Assembly: GCF_003574315.2 (NCBI RefSeq)
Contig: NZ_AP025739.1
Location: forward strand, 5,952,001-6,016,000
From: Capsulimonas corticalis
GTDB lineage: Bacteria; Armatimonadota; Armatimonadia; Armatimonadales; Capsulimonadaceae
DNA: 64,000 bases
Reading direction: 5' to 3'
In this document: piece after piece, positions 1 to 64,000 of the stretch
Position numbering within the stretch: the stretch's first letter is position 1
How the letters are laid out: each line of letters opens with the position of its first letter
Position numbers and translations under genes: made by a program
Notes under the pieces: model-generated
Told to the model about the DNA's origin: nothing
The model's input: only the letters and a program-made list of their open reading frames with translations
Databases searched by the model: none

Positions 1-253
1 CGAAGTAGATGTAGCCGTCGCCATTGATATAAGTGACGAGGAAACCGATCTCGTCGCAGTGGCCGGCGAGCATGATCTTAGGATTGCCGCTCGGGTTGAC
101 GATGGCGTACGCGTTTCCCAGGACGTCCGTATGCACCTCGTCCGCGAACGGTTCGACCGCGCGGCGGTAGACTTCCTGCGCGGGCTGTTCGAAGCCAGAC
201 GGGCTCGGAGCGTCGATCAGATCTTTCAATACCTGCAGCTGTTCCAAAGGCAA
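1..253 (-). CDS. M42 family metallopeptidase (glutamyl aminopeptidase/FrvX-like), N-terminal part, runs off the window
   Basis: The minus strand reads LPLEQLQVLKDLIDAPSPSG at the N terminus, followed by GFEQPAQEVY and later MLAGHCDEIGFLVTYI. An early LxxAPSPSGFE element followed by a GHxDEIGF metal-binding segment is typical of M42 (YpdE/FrvX, tetrahedral aminopeptidase) co-catalytic metal peptidases. His and Asp of GHCDE would be metal ligands. I chose the TTG at 253 because a GGGGGTGG Shine-Dalgarno-like run lies about 6 nt upstream. No in-frame ATG occurs before the conserved region. About 84 residues are present; the rest is outside the window. It diverges from pilM. The family is cytosolic and trims peptides; the exact substrate cannot be read from this fragment. 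Confidence 0.82.
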   Translation of the reverse strand, partial: MPLEQLQVLKDLIDAPSPSGFEQPAQEVYRRAVEPFADEVHTDVLGNAYAIVNPSGNPKIMLAGHCDEIGFLVTYINGDGYIYF

Positions 254-283
254 AGCGTTCCACCCCCACTGTTTTGTGAGGTC

Positions 284-312
284 ATTATAGCATGCAGGGC
301 CGGTCCGCACAA
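284..312 (-). promoter_or_regulatory. Sigma70-type promoter of the M42 peptidase gene
   Basis: On the minus strand, TATAAT (289 down to 284) is preceded by TGC, giving an extended -10. TTGTGC lies 17 nt further upstream (312 down to 307). The -35 match is weak and the extended -10 match is perfect. The start codon at 253 lies about 24 nt below the predicted transcription start. Confidence 0.65.
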
Positions 313-428
313 CACGGCGTTCCCCGCAGGAATACGGGGGTCTCCAGTTTTATCCAATCCGCGCCAATAATCAAATCGGTAATATTTTACGGGCGGGCGG
401 CGCCAGCGCCTTGGAAGGATTGCTTGAA

Positions 429-1634
429 ATGCTCGGACTCTCGCAACTATTCGGCAAAGAAACCATCGTCGGTCTCGACATCGGCTGCCGCATGATCAAG
501 ATCGCGCTGGCGGAGGCGGCGGGGACGCAGTGGCGGATCCTCAAGGCGGCGTCGTGTCCGACTCCGGCGGATGCGATCCGCGACGGCATCGTGGTGGATG
601 GTCCCGCGGTCTCGCAGGCGATCCGCGACCTGATGCGTCTGAACAACATTGAAGCCAACGGCGCGATCGCCGCGATCAGCGGCGCCAGCGTCATCGTCCG
701 GCATGTGAAGATGCCCCGGATGTCCGAAACGCTGCTGCGCAAAGGCGTGCGCTACGAGGCGTCCAAGTATATCTCCTCCGCGAACGAAGACAGCATGATC
801 GAGTTCGAAATCACGGGAGATATCCCCGGCGAAGACGACAAGATGGGAGTTATGCTCGTCGCGGTTCCCAAGGAAATGGTCGAAAGCCGCCTGAACGCGC
901 TTTCCGGCGCAGGTCTGGAGCCGGTCGCCATCGATATCGAGACGTTCGCGATGCAGCGCTCCTTGATCGATCTGGACGAAACGGCGGCGGTCGGCGCGTG
1001 CACGCTCGCGCTGCTCGACATCGGCGCGACTTCCACGGATGTCTGTATCGTCACCGAAGGCAAGTTCGCGCTGACGCGCAGCATCGCCATCGCAGGCGAC
1101 AACTTCACGGGGGCGATCAAATCGATCTCCCGCGCCACCGAATGGAGCGACCTGGAAGCGCTCAAGTATCGGGTCGATATGGGCGCGATGATGGCGCCGG
1201 ACGCGGATCCCGAAGCGCTCGCCCTGGCGCAGGCGATGCAGCCGGCGATCGACGAACTGCTGCGCGAAGTGCGCCGGTCGATCAACTACTACCAGTCGCA
1301 GCTTTCGGACCCGACCAACTCCAACCTGCCGCTGGGCATCTCCGCCGAAGCCGAAGAAAGCTCGGTGGCCAAGATCATCATCAGCGGCGGCGGCGCGAAG
1401 ATGCAGGGATTGGCGCAGTACATGACGGCCCGCCTCGGCGTTCCGACCGAAGTCTGGAGTCCGTTCCGAAATCCCAGCATCCACTCCGAGGCCCTGACGG
1501 CCGATGTGCTGGAGCACGACGGCCCCATGTTCTCGACATGCATCGGACTGGCGCTCAAGGAGCTGTCCGAATCGGCGTCCAAACCCGCCGCCAGAGCAAC
1601 GTCGAAACCAACAGTCAAAGCAAAAGCCGCATAA
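429..1634 (+). CDS. pilM: Type IV pilus assembly protein PilM (actin-like ATPase)
   Basis: PilM is the cytosolic actin-like protein that binds the N terminus of PilN and couples the inner-membrane alignment complex to the pilus motors. The N terminus shows the phosphate-1 motif of the actin/FtsA fold (IVGLDIGCRMIKIAL). A second nucleotide-binding loop follows mid-protein (LALLDIGATSTDVCI), and a glycine-rich adenosine motif lies near the C terminus (IIISGGGAKMQGL). From the ATG at 429 the protein is 401 residues, slightly longer than common PilM (~350), because of an Ala/Lys-rich C-terminal tail. The ATG at 429 is preferred over an in-frame TTG at 411 because a GGAAGGA site lies about 9 nt upstream of it. 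It heads pilMNOPQ; pilN follows after 50 nt. Confidence 0.93.
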   Translation: MLGLSQLFGKETIVGLDIGCRMIKIALAEAAGTQWRILKAASCPTPADAIRDGIVVDGPAVSQAIRDLMRLNNIEANGAIAAISGASVIVRHVKMPRMSETLLRKGVRYEASKYISSANEDSMIEFEITGDIPGEDDKMGVMLVAVPKEMVESRLNALSGAGLEPVAIDIETFAMQRSLIDLDETAAVGACTLALLDIGATSTDVCIVTEGKFALTRSIAIAGDNFTGAIKSISRATEWSDLEALKYRVDMGAMMAPDADPEALALAQAMQPAIDELLREVRRSINYYQSQLSDPTNSNLPLGISAEAEESSVAKIIISGGGAKMQGLAQYMTARLGVPTEVWSPFRNPSIHSEALTADVLEHDGPMFSTCIGLALKELSESASKPAARATSKPTVKAKAA

Positions 1635-1684
1635 GTCGCGGCGACATTCCATTACTACTCGCGAGCTTCTGAAGGAGCAATGAG

Positions 1685-2326
1685 ATGCCTTCAATCAATA
1701 TGGTGGCCCTCCGACGCGCGGAAAAGCGGCGTCAGGAAAACAATATCCGAAAGATCGTCTACGCCATTCTTGGCGAAATCGGCGTCTTCGTTCTGCTGCT
1801 CACGTTTATGAGCGCCCGTATGTTCAGCATCAACGGGCACATCGGCGATATGGACGGCAAGCTGCAAAAGCTGCAATCGAAGGTGACCCAGATCCAGGGC
1901 TTACAGCAGGAAACCTCCAAGCTGCTGCCCAAAGTCACCACCCTCGCCTCCGCGAAGTCCGATACGCTCTTCTGGTACGACAGCATCTACGCGGTGACGC
2001 GCAGCCTGCCGGGACGCACATGGCTGACAGCGATCACAACGCAGGGCAGCACTCCTTCGGCGGCCGCCGCAGGCCCCGCCGTGACCGCCGCTCCGGCGGA
2101 CAGCGACCCATCGCTGAGCGTCGCGGGGATCGCGATGAACCAGTCCTCGGTCGGCGAAGCGATGCTGCATATGAACCATGAGCCGAGCCTGGATCACGTG
2201 GACCTGGCGTACGTCCAATCGCAAAAGACAGGCAAGACGGACACCGTCTCGTTCCAGATGACCGTGCACTTGAAGCAGCCGGCGGCTCCGCCAGCCAAGG
2301 GAGGAACCGATGTTCAAAAATCTTAA
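1685..2326 (+). CDS. pilN: Type IV pilus assembly protein PilN
   Basis: 213 residues. PilN is a bitopic inner-membrane protein whose cytoplasmic N terminus docks into PilM. Here that is MPSINMVALRRAEKRR, containing the INM/L motif expected for PilM binding. A single hydrophobic span follows (about residues 24-44, KIVYAILGEIGVFVLLL), then a coiled-coil stretch (KLQKLQSKVTQIQGLQQE). The C-terminal periplasmic domain contains WLTAITTQG and a SLSVAGIA strand typical of PilN ferredoxin-like folds. An Ala/Pro-rich insert interrupts this domain. A strong AAGGAG site sits just before the ATG. The 3' end overlaps pilO by 17 nt, implying translational coupling. Confidence 0.88.
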   Translation: MPSINMVALRRAEKRRQENNIRKIVYAILGEIGVFVLLLTFMSARMFSINGHIGDMDGKLQKLQSKVTQIQGLQQETSKLLPKVTTLASAKSDTLFWYDSIYAVTRSLPGRTWLTAITTQGSTPSAAAAGPAVTAAPADSDPSLSVAGIAMNQSSVGEAMLHMNHEPSLDHVDLAYVQSQKTGKTDTVSFQMTVHLKQPAAPPAKGGTDVQKS

Positions 2327-3167
2327 AACCACCGGCGCGGCGCCCAAGAAAGTCGCGCAGGCGCTCGCGGGTGTGGCCGGCGTCATCTTGATCGGCGGAT
2401 CCGGCGCGGTCTTCGGGCTCAACTCCCAGATTACCAGCCTTAACAACAAGGCGCAGACCCGCGAAGCCGAAGTCGGCAGCAGCGAGCAAGTCACGCGGCG
2501 ATACCAGACGACGCTCGATTCGTACAACGAAACCCTCGGCAAGATTCAGGATCTGGAGTCGTCGGTCTCGCAAAGCTCCTATGTGCCAACGCTGCTTCAG
2601 CAGCTCCAGACATTGGCGTCGTCCACACATCTGACCGTGGCCGCCGTGCGCCCAATGCCGACCGCGCCGGCGCCGGTCGTTCCGGTGACCGACGCGGCTT
2701 CCCATCCGAAAAAGAAGGCGCCGCCGCCGTACGACACGCTGGATATCTCCGTGGATGTGAAGGGGACCTACGCCAACACGGCGACCTTTCTTTACAGCTT
2801 GACACGGTTTCCGAAGATCATCTCGGTCAGCAGCGCGCAGATGCGGCCGGAAACCGCCGGGCCGGATCAAAATCCGCTCAGTTCGCCGATGATCACGACC
2901 AGCCTGCATTTGACGGCGTATGTCTTCCATGACGACCCGGCCGCCCCCGCCGCATCCGGCGCTCCAGGCGTCGCGCCCGCCCCGTTGGCGACCGACGCGA
3001 ACGCCGTTCCGGCCCCGCCGGCAAGCGCCGCGAACGCCTCGGCGTTTGTCGCGCCGGGCGCGCAGCCCGCGACATTGACCGGCGCCGCCGCGAGGACCGC
3101 CGCCGGTTCGATCGGCGCAGCGAAGGCGCTCTCCGCGCGCAGCGAAGTCGGAGTCGGCGCGCTCTAG
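2310..3167 (+). CDS. pilO: Type IV pilus assembly protein PilO
   Basis: 285 residues. The protein has a short cytoplasmic N terminus, one membrane segment (about residues 16-36, QALAGVAGVILIGGSGAVFG), a coiled coil, and a periplasmic domain with LLQQLQTLASSTHLTVAAVRP, which is the PilO signature region. The following segment (YDTLDISVDVKGTYANTATF) matches the ferredoxin-like PilO fold. The C-terminal ~70 residues are an Ala/Pro-rich low-complexity tail not usual in PilO. PilO pairs with PilN to form the periplasmic ring that sets spacing between inner membrane and secretin. The start overlaps pilN and a GGAGG site lies just upstream inside pilN. Confidence 0.85.
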   Translation: MFKNLKTTGAAPKKVAQALAGVAGVILIGGSGAVFGLNSQITSLNNKAQTREAEVGSSEQVTRRYQTTLDSYNETLGKIQDLESSVSQSSYVPTLLQQLQTLASSTHLTVAAVRPMPTAPAPVVPVTDAASHPKKKAPPPYDTLDISVDVKGTYANTATFLYSLTRFPKIISVSSAQMRPETAGPDQNPLSSPMITTSLHLTAYVFHDDPAAPAASGAPGVAPAPLATDANAVPAPPASAANASAFVAPGAQPATLTGAAARTAAGSIGAAKALSARSEVGVGAL

Positions 3168-3198
3168 TGAAGACGCAGGATCTTGGAGAACAGGTCAG

Positions 3199-3975
3199 AT
3201 GAACAAGATTGAGAAAAAACAGCTTCCGCAGCTGATCGCGCTAATTGCCCTTTCGGTAGGCGTCTTCGGATTTTTTATCTACCGTATGATCGCGCCGACG
3301 CCGGCGGCGGCCCAGTCGCCGAAGGTGGCGAAGTCCGCGCTCAGCGAAGCCGCGAAAAAAGTCGCGGACGCCGCCGCGGCCGCGTCCGAAATTCCTCCGG
3401 CTCCCGCGCCGACCGCGCTGATGCGCGATCCATTCCAGCCGGCGATCGCCGACGCCGAAGCGCTCGCGGCCTACGAAAAAACCCAGGCGCCGCCGGTCAC
3501 CACGACCCCGCCGGCCGCCCCGCGCGCATCGAGCCGCGCGTCGTTCGAATCGGCGCCGGGCTTGACGCCGATGCCCGTCCCGCACGTGGCGCCGCTGCCC
3601 AGCATGGGCGCGCTGCCGTTCTCGGCGGGCGCCAGCGGCGCCCCCGCTCTTTCGGCGGCGCCCGCCGCGCCGGTCACCTGGACCGTCACCGGCGTGATGG
3701 GCGGAGACAGCGGCGTCGCCATCCTGCGTGATGGCGACAAGCGGCGCATCGTCCGCGAAGGCGATTTGCTCGAAGGCGGCCTTCACGTAAACCATATCTC
3801 TCGCGGCGCGGTGCAGCTGGAGCGCGACGGCCAAACCTATCGCCTGCCGCTTGGCGGCCCGAAAGACCTTGCCGCGCCGCGAACGCCAAACGCCGACACC
3901 GCCGCGACGCCGTCCTCCGCCGCCGCGCCCGCCGGCGGCGCGCCTGCCGCTCCGGAAACGCCGATTGCTCCGTAA
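3199..3975 (+). CDS. pilP: PilP-like pilotin/alignment protein of the type IV pilus
   Basis: 258 residues. A short basic N terminus is followed by one membrane span (about residues 10-30, LIALIALSVGVFGFFIYRM), then a long Ala/Pro-rich periplasmic linker. The linker includes the RDPFQP element that precedes the HR domain in PilP and GspC proteins. The C-terminal beta domain (VTWTVTGVMGGDSGVAILRD, then RRIVREGDLLEGGLHVNHI) is the PilP/GspC-type beta sandwich that contacts the secretin N0 domain. Unlike classical lipoprotein PilP there is no lipobox, so it is membrane anchored like GspC. Position between pilO and pilQ supports the call. The symbol is assigned by position and fold type, not by strong sequence identity. 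Confidence 0.72.
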   Translation: MNKIEKKQLPQLIALIALSVGVFGFFIYRMIAPTPAAAQSPKVAKSALSEAAKKVADAAAAASEIPPAPAPTALMRDPFQPAIADAEALAAYEKTQAPPVTTTPPAAPRASSRASFESAPGLTPMPVPHVAPLPSMGALPFSAGASGAPALSAAPAAPVTWTVTGVMGGDSGVAILRDGDKRRIVREGDLLEGGLHVNHISRGAVQLERDGQTYRLPLGGPKDLAAPRTPNADTAATPSSAAAPAGGAPAAPETPIAP

Positions 3976-4017
3976 CGCCCATTCGACGCCCGCGAATCGG
4001 GCTGGAGATACCTATCA

Positions 4018-6051
4018 ATGAAACACTTAATCACCAATTTCACTGGAAACCGCGCCTTTGACCGGCGCACGCAAACGATCGTCGCCGTCGCCATGACCGC
4101 AGCGCTGACCACGACGATCGCGAGCCCCGGACATGCGCAGCCCAGGCACAGCCATCGCTCGATTTGGGCCGTCCGCTGGGCGCAGCAGCATCCGGCGCAG
4201 GCCGCCGCCTATCACCGCTCGCAGCGCGCTCGTTACTCCTGGGCGCCGCAGTCGCGTTACGTGGGTTACACGCACAAGTCCTGGAGCCGCCACAGCGCGC
4301 CGAAGGCCCAGCCCAGCATCGCCGCGTTGACGCCGGCGTCCGTGCTTCCGGCGGCCCCGGTCCGTGTCGCCGCGAACTTCCTACCGCAGAGCACGCTGCG
4401 CATCCTTCCGTCGAACGCCGTCGTGAAGGCGGCTCCGGCCGCGCCGGCCGATCTCACGCAGGATGTCACCCTCGACTTTGTCGGGGCGGATATCAACGAC
4501 GTGCTGAAGGCGCTATCGATGCAGACGCACAGTAATATCGTCTCCGGAACCGACGTCAAGGGATCGATCACGGTGTCTTTGACCCATGTGACGCTGGAGG
4601 AGGCGCTGGATCTGATCACCAAGCTCTCCGGCTTCCTTTACGCGAAAGTCGGACGCACCTATGTGGTCGGCTCGCCGGCCTCCATCGCGTCGCTCACGGC
4701 GGGCAGCGCCGCCAATGTTCCGCCGTCCACGGCGGTCGTGTCGTTTAGCTACTCGGATCCGACGATCCTGACCGCGACAATCAAAGACCGCTATCCGAAC
4801 GTCAAAATCTCCGCAGGCCGCGTCAACGGAACTCTTGGCGGCGGCGTGCTGGTGATCACCGGCGCGGAAAGCGACGTCGAGGCGGCGAAGCAATTGGTCG
4901 CCGACGCCGAGGGCGGGCTTTCGCGCAGCGTCGATTCTTCGCGCACCGAACTATACGACATCAAGTACGCCGCCGCCGACGATCTTCTCGCCGTGCTGAA
5001 CCGGCTGATCCCCAGCCTGATCGTCACACCCGGCCCATCGCGCAACTTCACGCTCACGGCGCCCAACACCGCCGACGCGTCGTCCAGCAGCACCTCCACC
5101 AGTGTCGGCGCACCGCCGCCCGCAGCCGGCGGCGCCGGAGGCCCTGCGTCCACGGCCAGCTCGACGGACGGAGCGGGCGGAACGACCACAACGACTAAGT
5201 CGACGGTCAGTGTGAAACCCACAACCCACGCCCTGCTCTTAACGGGTTCGGACAATGACATCGCCCGCGCCAAATCGATCCTGGCCACGGTCGACACCCG
5301 TCCCAAGCAGATCACCTACGAAGCCAAGATCACCGAGGTTAACCTGAGCGGCGTTCAGAATATCGGATTGAACTGGGACTTAAGCGGCGCCACGACCCGA
5401 ATTGGAGAGATGATTGACAACTCCAACGTCAAGGTCGACGCGAACGGACCGACCCTGGGAGACAACGGCTATATCGGCAAAATCGCGAAGTTTGGAGCCA
5501 TTGGCCGCACCGCCATTTCCAGCCTCGCGAACATCACCCTGGACGCCAAGATCAAGAGCGGCGACGTCAAGCTACTCTCCGATCCTAACATCGCCGCGGT
5601 GGACGGCGAACAAGCAGCCGTCTTCATCGGCGACACCGTGCGCTATATCTCGTCGATCACGCAAACCTCGACCGGACAGACCGTCACAACCGACTCCGTC
5701 AACATCGGCATCAAGCTCTATGTGACGGGCAAGGTCAACAATGACGGCTACGTGACGCTGAATATCCATCCCGAGGTCTCCACGATCTCTGGATATCTTT
5801 CCGTCCCCGGCGGCGGCAGCCTTCCGCAGATCTCCAGCCGCGAAGCGACGACGACGATCCGGGTGAAGGACGGCGAAACCATCGCCATCGGCGGATTGAT
5901 CAGCGACACGGACATCAAGAACGTGCAAAAGGTGCCGCTTCTGGGCGATCTGCCGTTCTTCGGCCAGCTCTTCCGGGACAACCAGCACTCGCACACACGA
6001 AACGAGCTGGTGATCTTCGTCAAGGTCGGTGTCCAGAAGGAACCCGTTTAA
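4018..6051 (+). CDS. pilQ: Type IV pilus secretin PilQ
   Basis: 677 residues. A long N-terminal signal sequence (hydrophobic core about residues 20-38, cleavage near GHA) precedes a His/Arg-rich stretch. The N0/STN-like domain follows (VTLDFVGADINDVLKALSMQ). N1-type KH-like domains come next (TELYDIKYAAADDLLAVL), interrupted by a Gly/Ser/Thr-rich insert. The outer-membrane secretin domain contains VKLLSDPNIAAVDGEQAAVF, ATTTIRVKDGETIAIGGLI and VPLLGDLPFFGQLF, all secretin hallmarks. It forms the gated outer-membrane ring through which the pilus passes. The gene ends the pilMNOPQ unit, and a terminator-like hairpin follows. Confidence 0.95.
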   Translation: MKHLITNFTGNRAFDRRTQTIVAVAMTAALTTTIASPGHAQPRHSHRSIWAVRWAQQHPAQAAAYHRSQRARYSWAPQSRYVGYTHKSWSRHSAPKAQPSIAALTPASVLPAAPVRVAANFLPQSTLRILPSNAVVKAAPAAPADLTQDVTLDFVGADINDVLKALSMQTHSNIVSGTDVKGSITVSLTHVTLEEALDLITKLSGFLYAKVGRTYVVGSPASIASLTAGSAANVPPSTAVVSFSYSDPTILTATIKDRYPNVKISAGRVNGTLGGGVLVITGAESDVEAAKQLVADAEGGLSRSVDSSRTELYDIKYAAADDLLAVLNRLIPSLIVTPGPSRNFTLTAPNTADASSSSTSTSVGAPPPAAGGAGGPASTASSTDGAGGTTTTTKSTVSVKPTTHALLLTGSDNDIARAKSILATVDTRPKQITYEAKITEVNLSGVQNIGLNWDLSGATTRIGEMIDNSNVKVDANGPTLGDNGYIGKIAKFGAIGRTAISSLANITLDAKIKSGDVKLLSDPNIAAVDGEQAAVFIGDTVRYISSITQTSTGQTVTTDSVNIGIKLYVTGKVNNDGYVTLNIHPEVSTISGYLSVPGGGSLPQISSREATTTIRVKDGETIAIGGLISDTDIKNVQKVPLLGDLPFFGQLFRDNQHSHTRNELVIFVKVGVQKEPV

Positions 6052-6083
6052 CGGATATCTTTGCCGGGAACCGAAATTCCACG

Positions 6084-6124
6084 CAAACGGGGGCGACGCC
6101 AACTGCCAGCGCCGCCCCGTTTTG
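6084..6124 (+). terminator. Possible Rho-independent terminator after pilQ
   Basis: AAACGGGGGCG pairs with CGCCCCGTTT (one bulged G) around a 20-nt inner loop, and the descending arm runs into TTTTG. It would separate pilMNOPQ from pilBT. The loop is long and the T-run short, so confidence is moderate. Confidence 0.5.
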
Positions 6125-6234
6125 TCTACAGAACCTCCCCTCAAACGCCGATAATCTCTAATAGGCGTTCTCCCCACCGTGAGCGCGCCACAGACCGCGT
6201 CTCCAGGACGTATGGGTCCCAAGAAAGTCACTCC

Positions 6235-7962
6235 ATGCAATCCGCAGCCTATGGCGATATTTTCGTTTCGAGCGGTCTGGTCACTTCGGAACAGATGCAG
6301 CAGGCCCTCGACAAGCAGCGACAGCTGAAGTCGCAGGAACAGATCGGCGACCTGCTCGTATCGATGGGCTTGATCACCGAGCGCGATCGCGTGCGCTGCC
6401 TGGGCGAGCAATGGGGCGTCCCGTACATCGATCTGACCGACCTCAAAATCGAGGACGATGTCATTGCGGCCATCACACAGGAGCTCGCCCGCCGGTTTAA
6501 GGTCATTCCCATTGAGCGCAGCCCCAAGAAGCTGACGCTGGCGATGAAGAACCCGCTCGATATCTTCGCGATCGACGAGATCCGTCTGATCACCGGCAAG
6601 GAAGTCGAGCCGCTGATCGCGACCGAAGAAGATATCATCAATGCGATCACCAACAACTATCGCACCGAGGTAAACGTCAAGGACGCCGTCACGGACGTGA
6701 TGCGCGACCTGGGCGGCAGCGATATCACGCTCACCGACGACCACAAGACGGACGACGGCATCACGATCGAACAGCTCAAGGAGATGTCCGGCGAGGCCCC
6801 CGTCGTGCGGCTCGCGAATATGGTGATCTCGCGCGGCATTCAAGAGAAGGCGTCGGACATCCATATCGAACCCGCCAAAGACTGCCTGCGGATCCGATAT
6901 CGCGTGGACGGCATCCTGCTGGACGGCATGGTCCTGCCGAAAAAAGCGCAGGCGTCCATCACCTCGCGCATCAAGATCATGGCGGACATGGATATCTCCG
7001 AAAAGCGCGCGCCGCAGGACGGGCGTATCTCCGCCACCATCGAAGGCCGCCCCTACGATTTCCGCGTCTCCACCCTTCCCGCCGTCTTCGGCGAGAAGAT
7101 CGTTATGCGCGTTCTGGACAAGTCCAATATCTCGGTCGGCCTCAACAAACTCGGGCTGCTGCCCTACACGTTCGAGATGTTCGAAAGCATGATCTCGCGC
7201 ACCTACGGCATCATACTGGTGACGGGGCCGACGGGATCGGGAAAGTCCACCACCCTGTACTCGGTGCTGTCCAAATTAAATTCCGGCGAGAAGAACATCC
7301 TGACCATCGAAGACCCGGTGGAGTATGAGCTCTCGGGCATCACGCAGAGCATGGTCAACACCCGCGCCGGCATGACGTTCGCGGCCGGCCTGCGCTCCAT
7401 GCTGCGCCAGGACCCGAACATCATCATGGTCGGCGAAATGCGCGACCAGGAAACGGCGATGATCGCCATCGAAGCCGCGCTGACGGGCCACCTGGTCCTC
7501 AGCACCTTGCACACCAACGACGCTCCCGGCGCGGTCGCCCGTCTTCTGGACATGGGCGTGGAAAGCTTTCTGATCGCCTCCTCCGTCGTCGGCGTGCTCG
7601 CCCAGCGCCTGCTGCGCACCGTCTGCCCCAAATGCAAGGAGCAGTATGCGCCGCCCAAGGACGCCATCAAGCGCCTGGGCATGAACCTGGATCTGCTGGA
7701 CAAAGGGGAAGTCACGTTCTTCCGAGGCCGAGGATGCGACAACTGCAAGGGCAGCGGATACAAAGGCCGTATCGGCGTCTACGAACTGATGCCGATCAAC
7801 GACAAAGTGCGCGAGCTGATCCTGGCCCGCGCGTCCTCCTACGCCATCCGCGAGGCGGCGATTGAAGCCGGCATGCGGACCCTGAAAGACGACGCCATGG
7901 AAAAGATCCTGCTTGGCATGACCACCCTGGAAGAATCGCTGCGCGTCATCTACGCGGGATAG
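6235..7962 (+). CDS. pilB: Type IV pilus extension ATPase PilB (GspE family)
   Basis: 575 residues from the ATG at 6235; the upstream in-frame extension to 6061 is intergenic-looking and contains the terminator hairpin. An N-terminal GspEII/MshEN domain (YGDIFVSSGLVTSEQ, DLLVSMGLIT) is followed by the secretion ATPase core. Walker A is GPTGSGKST at about 331-338. The Asp box is ILTIEDPVEYEL. Walker B is NIIMVGEMRDQET, and the His box is LSTLHTNDAP. A tetracysteine zinc motif (CPKCK and CDNCKG) lies near the C terminus, as in PilB/GspE. MshEN domains often bind c-di-GMP, which is relevant given the GGDEF-bearing sigma factor downstream of pilC. The enzyme powers pilus assembly at the inner membrane. 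pilT follows after 27 nt. Confidence 0.95.
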   Translation: MQSAAYGDIFVSSGLVTSEQMQQALDKQRQLKSQEQIGDLLVSMGLITERDRVRCLGEQWGVPYIDLTDLKIEDDVIAAITQELARRFKVIPIERSPKKLTLAMKNPLDIFAIDEIRLITGKEVEPLIATEEDIINAITNNYRTEVNVKDAVTDVMRDLGGSDITLTDDHKTDDGITIEQLKEMSGEAPVVRLANMVISRGIQEKASDIHIEPAKDCLRIRYRVDGILLDGMVLPKKAQASITSRIKIMADMDISEKRAPQDGRISATIEGRPYDFRVSTLPAVFGEKIVMRVLDKSNISVGLNKLGLLPYTFEMFESMISRTYGIILVTGPTGSGKSTTLYSVLSKLNSGEKNILTIEDPVEYELSGITQSMVNTRAGMTFAAGLRSMLRQDPNIIMVGEMRDQETAMIAIEAALTGHLVLSTLHTNDAPGAVARLLDMGVESFLIASSVVGVLAQRLLRTVCPKCKEQYAPPKDAIKRLGMNLDLLDKGEVTFFRGRGCDNCKGSGYKGRIGVYELMPINDKVRELILARASSYAIREAAIEAGMRTLKDDAMEKILLGMTTLEESLRVIYAG

Positions 7963-7989
7963 CGAAACTGTGAACGAAGAGAAGCGACC

Positions 7990-9612
7990 ATGATTGTCAA
8001 CAACGGAGATCTGCTGCCTCTCAGCCCCATGGAGACGCCCGCCAAGAACGCGGCGCCCCCAGCCGCGACACCGCCGCCAACGCCGCCGCCGGCGCAGGAC
8101 TTTGATTTCCTGGCGCAGATGCAGGATTCCAGCAGCAGCATCGATTCACTGCTGGCGGCCCGCGCCGAAGCCGAAGAAGCGGAAAAGCGCGCGAAGGCGG
8201 CCGGCGAAACGCCTCTCCCTTACCTGAAGGACGACAAGAAAGCAAAAGCGGCCTCACCCGCGCCTGCGCCAAAATCGATGGGCTTCACGATCGGCGGGTC
8301 CGCGGACGACGCGGATTCGCCCGCCGGAATGAGCTTTATCGGCAACGACTTGCGTCGTCTCTCCGACGCAACCGGCATGCAGTCCAACTCCTTCGAGGAG
8401 TACGCTCCGAAGGCCCAGGCCGCGCCGCCCCCATCCCAGAACCGAAGCGGCGAGCTGGACGATCTGCTGCCGCCGACCGCTCGCCCCGCCGCGCAGTCGA
8501 TCGGCGCCGATGAGGATCGCAAGGCTTACATCGAGCCGCCGCGCAGCCTGGTTGAAACGCATATCAATGAGCTGCTCCAGCGGACGGTGGAGTTCGGCGC
8601 ATCGGACCTGCATCTGACGACCGGCCTGCCGCCGATGGTCCGCAAGGACGGCCGCGTCACGCCGCTTCCCTACGACGCCGCCACGCCCCGCGAGGCGCAG
8701 CGCATGGTCTACGAAATCTTGACCACGGACCAGATCACCACGTACGAGCGCACCCACGAGCTGGACTTCTCCTATGGAGTCTCCGGTGTCGGCCGCTTCC
8801 GCTTCAACGTTTACCGCCAGCGCAGCTCGCTCGCCTGCGCCATGCGGGTCATTCCGAATAAGATTCCCAGCCTGGATCAGCTCAAGCTGCCGCCGGTCAT
8901 TCGCGAACTGACGCGCAAGCATTCCGGACTGGTCCTGGTGACCGGCCCGACCGGATCGGGAAAATCAACCACTATCGCCAGCATCATTGATGTGATCAAT
9001 GCGGAGCGCGAATCGCATATCCTGACGATTGAAGACCCCATTGAGTACCTGCATGGCCACAAAAAGAGCATGGTGAACCAGCGCGAACTCGGCGGCGACA
9101 CTCATTCCTTCAACAACGCCCTGCGCGCCGCCCTGCGTGAAGACCCGGACGTCATCCTCGTCGGCGAAATGCGCGACCTGGAAACGATCGCCGCCGCCAT
9201 CACGCTCGCCGAAACCGGCCACCTCGTGTTCGCCACCCTGCACACCCGCTCGGCCCCGGCAACCATCGACCGCATCGTGGACGTCTTCCCTGCCCACCAG
9301 CAGGAACAGATCCGCATCCAGCTCTCCACGAGCATCGAAGCCGTCATCGCCCAGCAGCTCATGCCCAAAATCGGCGGCGGCCGCGTCGCCGCCATCGAAA
9401 TCATGATCGCCACCAGCGCCCTGCGCAACTTGATCCGCGAAGGCAAAACCTATCAGATCAACTCCGTCATCGAAACCGGCCAGCAATACGGCATGCAGTC
9501 CATGGACCGCATGCTCGCCGAACTCCACCGAGGCGGAACCGTGACGTACGAAGAGGCGGCCACCCGCGCGATCGACCGCGAGAATTTCCAGAGGCTCGTG
9601 AAGGGGTATTGA
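7990..9612 (+). CDS. pilT: Type IV pilus retraction ATPase PilT with a long N-terminal extension
   Basis: 540 residues; typical PilT is about 340-380. Residues from about 187 onward are canonical: a PAS-like N domain (LLQRTVEFGASDLHLTTGLP), Walker A GPTGSGKST at about 319-327, Asp box ILTIEDPIEYLH, Walker B DVILVGEMRDLET, His box FATLHTRSAP and the AIRAG-like C-terminal helix region. The first ~186 residues are Pro/Ala/Ser-rich and charged, with a helical AARAEAEEAEKRAKAAG stretch, and look disordered. The start at 7990 has an AAGAGAAG site and no better downstream start before the core. PilT depolymerises the pilus by ATP hydrolysis. It is last in the pilBT pair; no terminator was seen before the next gene. 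Confidence 0.93.
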   Translation: MIVNNGDLLPLSPMETPAKNAAPPAATPPPTPPPAQDFDFLAQMQDSSSSIDSLLAARAEAEEAEKRAKAAGETPLPYLKDDKKAKAASPAPAPKSMGFTIGGSADDADSPAGMSFIGNDLRRLSDATGMQSNSFEEYAPKAQAAPPPSQNRSGELDDLLPPTARPAAQSIGADEDRKAYIEPPRSLVETHINELLQRTVEFGASDLHLTTGLPPMVRKDGRVTPLPYDAATPREAQRMVYEILTTDQITTYERTHELDFSYGVSGVGRFRFNVYRQRSSLACAMRVIPNKIPSLDQLKLPPVIRELTRKHSGLVLVTGPTGSGKSTTIASIIDVINAERESHILTIEDPIEYLHGHKKSMVNQRELGGDTHSFNNALRAALREDPDVILVGEMRDLETIAAAITLAETGHLVFATLHTRSAPATIDRIVDVFPAHQQEQIRIQLSTSIEAVIAQQLMPKIGGGRVAAIEIMIATSALRNLIREGKTYQINSVIETGQQYGMQSMDRMLAELHRGGTVTYEEAATRAIDRENFQRLVKGY

Positions 9613-9644
9613 TAAGACCGTGTCTTCTTCAACAGCTTCCGTGA

Positions 9645-9650
9645 TACAAT
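9645..9650 (+). promoter_or_regulatory. -10 element placing transcription start at the ATG (leaderless) of the first ATPase gene
   Basis: TACAAT preceded by TGA (extended -10) ends 5 nt before the ATG at 9656, so the predicted +1 falls at the start codon. No Shine-Dalgarno site is at usable spacing. Confidence 0.5.
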
Positions 9651-9655
9651 AGGAT

Positions 9656-10414
9656 ATGAAGAAGGCGCGGCCGGCTCAAGGTCCATTCATCCAAGAAGTG
9701 CTGCTGAACCGGGACCGCGTTCCATCATTTGACCAATACCCCTTCTCGCTGCCGCCGGTCCACTCCCTGACACGCCTCAAGCTGCATCCCCAAGTAACGT
9801 TTCTGATAGGCGAAAACGGCACGGGAAAATCCACACTGTTGGAGGCGATTGCCGTCGCCGCCGATCTCAACGCGGAAGGCGGCAGTCGAAACTTCAACTT
9901 CGCCACACGCGAATCCCATTCCGATCTTTCTGATTTCCTAACCCTCGTTCGCGGCTTCAGCCGCCCCACGGATAGCTTCTTCCTGCGAGCCGAGAGCTTC
10001 TTCAATGTCGCCACGACCGTGGAAGGTTATAACGTCACAGGCTACGGAGAACGCAGTCTGCACGAGCAATCCCACGGCGAATCGTTTATGTCACTTCTCA
10101 TACATCGCTTTCGTCAAGGCGGTTTCTATGTCCTGGATGAACCAGAAGCAGCGCTGTCGCCGCAGCGGCAAATGGCTCTGCTCGGCCGGATGCACGAGCT
10201 GATCCTGCAAGGATGTCAGTTCATCATCGCCACTCACTCTCCGATTTTGATGGCTTATCCCAATGCGTTAATCCTGGAGTTTTCAGCGAGCGGCATTCGA
10301 CCGATTGAGTACCGGGACACGGAGCACTATCGAATTACCAAGATGTTCTTAGACGACCCGGAGCGCATGCTCAATTTGTTGATGTCGCCATCCGGTGGGG
10401 AAAACCCAATATGA
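9656..10414 (+). CDS. AAA/ABC-type ATPase of the COG3910 kind, first of a tandem pair
   Basis: 252 residues with Walker A GENGTGKST at about 52-60, an ABC-signature-like SHGES (within LHEQSHGESFMSLL), Walker B FYVLDEPEAALSP and a switch histidine IIATHSPIL. This layout matches the predicted-ATPase family COG3910 (RecF/SMC-like head without a long coiled coil, or AAA_21). The family's biological role is unknown. Related ATPases often partner nucleases in OLD-type defence, but no nuclease gene is adjacent here. The start codon is probably leaderless. Its stop overlaps the next start (ATGA). The N-terminal 68 residues differ from those of the next gene at only three positions, so it arose by tandem duplication. 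Confidence 0.85.
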   Translation: MKKARPAQGPFIQEVLLNRDRVPSFDQYPFSLPPVHSLTRLKLHPQVTFLIGENGTGKSTLLEAIAVAADLNAEGGSRNFNFATRESHSDLSDFLTLVRGFSRPTDSFFLRAESFFNVATTVEGYNVTGYGERSLHEQSHGESFMSLLIHRFRQGGFYVLDEPEAALSPQRQMALLGRMHELILQGCQFIIATHSPILMAYPNALILEFSASGIRPIEYRDTEHYRITKMFLDDPERMLNLLMSPSGGENPI

Positions 10415-11199
10415 AGAAGGCGAGGCCGGTTCAAGGCCCATTTATCCACGAAGTGCTGCTGAACCGCGACCGCGTTCCATCATTCGACCAATACCCCTTC
10501 TCGCTGCCGCCAGTTCGCTCACTGACGCGGCTTAAATTGCACCCCCAGGTAACCTTTCTCATCGGCGAGAACGGCACAGGGAAATCGACGCTGCTGGAGG
10601 CCATCGCCGTCGCCACTGGGCTAAACCCAGAGGGCGGCGGGCGCAACTTCAATTATTCAACACGAGATTCCCATTCGAGCCTTGGTGAATGTTTGACGCT
10701 TGTGAAGGGATTATCCCGACCACGCACATCTTATTTTTTCCGAGCGGAAAGCTATTTTACGGTTGCTACGGAAATCGAGCGGTTAGATCAAAACGAACCC
10801 GGTTCATACAAACCGCCGCCAATCATTGACGCGTATGGCGGCAAATCGCTGCACGAACAATCCCACGGCGAATCGTTCATGGCGCTGCTCGTACATCGTT
10901 TAGGCGGGGGCGGTCTTTACCTCTTTGACGAACCAGAGGCGGCGCTGTCGCCACAGCGACAGCTCGGGTTGCTGCGACGAATGCATCAGCTTCTCCAGCA
11001 AGGCTGCCAGTTCATCATCGCGACGCATTCGCCGATTCTGATGGCCTATCCCGACGCGGCGATTTTGCAGTTTTCATCGGAAGGAATACAAAGGACGGAG
11101 TATCGGGACACGGAGCATTACCAAATCACGAAGACGTTTCTGGACGATCCAGAGCGCATGCTTGCTTTGCTGATGTCCGACGACGAAACGGCCCGCTGA
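10411..11199 (+). CDS. AAA/ABC-type ATPase of the COG3910 kind, second of a tandem pair
   Basis: 262 residues with the same architecture as its neighbour: GENGTGKST, LHEQSHGESFMALL, LYLFDEPEAALSP and IIATHSPIL. It is 10 residues longer because the segment between the RAES(Y/F)F element and the SHGES signature holds an extra Pro/Asn/Tyr-containing loop. The ends of the two proteins (SFDQYPFSLPPV and YRDTEHYQITK) are strongly conserved while the middle has diverged, suggesting selection on the ATPase core with specialisation of the lid. The 4-nt ATGA overlap implies coupled, perhaps stoichiometric, synthesis. A heterodimer of the two heads is a reasonable inference because ABC-type heads work as dimers. 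A strong hairpin overlaps the stop codon. Confidence 0.85.
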   Translation: MKKARPVQGPFIHEVLLNRDRVPSFDQYPFSLPPVRSLTRLKLHPQVTFLIGENGTGKSTLLEAIAVATGLNPEGGGRNFNYSTRDSHSSLGECLTLVKGLSRPRTSYFFRAESYFTVATEIERLDQNEPGSYKPPPIIDAYGGKSLHEQSHGESFMALLVHRLGGGGLYLFDEPEAALSPQRQLGLLRRMHQLLQQGCQFIIATHSPILMAYPDAAILQFSSEGIQRTEYRDTEHYQITKTFLDDPERMLALLMSDDETAR

Positions 11200-11220
11200 G
11201 CATTGTCAGCGGGCCGTTTC
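11185..11220. terminator. Perfect 15-bp hairpin terminator between convergent genes
   Basis: GAAACGGCCCGCTGA (11185-11199) pairs perfectly with TCAGCGGGCCGTTTC (11206-11220) around a 6-nt loop. The ascending arm includes the stop codon of the second ATPase gene. T/A tracts flank both sides, so it probably serves both strands. Confidence 0.85.
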
Positions 11221-11242
11221 ATGAACGTGATCGAACGTCGGA

Positions 11243-11515
11243 CTATTTCTTTTTGAGCATGTGGTGCGCGGCCACGCCGGCGACGACGCCGGTCGCGATG
11301 GGATGACGAGCCGCGAGGCTATGGCCGCCCTTGGCGGCGGACTTCTTCGCCATGTGATGCGCGACAAGGCCCGCGCCGACGCCGGCGGCGGTCGGATGCT
11401 TGTGAAGAACGCCGGCCTGGGCGGGAGTCGCCACAAAGGCGGGAACGGCGAGCGCGATCGATGCGGACAGAATCGCGGCGGCGCGAAGCCGGCGCGTGAT
11501 GGTTGTATTTCTCAT
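11243..11515 (-). CDS. Small secreted His-rich protein with an internal duplication
   Basis: 90 residues. A Sec signal peptide (basic MRNTTITRRLRAAA, hydrophobic core to about residue 34, cleavage after PAQA) is followed by a mature part of about 56 residues. The mature part contains two copies of HP(T/I)A(A/T)GV-x-AG-xx-AHHM-x-KK separated by a Ser/Ala/Gly/His linker. No family is recognised. The glycine-spaced repeats could form a short membrane-associated helical pair, and the paired histidines could bind metal; both are guesses. The ATG at 11515 is the only start that gives a full signal peptide. It is convergent with the ATPase pair. Confidence 0.7.
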   Translation of the reverse strand: MRNTTITRRLRAAAILSASIALAVPAFVATPAQAGVLHKHPTAAGVGAGLVAHHMAKKSAAKGGHSLAARHPIATGVVAGVAAHHMLKKK

Positions 11516-11655
11516 AGATTGGATAGCGCGCGCCGAGGCCGAATCGTTCCCTATTCGGAATGAAGGGTCCGCATGGAGGCAGGAGATCGAGACGGCGCCG
11601 GCGAACAGGCAGGCATGGCCGGGACCTCTTTTCAGTCGCCTTTGGAGGTATTTTG

Positions 11656-12615
11656 ATGCCCACCCTCAAGTTGATTGCGCCGAGCGCACTGCTGTTCGCG
11701 GCGATTGTCTCGCCTCAATTCGCTGGGCCGGCGCGCGCCGGAATTCCCTCTCCTCCCAATCCCAAATACCAGCGGGTATTCGCTCAGGACTTTTCAAAGA
11801 TAAAGTCGCTGGCCGTGGCGCCGCATCTGATCGAAGACGGGGTCTGGATCGCGCATACGCCGTCCTACTCGGACTGGTTTACCTTCGCGGACCCCGGACC
11901 GGACGGGCACCCGTTCAGCCTCGGACATGGATATCTGACCATTCGGGTCCAGAAGGATGGGCACGACCCCAATAACTGGTTCAGCGGTTATAGCGGCGGA
12001 CTGCTGTCGTCCATGGACGAGCACGGCAAGGGCTTCGCCCAGCAGTACGGCTACTTCGAGGCATCCATGCAGGTCCCGGGAACTCCGAATACATGGCCCG
12101 GGTTCTGGCTGCTCGACGCGCCCACGCTCACGGATAAGACCCTCCCGAACGGCTGCGAGATCGACATCACCGAATCGTATGGAAACTATGGAACCGGGCC
12201 GGGGCAAATGCCGCCCGGTCAGCCGAACAAAGACGGACTCGCATGGCATGATTGGGGACACAACGGGACCGCCACCAAAAGCAATGGGATCTTTGTGGAC
12301 GGAGTGGGACTGAACACCGGCTTCCACACCTATGGAGTGGATATCGAGCCCGATACGATCACCTGGTACCTCGACCGCAAATCCGTCTGGACTGTGCCGA
12401 CGTTCGAGTCCGCACGTCGGCCAATGTTCGTACTGGTCAACCTCGCGCTCGGCGGCGGCACGCACAACAGCGCCGACGGCGGCAGCTATGATTGGTCACT
12501 CACGCCGATCCCATCGGATTTGAAGGTGAAGTATATCGCGGTCTGGGCCAGCCCTAACAGCCCCAATTACAAAGGCAAACCAGGGACGGCGCCCAACAAG
12601 AAAGAAAGCAAATAG
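11656..12615 (+). CDS. Secreted glycoside hydrolase family 16 (beta-glucanase-like)
   Basis: 319 residues from the ATG at 11656, which has a perfect GGAGGT site 6 nt upstream. A signal peptide (MPTLKLIAPSALLFAAIVSP, cleavage near ARA) precedes a single beta-jelly-roll domain. The GH16 catalytic signature ExDxxE is present as EIDITES inside NGCEIDITES; the two Glu are nucleophile and acid/base. FGYFEASMQVP-like sequence (here QQYGYFEASMQVP) and WPGFWLLDA are further GH16 landmarks. The C terminus has the expected VLVNLALGGG strand. Substrates of the family include laminarin, lichenan, agar and carrageenan; which one applies here is not readable. No carbohydrate-binding module is present. The protein is exported to periplasm or medium. 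Confidence 0.9.
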   Translation: MPTLKLIAPSALLFAAIVSPQFAGPARAGIPSPPNPKYQRVFAQDFSKIKSLAVAPHLIEDGVWIAHTPSYSDWFTFADPGPDGHPFSLGHGYLTIRVQKDGHDPNNWFSGYSGGLLSSMDEHGKGFAQQYGYFEASMQVPGTPNTWPGFWLLDAPTLTDKTLPNGCEIDITESYGNYGTGPGQMPPGQPNKDGLAWHDWGHNGTATKSNGIFVDGVGLNTGFHTYGVDIEPDTITWYLDRKSVWTVPTFESARRPMFVLVNLALGGGTHNSADGGSYDWSLTPIPSDLKVKYIAVWASPNSPNYKGKPGTAPNKKESK

Positions 12616-12625
12616 ACGCCAAAAG

Positions 12626-12658
12626 GCCGCTTCGCGCATCGCGCGAAGCGGCTTTTTT
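12626..12658. terminator. Bidirectional Rho-independent terminator
   Basis: GCCGCTTCGCGC (12626-12637) pairs perfectly with GCGCGAAGCGGC (12641-12652) over a 3-nt loop, followed by six T. An A-tract on the left side gives T's on the minus strand. It lies between the convergent GH16 gene and the large secreted protein. Confidence 0.9.
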
Positions 12659-12673
12659 GATATGAGGCGCGGA

Positions 12674-14890
12674 CTATGGGTGCTGCCACCACATTGTCAG
12701 CGATCCGGCGCTGGGGCCGGCGGCGTTGTCGTAGATTCGGTCGTTCTCGTGACCGGAGAGGATGACGGCGGAGGCGTAGTTCCAGCCGCCGCTATGCCCC
12801 GCGCTGGTGTTGGCGCTGAACCAGGCGTTCAGGTTCGGAATCCCAAGCCCCGCAAGCCACGCGAAGCTCGGTCCGGCGTTATTGTAAATGCCTACCGTGG
12901 TGCGCGCGCCATATGTGCCGCGCAGCCCTTGGAACACATTGAACCAGACATCAAACGGCCCGGCCGGCGATTGGTAGAAGTTGCCATACGCATCTCCGGG
13001 CGCCGGAATGGAATCACAGGTATGCCAGATAACATACGCCGTTTTTCCATTCGTTCCATTATGGGCGCCGTATCCGGGAAGTGTTCGGTAATCGATCAGA
13101 TCGCCGTTATTACTGTATGTCGTCGAAAGCCATGGCGCGCCGTGACCTTCATAAAGAACGACATGATTCTGGCCAACGTAATATCGACTGTTGTCGGCCA
13201 CCCCATCCGCAGGATCATTTTCCCATAGCCACGGGTGGTCCCAGTAGTACTGATTGAAGTTAACCGGCTGATGCCAGCCAAATCCCAGGATACTCGAAAC
13301 CGCATTGGACGTATCGAGATTGGTATGGAATCCCCAGGCGTCCTGCAGAAACCGATTGTCGCCTCGAACGACGTAAACGCCGTAATCCAGAGTGGATGCT
13401 CCGCCGTTCGGAGACGGGTTCAGGAAGTCGGACGCTACGGACGCTCGTGTGGAGACTGGTTCGGTCACGGGATTATCGTTGATCGGGGTGTTATTGATTG
13501 CTTCAGGGGAAGCATTGGAAGCGGGGATTACAAACGTCTGACCGCTCGCTTCACCGTCGCCGGTCCGGAACTCCACCTGGAATCGATACACCGGCTGTAC
13601 GTACTTTAGCCCCTGCTCTAGATAGACGAAGTCGAAATTGACCAGTCGATACTGCACTTTAGGGTCGCTTCGGCGCAGAAGGCCAATGAGCGCTCCCAGT
13701 TCCCGGCTGAACTCGCCCGCCGCCTGGCTGTAGGGCTTCCAATCCACATGCATGGCGTCGTAATTGATCGGACGTATCGTTCGCACGGCGCCAATGGCGC
13801 CCTTGCCGCCCAGATCCACGGAGAGAAGGGAATACGGTCCGACAACACGCAGACCATCCACCTGACGGAAGAAGTTAACGGTGCGCATGACGTCCTGACC
13901 CACAGGCTTATCTCCCGCCTTGGCGGCCGCGCCCGTCGCAGTCGTGACAACCTCCCCATCCAGCAGAACGCCGGTGCGAACCGCCGGCAGCAATTCATAC
14001 TGCTGAAGGAAACTCAAAGCGTTTTTGACGACGCCGCGCGGGTCTGGAGCTTTGTCCGTCGTCAGCGCAAGATTGGGCTCAAAGACAAAGCGGCCGTCAC
14101 TCAAATCGCTGATGACTCGGACGCTGCCGTCGCCATCCACAAAGACCTGCGAACGGGAATCACGATTCGCACCGCTCGGCGTAAGTTTCTGGAGTGTGGC
14201 AAATTTATTGACCAGAGACGAATTCAGATCGGGGCCTGCAAGCTGGAAGATATGGTATGTGGCCGCTGCGGTGATCGGAGAGGGAGCGGCGGTGACGACG
14301 CGCGCCGTTCCGGCGACCGCGCCCGTGGGAAATACCGCCTGGATCGTGGTTACTCCGCTCAAGACGTAAGACCGCGCGTTCGTCTTGATCATCGCGAATC
14401 GTGTATCGGCTCCTGGATGCACCTGAGAGTTGGGAGACGAAAACACAAATCCAAGGGTGTCCGCCATCGTGCTGCGCCATGTTACCTGCGGAGCGTTGAC
14501 GCCTACGCCATCGTTGCGCCAGTCGACATCCGTTGTCGCAGGGCCAAAGTCGCTGCGTGTCACCAGGATCAAATTTGCCGTGGAAGAGGCGTCATTTGTC
14601 ACATGAACGTAAAAGTCCAATGAACCACTGACAGTCTCGCGAACGACGCGATCCTGAACAGTTCCGGAAGCGACGATGGCTCCGCCCGGACCGACAATCT
14701 GAAACGGAATGTTGGTATCGCGAATCACGGTTCCCGCGAGTTCGGGACGCACCGTGGAATTTGTTCCGGGCACGAGGACCGTTGATCCAGGCCCAATTGG
14801 CGCGGCGTGAGCCGCGATCATACCAAAGCAGGAAATCACGGCGGCAACGCCGATGATCTTATGCGCCTGCGGTAAACTTCTGTGTTGCAT
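12674..14890 (-). CDS. Large secreted protein of unknown function, DUF6345-like C-terminal region
   Basis: 738 residues. A signal peptide (to about residue 29, AAHA) is followed by a beta-rich region resembling extracellular adhesion or fibronectin-like domains (residues ~30-220). A middle region contains LLDGEVVTTATG and KPVGQDVMRTVNFFRQVDG. The C-terminal third is rich in Trp, Tyr, His and Asn, with YEGHGAPW, YVIWHTCDS, FQGLRGTYGA and a final ILSGHENDRIYDNA. GHG plus WHTC in this spacing suggests a caspase/gingipain-like or DUF6345-type fold with His/Cys residues, but I cannot confirm a catalytic pair. GGAGG precedes the ATG. It is divergent from the general-stress gene. The function is unknown; peptidase activity would be speculation. 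Confidence 0.6.
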   Translation of the reverse strand: MQHRSLPQAHKIIGVAAVISCFGMIAAHAAPIGPGSTVLVPGTNSTVRPELAGTVIRDTNIPFQIVGPGGAIVASGTVQDRVVRETVSGSLDFYVHVTNDASSTANLILVTRSDFGPATTDVDWRNDGVGVNAPQVTWRSTMADTLGFVFSSPNSQVHPGADTRFAMIKTNARSYVLSGVTTIQAVFPTGAVAGTARVVTAAPSPITAAATYHIFQLAGPDLNSSLVNKFATLQKLTPSGANRDSRSQVFVDGDGSVRVISDLSDGRFVFEPNLALTTDKAPDPRGVVKNALSFLQQYELLPAVRTGVLLDGEVVTTATGAAAKAGDKPVGQDVMRTVNFFRQVDGLRVVGPYSLLSVDLGGKGAIGAVRTIRPINYDAMHVDWKPYSQAAGEFSRELGALIGLLRRSDPKVQYRLVNFDFVYLEQGLKYVQPVYRFQVEFRTGDGEASGQTFVIPASNASPEAINNTPINDNPVTEPVSTRASVASDFLNPSPNGGASTLDYGVYVVRGDNRFLQDAWGFHTNLDTSNAVSSILGFGWHQPVNFNQYYWDHPWLWENDPADGVADNSRYYVGQNHVVLYEGHGAPWLSTTYSNNGDLIDYRTLPGYGAHNGTNGKTAYVIWHTCDSIPAPGDAYGNFYQSPAGPFDVWFNVFQGLRGTYGARTTVGIYNNAGPSFAWLAGLGIPNLNAWFSANTSAGHSGGWNYASAVILSGHENDRIYDNAAGPSAGSLTMWWQHP

Positions 14891-15200
14891 AAATCCTCCA
14901 ATGGATTGTGATTATTGCGAATACAAAATCAATTTTTATCGACGTTGACGCGGGAGTTTTCGCGCGGCGACATCGCCTGACTTCGCGCAATGCAGTGGAT
15001 AAACGCATAATCCATGCCAAGTGCCTGGTAAAAATACGAGCTTACGCCCAAACATCAGCAATCGTCATTTTCCAGAAGCATACAGCCATAAAAACGAGTT
15101 TGCGCTCGCGCATAAGCGGGTAAATGATCGTGGACATCCTCCCGACCGTCACGAACCGAAGCGAACTACCTATGGCGGCGAGGGGAGAAGGAGAACAATC
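14891..15200. other. 310-nt intergenic region between divergent genes
   Basis: Locally AT-rich. It holds the leader of the minus-strand secreted protein (GGAGG just above its ATG) and, on the plus strand, a SigB-like promoter candidate at 15098-15123. No ORF with coding character and no hairpin terminator is seen. Confidence 0.6.
15098..15123 (+). promoter_or_regulatory. Candidate SigB/SigF-type promoter for the general-stress gene
   Basis: GTTTGC, 14 nt, then GGGTAA matches the Bacillus sigma-B consensus (GTTTAA, 12-15 nt, GGGTAT) in its core bases. It lies 77 nt upstream of a YflT-like gene. No good sigma70 promoter is visible in the same interval. That the sigma factor at 18881 uses it is inference. 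Confidence 0.45.
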
Positions 15201-15728
15201 ATGGCGGATCTGATTACCGGACTGTTCCGTGACCGCGCTTCCGCAGAGCGCGCGGTCGCTGACTTAGAAGCATTGGGATATCGTCAAAGCGATATCAGCG
15301 TGATTATTCGCGATGAAACGGCGCGCCGTGAGTTCACGGAAGCGACCGGAACGAAAGCCACCGAAGGCGCCGGCGTTGGCGCCGCGATTGGCGGCACTCT
15401 GGGCGCGATCGTCGCGGCCCTCACGGCGACAGGCAGCGTCGCGGCGATCGCCGCGACCGGCGGCGCGGCGATCCCGCTCGTGGCCGGTCCTCTGGCGGCG
15501 GCTCTGGCCGGCGCGGGCGCGGGCGGCCTGGGCGGCGGCATTATCGGCGCCCTGGTCGGCGCGGGTATCCCCGAGGAAACCGCGCGGACCTATGAGACTG
15601 GCCTCGCGAGCGGCGGCATTCTGGTCGGAGTCCACGCGGACGCCGCCAATGCGGCGCGTGTCCGGCAGGCGCTCATCTCCGAAGGCGCCGTGGACGTGCA
15701 AGGCCAACTGGCCGGCGCGACGCTGTAA
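15201..15728 (+). CDS. General stress protein 17M/YflT-like protein
   Basis: 175 residues. The N terminus (LITGLFRDRASAERAVADLE, then GYRQSDISVIIRD) is the ferredoxin-like YflT/GSP17M domain. A Gly/Ala-rich central region of about 80 residues (TGAGVGAAIGGTLGAIVAAL-type, several glycine-zipper repeats) is likely membrane-inserting. A second small alpha/beta half follows (GGILVGVHADAANAARVRQA). Proteins with this arrangement are common in stress regulons controlled by SigB-like factors; the biochemical role is unknown. The ATG at 15201 follows a GAGAAGGAG site. A candidate SigB-type promoter is upstream and a hairpin terminator is downstream, so it is monocistronic. Confidence 0.8.
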   Translation: MADLITGLFRDRASAERAVADLEALGYRQSDISVIIRDETARREFTEATGTKATEGAGVGAAIGGTLGAIVAALTATGSVAAIAATGGAAIPLVAGPLAAALAGAGAGGLGGGIIGALVGAGIPEETARTYETGLASGGILVGVHADAANAARVRQALISEGAVDVQGQLAGATL

Positions 15729-15763
15729 CCGTTGCAAAACTTGTAACGCTCGCGTACTGACAG

Positions 15764-15800
15764 ATCGGCCGGCGGTGAATTCCGCCGGCCGATTTCTTTT
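15764..15800 (+). terminator. Rho-independent terminator after the stress gene
   Basis: ATCGGCCGGCGG (15764-15775) pairs perfectly with CCGCCGGCCGAT (15782-15793) over a 6-nt loop and is followed by TTCTTTT. Confidence 0.9.
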
Positions 15801-15819
15801 GCTTGCTCCCGACCTCTGG

Positions 15820-15825
15820 TACAAT
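15820..15825 (+). promoter_or_regulatory. -10 element of a leaderless promoter
   Basis: TGG TACAAT (extended -10) ends 6 nt before the ATG at 15832, so the predicted +1 is the A of the start codon. There is no Shine-Dalgarno site in between. Confidence 0.55.
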
Positions 15826-15831
15826 CCTCCC

Positions 15832-17382
15832 ATGCCCTCCCCCACATATGACGTGATCGTCGTCGGCGCCGGACACAACGGCCTGGTCTGCGCTTGTTAT
15901 TTGCAACGCTTTGGATATCGCGTGCTCGTCGTCGAACGCCGTCCCATTGTCGGCGGCGCCGTCTGCACCGAGGAGATCTGGCCGGGTTACAAGATCGATA
16001 TCGGGTCGTCGGTCCATATCATGATCCATCAGACGCCGATTGTGAAGGACCTGGAGCTGGCGCGCTACGGACTTTCCTATATCGAGATGGATCCCTGGGC
16101 GGCGTTTCCAATGCGCGACGGACGCGCCATCTGTTTCCACCGGGATGTCGATCGAACGTGTGCGAGCATCGCGCAGGTGTCGCGCCGGGACGCCGCCGCG
16201 TACAAAGATTTCATCACGCGCTGGGCTCCGGTCGCGCGCGGCGTCTTTCGGGCGTTTCAGGAGCCGCCGACGATGGCGAACTTCGGCCGTCATGTCATCA
16301 TGGCGAAGTCGCCCGGACGGAACACCAGCGACACCCTGCGTATGATCTTGTCGGGATACGGCCGCCTGCTGCATGAAACCTTCGAAAGCACGGAGATGCG
16401 CGCGGCGCTGGGCTGGCTGGCGGCGCAGTCCGGCCCGCCGCCCACGGAGATCGGCTCCGGCCCCTTCGCCGGCTGGCACGCCGCCCTGCACGAAACGGGA
16501 GCCTGGCGCGCGCGCGGCGGCTCGGGCGCGCTCACAGCCGCAATGCGGCGCGCGTTCGAGGCGCAGGCGGGCGAAGTGCTCACCGACGCTCCCGTCGAAC
16601 AGATTCTCGTCGAGAACGGCCGCGCCGTCGGCGTGGAGGCCGGCGGGCAAACGTATCGCGCGAAGGCCGTCGTCTCCGCCTGCCATCTGATGACGACGAT
16701 GCGGACGCTGCTGGCGCCGGAGCACATCCCCGAAGATCTGAAACGCCGACTGGACGCGCTGAACGTGGGCAACGGTTTTGGCATGACGGTGCGCTGCGCC
16801 GCCTCCGAGCTTCCCGACTACGGCGCCGGACAGCCTCACGACGTCCACCAGGGCATGCAGCTCCTCTGCCCCACCCCTGAATACCTGATGGACGCCTACG
16901 CCGACTACGTTGGCGGCCGCCCCTCCAAGAAACCGCCCGTCCTCGCCATGACCTTCAGCGCGCTGGATCCCACGCTCGCCCCCGCCGGCAAGCACATCGT
17001 CCAGCTCTGGTCGCAGTACTTCCCTTACGACCGCCGCGACGGCCGCTCCTGGGATGATGCGCGCGAGGAAGTCGCGGACAGTATCTGCGAAACCCTCTAC
17101 GACCACGCCCCCAACATGCGCGGCGCCATCGAGAAACGCTTCATCCAAACCCCGCTCGATCTCGAACGCACCCTTGGCCTCCTGCGCGGCAACGTCATGC
17201 ACCTCGAAATGTCCCTGGACCAAATGTTCGCCTTCCGCCCCCTCCCCGAGCTTTCCGAATACCAATCCCACATTCCCGGCCTCTTTCTCACCGGCGCCAG
17301 CACCCACCCTGGCGGCGGCGTCTTCGGCGCCTCCGGCGCCAGCGCCGCGCGCGTAGTGCGAAAGGCGCTCGGGCGGCGATAA
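15832..17382 (+). CDS. Phytoene desaturase-like FAD-dependent oxidoreductase
   Basis: 516 residues. The N-terminal Rossmann motif is DVIVVGAGHNGLVCACYLQR (GxGxxG with the Gly-His-Asn-Gly variant typical of the COG1233 branch). VLVVERRPIVGGAV follows. The C-terminal FAD motif is FLTGASTHPGGGVFGASG. This is the phytoene dehydrogenase/carotenoid isomerase superfamily. The GHNGL variant is common in uncharacterised COG1233 members and in pyridine nucleotide-disulphide oxidoreductase-domain protein 2 homologues, not in true CrtI, and no carotenoid gene is nearby. The substrate is therefore not assigned. The gene is apparently leaderless and followed by a GC-rich palindromic repeat. Very long antisense frames across it are codon-bias shadows. 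Confidence 0.85.
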   Translation: MPSPTYDVIVVGAGHNGLVCACYLQRFGYRVLVVERRPIVGGAVCTEEIWPGYKIDIGSSVHIMIHQTPIVKDLELARYGLSYIEMDPWAAFPMRDGRAICFHRDVDRTCASIAQVSRRDAAAYKDFITRWAPVARGVFRAFQEPPTMANFGRHVIMAKSPGRNTSDTLRMILSGYGRLLHETFESTEMRAALGWLAAQSGPPPTEIGSGPFAGWHAALHETGAWRARGGSGALTAAMRRAFEAQAGEVLTDAPVEQILVENGRAVGVEAGGQTYRAKAVVSACHLMTTMRTLLAPEHIPEDLKRRLDALNVGNGFGMTVRCAASELPDYGAGQPHDVHQGMQLLCPTPEYLMDAYADYVGGRPSKKPPVLAMTFSALDPTLAPAGKHIVQLWSQYFPYDRRDGRSWDDAREEVADSICETLYDHAPNMRGAIEKRFIQTPLDLERTLGLLRGNVMHLEMSLDQMFAFRPLPELSEYQSHIPGLFLTGASTHPGGGVFGASGASAARVVRKALGRR

Positions 17383-17433
17383 GATGCCCCCGGCCCTCAC
17401 GGGAGGCCAACCATATTCTCGGAGACGTGACAG

Positions 17434-17498
17434 GCCCTCACCCGGCCCTTCGGGCCACCCTTTCCCAATTCTGGGAGAGGGGGCCGGGGGGTGAGGGC
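17434..17498. repeat. REP-like GC-rich palindromic repeat
   Basis: A 65-nt imperfect palindrome. The outer arms GCCCTCACCCGGCC and GGCCGGGGGGTGAGGGC pair, and two small inner hairpins (GGCCCTTCGGGCC, and TCCCAATTCTGGGA) sit between them. Similar GCCCTCACCC...GGGTGAGGGC palindromes are scattered in many bacterial genomes as extragenic repeats. It may also stop transcription from the desaturase gene. I did not notice a second full copy in the window. Confidence 0.7.
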
Positions 17499-17604
17499 TC
17501 ACCCTCCAGCCCATCCACGAATTCACCGATAATGAAGACGGCGGCGTCTCGCGGCGCAGCGCCTGCGGCAATGGCCCCTGCCGCCGCTCTTCAGGAGGTA
17601 TTGC

Positions 17605-18813
17605 GTGGCAACGTTTCAATATGACGCCGTGGATCCGTCGGGTCGCACGGTCAAAGGCAAAATCGAGGCGGATAACGAACAGATGGTGCTCGCCCGCCTG
17701 CACGAGCAGCATTTCCATATCCTGTCGGTGACCGAAGCGAAGGCGAGCATGAAGCTTCAGTTCGCTTCGAAAACGCAAAAGGTCAAGCTCCCCGCGCTGG
17801 TCGTCTTCTCCCGCCAGTTCGCCACCATGATCGACGCCGGTATTCCGATCATCAAATGCCTCGACATTCTGGAGAGCCAGGTCAAGGAAGAAGGCCTCAA
17901 AGGCGTCATCAACGCCACCAAGCGCGATGTCAAGGGAGGACTGTCTCTGACCGACGCGCTCGCCAAGCATCCGCATGTTTTTTCCAAACTTTATGTCAAC
18001 ATGATCCGCGCCGCGGAAATTGGCGGTATTTTGGACACGATTTTGGATAGGCTTGCAGGATTTTTGGAAACGGAAATGGAAATAAAGGGCAAAGTGAAGT
18101 CCGCGATGATGTATCCCATCATTGTCCTGTGCTTCGCCGGCCTGATGGTCGTCGCCCTGTTCCTATTTGTCCTGCCGCGCTTTAAAGAGATTTTCACCTC
18201 CATGAACGTGGAGATGCCGCCGACCACGCAGTTTTTGTTCGACGCCAGCGACTGGCTGCAAAAGTTTTGGTGGCTCGTGGCGATGATCATTACGGGATCG
18301 ATAGTCGCGCTGAAAAAGTACGACAAGACCGTCAAAGGACACTTCGTTCTGGACGGCCTCAAGCTCAAGCTGCCGATCTTTGGCGACCTTGTGCTGAAGA
18401 TGAGCATTTCGCGCTTTGCCCGAACCTTTGGAACGCTGATCGCTTCGGGTGTCCCGATGATGCGGTCTCTGGAGATCATCGGCGAGACATCCGGCAACGC
18501 GGTGCTGGCGCAGGCGATCAACAACGCGCGCGTTTCCATTCGGGAAGGCGCCAAGATCAGTCATCCGCTGGCGGCCTCCGGGCTGTTTCCGTCGATGGTC
18601 ACGCATATGATCGATGTCGGTGAAGAAACCGGACGCCTCGCGGAGATGCTGACAAAAGTCGCCGACTTTTATGACAACGAAGTGGACGCGATGGTCAAGG
18701 GATTGACATCCATGATCGAACCGCTGCTGATCGTCTTCATGGGCGTCGTTGTCGGATTCATCGCCATCTCCGTAATGGCTCCGATCTTCAAGTTGGTGAC
18801 GTCCATACATTAA
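17605..18813 (+). CDS. pilC: Type IV pilus inner-membrane platform protein PilC (GspF family)
   Basis: 402 residues with a GTG start after a perfect AGGAGGT site. The N terminus (FQYDAVDPSGRTVKGKIEAD) and two GspF repeats (FSRQFATMIDAGIPI at ~70 and FARTFGTLIASGVPM at ~270) define the family. Three membrane segments are visible (about 170-190, 220-235 and 370-395). PilC is the rotor-like platform between PilB/PilT and the pilin pool. Unusually it is about 8 kb from pilT, separated by unrelated genes. The next gene is a sigma factor fused to a GGDEF domain, 67 nt downstream. Confidence 0.95.
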   Translation: MATFQYDAVDPSGRTVKGKIEADNEQMVLARLHEQHFHILSVTEAKASMKLQFASKTQKVKLPALVVFSRQFATMIDAGIPIIKCLDILESQVKEEGLKGVINATKRDVKGGLSLTDALAKHPHVFSKLYVNMIRAAEIGGILDTILDRLAGFLETEMEIKGKVKSAMMYPIIVLCFAGLMVVALFLFVLPRFKEIFTSMNVEMPPTTQFLFDASDWLQKFWWLVAMIITGSIVALKKYDKTVKGHFVLDGLKLKLPIFGDLVLKMSISRFARTFGTLIASGVPMMRSLEIIGETSGNAVLAQAINNARVSIREGAKISHPLAASGLFPSMVTHMIDVGEETGRLAEMLTKVADFYDNEVDAMVKGLTSMIEPLLIVFMGVVVGFIAISVMAPIFKLVTSIH

Positions 18814-18824
18814 TCGAGCAAGGT

Positions 18825-18855
18825 GTTTCCTTCGCCCGGACCGTTGGTATATATT
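18825..18855 (+). promoter_or_regulatory. Candidate promoter(s) of the sigma-GGDEF gene
   Basis: GTTTCC (18825-18830), 14 nt, TGGTAT (18845-18850) resembles a SigB-type promoter with the same spacing as the element at 15098. Overlapping it, TGG plus TATATA/TATATT (18848-18855) could be a sigma70 extended -10. The first reading would mean autoregulation. Both are predictions. Confidence 0.35.
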
Positions 18856-18880
18856 ACGTGTGGCGGAGGATAGGGGGGAT

Positions 18881-20200
18881 ATGGGAGCAGACACAGCAGC
18901 GAGTCCTTCGAAATGGGACGGGCAGGAACGCCGCAGCCCGAGCCGCTTGGATGACGAGTCGCGAGCGCGCCGACTTTTGATCAAGTATAAAGCCGGCGGT
19001 CCCGATGCGGCGGCCGCGCGCGAAGCGCTCGTGCTCCAATTCCGGCCTCTGGTTCAAAAGCAGGCGCGTCAGTTCATGAGCGCCGCCGTGCCGCTGGAGG
19101 ATCTCATTCAGGAAGGCTTTCTCGGCCTGATGCATGGGATCGACCAGTACGATCAAACGCGTGGCGTCAAGCTGATTACCTACGCCACGCACCATATCGA
19201 TGGGCACCTGCGTCACTTCCTTCGCGACCGCGTCCAGATCATCAAGGAGCCGGCGTGGCTTCAGGAGCTGGCGCAAAAGGTCCGCCGCGAAATTGAAACC
19301 CTCACCCAATCTCTTGGCCGAGAGCCAACCGACCAGGAAACGGCGCAGTCGCTGGGGCTGGCCGAGTCGGAAATCGTTCGAATCAAGTCCACGCGATCCA
19401 TCTTCGCCGTGACGTCGCTGGACGAGGCGCAGGAGACCGGCGGCCCCGCCGCCCATGTCGCCGAAAACAACCTTCGCGCCACCACCGCCGAGCTCCCCAT
19501 CGAAGACCGCGTTGTTCTGGAGAATGCGCTCGTCCGTCTCAAGGAGATCGAACAAAAGGTCCTTTACAGCTTCTACTACGAAGACCGCAGCCAGACGGAT
19601 ATCGCGCGCGCTCTCGGCGTCTCGAACAACTATATCTCGCACATTCTGAAAAATTCGGCGCGCAAACTACAGCAGATGTTCCGCAGCGACGCTGTCCGCG
19701 AAGCCGCGCTGCAGCATGAAGGGCGACGCCGACGGATCGCCAGCCTTGGCCCCATGGCGGCGGCCGACTACGAGGAAGCGCCCGCGACCGTTGTCGACGC
19801 CGTCACCGGACTGTATACGCAGAGCTATTTTGACGCGCGTTTGGAAGAGGAAGTATCTCGCGCCAAGCGGCACGATCTGGAGCTGTCGGTGGTAAGGGTC
19901 CTGGTGGGGAACGATCTGCCGGAGGCGACCTACTTCGCGCAGGTCGCGCAGACCGTGAACGAGTGCATGCGCCGCTCGGACTTGGTGGCGCGGATCGGGG
20001 ATCATGAAATCGGCGCGATGCTGCCGCACACCGGCGCCACGCGTGAGATCGTTCTGCGGCGTTTGATCACGCAGCTTACGGCGCTGCGCGACGCGCTGCC
20101 GCACGAGTTTACCATCACGCTGGGCGCGGCTTCATTTCCAGAGTATGCGCACAAAAGCGATCTGATGGAGGCGGCGGCTCCGGTGCATGGGCTGGGATAG
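18881..20200 (+). CDS. SigB/SigF-like sigma factor fused to a degenerate GGDEF domain with intact RxxD I-site
   Basis: 439 residues from the ATG at 18881 (GGAGGA upstream; an in-frame GTG at 18860 would add 7). Region 2 spans about 39-114 (LEDLIQEGFLGLMHGIDQYD, then TYATHHIDGHLRHFLRD). Region 3 follows with LGREPTDQETAQSLGL. Region 4 spans about 208-265 with helix-turn-helix SQTDIARALGVSNNYISHIL. After a ~35-residue basic linker, DAVTGLYTQSYFDARLEEEV begins a GGDEF domain (about 303-433). The Mg-binding DxD-FK-ND segment is missing or shortened and the GGDEF signature is GDHEI, so cyclase activity is unlikely. RRSD at about 364-367, five residues before that signature, matches the RxxD c-di-GMP I-site. 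I infer a sigma factor that senses c-di-GMP directly. It follows pilC by 67 nt and ends convergent with a small gene. Confidence 0.85.
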   Translation: MGADTAASPSKWDGQERRSPSRLDDESRARRLLIKYKAGGPDAAAAREALVLQFRPLVQKQARQFMSAAVPLEDLIQEGFLGLMHGIDQYDQTRGVKLITYATHHIDGHLRHFLRDRVQIIKEPAWLQELAQKVRREIETLTQSLGREPTDQETAQSLGLAESEIVRIKSTRSIFAVTSLDEAQETGGPAAHVAENNLRATTAELPIEDRVVLENALVRLKEIEQKVLYSFYYEDRSQTDIARALGVSNNYISHILKNSARKLQQMFRSDAVREAALQHEGRRRRIASLGPMAAADYEEAPATVVDAVTGLYTQSYFDARLEEEVSRAKRHDLELSVVRVLVGNDLPEATYFAQVAQTVNECMRRSDLVARIGDHEIGAMLPHTGATREIVLRRLITQLTALRDALPHEFTITLGAASFPEYAHKSDLMEAAAPVHGLG

Positions 20201-20235
20201 CTCCCCAGCGTCGCCTCGTCGCCGATCCCTATCCA

Positions 20236-20487
20236 TTAGTCGCCGATGCCCATCAATCGCCGGAGGGCCGCCAGATCGTACGGGTCGCCGTCGGCGATGG
20301 CGCTCTGTATGTTCTGCTCTTCAGCCTCGACGATTCCACGAGCGAGATTTTGCTTGAGGAGAAACGCGATGGTCTCCACCAGCCTCGCGTTGGCCTGCGA
20401 TAAGCTCTGGATGGACCGCATCAGGTCCTCCCATTGCGCGCGGGTCAGCATCACGGTCTCGTCTGTCAGTTCCTCGTCGTCTTCCAT
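20236..20487 (-). CDS. Small acidic hypothetical protein, probably leaderless
   Basis: 83 residues from the ATG at 20487 (an in-frame ATG at 20514 would add nine). The protein is acidic at the N terminus (MEDDEELTDETVML), then amphipathic helical (RAQWEDLMRSIQSLSQANAR, then LVETIAFLLKQNLARGIVE). The C terminus contains a short DPYDLAALRRLMGIG helix. No family is recognised. The heptad-like hydrophobic spacing suggests a coiled coil or a small helical hairpin. The start choice rests on TATAAT at 20499-20494, six nt upstream, which would put +1 at this ATG and exclude the longer form. It is convergent with the sigma-GGDEF gene; whether it acts with it (for example as an anti-sigma partner) is untested. 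Confidence 0.6.
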   Translation of the reverse strand: MEDDEELTDETVMLTRAQWEDLMRSIQSLSQANARLVETIAFLLKQNLARGIVEAEEQNIQSAIADGDPYDLAALRRLMGIGD

Positions 20488-20493
20488 GTCCGG

Positions 20494-20499
20494 ATTATA
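20494..20499 (-). promoter_or_regulatory. -10 element of a leaderless promoter
   Basis: TATAAT on the minus strand, six nt above the ATG at 20487. It lies inside the longer in-frame ORF, so it argues for the shorter start. Confidence 0.5.
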
Positions 20500-20558
20500 C
20501 CCAGATATATTCATGATAATACTCGCAGTTCTACCAGAAACTGGCTAGGTCATGGTCA

Positions 20559-21275
20559 TTACAAATTTACGCCGTTGACATTGAGGTGGAATTTGCATCC
20601 CAAAAAGTCCGCGGCGCGATGGCATAATACCATACGGAGCACGAAAATCTCAAAGTACTCGGTCACCGAAGCGTGCTGCGTATCGATCGTCAGCTCCAAA
20701 ATGATGGCTTTCGCGGCGGCGTCCACGCGCAGATACGATTTCTGAACCGCATAGTTCACCCGGTCATGGATGTCGAACTTGATCGGATCGCTCACCTGGA
20801 CGCGGGAAAAGTGGACGTCGGACTTGTCGGCAATGATGACCGCCGCCGAGACCGCCGAAATCGGGACGCCGTTGGGCTCCTCATGATTGCCGATCGCGCC
20901 GATCACCGTCGCGATCTCCCCCGCCGACATCCCCATTTGCGTCAGGATCGTATAGGCGATCAGCGCGCCGGCTTCCACATGCCCAATACGATTGACGACG
21001 CAGCCCATATCGTGCAGATATCCCGCGATGGCCGCGAGCTCGGCGTCGCGCTCGTCCCGCTGCAAGTTCGTCAGGATGCTGCGCGCGATGGTGGAGACGA
21101 TGCCGGCGTGCCGGTGCCCGTGCTCTGTGTAGCCGATCGCCTGCATCTGTTCGTTGGCGCGCGTGATGTAAGTTCGTACGCGGCTGTCGTGGCGCACATC
21201 CTTGAGCGTAATCAAGTCGGTCTTTTCCACCTTCTCGATCTTCTCCACTTTTTCGATCTTCTCTTCGGATTCCAT
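20559..21275 (-). CDS. HD-domain phosphohydrolase-like protein
   Basis: 238 residues. The N terminus is a charged KIEKVE repeat (EEKIEKVEKIEKVEKTD). An HD domain follows with HGHRHAGIVS (first His), AAIAGYLHDMG (HD pair), RIGHVEAGALIAY and IGNHEEPNG. This matches HD/HDIG metal-dependent phosphohydrolases. A phosphodiesterase or nucleotidase role is likely, but the GYP residues of HD-GYP c-di-GMP phosphodiesterases are not seen. The C-terminal ~80 residues (DKSDVHFSRVQ, ILELTIDTQ) form a separate beta-rich part found in uncharacterised HD proteins. The start overlaps the stop of the upstream phosphodiester glycosidase gene (TAATG), so the two are translationally coupled. Confidence 0.8.
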   Translation of the reverse strand: MESEEKIEKVEKIEKVEKTDLITLKDVRHDSRVRTYITRANEQMQAIGYTEHGHRHAGIVSTIARSILTNLQRDERDAELAAIAGYLHDMGCVVNRIGHVEAGALIAYTILTQMGMSAGEIATVIGAIGNHEEPNGVPISAVSAAVIIADKSDVHFSRVQVSDPIKFDIHDRVNYAVQKSYLRVDAAAKAIILELTIDTQHASVTEYFEIFVLRMVLCHRAADFLGCKFHLNVNGVNL

Positions 21276-23176
21276 TACTTTGGCCGTCCTATCGTTACTG
21301 ACGCAAGCGTTCCGGACGTCACCGTCACCAGCCCGCCGGCTGCATTGTCCCAAGTGATACGGAACGTCACGCCGCCGTCGGCGTCCGTCACCCCATCGAT
21401 GTGATCGGCCTTCCCGCCGGTCACGCTCACATGGACCGGCATTCCCTGCCCCGGCTTCAGCGCCGCATTCGCGATCTGCACCGAAAGTACGCTCTGCTGG
21501 GCTCCGGCCACCGGAGCACGCGCGATCTTTGTCCGAAGGGCGAAGAGATCCGCCGCGCTGACCAGCGGCGCGGCGGGCGCGCTCACCGTGATCGTCGTCG
21601 TGACAAGCTGCCCTTTGTAAAGCGCCGTGATCTTTGTGTCTCCCGGAGCGAGGGCAAGGAAGGAGCCGCTCTGGTTCACGAAACCGCAGCCGCCGGAACT
21701 CGGCCCCTGCCATACGACATCGCCGGAATCCCCTCGGATCGTCCTGGCGCCGTCGACGAGCGTGAGCGTGGTGGCGGCGCCGACGGTCAGCGTGTCGGAA
21801 GCGGCGACGATCTGCGGTCCGCGCACGAAGGCCGCGGGCGGCATTCCCACCACGTTTGCGGGATCCACTTGCATGACGGGAAGAACCGAATCTTCCGGCG
21901 CTGTTTCCACGTAAGGGGCGTCGCTGTCGATCAGAAGCATATCGGCGACGGGGCGCTCGTACCCCGTTCCGCCGGGACTGCTGATAGTTATACCCCCAAC
22001 CGCCATCGTCGTCGACCCGCCGCCGTCCAGATTGATCGCTTCGGAGGCGCCGTACCGCTTCAAAATGCCGGCGAGAGCGACGAGCGACACGCCTTTGGAG
22101 ATCGTCTGCCGCCCGTCCACCGTCACGATATACAGGCGGCTGCCGTCGCTACTGGTCCCGACAGCCGTCCTCGGGTGCGGCCCGTCTGTCAATGTGGCGT
22201 CGAACCCTTCGGCGACGCCGTCAACGCTCACCTGGCCATTGACGAGCAGGCGCGGCCCGCCGCCGATCGCATGCGACATCCGGCTCCAAAGAAACGCCTT
22301 GCGGTCGATCCCAACGCCGGCGCGCGAAGGCAGATCCCCCACGCGCGGGAGGTTCGCCACCTGGACGGAGCTCGCCACATTACTCGGATCCCCTACCCCT
22401 AGCACGAAACCAACATTGTCGCCGGCGTGAATATGCTGAGCGAGGAAATCCGCGCCGACGCCCGGACCGCCGGCAATCACCAGACCATCCGGCGGGATCG
22501 GCGTGATCCCATCGCTGAGCGCTTTGACGACCGTGACCTTGCCCTGGATCATCTTGTTGGCCCGCAAGGGCAGGTTGACGCCCGTCAGCACGAGGTCCGT
22601 ACCGCCCGGCTTGTTGGCCGTCGCATCGCCATATGTACTGCTGTAGACAACGACTTCGCTCTTCCCCGCCAGCCGGTTGATCCCGCGAACCGCGATGCGC
22701 TGCCCATCAGCCGCCTGAAGATCGCCCAAAAAGCCAAGGATATCGAACAGCGCCCGCTTGCCGTCGTCGGTGAACCCCAGCACCGCGCGCGGCCCGCCCT
22801 TCCCATAGCCGGTCCAGGGTTCGGACAGCAGCTCGCCGTTGCGAATGCCCAGTCCGAGCGGATCGCCCGTATAGTCGAAATAATCGCCGTTCACCGCCAC
22901 CAGCGCTTTGTGCCGCCGGGCGAGGCGCGCCACATCTTCCCGTCCCTTCGTCGCATCCGAGCCGAAGATCTTATCCTGGCCGATCGCGACCTCGGGATGC
23001 ACGCCCGCCGTCTTCAGATCGACGGTCACAACGTTGATAATCAATGGCGTCGTCGTGTCGATCTCTTGTGTCAGCGTCACTCCGGGCGCAAGGCGCTTCG
23101 TCACAGTGCTCGCCTGGCAGAGAGACGAGGCGAACGAAAGCAATATTACGAAGCTAAGGGGGGAAGTTCTGTTCAT
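21275..23176 (-). CDS. Secreted phosphodiester glycosidase family protein (NAGPA domain)
   Basis: 633 residues from the ATG at 23176; the longer frame to 23314 runs through the promoter. A signal peptide (MNRTSPLSFVILLSFASS, cleavage near QAS) is followed by an N-terminal domain. The NAGPA/phosphodiester glycosidase domain comes next, with VAVNGDYFDYTGDPLGL, GGGPRLLVNGQ, RTAVGTSSDGSRLYIVTVDG and the hallmark EAINLDGGGSTTMAVGG. The C terminus has Ig/invasin-like beta domains (IVAASDTLTVGAATTLTL, then VHVSVTGGKADHI). NAGPA proteins cleave GlcNAc-1-phosphodiesters; bacterial forms act on cell-surface polymers. It is co-transcribed with the HD gene. The promoter is at 23211-23216. Confidence 0.85.
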   Translation of the reverse strand: MNRTSPLSFVILLSFASSLCQASTVTKRLAPGVTLTQEIDTTTPLIINVVTVDLKTAGVHPEVAIGQDKIFGSDATKGREDVARLARRHKALVAVNGDYFDYTGDPLGLGIRNGELLSEPWTGYGKGGPRAVLGFTDDGKRALFDILGFLGDLQAADGQRIAVRGINRLAGKSEVVVYSSTYGDATANKPGGTDLVLTGVNLPLRANKMIQGKVTVVKALSDGITPIPPDGLVIAGGPGVGADFLAQHIHAGDNVGFVLGVGDPSNVASSVQVANLPRVGDLPSRAGVGIDRKAFLWSRMSHAIGGGPRLLVNGQVSVDGVAEGFDATLTDGPHPRTAVGTSSDGSRLYIVTVDGRQTISKGVSLVALAGILKRYGASEAINLDGGGSTTMAVGGITISSPGGTGYERPVADMLLIDSDAPYVETAPEDSVLPVMQVDPANVVGMPPAAFVRGPQIVAASDTLTVGAATTLTLVDGARTIRGDSGDVVWQGPSSGGCGFVNQSGSFLALAPGDTKITALYKGQLVTTTITVSAPAAPLVSAADLFALRTKIARAPVAGAQQSVLSVQIANAALKPGQGMPVHVSVTGGKADHIDGVTDADGGVTFRITWDNAAGGLVTVTSGTLASVTIGRPK

Positions 23177-23210
23177 CGTGTGGTCTGATGGCGCGTGACT
23201 TGATGGGAAT

Positions 23211-23216
23211 ATTATA
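23211..23216 (-). promoter_or_regulatory. -10 element for the phosphodiester glycosidase/HD unit
   Basis: TATAAT on the minus strand, 34 nt above the ATG at 23176. No clear -35 was seen. Confidence 0.5.
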
Positions 23217-23464
23217 CCGGCGCGCGAACAGCGTGTCAAACGAGGAACAGGAGAGCGGCCGGCGATCAATACGCTTCCGATTCCTCTGAAGCGCAGATGG
23301 CGCATGTTTCGCACAGCCGCCGATTCCGCACACGGCTACCGCCATTCGTATGCCGGATAGGCCATCCGCCTGACTCGTTTCACGTCGGCTATTTTCTCCT
23401 TTTTGTTTTCGTTGTTTTTTATGTTGAATTTACGCTCTTCCTCCAAAGCTAACATAATCATCGA

Positions 23465-24067
23465 TTACTGTTCCTTCTTGAACAGATCCTGGAAGATGAG
23501 CTGGCCCCAAATGCGGCCGCGTGCGTGCGTCAGCGCGCCCCCTTCGTTGAGCTTTCCCAGTTCGACGGGTGCGAACCCGAGTTGTTTGGACAAATCCGCC
23601 ACGGGACCGATCGCGTCCTCGTCGTCGCTCGACAGAAAGACGACCCGGTGGCCGCCCTCGACGACCGGATCGGTCGCCAGGGTGGCTGTAATCAGGTGAT
23701 TGAAACCTTTCACGAGCTTAGCGCCGGTGAACGCCTTCGCGACGAAGGCGGAGGACGGGAGGCTGTCCAGCTCTTCAGGGAGAACTCCAAACGCGTTCGT
23801 GGCGTCGATGACCGTCTTGCCTTCCCAGCTTGGCAGGGCCTTCGCAACCTCACGGTGCTCCCCGAACGGGATTGCCAAGATGATCGTATCGGCCTCGAGT
23901 GCATTCCGCAACGACTTGGCGATGACTCTGGGCCCAATCGCCCGAGCCTGCGGCGTCAACGCCTCGGGCGGCCGGCGGCTCGCGACGGTCACGTCGATGT
24001 TTTTACGGGCGAAGGCGTGGGCGAGGGCCTGGCCTATTGCACCGAATCCGATAATCGCATAGCTCAT
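23465..24067 (-). CDS. NADPH-dependent F420 reductase-like oxidoreductase (YwfY/Rossmann dinucleotide-binding)
   Basis: 200 residues. The Rossmann motif at the N terminus is MSYAIIGFGAIGQALAHAFA (GxGxxGxAL), followed by VTVASRRPPEAL where SRR is expected for NADPH preference. Later segments (IILAIPFGEHREVAKAL, VIDATNA, LVKGFNHLI) match the F420-dependent NADP reductase-like family (COG2085). The true electron partner is unknown, and many members do not use F420. The start at 24067 is preferred over the 24121 extension because the Rossmann strand begins there. It is the second gene of the TetR-controlled unit, 84 nt after the SDR gene. Confidence 0.85.
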   Translation of the reverse strand: MSYAIIGFGAIGQALAHAFARKNIDVTVASRRPPEALTPQARAIGPRVIAKSLRNALEADTIILAIPFGEHREVAKALPSWEGKTVIDATNAFGVLPEELDSLPSSAFVAKAFTGAKLVKGFNHLITATLATDPVVEGGHRVVFLSSDDEDAIGPVADLSKQLGFAPVELGKLNEGGALTHARGRIWGQLIFQDLFKKEQ

Positions 24068-24151
24068 AATACTTCTCCAATCCGTGTTAAAACTAAAGTT
24101 CGCGAATGGTGATCGCGCCAATGGCGAACGAGCAACGGGACCGCGCCGGAC

Positions 24152-24901
24152 TCAGACCTGCGCCATGCCTCCATCGGCGGCGAGATCCACGCCGGTGATG
24201 TAAGAACTTTCATCGGAAGCGAGGAACACGACGACGGACGCGATTTCCTCAGGCTTGCCTCTGCGGCCAAGCGGAACCAGCGAGGTGAACTGAGCTACCG
24301 CCTGTTCGACCTGTTCAGGGGGGAGGCCCACCTTGTCCAAAGCCGGAGTTTCGATTGGGCCAGGACTCATCGAATTCACACGAATCTTGCGATCTTTCAG
24401 CTCCACCGTCCAGCCACGCGCGAAGCTGCGCACGGCCGCCTTACTCGCGGCGTAGGCGGTCAAGCCTGGCACACCCAGTACGTTTGCGTTCGAAGAGGTT
24501 AGGATGATTGAGCCGCCATCTTTGAAGAGAGGGAGGGCTTTCTGCACGGTAAAGAATAATCCCTTTACGTTGATATCGAAGGTCTGGTCGAATTGAGCCT
24601 CAGTCGACGTAGCAAGCGGCGCGATGGTCCCTCCGCCCGCGTTTGCAAAGAGGACGTCGATGTGACCGTGCTTCTCTTTCACAACAGCATAGAGCCGGTC
24701 CAGATCTTCTAAGTTTGAGACGTCGCCCGCGACCGTCGTCACGTTTCTCCCGATGAAAGCTGCGGCCTCAGCCAGATCTTTCTCTCGTCGGCCAGTGATC
24801 ACGACATGCGCGCCTTCTTCCACAAAGCGCTTGGCTGTGGCCAAGCCAATACCGCTCGATCCTCCCGTGATAATTGCAATCTTGCCCTCTAGCTTTCCCA
24901 T
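24152..24901 (-). CDS. Short-chain dehydrogenase/reductase (SDR)
   Basis: 249 residues, classical SDR. The cofactor motif is ITGGSSGIGLATAKRF (TGxxxGIG). VVITGRRE indicates NADP(H), NAG is present in VLFANAGGG, the catalytic Ser is in IILTSSNANV, and YAASK gives Tyr and Lys of the active site. The C terminus (SSYITGVDLAADGGMAQV) is typical. The substrate is unknown. It is the first gene after the operator-controlled promoter at 25025-24997 and is divergent from tetR, so it is probably induced by the TetR ligand. An oxidoreductase pair under TetR suggests detoxification of a small molecule (inference). Confidence 0.9.
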   Translation of the reverse strand: MGKLEGKIAIITGGSSGIGLATAKRFVEEGAHVVITGRREKDLAEAAAFIGRNVTTVAGDVSNLEDLDRLYAVVKEKHGHIDVLFANAGGGTIAPLATSTEAQFDQTFDINVKGLFFTVQKALPLFKDGGSIILTSSNANVLGVPGLTAYAASKAAVRSFARGWTVELKDRKIRVNSMSPGPIETPALDKVGLPPEQVEQAVAQFTSLVPLGRRGKPEEIASVVVFLASDESSYITGVDLAADGGMAQV

Positions 24902-24940
24902 GACTTTTCTTTTCCTTTCGTGGCGTGTACTGCGTCGCTA

Positions 24941-24984
24941 TTGCCATTTATGCAAATGCGCTGTATAATATGGATCAGTGATCC
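24941..24984 (+). promoter_or_regulatory. tetR promoter with operator O1
   Basis: TTGCCA (24941-24946), 17 nt, TATAAT (24964-24969). The 13-bp palindrome GGATCAGTGATCC (24972-24984), extended by T/A to 15 bp, sits over the predicted transcription start. TetR binding here would block its own synthesis. Confidence 0.8.
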
Positions 24985-24996
24985 AGATACAATACC

Positions 24997-25025
24997 ATTA
25001 TACGGATCAGTGATCCGTTTGTCAA
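24997..25025 (-). promoter_or_regulatory. Consensus promoter of the SDR/reductase pair with operator O2 in the spacer
   Basis: On the minus strand TTGACA (25025 to 25020), exactly 17 nt, TATAAT (25002 to 24997). The palindrome ACGGATCAGTGATCCGT (25002-25018, core 25004-25016) fills the spacer. It is the same 13-mer as O1, 32 bp away (about three helical turns). Confidence 0.85.
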
Positions 25026-25033
25026 GGGGATTT

Positions 25034-25609
25034 ATGCGAGCCGACGCCAGAAAAAATTACAGCCATCTACTTGAGGTCGCGCGCGATGTCGTCGCCGAGC
25101 ATGGCGCCGACGCATCCATGCGAGAAATTGCCCGCCGGGCTAACGTCGGCTTGGCCACACTGCTGCGCCATTTCCCGACGCGGGAAGCCTTGTTCGAAGC
25201 GCTGCTGCGTACGAACCTGGACGCACTGACGCAGAAGGCAGGTGAACTCGAAACGTCGAGCCCCCCTGACGAAGCGCTCGTGTCCTGGTTTCGCGAAATG
25301 GTGGCGTTCGTTCACAGCTATAGCGGAGTTGTTGCCTTGATGGCGAGCGCCCACGAGGACCCGGACTCCGCGCTTTACACGACATGCACAGCGGTGCACT
25401 CAGCGGGCGCGCGACTATTGCTCCGTGCTCAAGCCGAGGGAACGGCGCGCGCGGATATGGATGGGGTCGACCTGTTCGGCCTGATGTCGGCGCTCGGCTG
25501 GCTCGTCGGTCAACCCGGATTCGCGCCACGGGCGGATCATCTCTTTCACATTATTACGAGCGCCGTCCTGACAAATCGGCCTCGCAACGATGTCAAGAAG
25601 GCAACGTAA
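25034..25609 (+). CDS. TetR/AcrR family transcriptional repressor
   Basis: 191 residues. The N-terminal TetR_N domain shows HGADASMREIARRANVGLAT with recognition helix VGLATLLRHFPTREALFEAL. The C-terminal ligand domain is helical (SWFREMVAFVHSYSGVVALM) and unlike well-known drug regulators, so the inducer is unknown. The ATG at 25034 follows AAGGGGA. Two identical palindromes in the divergent control region are its probable operators, giving autorepression and repression of the SDR/reductase pair. Confidence 0.9.
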   Translation: MRADARKNYSHLLEVARDVVAEHGADASMREIARRANVGLATLLRHFPTREALFEALLRTNLDALTQKAGELETSSPPDEALVSWFREMVAFVHSYSGVVALMASAHEDPDSALYTTCTAVHSAGARLLLRAQAEGTARADMDGVDLFGLMSALGWLVGQPGFAPRADHLFHIITSAVLTNRPRNDVKKAT

Positions 25610-25773
25610 CAGAATCCAACGAATTGTTGTCTGCATGGCATCGGATGGCGTCCGCTATGACCGACGCCGGCGACGCTATGCACAATAGTCTTGGGAAAGG
25701 TGACGAATGCAGGTGATCGTCGTGTGTATAACAGCAATCAAGTTAACACTATGCTAATTATGGAATCAAAACA

Positions 25774-25804
25774 GCCTCCGTATTCTTGTTAGGAATACGG
25801 AGGC
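25774..25804 (-). terminator. Terminator between convergent tetR and the BFN gene
   Basis: GCCTCCGTATTC (25774-25785) and GAATACGGAGGC (25793-25804) form a perfect 12-bp stem with a 7-nt loop. On the minus strand it is followed by TGTTTTGATT. The preceding 25610-25773 holds no gene. Confidence 0.85.
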
Positions 25805-25836
25805 CGTTCACAGAGAAGCAAATCGATCGAGTAGCG

Positions 25837-26427
25837 TTAATCCGGTCGCACGGTCGCTTCCAGCACGGCTTCCGCCATATAGATCGGGGCATGGGCGCGG
25901 ACGGCGACCGCGATGGCGTCGGAGGGGCGGGCGTCGATGTCCAGCGTGCTTCCGTCAGCGCGCACGACGTTGATCTTGGCGTAGAACGTGTCGTTCCACA
26001 GATCGTCGATCGTGATGCGCTCGATCTTGACATCCAGCCGTTCGAGGGCGAGCTTGATCAGGTCGTGGGTCATGGGGCGGTCGGGCGCTTCGCCTTCCAA
26101 GGCCATCATGATGGCCCAGGCTTCGAACTGACCGACCCAGATGGGAACGCGGCGACCTTTGTTATCGCGCAGCAGCACGAAGTGCTGCGCCGGAGCGCCC
26201 TGTTCCTGGTGAACGTAGACGTTCACCACCTTGATCTCTTTTTCGTTGAGCGAACGCGGCGTGCGGTTCTCCGTCTCGGAGGAAAACCGATCGTCCATGG
26301 CGCCCGAGAATGATTCCGGCGTCAGCGGACTGCTTTCACCGTCCGGCCCACGGCCGCTGGAGCCTCCCGGCTCCGGGTCTTGTGGACGCCAATCATCACC
26401 AAACAGTTTGTCGAAGTCGCTTGCCAA
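25837..26427 (-). CDS. Bifunctional nuclease family protein (DUF151/BFN domain)
   Basis: 196 residues. The first ~65 are a disordered, Pro/Ser/Gly-rich N-terminal region (KLFGDDWRPQDPEPGG). The BFN domain follows: EIKVVNVYVHQEQGAPAQHF, VLLRDNKGRRVPIWVGQFEA, RPMTHDLIKLALERL, FYAKINV and IDARPSDAIAVAVRAHAPIY. The ARPSDAIALA-like segment is the family signature. Members have been described as single-strand/double-strand nucleases in plants; bacterial function is unclear. The gene is 43 nt below rho and probably in the same transcript, ending at the hairpin at 25774. Confidence 0.9.
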   Translation of the reverse strand: MASDFDKLFGDDWRPQDPEPGGSSGRGPDGESSPLTPESFSGAMDDRFSSETENRTPRSLNEKEIKVVNVYVHQEQGAPAQHFVLLRDNKGRRVPIWVGQFEAWAIMMALEGEAPDRPMTHDLIKLALERLDVKIERITIDDLWNDTFYAKINVVRADGSTLDIDARPSDAIAVAVRAHAPIYMAEAVLEATVRPD

Positions 26428-26470
26428 CCGATGCCTCGCTTCCTATAAGGGCCGGCGCCGCTCCAACGCG

Positions 26471-27697
26471 TCAGTCGTCACGTCGTCCCGTCTTGCTGAC
26501 CGTGCGCAGGAATTCTTTGTTGCTCTTGCTGTTGTTCAATCGGTCAATCAACAGCTCCGTCGCCTCCACCGTTCCCAGGCCCGCGAGAACGCGGTGCAGC
26601 TGGTAGACGGCCTTGAGGCTCTCGTCGTCATAAAGCAGTTCTTCTTTTCGGGTGCTAGACTCTTTCACGTTGATCGCCGGGAAGATACGCCGGTTGGCGA
26701 TCTCACGGTCGAGCTTCAGTTCGGAGTTGCCGGTCCCCTTGAACTCTTCAAAGATAATATCGTCCATGCGCGAGCCGGTTTCGACCAGCGCGGTGGCGAT
26801 GATGGTCAGGCTCCCGCCATTCTCTATATTACGGGCCGTTCCAAAAAATCGTTTCGGCCGATAAATCGCCGCCGGATCCAGGCCTCCTTGAAGCGTGCGT
26901 CCCGACGGAGTCACCGTCAGGTTCGACGCGCGCGACAGGCGGGTGAGGCTATCCAGCAATACTACCACATCCTTACCGGACTCGACCAGCCGCTTCGCCT
27001 TTTCGAGCACCATATCGGCGACCCGCATATGGTTCTCCGGCAGCTCATCAAAGGTGGAGGAGACGACTTCGCCGTTAACCGAGCGGCGGATATCCGTCAC
27101 TTCTTCCGGGCGCTCGTCGATCAGCAGGACCATCAGAACAACTTCCGGGTGGTTCTGGGTGATGGAGTTCGCGATGGATTTCAGAATGGTGGTCTTACCG
27201 GCCTTGGGCGGCGCGACGATGATCGCGCGCTGTCCCTTACCGATGGGGGCGATCAAATCGATGACGCGGGCCGTGAGGTTCTTCGCGTCCGTTTCGAGCA
27301 CCAGGCGGTCGTTGGGATAGATGGGGATCAGTTCGTCGTAATTGACGCGGTTGCGCGCTTGCTCAGGAGAAACGCCATTCACGGATTCGACGCGCAGAAG
27401 GCCGTAGTACTTTTCGGTGTCCTTCGGAGGGCGGACCTGTCCGGAGACTGTGTCGCCCGTCTTCAAACCGAAGCGCTTGATCTGGGCCTGGGCCACGTAG
27501 ATGTCCTGAGTGTTTGGATCGAAGTTGTTCTGGCGCAGGAAGCCCCACCCGTCCGGCAAGATTTCAAGAACGCCGGATCGGATCAAAGGCGCGGGCGCGT
27601 CTCCGTCGTTGTTCTGAGACGGCGGGGGCGCGCCGTTGTCTTTTTCCGGCCGGCCGGCGCCGGATTCGATGTCCTCGTGTGCCATGGTGGTTCGCAT
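26471..27697 (-). CDS. rho: Transcription termination factor Rho
   Basis: 408 residues. A short acidic, Pro-rich N terminus is followed by the OSB cold-shock-like RNA-binding domain ([14 protein letters not shown], then [14 protein letters not shown]). The hexameric RecA-like ATPase comes next: Walker [12 protein letters not shown], Walker [15 protein letters not shown]-loop/R-loop region [20 protein letters not shown] and the [19 protein letters not shown] segment. Length and motifs are standard. The ATG at 27697 follows AGAGG; a second ATG four codons later is possible. An extended -10 at 27859-27864 would give a leader of about 155 nt, in line with the known autoregulation of rho in other bacteria. 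Confidence 0.97.
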
Positions 27698-27858
27698 ATG
27701 CCTCTACAGTCGGTCGTGTCCCGTCGAACGGGGAGACCATTTGAAAGAATTTTGGATCAGAAATCGGGAACGGGGATTATGTCAAAAAGAGATGGACGTA
27801 ATGACGAATCGAGGCTAGGGAGCATGCGAGCGGCGTGTTCCCCGGCCTCCTTGCAGTA

Positions 27859-27864
27859 ATTATA
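27859..27864 (-). promoter_or_regulatory. rho: Extended -10 promoter of rho
   Basis: TGG TATAAT on the minus strand. TTGAAA lies 15 nt upstream, a short spacing, so the extended -10 probably carries recognition. The untranslated leader to the ATG at 27697 is about 155 nt. Confidence 0.55.
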
Positions 27865-27926
27865 CCATGTTCACGGATATTTCAACCAAAATGATTAGCG
27901 GATCAATCTGGCGAAAAGTTCCATCG

Positions 27927-28496
27927 TTAGCCGCCGCCATAAATCTCGGGCTTCAGCACACCGATATATGGCAAGCTGCGGTACTTGCCCTGGTAATCCA
28001 GGCCATATCCGACGACGAACTGGTCTTCCACCTTGAAGCCAAAGTAGTCCACGGGAACGTCGACGCGCCGGCGGACGGGCTTATCCAGCAGCGTGCAGAC
28101 TTTGACCGACGCCGCGCGGCGCGAGCGGAGGTTTTCCAGAAGGTACGATAAGCGAAGCGTCAGACCGGTATCGACGATATCCTCAACCACGAGAACATGC
28201 TTGCTTTCGACGCTTTCGTCTAAGTCCTTGAGAATACGGACCACACCGGACGATTTTGTATCCGCTCCGTACGAGGAGACGGCGACAAAGTCGTAGGCGA
28301 CGGGGATCGTGATTTGGCGGACCAGGTCCGCCAGGAAGATATTCGCGCCTTTCAAGATGCAGATGAGCATCAGATCTTTCCCGGCGTAATCCTGGGAAAT
28401 CTGCGCGCCGAGCTCGGCGACGCGCGTGGCGATCTGTTCCTGCGTCAGCAGAACCTCCGCCACATCCTCTTCCAGATCCATCTGTACCGATGCCAT
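27927..28496 (-). CDS. hpt: Hypoxanthine phosphoribosyltransferase
   Basis: 189 residues. It converts hypoxanthine or guanine plus PRPP to IMP or GMP. The type I PRTase PRPP loop is VLVVEDIVDTGLTLRLSYLL. Upstream landmarks are LMLICILKGANIFLADLV and DFVAVSSYGADTKSSG (flexible loop). The C terminus contains the purine-binding VDYFGFKVEDQFVVGYGLDY and ends RSLPYIGVLKPEIY, matching Hpt. It is the last gene of a minus-strand unit guaB3-guaA-nucleotidyltransferase-hpt, 16 nt after the preceding gene, so salvage and GMP synthesis are made together. Confidence 0.95.
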   Translation of the reverse strand: MASVQMDLEEDVAEVLLTQEQIATRVAELGAQISQDYAGKDLMLICILKGANIFLADLVRQITIPVAYDFVAVSSYGADTKSSGVVRILKDLDESVESKHVLVVEDIVDTGLTLRLSYLLENLRSRRAASVKVCTLLDKPVRRRVDVPVDYFGFKVEDQFVVGYGLDYQGKYRSLPYIGVLKPEIYGGG

Positions 28497-28512
28497 ATCA
28501 GCTTAACCTTCC

Positions 28513-29289
28513 CTACTGTATCAAACTTACATGCCGCAGCCGCAAGCGGACGAGAAATTCTTCGATCGCATCACGGTTTGGAATATTTTCCGGAAGCGGC
28601 GAACGTTCCGCCGCTTCGTCCAATTGCACGAATAACTGCTCGATTTCACGGACAAACCGGCCATCGTCGGCCGTCATGAGCACATGCTCCCGAACTTTCG
28701 CTTCGATCAGCGGCGCGAGGTCCAGATGAAAACGCTCATTGAGCCGCGCCAGATCCGCCTCGACCACACCCTCACTCAGCACGACGATCCCCGTCATCAG
28801 AACCCGGAAGAGATACAAAAGCCGCTTGACCGTCTTCTCCGCATCCGATTTCTGATACGCCCGCCACTCGCTCAGGGCAAAGCCCCGATAGTGGCGGATC
28901 AGCCGCCGGCTGAGGCTGGCCAGCGCCAGAGATTTCAGTTCCTCATGGTCCGGGGATGTGATCACAACCCAGGGCGAAAAGATCTGCTCCAGCACATACC
29001 CGCTCGGCTTGATCAGCAGGCGCAGATACTTGCCGAGGTCGTGCGCCACCATTTCGACTTCCAGGCCGTCGACATACCCCTTCGGCTCCAGTGTCTCCAC
29101 TGGTCTCGAAAGTGAAACCAAGGAGCTCAGCGGCGCCAGAAACGCCCCGCGCAGATCGACATCACTGTCCGGTGACGGGAACCCGTAAAGGTGCGCGCCG
29201 CTGACGGTGACGAAGACAAGATCGGAGACATGCTCGCGGGCGAATGGCTCAAACCGAAGCAAATCCGTTCCGGGCTGAAGCAGGTCCAT
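28513..29289 (-). CDS. Predicted nucleotidyltransferase (COG3541/YcgL family)
   Basis: 258 residues. The N-terminal pol-beta nucleotidyltransferase motif is VSGAHLYGFPSPDSDVDLRG: GS/G-x-LYG followed by DSDVD, the two Asp being metal ligands. The rest is helical (RRLIRHYRGFALSEWRAYQK, then RLLYLFRVLMTGIVVLSEG) as in COG3541. The substrate and target are not known for this family. It sits between guaA and hpt with gaps of 9 and 16 nt, so it belongs to the guanine-nucleotide operon. A role linked to GTP or GMP pools, or nucleotidylation of a target, is conceivable but not shown. Confidence 0.85.
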   Translation of the reverse strand: MDLLQPGTDLLRFEPFAREHVSDLVFVTVSGAHLYGFPSPDSDVDLRGAFLAPLSSLVSLSRPVETLEPKGYVDGLEVEMVAHDLGKYLRLLIKPSGYVLEQIFSPWVVITSPDHEELKSLALASLSRRLIRHYRGFALSEWRAYQKSDAEKTVKRLLYLFRVLMTGIVVLSEGVVEADLARLNERFHLDLAPLIEAKVREHVLMTADDGRFVREIEQLFVQLDEAAERSPLPENIPNRDAIEEFLVRLRLRHVSLIQ

Positions 29290-29298
29290 TTCCAGGAT

Positions 29299-30873
29299 CT
29301 ACTCCCACTCGATCGTCGCCGGCGGCTTGCTCGTGATGTCGAGGACGACACGGTTGACGCCCGGCACTTCATTGACGATGCGGCTGGAGATTCGTTCCAG
29401 GACTTCGTAGGGAAGTCGAGCCCATTCGGCGGTCATCGCATCTTCGCTGGTGACGGCTCTCAAAACAATCGGATACGCGTAGGTGCGCTGATCGCCCATG
29501 ACGCCGACGCTCTTGGTCGGGATCAACACAGCGAACGACTGCCAGACCTTGCGGTACAGACCGGCGCGCTTGATCTCGTCGATGATGACCCAGTCGGCGC
29601 TGCGCAGCAGATGCAGGCGCTCCATCGTCACTTCGCCGGTGATCCGGATCGCGAGGCCGGGTCCCGGGAACGGCTGGCGCCAGACCATATCGCTCGGCAG
29701 GCCAAGTTCTTCCGCGACGGCGCGCACTTCATCTTTGAACAGATATCGAAGCGGCTCAACGAGCTTCAGGTTCATGTTCTCGGGCAGACCGCCGACATTG
29801 TGATGCGTCTTGATCTTCGCGGCGCTCTTGGTGCCGGATTCGATTACATCGGGATAAAGCGTGCCCTGCGCCAGGAATTTGGCGTTGGTCAGCTTCAGCG
29901 ATTCTTCTTCGAAGACGCGCACGAACTCTTCGCCGATGATCTTGCGCTTGCGCTCGGGATCGGTCACGCCGGCAAGCTTGCCGACGAAGCGCTCCACGGC
30001 GTCCACATAAATGAGGTTGATGTTGAACGCGGCCGCGAACTTGCGGCGCACGTCGTCTTCCTCGCCCTTGCGCAAAAGTCCGTGGTTGACGAAGATACAG
30101 GTGAGCTGACTGCCGATCGCCTTGTGAACGAGCGCGGCGACGGTGCAGCTGTCGATGCCGCCGGAGAGGCCGCAGACGACCTGGTTCTCGCCGACCTGAT
30201 CGCGCACGAGCTGCACTTGCTGCTCGATGAACGATTCCATGGTCCAAAGGCCATGCGTCTCGACGACCTTCTCCAGGAAGTTGCGGATGATCTCCGTACC
30301 CCAGGGGGTGTGCACGACTTCCGGATGGAACTGGACGGCGTAGAAGCGGCGCTCGGCGTCATACATCGCGGCCACCGGGCAGTTGTCCGTGGCGGCGGCG
30401 ATGGTGAAGCCCGGCGGCGGCGCTTCGACGGTGTCGCCATGGCTCATCCAGCAGATCAAGTCTCGGTTCAGCCCCTCGAACATGACCGTCGGATCGAGGA
30501 CGTCCAGACGGGTCTTGCCGAACTCTTTGAGCGTCGCCATGCTGACAACGCCGCCCAGGTCGTTCGCCATGCTCTGCATGCCATAGCAGATGCCCAGAAT
30601 CGGCAGGCCAAGGTCATAGATCGCTTTGTCGATCCGAGGCGCGCCGGCTTCGTACACCGACGATGGGCCGCCCGAGAACACCAGGCCGACCGGATTGCGG
30701 GCCTTGATGGTTTCGATCGGCACGTCGTACGGCAGGATCTCGCAGTAGGTATGGCACTCGCGGATACGGCGTGCAATCAGCTGAGTGTACTGCGCGCCGA
30801 AGTCGAGGACAATGATTAACTCGCTCGGAGTCACGGGCGCAATCGCTGCGCCGGAGGATTGGTCTATAGACAT
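29299..30873 (-). CDS. guaA: GMP synthase (glutamine-hydrolysing)
   Basis: 524 residues, single-chain GuaA. The class I amidotransferase domain is N-terminal ([20 protein letters not shown]). The catalytic Cys is in [11 protein letters not shown], and the His-x-Glu triad lies in [12 protein letters not shown]. The ATP pyrophosphatase domain has the PP-loop [18 protein letters not shown]. The C-terminal dimerisation domain contains [20 protein letters not shown] and ends [11 protein letters not shown], as in all GuaA. It makes GMP from XMP, glutamine and ATP. The start is five nt below the stop of the guaB3 gene, indicating an operon. Confidence 0.97.
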
Positions 30874-30878
30874 ATTGT

Positions 30879-32075
30879 TTAGCGCCCCTGCCCTACGCCC
30901 TGAGCGCGCTGCTGCGCTTTCCCCTCGGTCGAAAGGCTTGGAGCAATCACCAGTTCCGCTTGCTGCATTTCACGGATCGTACGCGCGCCGCATGACGCCA
31001 TCGACATGCGCAGCGCTCCGACCAAATTCATCGTGCCGTCATCTTTGTGGGCCGGTCCCAGCAGGATCTCCCGCAGCGTCCCCATCACATCGGTCTTGAT
31101 GCGGGTGCCGCGCGGCAGGTCGGCGCTGGAAGTGGACATTCCCCAGGAATAGCCCCGGGCGGGCGCTTCCTCGGCGGCGGCGATGCTGGAGCCCAGCATG
31201 ACGGCGTCGGCGCCGCTCGCAATCGCTTTGGAGATGTCGCCGCCGGTGCGCATGCCGCCGTCGGTGATGATCGGGACATACTTTCCAGTGCGGGCAAAGT
31301 ATTCATCGCGGGCGGCAGCGCAGTCGGCCGTCGCTGTCACCTGAGGAACTCCCAGGCCAAGAACGCGCCGCGTGGTGCAGATGGCGCCGGGACCGACGCC
31401 GACCAGAACGGCCGCCGCGCCCGCCTCCATCAGCTCCAGCGCCGGGCCGTAACCCACGCAGTTGCCGACAATGACAGGAATCGGAGAATCTTTGATGAAC
31501 TTCACGAGGTCGACGACCTCGGTGTGTGTAGAGTAGTGACGAACGCTTGTCACCTGGCTGGCGACGACGAAGATGTCGCAGCCGGCTTCCACGGCGGCGC
31601 GCGCCACCAGCGGCGCGGTCGCGGGAACGGAGGAGATGGCGCAGACGCCACCCGCGGACTTGATTTCATGGACGCGGCGGGCGATCAACTCTTCCTTGAC
31701 CGGCTCCGCGTAAATCGTCTGAATTTTTTGTACGATGCCCTCAGACGGCGCATCCGCAATCTCCTGCAGGATGGCTTCGGCATCTTCGTAACGGGTCTGT
31801 ACGCCATCTCCATTTAAGACAGCAAAACCGCCGAGACGGGACATCTCGACGGCCAGGGCCGGATGGACTGCGGCGTCCAGCGCACTGGCGATAACAGGAA
31901 TGGAGAAACGGTGCTTACCAAGTTCCCAGCTCGCGTCGACATCGCGCGGATCCACTGAAAGAGCGGAAGGCGCCAGCGCCACCTCGTCAAACCCATAGAC
32001 GCGTCGCGCTTTTTTGTTTCCACCCAACGTGATCGTCTGTTCCAAAACTTCGCTACCCCTATCGCTTTTCGCCAT
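30879..32075 (-). CDS. guaB3: GuaB3 family IMP dehydrogenase-related protein
   Basis: 398 residues from the ATG at 32075. The TIM barrel has the IMPDH active-site loop [20 protein letters not shown] (catalytic Cys), [20 protein letters not shown] and a C-terminal [16 protein letters not shown]. The CBS domains of GuaB are absent. [17 protein letters not shown] at the N terminus is the GuaB3 signature. The family is found in actinobacteria, cyanobacteria and some other phyla; it may act in IMP/GMP interconversion. A TATACT box abuts this ATG and would place +1 inside the gene. A TTG at 32045 with AGGGGT upstream (388 residues) may thus be the real start and gives the usual family length. It is the first gene of the guanine operon. 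Confidence 0.88.
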
Positions 32076-32106
32076 AGTATACCCGACGAAAGGGGCCAAA
32101 TGTCAA
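32076..32106 (-). promoter_or_regulatory. Promoter of the guaB3-guaA-hpt operon
   Basis: TTGACA (32106 to 32101) and TATACT (32081 to 32076) with a 19-nt spacer. The predicted start of transcription is about 32069, below the ATG at 32075, favouring the TTG start at 32045. Confidence 0.6.
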
Positions 32107-32183
32107 CGCGTCACTCTCAAACCCACCGGGAAACCGGTAACTCTGAGTGGATGCGCAGGCGAAATCAGGGAATTCATACAATT

Positions 32184-32214
32184 GCCCCGGAAGCAGGCAA
32201 GCTGCTCCCGGGGC
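32184..32214 (-). terminator. Hairpin, probable original xylA terminator
   Basis: GCCCCGGAAGCAG and CTGCTCCCGGGGC form a 13-bp stem with one mismatch and a 5-nt loop. The T-run on the minus strand is poor (CAATTGT), so it may be Rho-assisted or only a hairpin. Confidence 0.5.
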
Positions 32215-32236
32215 GCGTTGGATTACCGAACGCCGA
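32212..32236. repeat. 25-bp direct repeat, left copy
   Basis: GGCGCGTTGGATTACCGAAC and the next five bases CGCCG/A are identical to 32446-32470, which includes the xylA stop codon. Together they flank a 209-bp palindromic element. Confidence 0.9.
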
Positions 32237-32445
32237 AGGTGTCAACATACGTCAGAAAATACGCCGGCGGTTGAAACCGCGCCTAGAAGTGCGCAGAAGT
32301 CCCCCTGCGGGGACTGCATTATCCTTGACGAGACCGCCTAATATTTGGGTGCACATGAGACGGTATCGTGACCGAATATGTAACCCACGGAGGTGGGTTT
32401 CTGCGCACCTCTAGGCGCGGTTTTAACCGCCGGCCACTCTACGTT
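32237..32445. repeat. 209-bp palindromic (MITE-like) element between 25-bp direct repeats
   Basis: 36-nt inverted arms at 32263-32298 and 32399-32434 match at 34 of 36 positions (GCCGGCGGTT...GTGCGCAGAA). Two small hairpins are nested inside: GTCCCC/GGGGAC at 32299-32314 and AACCCAC/GTGGGTT at 32382-32399. No coding frame has gene-like character; short ORFs here only translate the palindrome. The flanking 25-bp direct repeats duplicate the end of xylA. The layout suggests an inserted or duplicated extragenic element, perhaps mobilised by a transposase elsewhere. This accounts for most of the 381-nt gap 32076-32456. Confidence 0.75.
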
Positions 32446-32470
32446 GGCGCGTTGGATTACCGAACGCCGA
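32446..32470. repeat. 25-bp direct repeat, right copy (3' end of xylA)
   Basis: Identical to 32212-32236. It spans the xylA stop codon and last codons (GVR), so this is the copy that still serves the gene. Confidence 0.9.
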
Positions 32471-33626
32471 GCAGGAGCTCGAAGGTCAGCTGGTCGAGTT
32501 TCTCGTATGGAAGCGGCTTGAGAGCGAGCGCTTCGGGATCGAGGTCGAGGGACTTCAGGGCCGCGAGGTTCTCCGTGGAGAAGCCGGCGCTGAGAACGGC
32601 GTCGGACGCGGCGTCGCCGGCGTTGATCTCCTGGAGAAGCGCCTGAATCTCGGGATCGGCGTTGAACTGCTGCGCCTTTTCCTTGAGGATCAGATAGGAG
32701 CGCATACAGCCCTTGGCGAACTCCCAGACATCCGCCGGATCGCTCGTGCGCAGAGCGTGGGCGTCGAAGTGCTTCGGTCCGTCGTACTTGTAGTCTTCCA
32801 GCAGCTTGACGAGGAAGAAGTTCGACTTGTAGTCTTCCTGGCCGAAGCGCAGGTCCTGATCGAAGCGGCCCGGCTTCTGGCCGTTCAGGTCGATGTGGAA
32901 CAGCTTGCCCATCTCCAGCGCCTGCGCGACGGCGTGATAGAAGTTCAGGCCGGCGATGGTGTCATGCGCGTACTCGGGGTTGACGCCCACCATCTCCGGA
33001 TGCGCCAGGGTGCTGATGAAGCCCAGCATCGCGCCGACCGTCGGGAGGTAGATATCGCCGCGCGGCTCATTCGGCTTGGGCTCTAACGCGAACTTCATGC
33101 CGTAATTTTGCGAGATGGCGTACTCGGACAGGAAGTCCAGAGCCTCGCGGAACCGCTTGAGGGCCGTGACGGCGTCCTTGGACGCGTCGACTTCCGTACC
33201 TTCACGGCCGCCCCAGAAGACATAGATCTTCGCGCCCAGCTCCGCGCCCAGGTCGATCGACTCAACGGTTTTGCGCAGCGCGAACGCGCGGACCTTCGGA
33301 TCGTTGGAGGTAAAGGCGCCGTCCTTGAAGACGGGATGCGAGAACAGGTTGGTAGTCGCCATCGGGACGACGACGCCGCTGTCGGTCAGCGCCTGCTTGA
33401 ACTCGGAGACGATCTTATCCCGCTGCTGCGCGGACGCTCCAAACGGAACGAGATCGTTGTCGTGCAGGTTGACGCCCCACGCGCCGAGCTCGCCGAGCTT
33501 ATGCACGCGCTCGACCGGAGTGACCGGCGTGCGCACCGGGCCGCCGAACGGGTCGGCCCCGGGGTTGCCCACGGTCCAGAGACCGAAGGTGAACTTATCA
33601 GACTTTTGGGGAACGAAATTTCCCAT
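32457..33626 (-). CDS. xylA: Xylose isomerase
   Basis: 389 residues, the length of group I (Streptomyces/Actinoplanes-type) xylose isomerases. The TIM barrel carries [14 protein letters not shown] (catalytic His and Asp), [14 protein letters not shown] (Trp and Glu of the active site), [15 protein letters not shown] (metal Glu), [20 protein letters not shown] (metal region) and [20 protein letters not shown] (Asp metal ligands). It converts D-xylose to D-xylulose or glucose to fructose using two divalent metals. The ATG at 33626 follows GAGGAGAG; the longer frame to 33713 has no support. No xylulokinase is adjacent. A perfect 16-bp palindrome upstream (33718-33733) may be an operator. Confidence 0.96.
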
Positions 33627-33717
33627 AATAGCTCTCCTCTGTGTGAAGACGATTTGTCGCAAACGTCGCGACGCCGCACCTCTGTTATCCACGGCCGCGC
33701 CACTTTCCTGCATCTTC

Positions 33718-33733
33718 GTTGAAATATTTCAAC
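33718..33733. promoter_or_regulatory. Perfect 16-bp palindrome upstream of xylA, candidate operator
   Basis: GTTGAAATATTTCAAC lies in the gap between the Clp1-like gene and xylA, about 92 nt above the xylA start. Perfect symmetry and AT-rich centre fit a repressor site. No xylose regulator gene is in the window. Confidence 0.45.
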
Positions 33734-33746
33734 TAAATTATTTCGA

Positions 33747-34841
33747 TCAGAGATTCCCATGAGGGACTTCCCCGATTTCTCGGCCGTCCGCCTGCAATCG
33801 GAGCCTCCCGAACCAGACCTGCGCAATCGCCGCCGGACGTTTCGTGTGGGACCGGATCGTGAGGATTCGGCGTTCAAAGTCGATTCGGGCGATCGTTCCC
33901 AAATCCAGCAGAACGCCCCGGCTATCCACGAGGCCGACGAGAAGCCCCGCGAACATCTGGGCCGCGACAATCGTCAATGAGCGTGTTTTGAAGGTGGATT
34001 CGATCCCGGCGAGCTCCGACGTATCCCACCCGTCGCGCTGCGCGACAATATAGAGCGCGCCGCCCGGCAGTGTTTCGGCATGCATGATGGGGACTTGCAG
34101 GGAGCTGCTGAGAAACTGAATCAGATGCCGCTGCATTGGAACGCCCGCTCCAAGCCACGTTCCGATCAGATCGGCGTCGTCGAACGCGATCGCGATCTCC
34201 TTGGAATCCAGCAGCGCGGCCTGAAAGCGCGCGGCCCGGCTGGTGGCGCGCGCGGCGGAGGTCTTGCGGCCGACGTCCGCTCCCGGCGCGATCGTCCAAA
34301 TTTCGGGAGATTGCAGGCGGCGAAACGGCGCGAGCATCGGCGCCAGCTCCGCGTCTCGCTCGAAGGCGACGATCACCTGCGGCAGAAGCAGTTCGGCCGC
34401 GCGGCGGTGCAGCTCCCGCGCGCTGTTGCCGCGAATGTGACCGCAGGTATCGATGAGGATCAGATCGGGGCGGCGCTTTCGGAGGACGCGCATCATCTGG
34501 CAGGCGCCGACACTGATATCTAGCACATGGCGCGTGGGATTGTTGGCGCCGACGAAATAGGAGCCGATCAGGTCCAGGCCGCGCAGACCGCGCAGCTCGG
34601 CGGAACCGGGCGCGGGAGTGATGGCCGCGCTCACCGTTCCTGGCGGACCGACATCGCCCTGTCCTAAATCGCAGTCGAGCACGCCGACGGATGCGCCGGC
34701 CTGATATCGGCGCAGCAGTGTTTCGCGGACAAAAGTCGACTTGCCGGTATCGACTCCGCCGATGAGCAGCACTGCGGAGCCGGCGGGCAAAGCGTCCAGG
34801 CGAGCATCGAGATCCTCGCGCGCGATCGGCGTTTCAGTCAT
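33747..34841 (-). CDS. Clp1/Grc3-type P-loop kinase-like protein (polynucleotide 5'-kinase family)
   Basis: 364 residues. The N-terminal P-loop is LLIGGVDTGKSTFVRETL, followed by SVGVLDCDLGQGDVGPPGTV. This Asp-x-Asp-x-Gln segment plus P-loop and the later NPTRHVL and DLILIDTCGHIRG are the Clp1/Grc3/NOL9 pattern. Such proteins phosphorylate RNA or DNA 5'-hydroxyl ends in eukaryotes and archaea; bacterial members are rare and uncharacterised. The C-terminal ~150 residues (VPIMHAETLPGGALYIVAQR, then AGLLVGLVDSRGVLLDLGTI) are beta-rich as in the Clp1 C-terminal domain. It precedes xylA on the same strand but the functional link is unclear. The start at 34841 is the first Met before the P-loop. 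Confidence 0.8.
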   Translation of the reverse strand: MTETPIAREDLDARLDALPAGSAVLLIGGVDTGKSTFVRETLLRRYQAGASVGVLDCDLGQGDVGPPGTVSAAITPAPGSAELRGLRGLDLIGSYFVGANNPTRHVLDISVGACQMMRVLRKRRPDLILIDTCGHIRGNSARELHRRAAELLLPQVIVAFERDAELAPMLAPFRRLQSPEIWTIAPGADVGRKTSAARATSRAARFQAALLDSKEIAIAFDDADLIGTWLGAGVPMQRHLIQFLSSSLQVPIMHAETLPGGALYIVAQRDGWDTSELAGIESTFKTRSLTIVAAQMFAGLLVGLVDSRGVLLDLGTIARIDFERRILTIRSHTKRPAAIAQVWFGRLRLQADGREIGEVPHGNL

Positions 34842-34973
34842 GGCTGGCCGCCAGCACTAATGAATTCGAGAAAACCTGCCGATAATCAAGAGTAATCATG
34901 ACGATAGGTCGGCTATTCGCAAAATTAAGTCGAAATATGACGGCAACAAATGAAATTCCTACGAAATCGCCGG

Positions 34974-34979
34974 TATAAT
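34974..34979 (+). promoter_or_regulatory. -10 element for the 73-residue gene
   Basis: TATAAT on the plus strand, 32 nt above the ATG at 35012, which has a strong GAGGAGG site. The -35 region (TGAAAT) is poor. Confidence 0.5.
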
Positions 34980-35011
34980 AATACTGGCTCATTTAAGACG
35001 AGGAGGTCTTT

Positions 35012-35233
35012 ATGAAACAGCCTCTTATGCTCATTCCGCCGGCTCAGGCGGAAGCACTGTACGACGCCGCTTTAAACACACAGAAGCAAGAAGTCCGTAC
35101 TCGATACGGCGCCCGTCCCGTCGCGGACGATTGGGATGACCGCGCGTCCGTTGAGGACGCCGATCATCGCTGGACCGCTAACCCCTCGAACTCGCACAGC
35201 AAGTCCGACGCATCCAGCCGCCGCATCCACTAA
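35012..35233 (+). CDS. Small hypothetical protein
   Basis: 73 residues with a near-perfect GAGGAGGT Shine-Dalgarno site. The N terminus (MKQPLMLIPPAQAEALYDAA) is helical; the remainder is hydrophilic and probably disordered, rich in Asp, Arg and Ser, and ends SSRRIH. There is no signal peptide, no cysteine and no recognised family. The strong promoter -10 and ribosome site say it is expressed; the function is unknown. It is flanked by the divergent Clp1-like gene and the convergent PLD gene. Confidence 0.6.
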   Translation: MKQPLMLIPPAQAEALYDAALNTQKQEVRTRYGARPVADDWDDRASVEDADHRWTANPSNSHSKSDASSRRIH

Positions 35234-35268
35234 ATAGCAATCTTTCTCAAGCAATGTCCGAACTGCGT

Positions 35269-35991
35269 TCAGCGGCCGGCGGGGCTGTAGAGATCGAACG
35301 CGTTCTTTTGCAGCGCCCAGGACTGCCCCAGCTCGTCGAAGAGCACACGGTGGAAGTCCTGGGACTGTGACCAGAGATCGTCGTACCAGGCGCTCAGATC
35401 CGCCACATTCGACGGCTCCCGCACCACGACATTCATCTCCGTCGGCTGCCCTTCCTTACCGAGCGTCACATTGCTCGACCCGACCACCGCCAGCCCCTTC
35501 TCCCACGTGTGCCCTTCCGGATAATCGATCAGGGATACTTTCGCGTGGATAAAGCCGTGCGTATAGAGCCGAATCTTCACGCCGCCGTCGGCGATCCGCC
35601 GGGCGAGAGTCAGCAGCAGCGCATGCGTTTCGGCGGTGCGCGGCAGTGTCTCGATCGTGCGGCGCAAATTCAGCGCCGTCTCGGCCAGCACCCAGTCGTG
35701 GGCGCTGCGCAGCGTGGAGGCCATATCCTCCTGATCGCGCACCCATTCCTCGCCGCCGCGCAGGCGTGCGTCGGCCTCGACGCGCACCTGGTCCTCGCTG
35801 ACGCGATTGATGATATTTCCAATCAGAATGTTGGTTTCTTGGAGTTGCTCGATCTGTTCGCGCAGCGGAACGAGGCCATCCAAAAAGAGGTAGCCCACGG
35901 CAAAGCGCGCCGTAAGGGCGCCTTCGGCGAGAAGATCATATATGCGGCTTGCGAGACGCAGCCGCCGGTTATCGATGACATCCAGTGACAT
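35269..35991 (-). CDS. Stand-alone PLD-like domain protein (helicase-associated type)
   Basis: 240 residues forming one phospholipase D-like domain. YGFIHAKVSLIDYP-like sequence (here HGFIHAKVSLIDYPEG) gives the HxKx4D motif once. It is followed by KGLAVVGSSNVTLGKEGQPTEMNVV, where GSSN is the conserved turn after the HKD motif. The N terminus (ALTARFAVGYLFLDGLVPLR) matches the PLD domain found at the front of SNF2-type DEAD/DEAH helicases. Here the helicase part is missing and the protein simply ends after WYDDLWSQSQDFH. It may be a natural single-domain version or a remnant. TATAAT (36005 to 36000) lies 8 nt above the ATG, giving a very short leader. Function unknown; nuclease activity possible as a dimer. 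Confidence 0.7.
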   Translation of the reverse strand: MSLDVIDNRRLRLASRIYDLLAEGALTARFAVGYLFLDGLVPLREQIEQLQETNILIGNIINRVSEDQVRVEADARLRGGEEWVRDQEDMASTLRSAHDWVLAETALNLRRTIETLPRTAETHALLLTLARRIADGGVKIRLYTHGFIHAKVSLIDYPEGHTWEKGLAVVGSSNVTLGKEGQPTEMNVVVREPSNVADLSAWYDDLWSQSQDFHRVLFDELGQSWALQKNAFDLYSPAGR

Positions 35992-36183
35992 GCGCCCTCA
36001 TTATACCGAAAGACGCGCAAAAATAATTACTTGATTTTCGCAACCGATGCTCAGAACGCGTCTCATCCGTGGTATATTATAGACGATTTCACAATAGGGC
36101 TCAAAATGGCTCGGCTGTCATCGCATCGCCGGGCTCACGGATCAACCTTGACAACAGCTCATTCAACGCTGAGGAGAAGACAC

Positions 36184-36375
36184 ATGAACACCGAGATGCT
36201 GGCGCAGGACGCCGAATGTTGTACGCCGGTCGATGCTTCGACCGCCCCGTCCGCTGAGTTTATTCACGCAATTTCCGAGTTTTTCGAAACGGATCCGAGC
36301 GACCTGCTCTCCGAGCTTGGATACTATCAGCGTGAAGCGAGCTCCTCCCGCGCAGAAGAGAGCGCCGCCAAGTAG
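36184..36375 (+). CDS. Small acidic hypothetical protein
   Basis: 63 residues with GAGGAGAAG upstream of the ATG. The protein is acidic (about ten Glu plus Asp), with adjacent cysteines at positions 12-13 (DAECCTPVD), a helical core AEFIHAISEFFETDPSDLLS and a Ser/Ala/Glu tail. No family is recognised. A strong terminator follows at once (36397-36438), so it forms its own short transcript. A promoter box TGG TATATT (36070-36078) is likely. Confidence 0.6.
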   Translation: MNTEMLAQDAECCTPVDASTAPSAEFIHAISEFFETDPSDLLSELGYYQREASSSRAEESAAK

Positions 36376-36396
36376 ATCCTCCGCCCCTTTTGAGAA

Positions 36397-36438
36397 ATCG
36401 CGCCGTCATTCAGACCGAATGGCGGCGCGATTTTTTTT
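36397..36438 (+). terminator. Rho-independent terminator
   Basis: ATCGCGCCGTCATTC (36397-36411) pairs with GAATGGCGGCGCGAT (36417-36431) including one G-U pair, followed by eight T. Confidence 0.93.
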
Positions 36439-36527
36439 GCTCTAAATATTTTTTCGATATTCCCCATAATTAGATGTAAGTACCCGCTGTTCCGAGCGAT
36501 TTAAACATGAAAACCGGCATTTTTACC

Positions 36528-36556
36528 TTGACAAAAATTTGTCATTGGGTTATGAT
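36528..36556 (+). promoter_or_regulatory. Sigma70 promoter of the NlpC/P60 hydrolase gene
   Basis: Perfect TTGACA (36528-36533), 17 nt, TATGAT (36551-36556). Confidence 0.85.
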
Positions 36557-36693
36557 AGACCAGCTGTGAAATTTGGTACGAATACACAGCTTGTTTGGAA
36601 GTCTTTTTCGAAAGTCTCCACCGCCGCACGGCACTCCGTCCTCCGCGACGTTATGTGCGTCCTCAAAGATCCGTTCGAAAGGAAAACGTACTT

Positions 36694-37512
36694 TTGATTT
36701 TTCAAAAAAAGAGCAGCCGCTCTACGACCATTCTCGACAAGGCGACTAAGTCCGCAGTAATCGCCGCTCTCGCCGTCACCAGCTTCACCGTCTCGCTCTC
36801 TCCCACCTTCGCGAAGACTTCTCACCACAAGCACTCATTACCCGCTGCGGTCGTTACCGCCGGCAATTATTCCCACCGCGCCGCGATCAAACTCGCGCAC
36901 AGCGTGAACAAAACTCGCTCCCTCGTCGCGGCTAAGCCCAAGTCGGCTCATGATCTGCGGCTCGCCAAGCGATTGGCCAATCAGCAGGCGCGCCTCGCCA
37001 AGCTGCACGCGATCCATGAAGCGCGCCTCGCGAAGAAGCAGGTCAATCTGAATGCGCACCAGACGAAGGTCGCCATGCAGGACCGCGCTCTGGCCAGCGG
37101 CAATGTCGTGGAAGCGGCCTACTCGCTGCGCGGCTCCCGCTACCGCATGGGCGGCACGTCCCGCGGCGCGTTCGACTGCTCCGGCTTCGTCCGCTACATT
37201 CTCGGCCACACCGGCGGCGTCGACCTTCCGCGCACCGCGACCGAGCAGTACTACCACGGCTCCCCTGTTGCTTCGGGCGATCTGCAGCCGGGCGATCTGG
37301 TCTTCTTCAAGAATACCTACAAACACGGCATTTCGCACGTGGGCATCTACACCGGCAACGGCAAGTTCGTCCACGCGGCGAACGAGCACAAAGGCGTCCG
37401 CGAGGACAGTCTGAACGAAGCCTACTACAGCAACCACTACGCCGGCGCGCGCCGAGTGCTTCCCGCGCAGATGCGCGCGATGGCTCTGGCCCCCACGCAT
37501 AGCGGTAACTAA
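36694..37512 (+). CDS. Secreted NlpC/P60 family peptidoglycan endopeptidase
   Basis: 272 residues from the TTG at 36694, which lies about 10 nt after AAAGGA; an earlier TTG at 36595 would bury the signal sequence. The signal peptide core is about residues 20-40 (SAVIAALAVTSFTVSLSPTF). A Lys/Ala/His-rich, helical linker follows (LAKRLANQQARLAKLHAIHE). The C-terminal NlpC/P60 domain has the catalytic Cys in GAFDCSGFVRYILGH, then LPRTATEQYY, LQPGDLVFFKN, His in ISHVGIYTGNGKFVHAANEH. It cleaves peptide stems in peptidoglycan, in the periplasm. The gene has a strong promoter and a long leader. Confidence 0.9.
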   Translation: MIFQKKSSRSTTILDKATKSAVIAALAVTSFTVSLSPTFAKTSHHKHSLPAAVVTAGNYSHRAAIKLAHSVNKTRSLVAAKPKSAHDLRLAKRLANQQARLAKLHAIHEARLAKKQVNLNAHQTKVAMQDRALASGNVVEAAYSLRGSRYRMGGTSRGAFDCSGFVRYILGHTGGVDLPRTATEQYYHGSPVASGDLQPGDLVFFKNTYKHGISHVGIYTGNGKFVHAANEHKGVREDSLNEAYYSNHYAGARRVLPAQMRAMALAPTHSGN

Positions 37513-37540
37513 AAATTCCCTCGCTCGCCGCCTGTATATC

Positions 37541-37569
37541 TTGACATAGCAGGCGGCGGAGGGTATAAT
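37541..37569 (+). promoter_or_regulatory. Perfect consensus promoter of tRNA-Glu
   Basis: TTGACA (37541-37546), exactly 17 nt, TATAAT (37564-37569). The start point lies about 5 nt above the mature tRNA. Confidence 0.92.
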
Positions 37570-37580
37570 CCTTTACAATT

Positions 37581-37656
37581 GGCCCGTTGGTCTAGCGGTT
37601 ATGACGCCTCCCTTTCAAGGAGGAAACCACCGGTTCGATCCCGGTACGGGCTACCA
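37581..37656 (+). tRNA. tRNA-Glu (anticodon UUC)
   Basis: 76 nt with encoded CCA. The acceptor stem GGCCCGT pairs with ACGGGCT (G-U at the first position). The anticodon stem is CCTCC/GGAGG with loop CTTTCAA, anticodon TTC. The T arm is CCGGTTCGATCCCGG. A 15-bp terminator follows immediately, so the gene is monocistronic. Confidence 0.97.
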
Positions 37657-37658
37657 AG

Positions 37659-37692
37659 AAAAAAGCGCTCCGCGATTGCGGAGCGCTTTTTT
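37659..37692 (+). terminator. Terminator of tRNA-Glu
   Basis: AAAAAAGCGCTCCGC (37659-37673) and GCGGAGCGCTTTTTT (37678-37692) form a perfect 15-bp stem with a GATT loop. Confidence 0.95.
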
Positions 37693-37751
37693 GTTTTGCA
37701 GATATGCGAAAATAGCAAGCGTTACGCGTAATTCCCTGAGGCTCGGCATCC

Positions 37752-38303
37752 ATGCACCCCACCCTGGTCATCCGAAACGTCCAACTGAGCGACATCCCCG
37801 CTCTCTCAGAGTTCGCGATGAAAACTTACTCGGACGCCTTCGGGCATTCGCTGAGCCCGGAAGATTTAGCCGAGCATCTGCGGAAGCATCTTTCCCCAAA
37901 CAGCTTCCAGCTTATCTTTGCAGAAGATACCGTTCTCCTCGCGGAAGTCGACAATCGTCTGATTGGCTACGCGCAGTTTGGCGCATCCACCCTCTCACGC
38001 AATCATCCAACGGATCAGGATCTGCGAAGGCTGTACGTGCATCCCGAATACCAAAATGAGGGCTATGGAAGCGCGCTGATGGAAGCAACCCTATGTCATC
38101 CCCAAATGAAAGCCGCCGCCTCCATCTTTCTGGACGTATGGGAGCATAATCCCGCAGCGCAGCGATTTTACCGGCGCCATGGCTTTGAAGTGATTGGAGA
38201 ACACGCCTTCGAAGTCGAGTCCGGTGCGCCAACCAGCCGAGACCTGATAATGGCGCGCCGCCAAGCGCCAGTTGATGATACGCATCATACGCCTGGCGAT
38301 TGA
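37752..38303 (+). CDS. GNAT family N-acetyltransferase
   Basis: 183 residues, one GNAT domain. The acetyl-CoA-binding motif A is LRRLYVHPEYQNEGYGSALM (the Q/R-x-x-G-x-G/A element as QNEGYG). Motif B is represented by LDVWEHNPAAQRFYRRHGFE. The N terminus (LVIRNVQLSDIPALSEFAMK) is the usual beta1-alpha1. The acceptor is unknown. A His/Thr-rich short tail ends the protein. It stands alone between the tRNA terminator and convergent cysC. The ATG at 37752 gives the full fold. Confidence 0.88.
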   Translation: MHPTLVIRNVQLSDIPALSEFAMKTYSDAFGHSLSPEDLAEHLRKHLSPNSFQLIFAEDTVLLAEVDNRLIGYAQFGASTLSRNHPTDQDLRRLYVHPEYQNEGYGSALMEATLCHPQMKAAASIFLDVWEHNPAAQRFYRRHGFEVIGEHAFEVESGAPTSRDLIMARRQAPVDDTHHTPGD

Positions 38304-38319
38304 TGTGTATCATCAGTTA

Positions 38320-38883
38320 CTATCCGGAAATTAGCTGTCGCTCACGCATCTCGTTCAAAATCTGTTCAATGGATTCGGCGACGGTCTGCTGGTCCGTCCG
38401 TACGCGGACTTCGGGGTTTTCGGGCGCTTCGTAGGGGTCGGTGACACCGGTGAAGTGTTCGATTTCGCCGGCGAGGGCTTTTTTGTAGAGTCCTTTGACG
38501 TCGCGAGTGGCGAGGGCTTCGACGGTGGCTTGGGCGTGGACTTCGATGAAGGGGACGCTGTCGGCGTCGTGGAGGGCTCGGATTTCGTCGCGGACGTCGG
38601 CGTAGGGCGAGATAGCGGCGGTCATGGCGATCACACCGTTGCGGGCCAGCAGGCGCGCGACGTAGCCGATGCGGCGGACGTTGATATCGCGGTCTTCCTT
38701 GGAGAACGACAGGCCCTTGGAAAGATGCGTGCGCACCTCGTCGCCGTCCAGCACCTCCACTTTATATCCCAGCGCGCGGAACTGTTCGGCGATCGCGGAG
38801 GACAGGGTGGATTTGCCGGCGCCGCTCAAGCCGGTAAACCAGAGGGTGAAGCCTCGGTGCGAGGCGGATTGCGTATCAGACAT
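38320..38883 (-). CDS. cysC: Adenylylsulfate kinase
   Basis: 187 residues, stand-alone CysC. Walker A is [40 protein letters not shown] binds [21 protein letters not shown] is conserved, and [20 protein letters not shown] with [20 protein letters not shown]-like C-terminal sequence is typical. It phosphorylates APS to PAPS. No cysN, cysD or cysH is in the window, so the sulfate pathway is encoded elsewhere. AGGAGAAG precedes the ATG. It has its own promoter (38965-38936) inside the end of coaE. Confidence 0.95.
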
Positions 38884-38935
38884 AAAAACGTGACTTCTCC
38901 TAACAAGGATCGGGCGGCGGCTTTGCCGCCCAAAA

Positions 38936-38965
38936 ATTATACCTAATGGCTTCGCAGCGTGTCAA
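38936..38965 (-). promoter_or_regulatory. Promoter of cysC
   Basis: TTGACA (38965 to 38960), 18 nt, TATAAT (38941 to 38936). The -35 overlaps the stop codon region of coaE. The leader contains GGGCGGC-AAA-GCCGCC, a short stable hairpin before the ribosome site. Confidence 0.8.
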
Positions 38966-39564
38966 AACGCCGTAAAACGCTCCCACAAAGCCGCCACCTG
39001 ACGCCGGGTGTCGTCAAGCGTCCCGTTGGTGTCGATCACGACATCCGCCCGGGCGACTTTTTCCGACAGCGGCCACTGGGCGGCCAAATGCTGGCGCGCC
39101 TCGCCCTCATCGATCCCCAAACGCGCGCGCAGGCGCGCGACCTGGGTTTCGTCCGAGCAGGACGTCACAACGATCGTATCGGTCAGATCTTCTAATCCCG
39201 TTTCGAACAGCAAGGGGATCTCGGCGGCGGCGATGAGAACCTTCTCATCACGCCACCGCGCGATCTGTTCGCGCAGCTCTTGAATGATCGCGGGATGCGT
39301 GAAGCTTTCCAGCATCTTGCGCGCTTCGGGATCGTCGTAGATCCGGGCGCGCAGGAGAGCGCGGTCGACCGCGGCGACTTCGGACTGCATGTCCCGGCAA
39401 TCGGGAAAGGCCGCCAGAACGCTCTGTGTGGCCGCCGCGCCCGGTCGAAGGACGTCTCGGGCGACGGCGTCCGCGCTGATCGTGGGAGCGCCGAGTTCGG
39501 CGAGAAACTGGGTGACGGCGCTTTTGCCGGTCGCGACGCCGCCGGTGATGCCTAAAATACTCAT
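38962..39564 (-). CDS. coaE: Dephospho-CoA kinase
   Basis: 200 residues. The P-loop is ILGITGGVATGKSAVTQFLA. ISADAVARDVLRPG carries the conserved Asp of the DxD-like loop. LESFTHPAIIQELREQI, AAEIPLLFETGLEDLTDTIV and DETQVARLRARLGIDEGEARQHLAAQWPL-type segments are the CoaE lid and substrate region. It performs the last step of CoA synthesis. The ATG at 39564 starts directly at the first beta strand. It is 72 nt below rpsA, separated by that gene's terminator. Confidence 0.95.
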   Translation of the reverse strand: MSILGITGGVATGKSAVTQFLAELGAPTISADAVARDVLRPGAAATQSVLAAFPDCRDMQSEVAAVDRALLRARIYDDPEARKMLESFTHPAIIQELREQIARWRDEKVLIAAAEIPLLFETGLEDLTDTIVVTSCSDETQVARLRARLGIDEGEARQHLAAQWPLSEKVARADVVIDTNGTLDDTRRQVAALWERFTAF

Positions 39565-39595
39565 ATCGGTCTCAGGGTAAAAATTTGGGCGACAA

Positions 39596-39623
39596 AAAAG
39601 GCCCCCGTTTCCGGGGGCCTTTT
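39596..39623 (-). terminator. Terminator of rpsA
   Basis: AAAAGGCCCCCG (39596-39607) and CGGGGGCCTTTT (39612-39623) form a perfect 12-bp stem with a 4-nt loop. On the minus strand it runs into CTTTTTTG. Confidence 0.93.
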
Positions 39624-39636
39624 CCTTTAAGAGGGA

Positions 39637-41283
39637 TTACTCTTTCTCTTCGGTCTCGGAGGTTTCGGCTTCCTCTTCGCCCGCCGCTTCCTTCAGCGCG
39701 CTGAAGTGACCGCCAAGAACGTCAGCCAGGCTGGTTCCGAAGGTCTCCTCACGCTGGTTGGCGCGGTAGTTCTTGTATTCCTTGTAGTCATCTTCCACGT
39801 CGCCGCCGTAGTTCGAGTCGCCTCGGGATCGGCCGCCGCCGCCACCGCCTTCACGGCGACGTCGCTCACGGCTCGGGTCGGGACCACGATCGGCTCCGCC
39901 GCGCGGAGCGTCGCCGCGTCCGCCGCCTTCGATGCCGCGGCCTTCGCCGCCGCGCTCGAAGCGATCACGGCCTTCGCGTCCACGTCCGCCGCCCGTCTCG
40001 GGCTCCGGAACGTACGGTTCGCGCGGCGTCGCCGATTCCACCATGCGGCGGATCGACAGCGTCATCTTGCGCTCTTCCGGACGCATCTCGATGACCTTGG
40101 CCTCGATTTCATCGCCAGGGTTGACGACGTCGCTCGGCTTGGACACGCGGCGGTCCGACAGTTCGCTGTTCGGGACGATGGCTTCGACACCATCCTCCAG
40201 GCTGACGAACGCGCCGAACGGAACGAGGCGGGAAACCGTCGCCTTGATCGTATCGCCGACGTTATACTTGCCCGCGACTTCGGTCCACGGATCGGGAAGG
40301 ATCTGGCGAAGGCCCAGGCTGATGCGGTTCTGATCCAGCCGAAGCTTGAGGATCATGACGTCCAGCTCTTGACCGTTCTTAACCACTTCGCTCGGATGCT
40401 TGATCCGCGACCAGGACATCTCGGAGACGTGCAGCAGACCGTCGATGCCGCCCAGGTCGATGAAGGCGCCGTAGTCGGTGACGCGGCGAACGATACCCTT
40501 ACGGACATCGCCTTCCTTCAAGGAGTTCAGCGTATCGGTCTTGCGCTGCTCGCGCTCTTCCTCGGTCGCCAGTCGATGGGACAGGACAACCTTGCGGCGG
40601 TCGCGGTCCACTTCGATGACCTTGAGCGGAATGCTCTGGCCGACGAACTTGTCCAGGTTCTGGTGCTTGAAATCACCGGAGCCGACATGGGAGGCGGGCA
40701 CGAAGCCACGGATTCCCAGATCGACCACCAGACCGCCCTTGACGCGCTCGCTGACCATCGCGTGGAGGATCGTGCCATCGTTCATGGCCTCGATAACTTT
40801 GTCCCAGGCCTTTTCGAAATCGGCGCGCTTCTTCGAGAGCAGCAGGTTGCCGTCCTCGTTGTCACGTCCGATCACGACAACCTTGATGGAGTCGCCGACT
40901 TTGACGACATCCTCAATATTATCGTAGGGCTCGCGGGACAACTCGTTCGGGCGCACGATACCTTCGCTCTTGCTCCCAACATCCACGAGAACGCCATCCT
41001 TGTCGATATGGACAACTGTGCCCACAACAACATCGCCTTCGGAGAGCTCTTTGAACATGCTCTCGAAGTCGGACTGGTTCACGCTTCCAGCGTCGCCGCC
41101 AAAAGTAGTGGACGGGGCGCTTGCGGGGGCCGTTGGGGCGGGTTTCGCCGCCGGGACGGACGGTGCGGTCCCTCCGACTCCGGCCGCAGGCGCGGTGGTC
41201 TGCGCGGAGGCCTCGGGATTCGCGTCCGTCGCCAATGGGGTGGCCTGGTCGCTCGTCACAACATCTTCAGATACGGCCGACAT
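39637..41283 (-). CDS. rpsA: S1 RNA-binding-domain protein, ribosomal protein S1 with an RGG-rich acidic tail
   Basis: 548 residues from the ATG at 41283. An Ala/Pro-rich N-terminal 65 residues precede four S1 (OB-fold) domains at about 82-152, 168-237, 257-326 and 342-413, each with the G-x-V...GAFV/DLG pattern (VRRVTDYGAFIDLGGIDGLL in the third). The C-terminal 130 residues are unlike common S1: an Arg-Gly-Gly-rich stretch (430-490, GGGRGREGRDRFERGG), then an acidic Tyr/Lys region and an acidic tail EEEAETSETEEKE. S1 binds mRNA on the small subunit. Four domains is the number seen in several phyla (E. coli has six). A GAGGAG site lies 12 nt upstream of this start; an in-frame TTG at 41346 would be an alternative. 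Confidence 0.92.
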   Translation of the reverse strand: MSAVSEDVVTSDQATPLATDANPEASAQTTAPAAGVGGTAPSVPAAKPAPTAPASAPSTTFGGDAGSVNQSDFESMFKELSEGDVVVGTVVHIDKDGVLVDVGSKSEGIVRPNELSREPYDNIEDVVKVGDSIKVVVIGRDNEDGNLLLSKKRADFEKAWDKVIEAMNDGTILHAMVSERVKGGLVVDLGIRGFVPASHVGSGDFKHQNLDKFVGQSIPLKVIEVDRDRRKVVLSHRLATEEEREQRKTDTLNSLKEGDVRKGIVRRVTDYGAFIDLGGIDGLLHVSEMSWSRIKHPSEVVKNGQELDVMILKLRLDQNRISLGLRQILPDPWTEVAGKYNVGDTIKATVSRLVPFGAFVSLEDGVEAIVPNSELSDRRVSKPSDVVNPGDEIEAKVIEMRPEERKMTLSIRRMVESATPREPYVPEPETGGGRGREGRDRFERGGEGRGIEGGGRGDAPRGGADRGPDPSRERRRREGGGGGGRSRGDSNYGGDVEDDYKEYKNYRANQREETFGTSLADVLGGHFSALKEAAGEEEAETSETEEKE

Positions 41284-41403
41284 AGTTTCGTAGTGCTCCT
41301 CAGCAGTGGGATCTTCAGATCCCAGAATTCGGTAATTCAAGTACAATTTCGTTCTAGGAGAGTTAAACGTTCACATTTTCCGGATCGGCGTTCTCCCAAA
41401 CGT

Positions 41404-42231
41404 CTAACCCTGGCACACCGGGCAGAAGACGGTTCCCCGTCCCGCTACCCGAAGGCGCTCCAGTATCGCTCCGCAATGGTCGCACGGTTGTCCGCCTCGA
41501 TCGTAGACTTGCGGCGTATAACGACCAGCGTTACCATCGGCGTCCACGTAATTGTCGCTCAGCGTGCCCCCGTCTCCAGTGGCCGCCTCCAGCACCGCGC
41601 GGATCTGGCCGCGCAGGCGCTCGACATCCCCATCGCTCAGCGAACCTGCTACACGCGTCGGCCGAATTCCGGAACGAAACAGCGACTCATCCGCGTATAT
41701 ATTTCCAACACCCGCCACCACGCTCTGGTCGAGCAGCGCGGCTTTGATCGTCGTGCGCGCTTTTCTACGAAGCGCCTCGCCGAAGACGGCTGTTGTAAAA
41801 CTTTCCGATAACGGCTCCGCTCCCATGGCTGAAAGGCCGGAATGATCGGCGAGTTCACTCGAATCCATGAACCGGATTTCACCCCAGGTCCACATATCAT
41901 GAAAACGCATCTCTTCGGAACCGTCGATCTCCAGCGCAACCGCCAGATATTTGTCTACCGGCTTTTCGCTCGGAACGACAACGATCTGACCGCGCATCTT
42001 GAGATGCAACAGTAGATAGTACCCAGAATCCAACGAAAAAATCAAGTATTTCCCGCGACGTCCGATGGATTCAATCTTGGAGCCAGTGACGCGGGCGAGA
42101 AACTCGTCCGGATCCTCCACGCTCCCCTTCACCATCTTCGGAACCAGAACACGGCCTCCCGTGATGGTTCGTCCCGTCAAACGGCGCGCCAGCCCTCGCC
42201 GCAGCGTCTCAACTTCCGGCAGTTCCGGCAC
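41404..42231 (-). CDS. mutM: Formamidopyrimidine-DNA glycosylase
   Basis: 275 residues. The start is a GTG, fixed by function: Pro2-Glu3 (MPELPEVETLRRGL) must follow the initiator because Pro2 is the catalytic nucleophile. Further landmarks are GRRGKYLIFSL, the LHLKMRGQI region with conserved Lys, LLDQSVVAGVGNIYADESLF (helix-two-turn-helix) and a C-terminal zinc finger CDHCGAILERL...FCPVCQG. It removes 8-oxoguanine and other oxidised purines from DNA. It lies 120 nt upstream of rpsA on the same strand. Length is standard. Confidence 0.97.
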   Translation of the reverse strand: MPELPEVETLRRGLARRLTGRTITGGRVLVPKMVKGSVEDPDEFLARVTGSKIESIGRRGKYLIFSLDSGYYLLLHLKMRGQIVVVPSEKPVDKYLAVALEIDGSEEMRFHDMWTWGEIRFMDSSELADHSGLSAMGAEPLSESFTTAVFGEALRRKARTTIKAALLDQSVVAGVGNIYADESLFRSGIRPTRVAGSLSDGDVERLRGQIRAVLEAATGDGGTLSDNYVDADGNAGRYTPQVYDRGGQPCDHCGAILERLRVAGRGTVFCPVCQG

Positions 42232-42318
42232 TCATTTCCCTTTCCACTCATCGGGGCTGCCGTGTTAGTTCGACCCGCCCCGCCGCAATTCCTTCTTGTA
42301 TTTCAAACTTGTCAGAAA

Positions 42319-43422
42319 TTAAAAGAGAATCACGCTTCGAAGAACGTCGCCGCCCTCCATCGCATGGAACGCTTCGTTCACCTTATCCAGCGTCGTCGTC
42401 GCCGTCACCATCTCATCCAGCTTGAGCTGTCCCTGAAGATAGAGCTGGGCGAGCAGCGGGAAATCATTCGACGGCAGCGCATCGCCGCAGTGGCAGACTT
42501 TGATCGTCGCCTTGTTCCAGTAAACGCCCGTATCCATATTTCCAAAATTTAAGTTGACGTGCTGCTCATCCTCGGGCAGGCCGATATGGACGGCCGTTCC
42601 CGCATACGCCAGCGACGCGATCGACTGCTCGATGGTCTTCGGGATCCCCACGGCTTCATAGGCAAAGTCCACGCCTACTCCATCCGCGATCTCACGAACC
42701 CGCGCGACCGGATCGCCCTGCGAGGCGTTCACCACGTCCGTCGCGCCAAAGTTCTTCGCCCACTCCAGTTTGCGCTCGGAGAGATCGACGGCGATGATCC
42801 GTTTCGCGTGCGCCAGCTTCGCGCCCTGAATGACGGAGATCCCGACGCCGCCGCAGCCGAAGACTGCGACATTCGCTCCCGCGAAGATCGGCGCGGTGTT
42901 CAGGGCCGCGCCCACGCCCGTAATGACTCCGCAGGCGATCAGGCACGCTTTGTCCAGCGGCATTTCGGCCGGCATTTTGATCGCTGCTTTGGAATGAACA
43001 ACCGTATGGGTGGAAAAGGTTCCGCAGCGCAGCACTTGCGATAACAACGCTCCATCTCGCTTGCGGCGAATGCGCTGTTTGGGACGCAAGGCAACCCAGC
43101 AGCGGCGCGGATCGCCGCGCAGACACGCCGGACACTGCTCGCAAGGCGCCCGGTACGCGATCACCACCGGATCGCCCGGCTTCAGATTTGTCACGCCCTC
43201 GCCGACGGCCTCGATAATCCCCGCGCCCTCATGCCCCAGGAGGATGGGAAACGCCATCCCCATGCCGTTCATGTTCTTCACATGAAGATCCGTATGGCAC
43301 ACGCCCGAAGCGACCATCTTGACCAGCACTTCGCCCGGCCCCGGATCTTCCAGAGTGATGTCTTCCAGCTCCACATCGCGTCCCGCCTCGTTCAGCACGG
43401 CGGCGCGTCCTTCATAGGGCAT
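42319..43422 (-). CDS. Zinc-dependent alcohol dehydrogenase (class III-like MDR)
   Basis: 367 residues. Catalytic zinc ligands appear in SGVCHTDLHVKN (Cys) and LLGHEGAGIIEAVGEGV (His-Glu). The structural zinc loop has CEQCPACLRGDPRRC, four Cys. The NAD-binding Rossmann motif is VAVFGCGGVGISVIQGA, and IIAVDLSERKLEWAKNFGA shows the Asp for NAD. The CACGVITG-like ACGVITGVGAALN segment is the class III/NDMA-dependent ADH pattern, so formaldehyde or alcohol oxidation is possible; the acceptor is not decided. The ATG at 43422 follows GGAGA. It has its own good promoter. Confidence 0.92.
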   Translation of the reverse strand: MPYEGRAAVLNEAGRDVELEDITLEDPGPGEVLVKMVASGVCHTDLHVKNMNGMGMAFPILLGHEGAGIIEAVGEGVTNLKPGDPVVIAYRAPCEQCPACLRGDPRRCWVALRPKQRIRRKRDGALLSQVLRCGTFSTHTVVHSKAAIKMPAEMPLDKACLIACGVITGVGAALNTAPIFAGANVAVFGCGGVGISVIQGAKLAHAKRIIAVDLSERKLEWAKNFGATDVVNASQGDPVARVREIADGVGVDFAYEAVGIPKTIEQSIASLAYAGTAVHIGLPEDEQHVNLNFGNMDTGVYWNKATIKVCHCGDALPSNDFPLLAQLYLQGQLKLDEMVTATTTLDKVNEAFHAMEGGDVLRSVILF

Positions 43423-43457
43423 CGTGATCGTCTCCTGCCAAAAAGTTTGTCCGTGTC

Positions 43458-43486
43458 ATTATAGTCGTGAATGTGGGATACGTCAA
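43458..43486 (-). promoter_or_regulatory. Promoter of the alcohol dehydrogenase gene
   Basis: TTGACG (43486 to 43481), 17 nt, TATAAT (43463 to 43458). Confidence 0.85.
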
Positions 43487-43504
43487 CCGGGGGCATCCTA
43501 GCTT

Positions 43505-44671
43505 TCACAACACCCGCGTCCGTTTCGCGAGGGCCTTGCGGGTTTGCAGCGCCGGGATATTGTTTCGGATCAGGCTTTGCTCCAGCAGATGGAAAAACGC
43601 CTCACGATCCGGGCCGCGCACCACGGCGCGCTCGTGCGCTTCGCTGAGCGCGACCGGGTACCCCTGCCCTTTGGCCGATTGGTCGAAACAAAGCACATGG
43701 ACGCGGTTCAATAGGTCCGGGTTCTCGGCAACCCAGGCGGGGATCTCCACGCGCGCGATTTCGCCGCCGGTGTTGAAGTAAAAGAACGAGATCTTTTGCG
43801 CGTCGGGATATTGCTTGATGACGGGAGAATTGCTGCCAAAGACCGGGGAGCGCTCGCCCGGCTGCGTGAGAAGCGCCGAGAAGAGCTGCGCGTCGGTGAC
43901 GCCGACCAGCTCGCGGCAGAGGGCGTCGAGGCCGTGTTCGCAGCCTTCAGCGCACAGGGAAAGACGCAGGGCGCCCACAACGTCCCGGTGCGCGGGACGG
44001 CTGACATAGCCGGCGACGGGGGTGCTGCATCCCTGCGCGGCTTCGAGCATCTGGCAGAATTCGGCGATCACGCGATCCTGCTCTTTGTCGGATTCTCCCT
44101 GAAAGATATAAACAATGAGAGGATCGTCCACGAGAGCGACGCAATGGCGTTCGTGGTTTTCGGCGATCAGCGCGGCGAGCGCGGCGCTCTCGGCCAGCAG
44201 ACGACGATTGGCGATCATCTTCTCCGACAGCGGGATCGTTTCGCCGCGATCGTCCTTCGGATAGATGTCCTCATCCTTGTAGAACAGCGTGGCCTGCGAA
44301 GACAAACGCGGGCGATCCATGCCGCCGTAATGCAGCACGATTTCGCCGACATTGATAAGATAACATTGGGCGATGGCGTGCCGGTCCAAAGGGATCTGAG
44401 AACCGTCGGTGGCAATCGCCGTGTAATTGGTGGGAGCGGCGTAGGGCAGCGGGCAGGAGGCGGCGGGCGATTCATCGCTGCACGACGCGACGAGCCAGGA
44501 CGCCTTTTCCGGAGGCGAATCGATCTTCGTCTTCGCCGCCGTCCAGTCATCCCCGCTGAGACGCGCCTGTCGCAGCGCCGTCGCCAGCTGGTCCGCGATC
44601 TTTTGGTAACGCCGTTGCGCCTCGCCGCCCACCGCGCCGATATCCGCGAGCACCTGATGAAGATCGAGCAT
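43505..44671 (-). CDS. NurA domain nuclease
   Basis: 388 residues. The NurA fold is indicated by YTAIATDGSQIPLDRHAIAQ (first catalytic Asp in TDGSQ), GMDRPRLSSQATLFY, a middle VALVDDPLIVYIFQ (second Asp pair) and VAGYVSRPAHRDVVGALR, then ISFFYFNTGGEIARVEIPAW and VALSEAHERAVVRGPDREAF. NurA is a 5'-3' exonuclease that works with the HerA translocase in end resection in archaea; many bacteria have the pair. No herA is in this window. The start is supported by an extended -10 (TGC TATAAT) 7 nt upstream, so the mRNA is predicted leaderless. Confidence 0.88.
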   Translation of the reverse strand: MLDLHQVLADIGAVGGEAQRRYQKIADQLATALRQARLSGDDWTAAKTKIDSPPEKASWLVASCSDESPAASCPLPYAAPTNYTAIATDGSQIPLDRHAIAQCYLINVGEIVLHYGGMDRPRLSSQATLFYKDEDIYPKDDRGETIPLSEKMIANRRLLAESAALAALIAENHERHCVALVDDPLIVYIFQGESDKEQDRVIAEFCQMLEAAQGCSTPVAGYVSRPAHRDVVGALRLSLCAEGCEHGLDALCRELVGVTDAQLFSALLTQPGERSPVFGSNSPVIKQYPDAQKISFFYFNTGGEIARVEIPAWVAENPDLLNRVHVLCFDQSAKGQGYPVALSEAHERAVVRGPDREAFFHLLEQSLIRNNIPALQTRKALAKRTRVL

Positions 44672-44678
44672 AGCTGAT

Positions 44679-44687
44679 ATTATAGCA
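44679..44687 (-). promoter_or_regulatory. Extended -10 of a leaderless promoter for nurA
   Basis: TGC TATAAT on the minus strand ends 7 nt above the ATG at 44671. Confidence 0.65.
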
Positions 44688-44719
44688 CAGGAGGCAATGA
44701 GGCCGTCCGCATCGCACGC

Positions 44720-45694
44720 CTAGCGCGCCGAATAGAACGCCGCCCAGTCGGCGAGATACACGGCGCCCCAGAGGCGCTCTAGCGGCGTATCGCCATCCAG
44801 AGAGATCTGATGGCATGGGCCGCTCATTTCCCGCGCCGCCACTTCCGACTGTCGACTCAGCGTCGGCGTCTCCGCGCCCTCATGCAGCACAATGCCGGTG
44901 AAATCCGCGCCGCCCGCGATATGGGCCGCCGGTCCCGCGTTCAGATATCCCAGGGGGCTCGGCAGATCGTCGTAAAGCGCGAAACGCTCGGCCACGATCC
45001 GAAAGCGCGAGCGCCAGGCGCGCGCGGCGGCGGAGGCGATGGCGCCCTGGCCGAAGATAACCGGCGTCGTGTCCTCCAGCGCCGCCGAAAGCTGGCGGGC
45101 CGGATTGGAATCCGCGGGCTGCTCCGGCGCAAAGGCGCGAAGCTGCCGGCGCAGCAGGCCGAGAGTTTGTTTCGCCTCCGCCTCGCCGTCCGCCAGTCGT
45201 AAGTCCGAGGGCGTCGACGCGCTGCTGAAGGCGCCCCAAAGGGCGAAGAACAGCGCGGAAAGCTCGATAGACGACACCAGCGAGGCTTCGGGCAGCAGGA
45301 TCTTGGGGAAATCCTGCGCGTCCGCCATCTCCATCAGGCGACCGCCGCCGGCGATCACCACAATGGCCGCGCCCCTGGATACGCCGTCAGAAAGCGCATG
45401 CACCGGCTCGTCGGCGTCCCCGCCGGCGGACATCACGATCACCAGAGTGTCATGGTTGACGTAGGCCGGCAGGATGGGCTCCGAGCAAACCAGGACGGGG
45501 ACGGCGAGAGACGCCCCAGCCGCCGCCGCGAACAGGTCGGCCGCCAGCGCCGCCTGCCCCACCCCGGCGATCACGACCGAGCGCGCGCCGGATCGCCCCG
45601 CCAGAAAAGAACTGCGCAGCGCTTGCTGAAATACGTCAGCCGCGATCTCGGGAATACGCTGCACATCATTGAAGAGCGAGTTACCGTCCATCAT
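44720..45694 (-). CDS. SIS-domain sugar isomerase, PGI/PMI-like
   Basis: 324 residues with two SIS-type halves: SVVIAGVGQAALAADLFAAA and LVIVMSAGGDADEPVHAL in the first, TPVIFGQGAIASAAARAWRS in the second. ALYDDLPSPLGYLNAGP-like sequence matches the bact-PGI_C domain of bifunctional phosphoglucose/phosphomannose isomerases, whose length (~320) agrees. The expected PGI/PMI Glu and His near the centre cannot be assigned with certainty. It is 5 nt below kdsA, so it is probably in the same transcript. An alternative is arabinose-5-phosphate isomerase-type activity for Kdo synthesis, but KdsD proteins carry CBS domains that are absent here. Confidence 0.75.
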   Translation of the reverse strand: MMDGNSLFNDVQRIPEIAADVFQQALRSSFLAGRSGARSVVIAGVGQAALAADLFAAAAGASLAVPVLVCSEPILPAYVNHDTLVIVMSAGGDADEPVHALSDGVSRGAAIVVIAGGGRLMEMADAQDFPKILLPEASLVSSIELSALFFALWGAFSSASTPSDLRLADGEAEAKQTLGLLRRQLRAFAPEQPADSNPARQLSAALEDTTPVIFGQGAIASAAARAWRSRFRIVAERFALYDDLPSPLGYLNAGPAAHIAGGADFTGIVLHEGAETPTLSRQSEVAAREMSGPCHQISLDGDTPLERLWGAVYLADWAAFYSAR

Positions 45695-45699
45695 ATTCG

Positions 45700-46545
<846 letters not shown>

Positions 46546-46684
46546 TCAGCGCCATCGCAAAGACAGCGCTCCAAATAAAAACAGCGGACGTGTTGCAACG
46601 CCCGTGATCCCCTGCTCTTTCGAGACGCCCCGCCGCTTTTCCTGCTCTTTCCACGCCGCGATAGGAGAAGGCGCGCCTTTCCCA

Positions 46685-46693
46685 TGCTACAAT
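46685..46693 (+). promoter_or_regulatory. Extended -10 promoter of the PHP gene
   Basis: TGC TACAAT on the plus strand, 38 nt above the TTG start at 46732, which has a CGGAG site 8 nt upstream. Confidence 0.55.
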
Positions 46694-46731
46694 AGAGGGA
46701 TTTAACGACACGACGATACGGAGATAAGAAT

Positions 46732-48006
46732 TTGCTGAGATGGTCGCGGGTGCGACTCTACCTGTCTATCATTACGTGCGAGGGCCTCATCGCGACGATG
46801 CGGGAGCGGGTGCAGTTTACGCCGAACACGAAACGATATCGTTCTCCCAAGCCAAGCTCCAAAGCGCAGAAGTCCGCGGCGCTCACATTCGAGCCGCCGC
46901 TCTGGGACTACTGTGGATCGCTGCACGTGCATTCCACGTACAGCGACGGCGCGGAGCCCATTTCCGGAGTCGCCGCCGCCGCCAACGAAGCGGGCCTGGA
47001 CTTCGTGCTGATGTGCGACCACTCGAACCTGGACGCCATCACCGACCGCCAGACCGGATGGAGCGGATCGACTCTGGTGATCGTGGGCACGGAAGTGACC
47101 ACGGACACCGGGCACCTGCTTGCCGTGGATGTCGAGCCGGATTACCTCCCTTCGCCGCACGAAGCCGTCGCGGCGCAAAAGCATATTCTGGACAAAGGCG
47201 CTATCGGCTTCATCGCGCTGCCCTGCGATCTCAAGGATAGCTGGCGCGACTTCAGCAAGCACGTGGACGGCATCGGCCTGGAAGTCTTCAACCTGAGCGC
47301 GATCGCGCGCACCAAGATCAATGTGCTCGGCTTCATCTCGATCTGGCGGCGATACCACAGCAAGCACCGGATGCGCGCGTTCCATCTCGTCTCGGCGCGG
47401 CCCGACGAAGAACTGCGGCTCTGGGATCGGATGATGCGCGGCGAAAATGGACAGGCGCGCAAAGTCGTCGGGATCGCGTGCGTGGACGCGCACGGCGTCA
47501 TGAAGTTCATGGGGAAGACTTATTACTTCCCCACCTACAAGGAAGTGTTCCAAACCCTGCGCACCCATGTCCTGCTTCCCACTCCGCTGCGCGCCTCCGA
47601 TGACGCCGGCGCGGACGCCCAGAACGTGCATAACGCCATCCGGCGCGGGCACTGCTATATGGCGTACGACAACTTCGCTGATTCCCAGGGGTTCCGATTT
47701 CACGCGCTCAGCAGCGACGGAAGCGCCGCCGCGACGATCATGGGGGACGCCGCGAATATCTCTTCCGGCCAGGGGACGTTCGATCTTCAAGCCGTAACGC
47801 CGAAGAAAAAGAGCTTTATGCGGCTTCTGAAGAACGGCGAGATCGTTTCCTCCGGCCCCGGAAACAATCTGCGATATCGATGCAAGGGGCCAGGCGCTTA
47901 CCGCGTCGAAGCATACCTGTACAAATTCCGCATCGGACCACTCTACTTCGGCGTCAAGCCCTGGATCTTCAGCAACCCGATCTACCTGGCCCATTCTTCA
48001 AACTGA
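46732..48006 (+). CDS. PHP-domain phosphoesterase-like protein
   Basis: 424 residues from a TTG with CGGAG upstream. After ~58 basic residues the PHP domain begins with CGSLHVHSTYSDGAEPISGV (HxH metal motif), then LDFVLMCDHSNLDAI (Asp-His) and later conserved His in RKVVGIACVDAHGVMKF. Such domains bind two to three metals and hydrolyse phosphate esters; many stand-alone members have unknown substrates. The C-terminal ~110 residues are beta-rich (FRFHALSSDGSAAATIMGD, then KKSFMRLLKNGEIVSSGPGN) and resemble a carbohydrate-binding or Ig-like module. Its 3' end overlaps the convergent GT9 gene by 9 nt. Confidence 0.83.
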   Translation: MLRWSRVRLYLSIITCEGLIATMRERVQFTPNTKRYRSPKPSSKAQKSAALTFEPPLWDYCGSLHVHSTYSDGAEPISGVAAAANEAGLDFVLMCDHSNLDAITDRQTGWSGSTLVIVGTEVTTDTGHLLAVDVEPDYLPSPHEAVAAQKHILDKGAIGFIALPCDLKDSWRDFSKHVDGIGLEVFNLSAIARTKINVLGFISIWRRYHSKHRMRAFHLVSARPDEELRLWDRMMRGENGQARKVVGIACVDAHGVMKFMGKTYYFPTYKEVFQTLRTHVLLPTPLRASDDAGADAQNVHNAIRRGHCYMAYDNFADSQGFRFHALSSDGSAAATIMGDAANISSGQGTFDLQAVTPKKKSFMRLLKNGEIVSSGPGNNLRYRCKGPGAYRVEAYLYKFRIGPLYFGVKPWIFSNPIYLAHSSN

Positions 48007-49080
48007 TGGGCTGGGCGCGGGCGCTTCGTCCGCAAGAAACGCCTCTACGGATTCCCAAACTCTTTCCGGCGAAGTTCCGCGCATACAGGCCATGAAACTG
48101 TCCCCCGCAAGGGGGCAGTTTGCTTTGTAGCAAGGGGCGCAGGACACGGTATCGTCATACAAAAGCGCGGACCGTCCAAATAACGGGGTGTAGTCTCGCG
48201 GCCGCGTGCTGCCATATATGGCGACCAGCGGCGTGTCCAGCGCGGAGGCGATATGCAGAAGACTGGTGTCGCCGGTGACCACCACGCTCGCCATCTCCAC
48301 CAGCGCCGCCGTCTCGCGAATGTTCGAAAGCGCGCCGGCGGCGACGATCGGATGCGCGCGCTCCGCTTCCGCCGCCACGCGGCGCGCCAGCTCGGTTTCG
48401 CCGGGGCTGCCGGTCACGATCAGGTTGCATCGATCGCTCAGCAGATCCGCCAGCTTCCCAAAATTGGCCGCCGGCCAGCACTTACTGTCCTGACTGGCGC
48501 CGGGATGCAGGAGGACGATTGGTTTCTGAGGATCGTAACCGGCGGCGTCCAGAAAATCCTGTGCGGACTTTCGGTCGCCCGACGTCACCGCCACGACCAT
48601 TCTTTTGTCGAACGGCTCGGGGACGCCGAGACTGATCGCCGTCAGCAGATAACTGTCCGTCGTGTGCATCGGCGTCATGCGAGCGACTACCGACGTGTAG
48701 TACTTCCGGAGTCTTTGCTGTTCGTCGCCGGGAAATAAGCCGATACGGACGGGCGCCGCATTAAACCACAGCATCCACCACTTTTCCGCGTTCAGCGCGA
48801 TGGACATGTCGAACTTCGCGGCGTTGAGTTTGCGCCGCAGCGCAAACGAGGTCTTCAAATAGGGAATGACTTGCCCGGCCCGAAAATAACGCAGCCAGGG
48901 AGCCATGTTGAACGCGATCACCTCATCGACAAGTTCTGAGCCTTTGAGGATCTCCGCGTAACGGCTATCCGCAAGCCAGGTGATATGACAGCCCGGGTAT
49001 TGCCGGCGCAGCGCCCGCAATAGCGGTGTCGCCACCAGGATATCTCCCAGCGCCCAGAGCTTCACGATTAATATCTTCAT
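47998..49080 (-). CDS. Glycosyltransferase family 9 (ADP-heptose:LPS heptosyltransferase-like)
   Basis: 360 residues, GT-B fold. The N terminus MKILIVKLWALGDILVATPL is the GT9 pattern (GDILxxTPxLRAL). The C-terminal nucleotide-sugar domain has PIVLLHPGASQDSKCWPAAN, VVTGDTSLLHIASALDTPLV (D-TS-xHIA) and AIYGSTRPRDYTPLFGRSAL. A short Cys-rich tail (CAPCYKANCPL) is typical of many bacterial heptosyltransferases. It transfers heptose (or a related sugar) to the LPS core at the cytoplasmic face. It is the last gene of the long minus-strand LPS block, 7 nt below the GT4 gene. Confidence 0.88.
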   Translation of the reverse strand: MKILIVKLWALGDILVATPLLRALRRQYPGCHITWLADSRYAEILKGSELVDEVIAFNMAPWLRYFRAGQVIPYLKTSFALRRKLNAAKFDMSIALNAEKWWMLWFNAAPVRIGLFPGDEQQRLRKYYTSVVARMTPMHTTDSYLLTAISLGVPEPFDKRMVVAVTSGDRKSAQDFLDAAGYDPQKPIVLLHPGASQDSKCWPAANFGKLADLLSDRCNLIVTGSPGETELARRVAAEAERAHPIVAAGALSNIRETAALVEMASVVVTGDTSLLHIASALDTPLVAIYGSTRPRDYTPLFGRSALLYDDTVSCAPCYKANCPLAGDSFMACMRGTSPERVWESVEAFLADEAPAPSPSV

Positions 49081-49087
49081 AGCCAGG

Positions 49088-50059
49088 TTACTTGGCGACG
49101 ATCTGTTCGAGGATCTCGATGTAACGCGGCATGATCACTTTCCAATCGAAATCCGCTTCGCAGTAAGCTCGTATCTCCTTGCGGTATCGTTCGTTTTCGT
49201 CGATCGCTTTTTGAATGGCGGCGGGAATATCGTCTTTTTCAGGATCGATGGCGTAAATCCAGGGAAGGCTCAAGTCCAGATTGTGGGACGCCTGCGGGCT
49301 TACCACGAGCGACACGCCGGCCGCCATAGCTTCGGAGAGCACGGCGGCGTGCCCTTCCCCGTCGCTGATCAGCACCAGGCACCGATAGTCCGTAAGGTTC
49401 TCTTGGATCTGGTCGCGGCTCCACTCGCCGATATAGTGCGTATTGCGCTCGTTGACGACGAAGTCGATCTCCGGATCGATGGGGCCCGCGAAGTCACACA
49501 CGACATCGGTTTTGTCGAGCTTGCTGGCGAGCAGGGTCTGCTTCTTTCGCTTTTCCACGCGCGCCAAACAGATCGCGTCCTTAGTACCCTTCGGCTTCCA
49601 CTTCAAACTGGCGCAGTTGATGCCGTTCGGGAGCACAAACATCCTTGCCGTCGCGCCTAAACGGCGGAACGTCTTTTCAATTTCGGGACTGATCAGCAGG
49701 AGGTTCGGCGCTTTTTTCAGATTCTGGAAGATGCGCGGATAAACACTGTTCCAGTGTTCCGGAAACGCCGCATAGCCATAATGCGTGGAGATCAAAAGAT
49801 TGAATTTGAAGATCTTCGTCAGGGGAATCCAGTATTTGCTCGAATTGTCCAGATGCAAATGGACAATATCATAAGTCCAGGGTTTCGTACTGATCGCCAG
49901 CGGCACTTTTTTAATGCCGCGCGCGGGAACGTTGCAGATATCGACTTCGTGCCCCGCCGCCCGCAACGCAGTGGCCTGCTGCCAGATCAAGTTCTCCACA
50001 CCGCCCCAGCGCGGCGGCGGGATCGGAATCCCGCCGCCCGATACGAGTAATATCCTCAT
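49088..50059 (-). CDS. Glycosyltransferase family 4
   Basis: 323 residues, GT-B fold. The N terminus MRILLVSGGGIPIPPPRWGG contains the glycine-rich acceptor loop with GGVENLIWQQATALRAAGHE. The C-terminal half has AICLARVEKRKKQTLLASKL and LVLISDGEGHAAVLSEAMAAGVSLVV, the E-x7-E element of GT4. The donor sugar is unknown; the context argues for LPS core or O-unit synthesis. It is separated from the next upstream GT4 by 81 nt that hold no gene. Confidence 0.88.
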   Translation of the reverse strand: MRILLVSGGGIPIPPPRWGGVENLIWQQATALRAAGHEVDICNVPARGIKKVPLAISTKPWTYDIVHLHLDNSSKYWIPLTKIFKFNLLISTHYGYAAFPEHWNSVYPRIFQNLKKAPNLLLISPEIEKTFRRLGATARMFVLPNGINCASLKWKPKGTKDAICLARVEKRKKQTLLASKLDKTDVVCDFAGPIDPEIDFVVNERNTHYIGEWSRDQIQENLTDYRCLVLISDGEGHAAVLSEAMAAGVSLVVSPQASHNLDLSLPWIYAIDPEKDDIPAAIQKAIDENERYRKEIRAYCEADFDWKVIMPRYIEILEQIVAK

Positions 50060-50140
50060 TCTTCAAACTACTTTCCGATTAAATTCCGTTGAAAATTTCG
50101 ACGCGGCAAAACGCTGGGATCACTCGCGGCAAACAGGACG

Positions 50141-51283
50141 CTAAGCGGCGAACGCCTTGCGATAGGCTCCCGCGCCGCGCACTTTGTCGTACTCGCGCTG
50201 ATACAGCGCTTCGATATGGTCGGTCATCACGCTCAGGGAAAAGTGTTCGCAAACGCGCGCGTAGCCCTGGGTTCCCATGGCTTTGCGCAGAAACGCGTCG
50301 CCGGCGAGGCGAGCGATCGCGGACGCCAGCGCGGCGGAGTCCGAGACGGGGACCAGCAGCCCGGTCTCTTCTTCTTCGATCATTTCGGGGGTTCCGCCCG
50401 CGAGCGTACCGATAACGGGTTTGCACAGCGCCATCGCCTGCTGCACCACGGCGGAGCAGGGCTCGTTCCAGGTTGACGGGAGCGTCACGATGTCCATCGC
50501 CTGGATCGCGTTATTGACATCGTCGCGAAACCCCGTGAAGAGAAACTTGTCGGCGACGCCCATTTCCGTCGTCAAATCTCGGATTTTCTGCTCATCCGGA
50601 CCGCTGCCAATGATGACATACTTAACCGGATACTTGTCGCCGAGGATCTTGGCCGCTTCCACCAGGACGCTATGCCCCTTCTCAGGAGCGATTCGCCCGA
50701 CAATGCCCACGGCGACATGGTCGTCGGGGATCGCCAGTTCGCGCCGCATTTCCTTGCCGTTGACCGAGGTTCGGCGGAACGCTTCGACATCGGTGCCGTG
50801 ATAGATTGTTTCCAGCTTCTCGGGGGAGACGCCGCAGTCGATCAGAGTGTCCCGCACGGAATTCGAAACGGTGACCATCTTTGTGAACAGCACCTTGCTG
50901 TAAAACATCGCCCCGATCCGGCTCTTGAACGGATACGGCATGTGGCGCGAAAGGATCCGCACCGGAACGCGCTCCGCGATCGCCGCAATCCCGGGAACCA
51001 CCATATCGCGGCTCCAGTGGACATGAACGACATCGGCCTTACGCTCGCGAAAGATCTGGCGCAGCTGAGAAAAATCGGTCCAGTCCAGCTGATGTTTGAC
51101 AGTGGCCGGCGCCGTTTGAAGGCCCATCGCCTTAGCGCGCTCGTCGATCCACAAGCCGGGCCGGCAAACGACGGTCACATCATAACCTCGCTGCCGCAAT
51201 TGATCGGACAGGTTCAGAATGTGGAGTTCCGCTCCGCCCCAGCTCGCAAAGCTCGACGCCACCTGTAACACAGAAAGACTCAT
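50141..51283 (-). CDS. Glycosyltransferase family 4
   Basis: 380 residues. MSLSVLQVASSFASWGGAEL begins the acceptor domain (GGAE loop). The donor domain has VAVGIVGRIAPEKGHSVLVE and EPCSAVVQQAMALCKPVIGT with the GT4 E-x7-E pattern, then GGTPEMIEEEETGLLVPVSD. It is a retaining transferase, probably extending the LPS core or O-antigen. The start overlaps the stop of the heptose adenylyltransferase gene by 4 nt (ATGA), indicating tight coupling. Confidence 0.9.
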   Translation of the reverse strand: MSLSVLQVASSFASWGGAELHILNLSDQLRQRGYDVTVVCRPGLWIDERAKAMGLQTAPATVKHQLDWTDFSQLRQIFRERKADVVHVHWSRDMVVPGIAAIAERVPVRILSRHMPYPFKSRIGAMFYSKVLFTKMVTVSNSVRDTLIDCGVSPEKLETIYHGTDVEAFRRTSVNGKEMRRELAIPDDHVAVGIVGRIAPEKGHSVLVEAAKILGDKYPVKYVIIGSGPDEQKIRDLTTEMGVADKFLFTGFRDDVNNAIQAMDIVTLPSTWNEPCSAVVQQAMALCKPVIGTLAGGTPEMIEEEETGLLVPVSDSAALASAIARLAGDAFLRKAMGTQGYARVCEHFSLSVMTDHIEALYQREYDKVRGAGAYRKAFAA

Positions 51284-51813
51284 ATCGACTTGTTATCCCC
51301 ACTCGTCTTTTCCGCGCCGTACGCCTCGCAGACCTTCGAGATGATATTCGTGGTGGAACGTCCAGCGATCAAAGACAGAATGCGGACCTCGCCGCCGTAG
51401 CCGCGCACCACCGGCGTCTCCGGGAGATCTTCCAGGCGGTAGTCGCCGCCCTTCACATACAGGGCCGGCCGGACTTGCTCGATCACCGGCACGGGTGTTC
51501 TTGAGCCGAAGAGAACGACATAATCGACCACGGCGAGCGCCGCGAGCATCTCCGCGCGCTCGTCTTCGGAGACGATCGGGCGCAGGTCGCCTTTGAAGCC
51601 GCGCACCGAAGCGTCCGTGTTGACGGCCACGATCAGCGCATCGCCCAGCGCGCGCGCCTCGGCAAGATATCGCGCGTGGCCGACATGAAGTATGTCAAAG
51701 ACGCCGTTGGTAAAGACGATCCGTTCGCCCGCCTCCTGGCGCGCCGACACGACCTCCGCCAGCCGCTCGACCGTCAAACACTTGTTACGATACCATGGGA
51801 AGGCGCCGTCCAC
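51280..51813 (-). CDS. rfaE2: D-glycero-beta-D-manno-heptose 1-phosphate adenylyltransferase (HldE C-terminal type)
   Basis: 177 residues, cytidylyltransferase-like fold. IVFTNGVFDILHVGHARYLA carries the HxGH nucleotide-binding motif, followed by DALIVAVNTDASVRGFKGDL and DYVVLFGSRTPVPVIEQVRP, then YVKGGDYRLEDLPE. ISxxRSTTxII (here LIAGRSTTNIISK) closes the active site. This is the adenylyltransferase half of HldE as a separate protein. It makes ADP-heptose, the donor for the adjacent GT9 enzymes. The kinase half (HldE N-terminal) is not in the window. It overlaps the next upstream gene by 29 nt. Confidence 0.93.
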   Translation of the reverse strand: MDGAFPWYRNKCLTVERLAEVVSARQEAGERIVFTNGVFDILHVGHARYLAEARALGDALIVAVNTDASVRGFKGDLRPIVSEDERAEMLAALAVVDYVVLFGSRTPVPVIEQVRPALYVKGGDYRLEDLPETPVVRGYGGEVRILSLIAGRSTTNIISKVCEAYGAEKTSGDNKSI

Positions 51814-52861
51814 GATTTCTCCTCAAATTCCAGCCCAGTCGCTCCGTCACGGCGGCGATCACGTTCTCAACACTCAGATTTTGCATGCACATCACGTCGC
51901 CGCGCGCGCAAAGCCGGTCGCGGCACGGAACACAGCTCAGCGTCCGGTCGATCAGCACCGTGGCGTTCTCGCCGATCGGCCCGGTTCGGTTCGGGTCCGC
52001 CGCGCCGCTGAGCACGACCATCGGAGAGCCGACCGCCGCGCCGATATGCATCGGCCCCGTATCGCAGGTCAAAAACGTATCCGCGCGCGCCAGCAGGGCG
52101 CCCAGTTCTTTCACCGTCAGCAGGCCGGCCAGATCGATAATGCGCGGATCGACGGCGGCGACAGCGGCGGCGAGGCTGACTTCATCCAGCGCATCCATCA
52201 CCGTCCGAAAGCTTCGCGGCGCTCCGGTCACGATCACTTGGCAGTTGGGCGTCTGGGCGAAGTGCGCCGCCAGGGCCTGAAATCGCTCCAGCGGCCAGCG
52301 GTTGATCGGGCGAGACGCGGAGGGATTGATCACGAGCAGCTTCGAACCTTCGCGCCAGCCCATCGTCCGCAGTTTGATCTCCAAACTCGCGTACGCGGTC
52401 TCCGGCGCGATGAAATCCATTCGGCGATCCAGGACTTCCAGAATCCCGATCGCGCGCAGTTCTTTTGAAAAATCGTCGATCGCATGCGCCACTCGGCCCG
52501 TGCTCGGGTCCACGCCCATCTGTTTGTGGAACGTCACCCGGGTCTTTGCGCCGGTCGCCCACGCCATCAGAAACGACTTGGCGCTGGGATGCAGGTTGAT
52601 CACAAGGTCGTAATTCTCGCGCGAGAGACGACACAAGAATGGCGCGAAGTGATCGATCCGAGAATCGATTCCGCGCTTATCGAAGGTCAGCACGCGCCGA
52701 ACCAATGGGTTGCCCGTGAGCGATTCCGCCATGCCGCCGCCGACCACGAAATCGATCTCCATTCCAGGAAAGGCATGGGAAAGGGCGCGAACACAGGGGG
52801 TCGCAAGCAAGATATCCCCCATCCCGCCAAACCGGATAATAAGCGCTCGTCGAAATTGCAT
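51785..52861 (-). CDS. Glycosyltransferase family 9 (heptosyltransferase-like)
   Basis: 358 residues from the ATG at 52861. N-terminal ALIIRFGGMGDILLATPCVR and IDFVVGGGMAESL define GT9. The donor domain has LLVINPSASRPINRWPLERF, FLTCDTGPMHIGAAVGSPMV (DTGPxH) and VLSGAADPNRTGPIGENATV. The Cys-rich CVPCRDRLCARGDVMCMQNL segment near the C terminus is common in GT9. TGG TATAAT at 52880-52872 gives this gene its own promoter inside the LPS block, with a leader of only a few nt. It overlaps rfaE2 by 29 nt. Confidence 0.9.
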   Translation of the reverse strand: MQFRRALIIRFGGMGDILLATPCVRALSHAFPGMEIDFVVGGGMAESLTGNPLVRRVLTFDKRGIDSRIDHFAPFLCRLSRENYDLVINLHPSAKSFLMAWATGAKTRVTFHKQMGVDPSTGRVAHAIDDFSKELRAIGILEVLDRRMDFIAPETAYASLEIKLRTMGWREGSKLLVINPSASRPINRWPLERFQALAAHFAQTPNCQVIVTGAPRSFRTVMDALDEVSLAAAVAAVDPRIIDLAGLLTVKELGALLARADTFLTCDTGPMHIGAAVGSPMVVLSGAADPNRTGPIGENATVLIDRTLSCVPCRDRLCARGDVMCMQNLSVENVIAAVTERLGWNLRRNRGRRLPMVS

Positions 52862-52871
52862 GGGGCTACCT

Positions 52872-52880
52872 ATTATACCA
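52872..52880 (-). promoter_or_regulatory. Internal extended -10 promoter in the LPS block
   Basis: TGG TATAAT on the minus strand ends 10 nt above the ATG at 52861, between two GT9 genes. Confidence 0.6.
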
Positions 52881-52890
52881 AAGGAACGGT

Positions 52891-54987
52891 TCACTTCGCA
52901 AGCAAAGACGCCTCCAGCAAGCGGCGCGCGGCCGCCACCACGGGCTCAACGTCGATCCCGTCCATCCGGCCATTGGGCGATTCGATCACGCTGCGGCGCT
53001 CCCCGTAATTGCCCCATTTGCGCGGGTTAGTCGGGCCGAACAGCGCCACCGTCGGCGCCCCCAGCGCAACCGCCGAGTGCATCACCGCCGTGTCGTTGCC
53101 GACAAATAATCCCAGCTGCTCGATCACCGCCAGGGAGCCGCGCAGGTCGCACTGCCCGATGAACGACACCGTTTGGCGCAGCGTCTCCTCCGAACACGCC
53201 GCCAGCATCTCGGCGGCGGCGTCCTGCTCATCCGGGCCGCCGACAAGAACGATCCGCGCGTTCGGATCGGATGCGGCCAGCGTGTCGGCCACCAACGCGA
53301 AGCGCTCCGCGCTCCACCGCTTGCCGGGCAGGCTGGCGCCGGGCTGAATGCCGATCAGCCGGTGCGTCTTCCATCCCGATCCAAGCGCCGCTTCGATCCG
53401 CCACTCAGCTTCCGCGCGCTCCTCGGAATTGATCCAAAGCTCCAGCGCCGAATTGATCTCCGCCTCCGGCGCCACCGACCGGAGCACGTCGAAATAGCAG
53501 GCGATCTCGCTTTTCTCCCGGTCGTACGGCACGCGGCTGCTCAGCAGCGGGCCACGCCCTTCCGAATCAAACCCCGCGCGCCCGCGCGAGCCCGCGACCC
53601 AGGTCAGCAGCGCCGAATGGAACGAACGGTTGAGGATCAAGCAAAGGTCGAAGCGGCCGGCGTGAATGCGCCGGACAAAGCGCCAGAACGCCCGCTGGCC
53701 GCGGTCGCGCTTGTTGGGATCGAACTCGATGATCTCGTCCAGATACGGATTGTTCTTGAGCAGCATCCGGGCGTTTCGGCCCGTCAGCAGCACGATCCGC
53801 GCGTCCGGCCAGCGCCGCCGCGCGGCTCGGAAGACCGGGATCGCGAGCAGCGTATCGCCGATGAAGCGAAATTTGGTCACGATCAAAACGTGCTTCGGCT
53901 CGTTTGTCACGGACGGCTTTGACGACGGCTCCGCGTGCCCCCGGGCCTCGGACGGCGCCAGCGGAAGCTGGCGCATTGGATTATTCCGGCGCAGCAGCGA
54001 CCGAACCGCCAGCGCCGCTTCCTCGGGCGTGATGGCGCGCATGCAGTCGAAGCGCCCTTCGCAGGTTGGATGGTTGCCGCACGGCGCGCAGTGCAGCGCT
54101 TTGTAGATCGATTGCGACTCTTCGTCGTACGGGCCGGTAATCCGGGGATCCGTCGAGCCGAACAGCGCGATCACGGGCGCCCCAACCGCCGTCGCCAAAT
54201 GCATCGGCCCGGAGTCGGCGCTCAGCAGCGCCCGGCTGCGCCGCAGCAGCGCCGCCAGCTGAGGGATGGAGGTTTTGGAGACAAGATTCACCGGCTGCGC
54301 GACCCGGACACGCCCGAGCACGTCTTTTGTCAGCGCCTCATCCTCCGGCCCCGAGCCGATCAGCACCAGCTGATGGTCCGACAGCTCATCCAGCACGGCG
54401 GCGAAGTTCTCCGCCATCCACCGCTTCTGCGGCCGGGTGGCTCCGACATTGACCGCGACAAGATCGCGCTCCAGATCGATCCCTAGGCGTGCGAGCAATT
54501 GATCCGTCTCGACGACAGCCTGCGGATCCACGGCGACCGTGAGGCTGCGATGCGCGGGGCGAGCGTCGTTGGGGACGTGGACGGTGTCCAGCATAGCGTC
54601 CGCCATATGCACGGCGTTGGTATGGCGCAGATCGGTCAGAAAGCGGTTCATCCCCCGGTTGGCCTGCCCGACGCGCACGGGAGTCCCCGCGACAAACGCC
54701 GTCAGCGCATAGGCCGGCAGCGGCGGCAGGATCACGACATCGGTGTACTTGCCTCGTTTCAGCGTTTGGAAGAGCTGCTTGCAGCGGCCCCAGCTGTCGC
54801 GCGCCGTGCGCGGGATGATCTTGTCGATATCGGGATTGCCCGCGAGAACGCCGGCGGCGGCGCCGCTGCCGACGATGGTGTCGATTTGAGCGTCCGGATA
54901 CGCGCGCCGCATCGCCGCCATCGCCGGCGTCGTGAGCAGCGCGTCCCCGAGATAATTCATGTTGACGACTAGAATCTTACGCGTCAT
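52891..54987 (-). CDS. Double-domain glycosyltransferase family 9 protein (two heptosyltransferase-like units in one chain)
   Basis: 698 residues from the ATG at 54987. The first GT9 unit (about 1-335) begins ILVVNMNYLGDALLTTPAMA and has LLSADSGPMHLATAVGAPVI with ALFGSTDPRITGPYD. A short linker (HAEPSSKPSVTNEPKH) leads to a second complete unit (about 365-695) beginning VLIVTKFRFIGDTLLAIPVF, with LIGIQPGASLPGKRWSAERF, FVGNDTAVMHSAVALGAPTV and ALFGPTNPRKWGNYG. Ordinary GT9 proteins are about 350 residues with one unit. No frameshift separates the two, so this is a true fusion. Two consecutive core sugars could be added by one protein (inference). It lies 4 nt below the next GT9 gene. Confidence 0.9.
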   Translation of the reverse strand: MTRKILVVNMNYLGDALLTTPAMAAMRRAYPDAQIDTIVGSGAAAGVLAGNPDIDKIIPRTARDSWGRCKQLFQTLKRGKYTDVVILPPLPAYALTAFVAGTPVRVGQANRGMNRFLTDLRHTNAVHMADAMLDTVHVPNDARPAHRSLTVAVDPQAVVETDQLLARLGIDLERDLVAVNVGATRPQKRWMAENFAAVLDELSDHQLVLIGSGPEDEALTKDVLGRVRVAQPVNLVSKTSIPQLAALLRRSRALLSADSGPMHLATAVGAPVIALFGSTDPRITGPYDEESQSIYKALHCAPCGNHPTCEGRFDCMRAITPEEAALAVRSLLRRNNPMRQLPLAPSEARGHAEPSSKPSVTNEPKHVLIVTKFRFIGDTLLAIPVFRAARRRWPDARIVLLTGRNARMLLKNNPYLDEIIEFDPNKRDRGQRAFWRFVRRIHAGRFDLCLILNRSFHSALLTWVAGSRGRAGFDSEGRGPLLSSRVPYDREKSEIACYFDVLRSVAPEAEINSALELWINSEERAEAEWRIEAALGSGWKTHRLIGIQPGASLPGKRWSAERFALVADTLAASDPNARIVLVGGPDEQDAAAEMLAACSEETLRQTVSFIGQCDLRGSLAVIEQLGLFVGNDTAVMHSAVALGAPTVALFGPTNPRKWGNYGERRSVIESPNGRMDGIDVEPVVAAARRLLEASLLAK

Positions 54988-54991
54988 AGAT

Positions 54992-56065
54992 TTACGCCAC
55001 CCTCTTGCCCATCGCGAGCTCACGGTCCACCGCCTCCAGCGCCATGCCGGGCGTGATGGCGCGCATGCAGTCCACGCGGCCGTCGCAGGTTGGTTTTCGG
55101 TAACACGGCGAGCAGGAAAGATGCATATTCAAGACGATATTTCGCGCGCCGTACGGCCCGGTGCGGTCCGAATTGGTCGCGCCGAACAGCGCCACCGTGG
55201 GAGTTCCGACCGCGACGCCCATATGCATCGGTCCCGTATCCCCCGTCACCAGGACATCGCAGGATTCCAGCACCGCCGCCAGCTCACGCAGCGACGACGT
55301 ACGGCCCGAGACGTCCACGATCGGTTCGGCGGCGCGCATCTTGATCTTCACCTGGCCGACCACTTCCGCATCTTTCGAATCGCCGACGAAGACGATGCTT
55401 CGGCCCTGTTCGATCAGCGTATCGGCCAGCTCCACCCAGTAACCGACCGGCCACTTCTTATATTCCCAGGAAGCGCCGACATTGAGCGCGACGCGTGGGC
55501 ACGGCAGCGCCCGCACGTCCACCAGCACTTCGGACGCGATCCCATCCGTCAAATAGCGCTGCTCGGGAAACTCCCCTCGCTTCGGATGCGCCCCGAACAG
55601 TTCGGAAAAGCCGTAAAGAATATCGACGGCGTGCCGGTCGCCATGTTCGCCGCCCAGCTTGGCCGAGACGATCGGGTGCGTCAAAAAGTACGCGTTGCCC
55701 TCGCGGTTGCGATCGATCCCAATGCGAATCGGCGCGCCGGAGAGCCAAGTCAGCAGCCCGCTCAGCCCCAGCCCTTGCAGGTCCAGCGCGCAGTCGTAGC
55801 GACGCGCGCGCAGATCGCGCCGGACGGAGAGCAGGTCGCGCATCGTCGGCTTGTTGGGAACGACATGCAGGGCGCGAATGACCGGGTTGCCCTCCAGAAC
55901 GCTGGCGCAACGCTTGCGAACGACCCAGTCGATCGATATGTCCGGCCGCGCCCGTTGGATCGCTTCCACGGCGGGCAGAGCGTGAAGGATGTCGCCGATA
56001 CTGCTGGTTTTGACGATCAGCAGACGTTTTACATTAGCCAGCGATGGGAGTTGAGGGAGTGTCAT
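54992..56065 (-). CDS. Glycosyltransferase family 9 (heptosyltransferase I-like)
   Basis: 357 residues from the ATG at 56065. RLLIVKTSSIGDILHALPAV with AIQRARPDISIDWVVRKRCA is the WaaC (heptosyltransferase I) pattern. YDCALDLQGLGLSGLLTWLS, GASWEYKKWPVGYWVELADT and LVTGDTGPMHMGVAVGTPTV follow. The Cys-containing CSPCYRKPTCDGRVDCMRAI tail is shared with its neighbours. It is the best candidate for the first heptose transfer to Kdo. It overlaps the acyltransferase gene upstream by 32 nt. Confidence 0.92.
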   Translation of the reverse strand: MTLPQLPSLANVKRLLIVKTSSIGDILHALPAVEAIQRARPDISIDWVVRKRCASVLEGNPVIRALHVVPNKPTMRDLLSVRRDLRARRYDCALDLQGLGLSGLLTWLSGAPIRIGIDRNREGNAYFLTHPIVSAKLGGEHGDRHAVDILYGFSELFGAHPKRGEFPEQRYLTDGIASEVLVDVRALPCPRVALNVGASWEYKKWPVGYWVELADTLIEQGRSIVFVGDSKDAEVVGQVKIKMRAAEPIVDVSGRTSSLRELAAVLESCDVLVTGDTGPMHMGVAVGTPTVALFGATNSDRTGPYGARNIVLNMHLSCSPCYRKPTCDGRVDCMRAITPGMALEAVDRELAMGKRVA

Positions 56066-56987
56066 GTTGCCTTGTTCGCGCTGCGTATTCCTCGGCCAGA
56101 TGCGCCGGCGGCGGGACTTTCCATCGATCGTGCAGCCACAGCCACTGTTCCGGATACTGACGCACCACATCCTCAATCACCGCCGTCAGATCCGCCATGA
56201 TGCGCGTGGAATCGGCCTCCGTGTCGCCCGTGGATGTAATATCGATCTCTGGGCGCAGCTCCATCCGGTATGTTCCGTCCGGCTGGCGGATGCAGAACAT
56301 CGGCAGGATCGGCGCTCCGGTCTTCAGAGCGATGACGGCCGGGCCGGCCACGGTGCCCGCGAGGCGCCCAAAGAACGGGACGAAGACATCTTCCGACTTC
56401 TGGTCCGGGAGAATGGCGATGATGCCGCCCTTGCGCAGCCTTTGCAGCAGCGCCTTCGGGGACGCGCCGCGCGGATGCACGACGTATCCGCCGTTTTCGC
56501 GCAGCTTATCCGTAATCTCGTTGAACGCCGCATCATCGCTCTGGCGCGCCACCACCGCAAACTCATAACCCTCCAGCGCCGCGCGACGGGCCAGAAGCTC
56601 CCAGTTGCCGAAGTGCGCCGTCACCAGGATCATGCCTTTGCCGCGAGCGAGCAGCTCCTCGACATAGGCGTACGAATCGGCTTTGACGAATGAGCGCAGC
56701 TGATCGGGCGTCAGCGTCGGCGCCTTCAAAAACTCCAAAAGGGTGCCGCAGAAGTGCTGGAATACTTTCTTGATCAGCGCCTGGCGCTCGCGCTCGCTCA
56801 TCTGATCGCCGTAGGCGGCTTTCAAATTGCGGTCGGCGACATTGCGGTAGCGCGCGGAGCATTTGTAGCCGAACGCGCCCAACGCCGCCCCCCAGGCCAT
56901 AACGGACTTCCAGGGCGCCAGACGCAGCGACCACAGCAGCGTGCGAAAGGTGTTCCGAACGAAAGCTTGCCAAATTCGCTTTTTCAT
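56034..56987 (-). CDS. lpxL: Lysophospholipid/lipid A acyltransferase, LpxL-HtrB family
   Basis: 317 residues. An N-terminal amphipathic/membrane segment (LLWSLRLAPWKSVMAWGAAL) precedes the LPLAT domain. The catalytic motif is ILVTAHFGNWELLARRAAL (HFGNWE, the His-x4-Glu pair). Further elements are GYVVHPRGASPKALLQRLRK, AILPDQKSEDVFVPFFGRLA and APILPMFCIRQPDGTYRMEL. It adds a secondary acyl chain (laurate or similar) to lipid A. The acyl donor and exact position are unknown, so the symbol denotes the family. Its start is 4 nt into the end of lpxK (ATGA overlap). Confidence 0.9.
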   Translation of the reverse strand: MKKRIWQAFVRNTFRTLLWSLRLAPWKSVMAWGAALGAFGYKCSARYRNVADRNLKAAYGDQMSERERQALIKKVFQHFCGTLLEFLKAPTLTPDQLRSFVKADSYAYVEELLARGKGMILVTAHFGNWELLARRAALEGYEFAVVARQSDDAAFNEITDKLRENGGYVVHPRGASPKALLQRLRKGGIIAILPDQKSEDVFVPFFGRLAGTVAGPAVIALKTGAPILPMFCIRQPDGTYRMELRPEIDITSTGDTEADSTRIMADLTAVIEDVVRQYPEQWLWLHDRWKVPPPAHLAEEYAARTRQHDTPSTPIAG

Positions 56988-58135
56988 GCGCTTCTTCGTG
57001 CATTCGGCGCGGCCGTAAAGACTCGCCGTTCGATCTCTTTCATAAAACGCGCCTCGTCCTCAATCGCCATCGCGATCCGAAGCGCGTAGGCCGGACAGGA
57101 GCCGCCCGCCGAAACGGCGCTCCACTTCACGGCGTCTTTCTCCGTCATGACAATCGCGTCGGCCCCCGAGCGCAAACGCTCCTCTTCCGCCGCCTGGATG
57201 TCGTTCTCTGTAAAGGGATAGTGATCGTCGCGCACGATGTGCGTCACGATCTCGACGCCGGCGGCAAGGAGCGTCCGGCGAAACGACTCGGGCTGCGCGA
57301 TCGCCGAGACCGCAATCACCCGCGCGCCGCGCATCTCTTCCAGCGGCCGCGCCGCTACCGGCGCTTGTCCCACGGACAGCCACATCGACGGCGCATGAGT
57401 CGCGAAAAACAAGGGCGCATCGGCGTTGAGCGCGGTCACTTCGGCGGCCAGCGCCGCTCGCCCGTCACTGTCAATTCGGTCGGCTCGCGTGGCGACGACG
57501 ATCCCCGCGCGCGACAGATGCCGCTTCGGCTCGCGCAGCAGCCCGCGTGGAAGCGGATAGCCGTTGTCGAATGGGCGGCGGGCGTCGAGCAGCACGATAT
57601 CGAGATCGCGCTCCAGCTGCCAGAACTGAAATCCATCGTCGAGAACAAATGCGTCCAAGGCATGGCGGCGCAGCGCCTCACGCCCGGAAAGTCGCCGGTC
57701 TTTTCCTACGAGCACCGGAACGCGCGGGCAAAGTTCGGCCAGCAGCACCGGCTCATCGCCGGCCTGCGCCGCCGTCATAAGCACGCTGCCGTCGCCTTCG
57801 GACACATGGCGCGCTTCCTGCGATTCGCCGCCATGCCCTCGGCTCAAAATCGCAATACGCCGCCCATCGGCCGTCAAACGGTTCGCCAGAAACGCCGTCA
57901 TCGGCGTCTTGCCGGCGCCGCCGACACTGAGGTTACCGACACTGATGACGGGAATGGGGAGACGCGCGCGCTTTCTCACCCCAAACCGCTCCGCGCCCAG
58001 ATACAGCTCCAGACCTCCATCGTAGAGCGACGCCAGCCCGCCGAGCGCCCCGCGCGTGATGCTGGCCGCGACGCCCCGCGCGGGGTCCTCCACGGCAATC
58101 GTTTTCAGTAAGTACTGTTCCAGACGCGAACTCAT
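56984..58135 (-). CDS. lpxK: Tetraacyldisaccharide 4'-kinase
   Basis: 383 residues. The P-loop is VISVGNLSVGGAGKTPMTAF, typical of LpxK (GGxGKTP). RRIAILSRGHGGESQEARHV, LVGKDRRLSGREALRRHALD, FVLDDGFQFWQLERDLDIVL (catalytic D-D-G-FQ) and PRGLLREPKRHLSRAGIVVA follow, with DDHYPFTENDIQAAEEERLR and IVMTEKDAVKW at the C terminus. It phosphorylates the lipid A disaccharide at 4' at the inner membrane. ATGA overlaps join it to its neighbours. Confidence 0.96.
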   Translation of the reverse strand: MSSRLEQYLLKTIAVEDPARGVAASITRGALGGLASLYDGGLELYLGAERFGVRKRARLPIPVISVGNLSVGGAGKTPMTAFLANRLTADGRRIAILSRGHGGESQEARHVSEGDGSVLMTAAQAGDEPVLLAELCPRVPVLVGKDRRLSGREALRRHALDAFVLDDGFQFWQLERDLDIVLLDARRPFDNGYPLPRGLLREPKRHLSRAGIVVATRADRIDSDGRAALAAEVTALNADAPLFFATHAPSMWLSVGQAPVAARPLEEMRGARVIAVSAIAQPESFRRTLLAAGVEIVTHIVRDDHYPFTENDIQAAEEERLRSGADAIVMTEKDAVKWSAVSAGGSCPAYALRIAMAIEDEARFMKEIERRVFTAAPNARRSA

Positions 58136-58818
58136 CGCCGAGCGGTTCCCGTCAACTGCGCCGTAGGGATTTTGCGCCCCACCATGCGCTCGGCTTCCGC
58201 TTCCAGCATGTCGATCTGCTCTCCGAGCCGGTCAGTCCAGCGCTGCTGCTCTTCCTCGCTCTTGGCGTCAGCGGGAATATACATCGGATCACCGTAGAGC
58301 ATGACCGCCTTGGAGAACGGCATTGGGATCATATAGCGGTCCCAGGTCGAAAGCAGTTTGCACGATGAGGCGCCGATGCCGACGGGAATGATCGGGCACC
58401 CCGATTTCATCGCCAGGTAGACCGTGCCGGTATGCGCCGTGCGGCTTGGGCCGCGCGGGCCGTCCGGCGTGTGCGCCAGCACTCCCCCGCCCTTCAGCGC
58501 CTTGATCAGCTTGAGAGTAGCCTCCACGGCGCCGCGCGCCGACGACGACCCGCGCACGATGTTAAATCCGAAGCGTTTGAAGATCCAGTACTGATACTCG
58601 CCATCGCGCGATGTCGAGATCATCGCCCAGTAGCCGCGCCGGTGAAAGCGCGTGATCGGCAGCAGCGTCCGCCCATGCCAAGTGGCGAGGATCACGCCCT
58701 TTCCGGTCTCGCGCCGGATCTTCTCAACTTGATCTTCGCGCACGAAGCGCAGATTGACGGTGCGGGACACCGTCCAGGTCAATATGGCGATGATCAGGGA
58801 AAAAGCGCGTGGTTTCAT
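58132..58818 (-). CDS. DUF374 family lysophospholipid acyltransferase-like protein
   Basis: 228 residues. An N-terminal membrane segment (FSLIIAILTWTVSRTVNLRF) precedes VILATWHGRTLLPITRFHRR (the H-x-R type motif of DUF374), ISTSRDGEYQYWIFKRFGFN, RGSSSARGAVEATLKLIKAL, LAHTPDGPRGPSRTAHTGTV (the acyl-acceptor loop) and CPIIPVGIGASSCKLLSTWD. COG2121 proteins resemble LpxL but are separate, and they often lie beside msbA and kdtA. The acyl acceptor is not known. It overlaps msbA and lpxK by 4 nt each. Confidence 0.9.
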   Translation of the reverse strand: MKPRAFSLIIAILTWTVSRTVNLRFVREDQVEKIRRETGKGVILATWHGRTLLPITRFHRRGYWAMISTSRDGEYQYWIFKRFGFNIVRGSSSARGAVEATLKLIKALKGGGVLAHTPDGPRGPSRTAHTGTVYLAMKSGCPIIPVGIGASSCKLLSTWDRYMIPMPFSKAVMLYGDPMYIPADAKSEEEQQRWTDRLGEQIDMLEAEAERMVGRKIPTAQLTGTARR

Positions 58819-60608
58819 AGAGGCGCGCCGACTTGCGGCGTCTCAACTTCCCATCGGAACTGTGTTTCGTACAGTTGTGCATAGATGCCGTCCGGGATTC
58901 GCAGCAGCTCCGCGTGCGTTCCCGATTCGGCGATCCGGCCATTCTGCATGACCAAAATTCGGTCGGCGTTGACGACTGTCGAAAGGCGGTGCGCGATCAC
59001 GAGAGTCGTGCGCCCCTGCATCAGTTCGTCCAGCGCCTGCTGAACGAGCGTCTCGGACTGGTTGTCCAGCGCTGAGGTCGCCTCATCCAAAATCAAAATG
59101 CGCGGGTTCTTGATCAGCGCCCGGGCGATCGCGACACGCTGTCGCTGGCCGCCGGAAAGCTGCTTACCGCGCTCGCCGACAATGGTATTGTACCCGTCCG
59201 GCAAAACGTTCGGGTTCGAAATGAAATCGTGCGCGTTCGCGGCGCGCGCCGCCTGCTCCACCATCTCATCCGTGGCGTCCGGATTGCCGTAGGCGATATT
59301 GTCGCGGATCGTCCCGCCAAATAGCATCGTCTCCTGCGGCACGATGGCGATATGCTTGCGCAAAGATTGAACGGTCACCGCGCGCAGATCGTGTCCATCC
59401 ACGGTTACCGAGCCGGCGTCCGGGTCGTAAAACCGGGGGATCAGATCGGCGATCGTGCTCTTGCCCGATCCGGTCTTCCCGACCACCGCCACCACCTCGC
59501 CGGGGTTCATCGTGAAGCTGATGTTGCTCAGGACCGGGGTGCCCGGAACATAGGCAAAATCGACGTTACGGAACTCGATCAGGCCCTGGATTTCGGGGAG
59601 CGAAACGGCGTCGGGCGCGCTGCGGATGTCCGGCTCGACATCGAGCACATTGTCCAGAATGCGCTCGCTCGCCGCCCGGATCTGCTCCCAGGTGACCTTC
59701 GCGCCGCCCAATCCGTTCAAACCGACCGCGACTTGATTGAGGAGGCCGATAAAGTAAACCAGGTGCGCGAACGAGAGCTGATGACCGACCACCAGGTTGC
59801 CGCCGACCCAAAGCGCGAACGAGATCCCAATCGCGCCGATCACATCGACGCTGGGCTTGAGGTTCGCCTGCCGGCGCACGCTCTGCATGAACAGCTCTTT
59901 GGCGTTATGGTTCTCCCGGTCGAAGCGGGCGATCTCATGCTGCTCGGCGGAAAACGATTGGATCACGCGGATACCGCTCAGCGTCTCCTCCATGATCGTG
60001 TTGACATCGGAGAGCTTGTCCTGCGTGCGGCTGGTGATGCCCTTGATCTGCTTGGTGAGCCAGTTGATAATCGCCGCCATCAAGGGGATGACGATCATCG
60101 CCGCGAGCGAAAGCTTGGGCGAGATCCAGATGCAGATGGCGATGCCGCCAATCACCTGAAACGGCGCGGGCGCCAGGTCCTTCAAGCTCGCGATGGAGCT
60201 TTGCAGGAGCGGCACGTCGTTGTTGATGGTGGACATCAGCGCGCCGGTGCGCTGTTTGTTGAAAAAGCGAAGGGAAAGGCTCTGCAAGTGCGTGTAGATG
60301 GCGCTGCGCAGGCGCAGGCCAAGGCGCTGGCCCGCTTCGGCGAAATAGACCATCTCGCCATAGACAAAGAACCAGCGCACAACGTACACGCCCACGATGG
60401 CGAGGCTGTAGAGATTCAGCTTCGCCGCGTTGCCCACTTTGAGCGCGTCGAACAGATCGGACATGATCTTCGCGCTGAGCAGCCCCGTTCCGCTCAGGCC
60501 AATGGCGGATAGGAGCGCGACAAACAGCAGCCATTTGTCACGCAGCATGTACGCGCCCAAAAGACGCCATACGCGGCGGGAAAGATCGGCTCCATCGGAC
60601 TTATCCAT
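58815..60608 (-). CDS. msbA: Lipid A export ABC transporter, ATP-binding/permease protein MsbA
   Basis: 597 residues, half-transporter. Six membrane spans in the first ~310 residues (LLFVALLSAIGLSGTGLLSA, then SLAIVGVYVVRWFFVYGEMV). The coupling helix region has RFFNKQRTGALMSTINNDVP. The nucleotide-binding domain has Walker A VAVVGKTGSGKSTIADLIPR, Q-loop IAIVPQETMLFGGTI, signature GKQLSGGQRQRVAIARALIK, Walker B ILILDEATSALDNQSE and the H-loop TTLVIAHRLSTVVNADRILV. It flips core-lipid A across the inner membrane as a homodimer. Its position in the block, not the motifs alone, favours MsbA over a drug exporter. Confidence 0.93.
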   Translation of the reverse strand: MDKSDGADLSRRVWRLLGAYMLRDKWLLFVALLSAIGLSGTGLLSAKIMSDLFDALKVGNAAKLNLYSLAIVGVYVVRWFFVYGEMVYFAEAGQRLGLRLRSAIYTHLQSLSLRFFNKQRTGALMSTINNDVPLLQSSIASLKDLAPAPFQVIGGIAICIWISPKLSLAAMIVIPLMAAIINWLTKQIKGITSRTQDKLSDVNTIMEETLSGIRVIQSFSAEQHEIARFDRENHNAKELFMQSVRRQANLKPSVDVIGAIGISFALWVGGNLVVGHQLSFAHLVYFIGLLNQVAVGLNGLGGAKVTWEQIRAASERILDNVLDVEPDIRSAPDAVSLPEIQGLIEFRNVDFAYVPGTPVLSNISFTMNPGEVVAVVGKTGSGKSTIADLIPRFYDPDAGSVTVDGHDLRAVTVQSLRKHIAIVPQETMLFGGTIRDNIAYGNPDATDEMVEQAARAANAHDFISNPNVLPDGYNTIVGERGKQLSGGQRQRVAIARALIKNPRILILDEATSALDNQSETLVQQALDELMQGRTTLVIAHRLSTVVNADRILVMQNGRIAESGTHAELLRIPDGIYAQLYETQFRWEVETPQVGAPL

Positions 60609-61209
60609 GTTTTAACACCAGTACTCGACAAACGGTTAATGCAATAACGAACACTACGGCGAATAGGGCCGACAGATGTTCCCGATTATTAATCGCTTGC
60701 GCCCAGGTGTATGCGCCGTCGCCGCGCGTGCGCGGGCTGAGAGAGGGAATAATGCGAGGAACACGCGCAAGATAGTCCAAGTATGGCTGCCCAAACTTGA
60801 CCTTGAGGAAGCTTTCCTCGTAGCGGATGGCGGCCAAATGGAACAGGAAAAATAGCGCCGTCATCGCGATGACGCCGCCCCACCCCAGCCCCGAAACCAG
60901 GCCGTAGCCGATCGCCAGGAGCAGCGAGCCGAAGTACAAAGGGTTACGGACATAGGCGTACGGGCCGCCGGTGGCGATCACGGCGTCCTTGGAGATGTAG
61001 CCGGCCGCCCAGAAACGGACGACTTCACCCAGGAACACCAGGACGATCCCGGCGGCGTACGCCGGAACTCCGCCGTCCCCGCGTTTCAGCAGGACGACGG
61101 CGGCCATCAGCAGCAGCGGGATAAGCCATGTGAACATCGTGCGGCGACGCACGAGAAAGGGAGGCCGGCCGACGGCCGGCGGATTAGTCGGGTTTTCAGA
61201 ACTTGTCAT
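60601..61209 (-). CDS. Isoprenylcysteine/phospholipid methyltransferase-like membrane protein (ICMT/PEMT fold)
   Basis: 202 residues. Hydrophobic helices at about 25-45 and 50-75 (AAGIVLVFLGEVVRFWAAGY) and 115-140 precede a C-terminal membrane helix. The SAM-binding motif of this family is visible as ISKDAVIATGGPYAYVRNPL with YFGSLLLAIGYGL (GPY-x-Y-x-RNP-x-Y), followed by RYEESFLKVKFGQPYLDYLA (E-E-x-x-L). The substrate is unknown; in an LPS block a lipid or lipid-linked target is possible. It starts at the ATG at 61209 (a TTG at 61218 is also possible) and overlaps msbA by 8 nt. Confidence 0.82.
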   Translation of the reverse strand: MTSSENPTNPPAVGRPPFLVRRRTMFTWLIPLLLMAAVVLLKRGDGGVPAYAAGIVLVFLGEVVRFWAAGYISKDAVIATGGPYAYVRNPLYFGSLLLAIGYGLVSGLGWGGVIAMTALFFLFHLAAIRYEESFLKVKFGQPYLDYLARVPRIIPSLSPRTRGDGAYTWAQAINNREHLSALFAVVFVIALTVCRVLVLKHG

Positions 61210-61233
61210 GCGGGTCAAAGATTAAAAGCGTCC

Positions 61234-62613
61234 CTAACGACGCGGATGGGATTCGATCAGGTCGAGCAGCAGCTGCGCGCTGCGCTCGACTCCGCCGGGC
61301 TCGCCGAGCACGCGATGCACCAGCTCGGTCACACGAGTTTTGAGCGACATCAGCCGCTCGGGCTGCAGCAGAATGCCCACGGCCAGCTCCGAGATGGCTT
61401 CCGGATTGGCCTCATCCTGAAGCAGCTCCGGAAACAGCGCCTCGTCGGCCATGATATTGGGCATTCCGAAATGCTTGATTTTGAGTTTGGGCTTGCGAAG
61501 GCGATATTCAAACGCCATGAAGCTCGAGACCCGGTACACAATGATCATCGGCTTGTGCAGGATCGCGGCCTCCAGCGTGGATGTGCCGGACTTGGTGATC
61601 ACCAGGTCGCTGCGGCTCATCACATCGTAGGTCAGGTCTTCGCAGATCACTAGCGGCGCTTGCTTCGGGATCGGCCGTTCGCGCGGCGCCGGAGATTCTT
61701 CTTCGGGCGCGGGCAGCGTCATCCCTTCCGTGGTCGCCATCTGAGCGGACGGCGACGGCAGCGTCGAATGCGCGATCTGCGCCAGCTTGTCGCCCGCCTG
61801 ATGGATAAAGAGCTGCAAACGCGCCGCCCGGCCTCCCTGCCGCTGCTCGCGCCGGATCATCTCCTCGACATAGGCGCGCGGCGCGGACGGCGCCAGAGCC
61901 AGCACGAACTGCACGCCCGGAATGCGCCGCGAGATCTCGCCGGCCGCGCCGATCAGCGGCGGCAGGATGTGGGTGAGCTCAAACATGCGGCTGCCGGGAA
62001 GCAGCGCGACGATCGGGCGCATGGGATCCAAGCCAAAGCGCTCATAGAACTCCCCATCGGTCATCTGCGGCTTCACGATGTCCAGCAATGGGTGGCCGAC
62101 AAAATGCGCGTCCGCGCCAACGGCGTTCAAATAGTCCGCGGACCATGGAAACGGCGTCACAATGCGGTCCGTCGCCGACACCAGCTTGTTCGGCTTACTG
62201 CTGGGCGCGTCGGGGATCTCTGGCCGGCGCCACGATCCCGGCGGGAAGTAGTAGAAGACCGGACAGATCCCATGCTGCTTCGCCCAGCGCCCGATCTCCA
62301 CATTGAATGCGCCGGCGTCGATGAGCACCAGCGCGTCGGGCGGATTGGCCTTCAAAGACCGTTTGAGTTTCGCGCGCACGGAAAGCAAATACGGGATGCT
62401 GAACAGAGTCGCGACGATGCCGATGCTGCTCCACGGATCGCTGTTGTAATGCACGTCCACGCCGGCGGCCGCCATCAGCTTGCCGCCGCCGCCCCACGCC
62501 GTTACGGGACGGGGCGCGACAAGCTTGCGCAGAGCCTCCAGCAGCGCCGCTCCCTGGCGGTCGCCGGAAGACTCGCCGGCGATCATGGCGATAGTTATCG
62601 GTCGCTCAGACAT
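61234..62613 (-). CDS. lpxB: Lipid-A-disaccharide synthase with an internal insertion
   Basis: 459 residues; E. coli LpxB is 382. Landmarks are ITIAMIAGESSGDRQGAALL, MAAAGVDVHYNSDPWSSIGI, ALVLIDAGAFNVEIGRWAKQ, VFYYFPPGSWRRPEIPDAPS, DAHFVGHPLLDIVKPQM, IVALLPGSRMFELTHILPPL and LVITKSGTSTLEAAILHKPM. Between these, at about residues 255-320, is a Pro/Glu/Gln-rich low-complexity insertion (LPAPEEESPAPRERPIPKQ) not present in standard LpxB. It joins UDP-diacylglucosamine and lipid X at the membrane surface. lpxH/lpxI is not seen in the window. It follows lpxA by 32 nt. Confidence 0.94.
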   Translation of the reverse strand: MSERPITIAMIAGESSGDRQGAALLEALRKLVAPRPVTAWGGGGKLMAAAGVDVHYNSDPWSSIGIVATLFSIPYLLSVRAKLKRSLKANPPDALVLIDAGAFNVEIGRWAKQHGICPVFYYFPPGSWRRPEIPDAPSSKPNKLVSATDRIVTPFPWSADYLNAVGADAHFVGHPLLDIVKPQMTDGEFYERFGLDPMRPIVALLPGSRMFELTHILPPLIGAAGEISRRIPGVQFVLALAPSAPRAYVEEMIRREQRQGGRAARLQLFIHQAGDKLAQIAHSTLPSPSAQMATTEGMTLPAPEEESPAPRERPIPKQAPLVICEDLTYDVMSRSDLVITKSGTSTLEAAILHKPMIIVYRVSSFMAFEYRLRKPKLKIKHFGMPNIMADEALFPELLQDEANPEAISELAVGILLQPERLMSLKTRVTELVHRVLGEPGGVERSAQLLLDLIESHPRR

Positions 62614-62645
62614 ACGGATGGGCGCTCCTGCGGCAGCCGCCTCCG

Positions 62646-63437
62646 TCAGCTTCGCGCGGCGTCGTTTTGACGGCCGTTCGATCCGAATCGGATATTTCGA
62701 ATAAAGGACAGCAGATAATCGCGCTCCGGGCTCTCGTCAATGTCCGTCTCGATCGTTTCCAGCGCCTGCGACATATTCATGCTGGAGCGATACAGGGTCT
62801 TGTAAGCCTGCTTCAGGTCGGCGCGCGTATGCGCGGAGACGCCGGAGCGGCGAAGGCCGATCACGTTCAGGTCCAGGATTTTGCAGGGGCGTCCATCGGC
62901 CATCATAAAGGGCGGGATGTCCTGGACAACCTTGGAATAGCCGCCGATCATCGCCAGCTTGCCGATCCGGACGAACTGGTGGATGCCGACGATGCCGCCG
63001 AGCACCACGCGATCCTCCACCTCCACATGGCCGGCGATGCCCACCATGTTCGCCATGGTGATGCCGCTGCCGATCATGCAGTTGTGGCCGATGTGGCAGT
63101 ACGCCATGATCTGATTGCCGTCGCCGATGCGCGTCTCGTTCCCCGCGCCGGCGGCGCGATGGATCGTGACGTGCTCGCGAATCACGTTGTTGTCGCCAAT
63201 GATCAAAAAGCTTTTCTCGCCCTTGAACTTTCGGTCTTGCGGAATGCCGCCAAGGACCGCGCCCGAGAAGATCTCGCAGCCGGCGCCCACGGTGACGTAC
63301 GGTTCGATCACGACGTGAGCGCGCAGCTGCGATCCGTCGCCGATGGAAACCTCGGCGCCGATCACACAATATGCGCCGATCTCAACGTCCTTCCCGATGT
63401 GCGCCGTCGGGTCGATTACCGCAGTGGGATGTATCAT
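62646..63437 (-). CDS. lpxA: Acyl-ACP--UDP-N-acetylglucosamine O-acyltransferase
   Basis: 263 residues from the ATG at 63437 (standard length is ~262); the in-frame TTG at 63476 would add 13 unusual residues. A left-handed beta helix of hexapeptide repeats starts at IHPTAVIDPTAHIGKDVEIG. The catalytic His is in IMAYCHIGHNCMIGSGITMA. VLGGIVGIHQFVRIGKLAMI and GYSKVVQDIPPFMMADGRPC follow, and the C-terminal helical domain has LDLNVIGLRRSGVSAHTRAD (VGLRR-type motif). It is the first enzyme of lipid A synthesis. It is separated from fabZ by 109 nt without a gene. Confidence 0.97.
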   Translation of the reverse strand: MIHPTAVIDPTAHIGKDVEIGAYCVIGAEVSIGDGSQLRAHVVIEPYVTVGAGCEIFSGAVLGGIPQDRKFKGEKSFLIIGDNNVIREHVTIHRAAGAGNETRIGDGNQIMAYCHIGHNCMIGSGITMANMVGIAGHVEVEDRVVLGGIVGIHQFVRIGKLAMIGGYSKVVQDIPPFMMADGRPCKILDLNVIGLRRSGVSAHTRADLKQAYKTLYRSSMNMSQALETIETDIDESPERDYLLSFIRNIRFGSNGRQNDAARS

Positions 63438-63546
63438 CGTTTCTGTCAGACTTTCTCCAGCTTCGCGTCCATTCAAGCGAAGCCTGCTCCAAACTCGCCG
63501 CCGCTCGCGAGACGCCTCGTAGCTCCTCGCGGATCGCCGCGGATAT

Positions 63547-63984
63547 TTACTCCGGCTTTGACAGGACGAACATGATCTCCGCTTCCGCGACGACTTGGTC
63601 CTCGACCCGGGCAGTGCAGTGCACCTTCCCAGTATTGCCTCGCGCCCTCGTCAAGACGGCCTCAATGTTCAATGTGTCGCCTGGGACCACGGGACGCCGA
63701 AATTTGGCGTTGTCGATCGTTCCCAGAAAAGCCAGCTTGCCGCGATGCTCCTCGACCGCAAGGATCATGATCCCGCCGATCTGAGCCATCGCTTCGATCA
63801 CCAACACCCCCGGCATAATCGGACGCTGGGGGAAATGTCCCTGAAAGAACTCTTCATTCACCGTAACGTTCTTGATTCCGACGGCGCGCTTGCCGGGCTC
63901 CAGCTCAAGGACCCGGTCCACTAGAAGAAATGGATAACGGTGGGGCAAAATTTCTTTAATCGCCGCGATATCGAGCATCTTCAA
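63547..63984 (-). CDS. fabZ: 3-hydroxyacyl-ACP dehydratase FabZ
   Basis: 145 residues, hot-dog fold. [20 protein letters not shown] begins the family pattern. The catalytic His is in [20 protein letters not shown] (the Glu follows in EAMAQ). [15 protein letters not shown] closes it. The TTG at 63984 is 6 nt below AGGAG; an ATG two codons later is the alternative. FabZ makes trans-2-acyl-ACP and is often next to lpxA or fused to lpxC. Upstream of it the window ends. Confidence 0.96.
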
Positions 63985-64000
63985 TACAATCTCCTAACAG

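Follow-up and report, generated by a model that had tools for sequence, protein, structure and literature searches.

Capsulimonas corticalis, a member of the Armatimonadota, encodes a sigma factor that continues in the same polypeptide into a GGDEF-fold domain devoid of catalytic residues, and we consider this fusion likely to be a one-protein c-di-GMP-responsive sigma factor that acts through c-di-GMP-linked dimers and that, in much of the phylum, is also under proteolysis. The gene lies in the stretch of DNA analysed here, a window of 64,000 nucleotides that covers positions 5,952,001–6,016,000 of NZ_AP025739.1, the only contig of the 7.6 Mb genome, and it stands directly downstream of pilC (Table 1). 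Its architecture is shown by the data below, while its response to c-di-GMP is inferred, in the absence of binding or transcription data.

The reading frame is open from both a GTG and an ATG codon, of which the ATG is the likelier start, since GGAGG lies about 11 nt upstream of it. Residue numbers of the fusion protein (R334, R371, D374, R401, 256–295 and 306–446) count from the GTG and drop by seven in ATG numbering, which is used for the Pfam residue ranges. All three Pfam sigma-70 regions score above their gathering thresholds, so that the claim of the original prediction that regions 2, 3 and 4 are present held, with the qualification that the region 3 match covers only the first half of the model. 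The best NCBIfam match of the sigma part, and the nearest named sigma family, is SigB/SigF/SigG (TIGR02980; 158.5 bits, E 2e-46); however, the fusion protein does not reach the cut-off of this subfamily (234.35) and is longer by about 170 residues, which include the GGDEF domain. Nor does it reach the FliA/WhiG cut-off (TIGR02479, 189.6), scoring 111.1 bits. Ordinary SigB/SigF/SigG members are ruled by separate anti-sigma kinases. The architecture is that of a SigB/F/G-like (group-3) sigma factor extended at its C terminus by a GGDEF-fold domain that lacks catalytic residues, and we infer, without transcription data, that the N-terminal two thirds could in principle bind core RNA polymerase and read promoters.

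Table 1. Coordinates within the window of the fusion gene, its domains and I-site residues, and the neighbouring type IV pilus genes.
Feature	Position	Strand	Evidence and remarks
Secretin (pilQ/gspD type)	4018..6051	+	Secretin 3.2e-44
pilB with MshEN domain, second likely c-di-GMP reader	6061..7962	+	T2SSE 2.8e-136, MshEN 3.9e-21
pilT-like ATPase	7990..9612	+	T2SSE 2.1e-45
pilC, directly upstream of the fusion gene	17605..18813	+	T2SSF 3.6e-62
Sigma factor-degenerate GGDEF fusion gene	18881..20200	+	ATG start, 439 aa; alternative GTG 18860, 446 aa; orthologues in ~118/201 Armatimonadota genomes
Sigma-70 region 2	19028..19231	+	Pfam PF04542 (Sigma70_r2), E 1.1e-13, residues 50-117
Sigma-70 region 3, first half of model only	19265..19390	+	Pfam PF04539, E 2.5e-7, residues 129-170
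Sigma-70 region 4 (-35 reading HTH)	19526..19672	+	Pfam PF04545, E 6.4e-10, residues 216-264
Long helix, residues 256-295, region 4 to GGDEF domain	19625..19744	+	AF2 model; VIA alignment of 254-446 to PleD 256-448
Catalytically dead GGDEF domain, residues 306-446	19775..20197	+	Pfam GGDEF 8.2e-14 (best stretch 352-432); Z ~19 to PleD (2wb4, 2v0n)
R334 = PleD R313, secondary I-site arginine acting on partner domain	19859..19861	+	122/122 orthologues
RRSD, R371-D374 = PleD R359-D362, primary I-site	19970..19981	+	120/122 and 121/122 orthologues
GDHEI, relic of GGDEF signature	19997..20011	+	Signature lost in 122/122 orthologues
R401 = PleD R390, third I-site residue of same domain	20060..20062	+	116/122 orthologues

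The fold of the C-terminal domain was examined in an AlphaFold2 (AF2) model for which the window protein was combined with 18 named relatives. The model has a mean pLDDT of 78, rising to 85–92 across most of the GGDEF domain, and a pTM of only 0.38. A Foldseek search with it placed solved sigma factors at the top of the list, with WspR also present, and residues ~307–446 align to PleD with c-di-GMP at Z ~19 and an rmsd of 2.0–2.1 over 137–140 residues (VIA-align 2). An unrelated C-terminal fold, which would have refuted the original prediction, is excluded by this match (Z ~19, rmsd 2.0). The other features predicted for this domain all held: the signature reads GDHEI, the DxDxFKxxND segment is lost, and RRSD stands five residues before the signature. 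In the same model and alignment, the long helix leading out of region 4 takes the position of the stalk helix of diguanylate cyclases. The low pTM predicts that the two halves of the protein have no fixed relative position; as the AF2 models describe single chains and have low pTM values (0.38 for the window protein, 0.48 for an orthologue discussed below), the domain arrangement remains unresolved.

Homologues of the fusion gene were detected in 139 of 201 Armatimonadota genomes at E <= 1e-60. In about 118 of the 201, as counted from the listed places, the match runs into the C-terminal domain, the remaining matches being to the sigma part only. We extracted 124 distinct full-length fusion ORFs, usually one copy per genome; genome G121 has two copies (L248 and L265). 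Orthologues are mostly only 30–40% identical to the window protein, and its named relatives are nearly all Armatimonadota. Full-length homologues with both halves across the phylum, together with the GGDEF fold, place the architecture far beyond chance. Outside Armatimonadota, the fusion was not found in the sets examined, where the best matches (Bipolaricaulota, Rubrobacteraceae and others) stop after region 4, and the sigma ORFs of loci L081–L140 contained no GGDEF profile match. Within these sets, and only within them, the fusion is confined to Armatimonadota.

Genomes with the fusion also carry more GGDEF domains in a 26-genome sample, with 4–51 per genome against 2–5 in those without (Mann-Whitney p 2.5e-4). 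These higher counts fit a c-di-GMP-responsive reading of the fusion, although shared descent confounds the comparison, as does the counting of the fusion itself. The 7.6 Mb genome of Capsulimonas corticalis has 51 GGDEF matches, that is, 50 besides the fusion, a number far above that of most of the other 25 Armatimonadota sampled.

The main evidence for a c-di-GMP receptor comes from the residues that this dead domain has kept. In PleD, the inhibitory site (I-site) for c-di-GMP is formed by three residues of one domain (R359, D362 and R390) together with R313 contributed by an adjacent GGDEF molecule (PMC7288161), and both DgcR and PleD are cross-linked through the I-site with R313 from the neighbour (PMC8041772). 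We aligned 122 fusion domains (the alignable ones among the 124) with PleD, 29 intact cyclases of Capsulimonas corticalis itself and a set of 39 weaker GGDEF domains drawn from the phylum, the PleD reference sequence having been checked against PDB entries. None of the 122 fusion domains retains the GGDEF signature, and the catalytic and GTP-binding positions (PleD D327, N335, D344 and the GGDEF positions) keep the PleD-type residue in only 4–44% of the fusions, showing from sequence that the domain is not an active diguanylate cyclase. All four I-site residues are nevertheless kept together in 113 of the 122 domains, the window protein included. Among the 139 domain columns, R334 ranks first in conservation (122/122), D374 second (121/122), R371 third (120/122) and R401 sixth (116/122).

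RxxD was considered as receptor evidence in its own right and rejected as weak, as it is present in each of the 29 intact same-genome cyclases; being universal in these active enzymes, its retention must in part be inheritance. The case was consequently moved to the full four-residue site, judged against controls. The complete site is found in 17/29 intact same-genome cyclases, 3/25 weak-scoring intact GGDEF domains and 4/14 other degenerate GGDEF domains, and the position of R313 is invariant in the fusions while being kept in only 59% of the intact cyclases (17/29). The retention counts are not independent, because the fusion proteins share ancestry, a concern mitigated by their mostly 30–40% identity to the window protein. 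We conclude that the full I-site, above all the invariant, trans-acting R334, argues for a selected c-di-GMP receptor that probably works as a dimer; binding and dimerisation are inferred, as there are no binding data. The prediction that RxxD would be conserved in homologues while GGDEF would not has thus held (120/122 for the R359 equivalent, 121/122 for the D362 equivalent, 0/122 for the signature). By naming only RxxD it rested on a weak basis, and the stronger one is the complete site, of which the arginines R334 and R401 had not been noted. The c-di-GMP sensing role proposed there is supported, whereas binding and control of transcription remain inferred. Separately, four degenerate GGDEF proteins of the same phylum other than the fusion (L275, L294, L292 and L297) keep all four I-site residues, and two of these (L275 and L294) have an intact GGDEF domain some 1.5 kb away.

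Three other accounts of the domain were weighed against these data. According to the first, the fusion arose once and its GGDEF part is a relic decaying without function, which would agree with the loss of catalytic residues everywhere. We regard this as very unlikely: decay is incompatible with four I-site residues at 95–100% among proteins about 30–40% identical, and the GGDEF fold is well predicted (AF2). A second account holds that the domain is purely a protein-protein module, such as an anti-sigma carried in the chain or a docking site for a phosphodiesterase or an active cyclase, with the I-site kept for folding or for salt bridges at an interface. Degenerate GGDEF domains do serve as interaction modules; RxxD and the arginine following it (R378, 90%) are conserved in active cyclases too, and the conserved E331, R327 and P389 of the fusion domain are not I-site residues. 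However, the fold does not need the I-site, as the full set is absent in 22/25 weak-scoring intact and 10/14 other degenerate GGDEF domains of the phylum, and the partner-acting R313 position is far more constant in the fusions than in intact cyclases, leaving this account unlikely. The third supposes a different ligand (such as GTP, pppGpp or another cyclic dinucleotide) at the I-site or at the relic active site. Some GGDEF domains have turned into GTP sensors (PMC10333796), and the crystal structures 9g85 and 9g86 show PleD with both c-di-GMP and (p)ppGpp. In the fusions, however, the GTP-binding residues are poorly kept and the conserved set is that of the c-di-GMP I-site, so that another ligand seems very improbable.

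The fusion gene is linked to type IV pilus genes, as had been proposed: its position behind pilC held, as did the presence of a PilB with an MshEN domain in the same locus, though PilB is not adjacent. Across the phylum, at least 27 of the 52 loci whose upstream gene is visible have pilC as the immediate upstream neighbour, in the same orientation and at a median distance of 82 bp; the link was not seen in about half of these 52. A pilT or pilB gene lies no more than three genes away in 18 loci, and the full order pilB(MshEN)-pilT-pilC-sigma is present in several families. In the window, pilB stands about 11 kb upstream of the fusion gene, behind an insertion: the roughly 8 kb between pilT and pilC (9613–17604) hold unrelated genes for two AAA_21 ATPases, a glycoside-hydrolase-like protein, a 738-aa protein on the minus strand and an FAD oxidoreductase, whereas other families keep pilT-pilC-sigma together. 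On the other side, a gene for an HD-domain protein (PF01966, E 1.9e-5; 20559–21713, minus strand) is convergent to the fusion gene, and between the two lies a 92-aa ORF without a Pfam match (20236–20514, minus strand).

Linkage to the operon is shown, whereas the regulon is inferred from the operon alone, since no common promoter motif emerged: upstream of the operons, neither a shared dyad nor a SigB, SigF or FliA consensus was found beyond chance, bar a single FliA-like match. Among the recurring close neighbours that were clustered, no RsiG-type gene (E(X)3S(X)2R(X)3Q(X)3D motifs) was identified, a search restricted to neighbourhoods and not genome-wide.

A further feature, absent from the original prediction, appears at the C terminus of most relatives. 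Of 120 complete fusion orthologues, 77 end in Ala-Ala (KAA, LAA, RAA, QAA and others), compared with only 3 of 378 other proteins from the same loci. The tail in these orthologues is unalignable and 6–37 residues long, the residues ahead of the final two are variable, and in one of them the last residues are predicted to be disordered (AF2 model, pTM 0.48). A nucleotide-level cause, such as a terminator or an overlap, was considered and rejected, as the full range of Ala codons (four) and stop codons (three) is represented at these ends; this variability indicates that selection acts on the terminal amino acids. On a tree of 104 representatives, Ala-Ala is found in 65, with nine changes, and is clustered: it is the predominant ending within one large clade and does not occur in a clade of 26 representatives or in the family of the window protein, which itself ends in HGLG. 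Non-fused sigma-like ORFs end in Ala-Ala in 6 of 61 cases, above background, and it is possible that the tail is not unique to the fusion.

In Caulobacter, CtrA is stabilised once its terminal alanines are changed to aspartates (PMC4433202), and the tmRNA tag of the window genome ends in YALAA. The fusion orthologues resemble CtrA and ssrA degrons in carrying a terminal Ala-Ala after a variable tail; unlike for these, degradation has not been shown, and the window protein lacks the motif. Conservation of the tail in relatives is shown, and in the large Ala-Ala clade it is likely to be a ClpXP-type degron as in CtrA, although proteolysis is inferred without degradation data. Ala-Ala is not part of the mechanism of the window protein, where it is absent; for most relatives in the Ala-Ala clade it is a strong lead.

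These tails suggest a further alternative in which the sigma factor is constitutively active and c-di-GMP merely gates the presentation of Ala-Ala to ClpXP, uniting PopA and CtrA in one chain. In its favour, the motif is selected at the amino-acid level and is frequent in orthologues compared with neighbouring proteins, and PopA, a degenerate GGDEF protein with RxxD, takes part as a dimer with c-di-GMP in the delivery of CtrA to ClpXP (PMC8973945, PMC10333796). Against it, the window's family and a second large clade keep the I-site without Ala-Ala, and there at least the receptor must serve something else. We therefore hold control of lifetime alone to be unlikely, and retain the reading of a c-di-GMP-responsive sigma factor.

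In this preferred reading, a former diguanylate cyclase domain would no longer make c-di-GMP and would sense it through the four residues of its inhibitory site. Bound by R371, D374 and R401 of one molecule, a c-di-GMP dimer would at the same time be clasped by R334 of another, pairing two sigma factors through their C-terminal domains. With the C-terminal domain hanging on the helix that leaves region 4, such pairing would alter the access of regions 2 and 4 to core RNA polymerase. The direction of control is inferred: inhibition at high c-di-GMP is favoured somewhat over activation, by analogy with RsiG-WhiG, and the sequence leaves the matter unsettled. The likely outputs would be the type IV pilus genes sharing the operon, so that c-di-GMP may act twice, on transcription through the sigma fusion and on the pilus motor through the MshEN domain of PilB. 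In the Ala-Ala clade, c-di-GMP may also set the lifetime of the fusion.

The closest functional parallel is RsiG-WhiG, the only known sigma/anti-sigma complex targeted by c-di-GMP according to the authors of PMC8325347; in Rubrobacter, this two-protein switch controls type IV pilus genes (PMC8325347). The fusion would share with it c-di-GMP control of an alternative sigma factor, an inference, as well as the type IV pilus setting. In RsiG-WhiG, however, the anti-sigma is a separate coiled-coil protein and c-di-GMP binds between it and the sigma factor, whereas here the putative receptor, a degenerate GGDEF domain, is part of the sigma polypeptide. This sigma factor is also of the SigB/F/G-like kind and not a WhiG (TIGR02479, 111 bits against a cut-off of 190). 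PopA and PelD are degenerate GGDEF receptors that bind c-di-GMP through RxxD (PMC10333796). The fusion resembles them in its GGDEF fold, dead signature and full I-site, and by inference in c-di-GMP binding; it differs in its output, a sigma factor found only in Armatimonadota in the genomes examined, theirs being a protease adaptor and a polysaccharide exporter. By analogy, the fusion probably works like a cross between RsiG-WhiG and PopA while being a member of neither. ECF41 and ECF42 sigma factors also have a regulatory domain fused behind region 4; these domains are SnoaL-like or TPR, ECF sigma factors lack region 3, and to our knowledge no second-messenger ligand is known for the C-terminal domains of ECF41 or ECF42. 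No published sigma-GGDEF fusion was found in the open-licence literature searched, with subscription papers and preprints outside its scope.

A bolder reading, towards which we lean by a narrow margin, is that this is the first sigma factor to bind a second messenger itself: a phylum-wide, single-chain switch from c-di-GMP to the promoter, derived from a cyclase domain, linked to type IV pili and, in the majority of lineages within a single large clade, also equipped with an Ala-Ala degron. As c-di-GMP is the main signal in the bacterial choice between moving and settling, a receptor built into a sigma factor would, if confirmed, be a new wiring of the second messenger to RNA polymerase, and a ready-made, portable switch from c-di-GMP to transcription. 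It would also, next to Rubrobacter, be a second example of type IV pili, a sigma factor and c-di-GMP coming together, and possibly an example of a c-di-GMP receptor and a proteolysis tag being combined in a single chain, in a protein found in most genomes of the little-studied phylum Armatimonadota.
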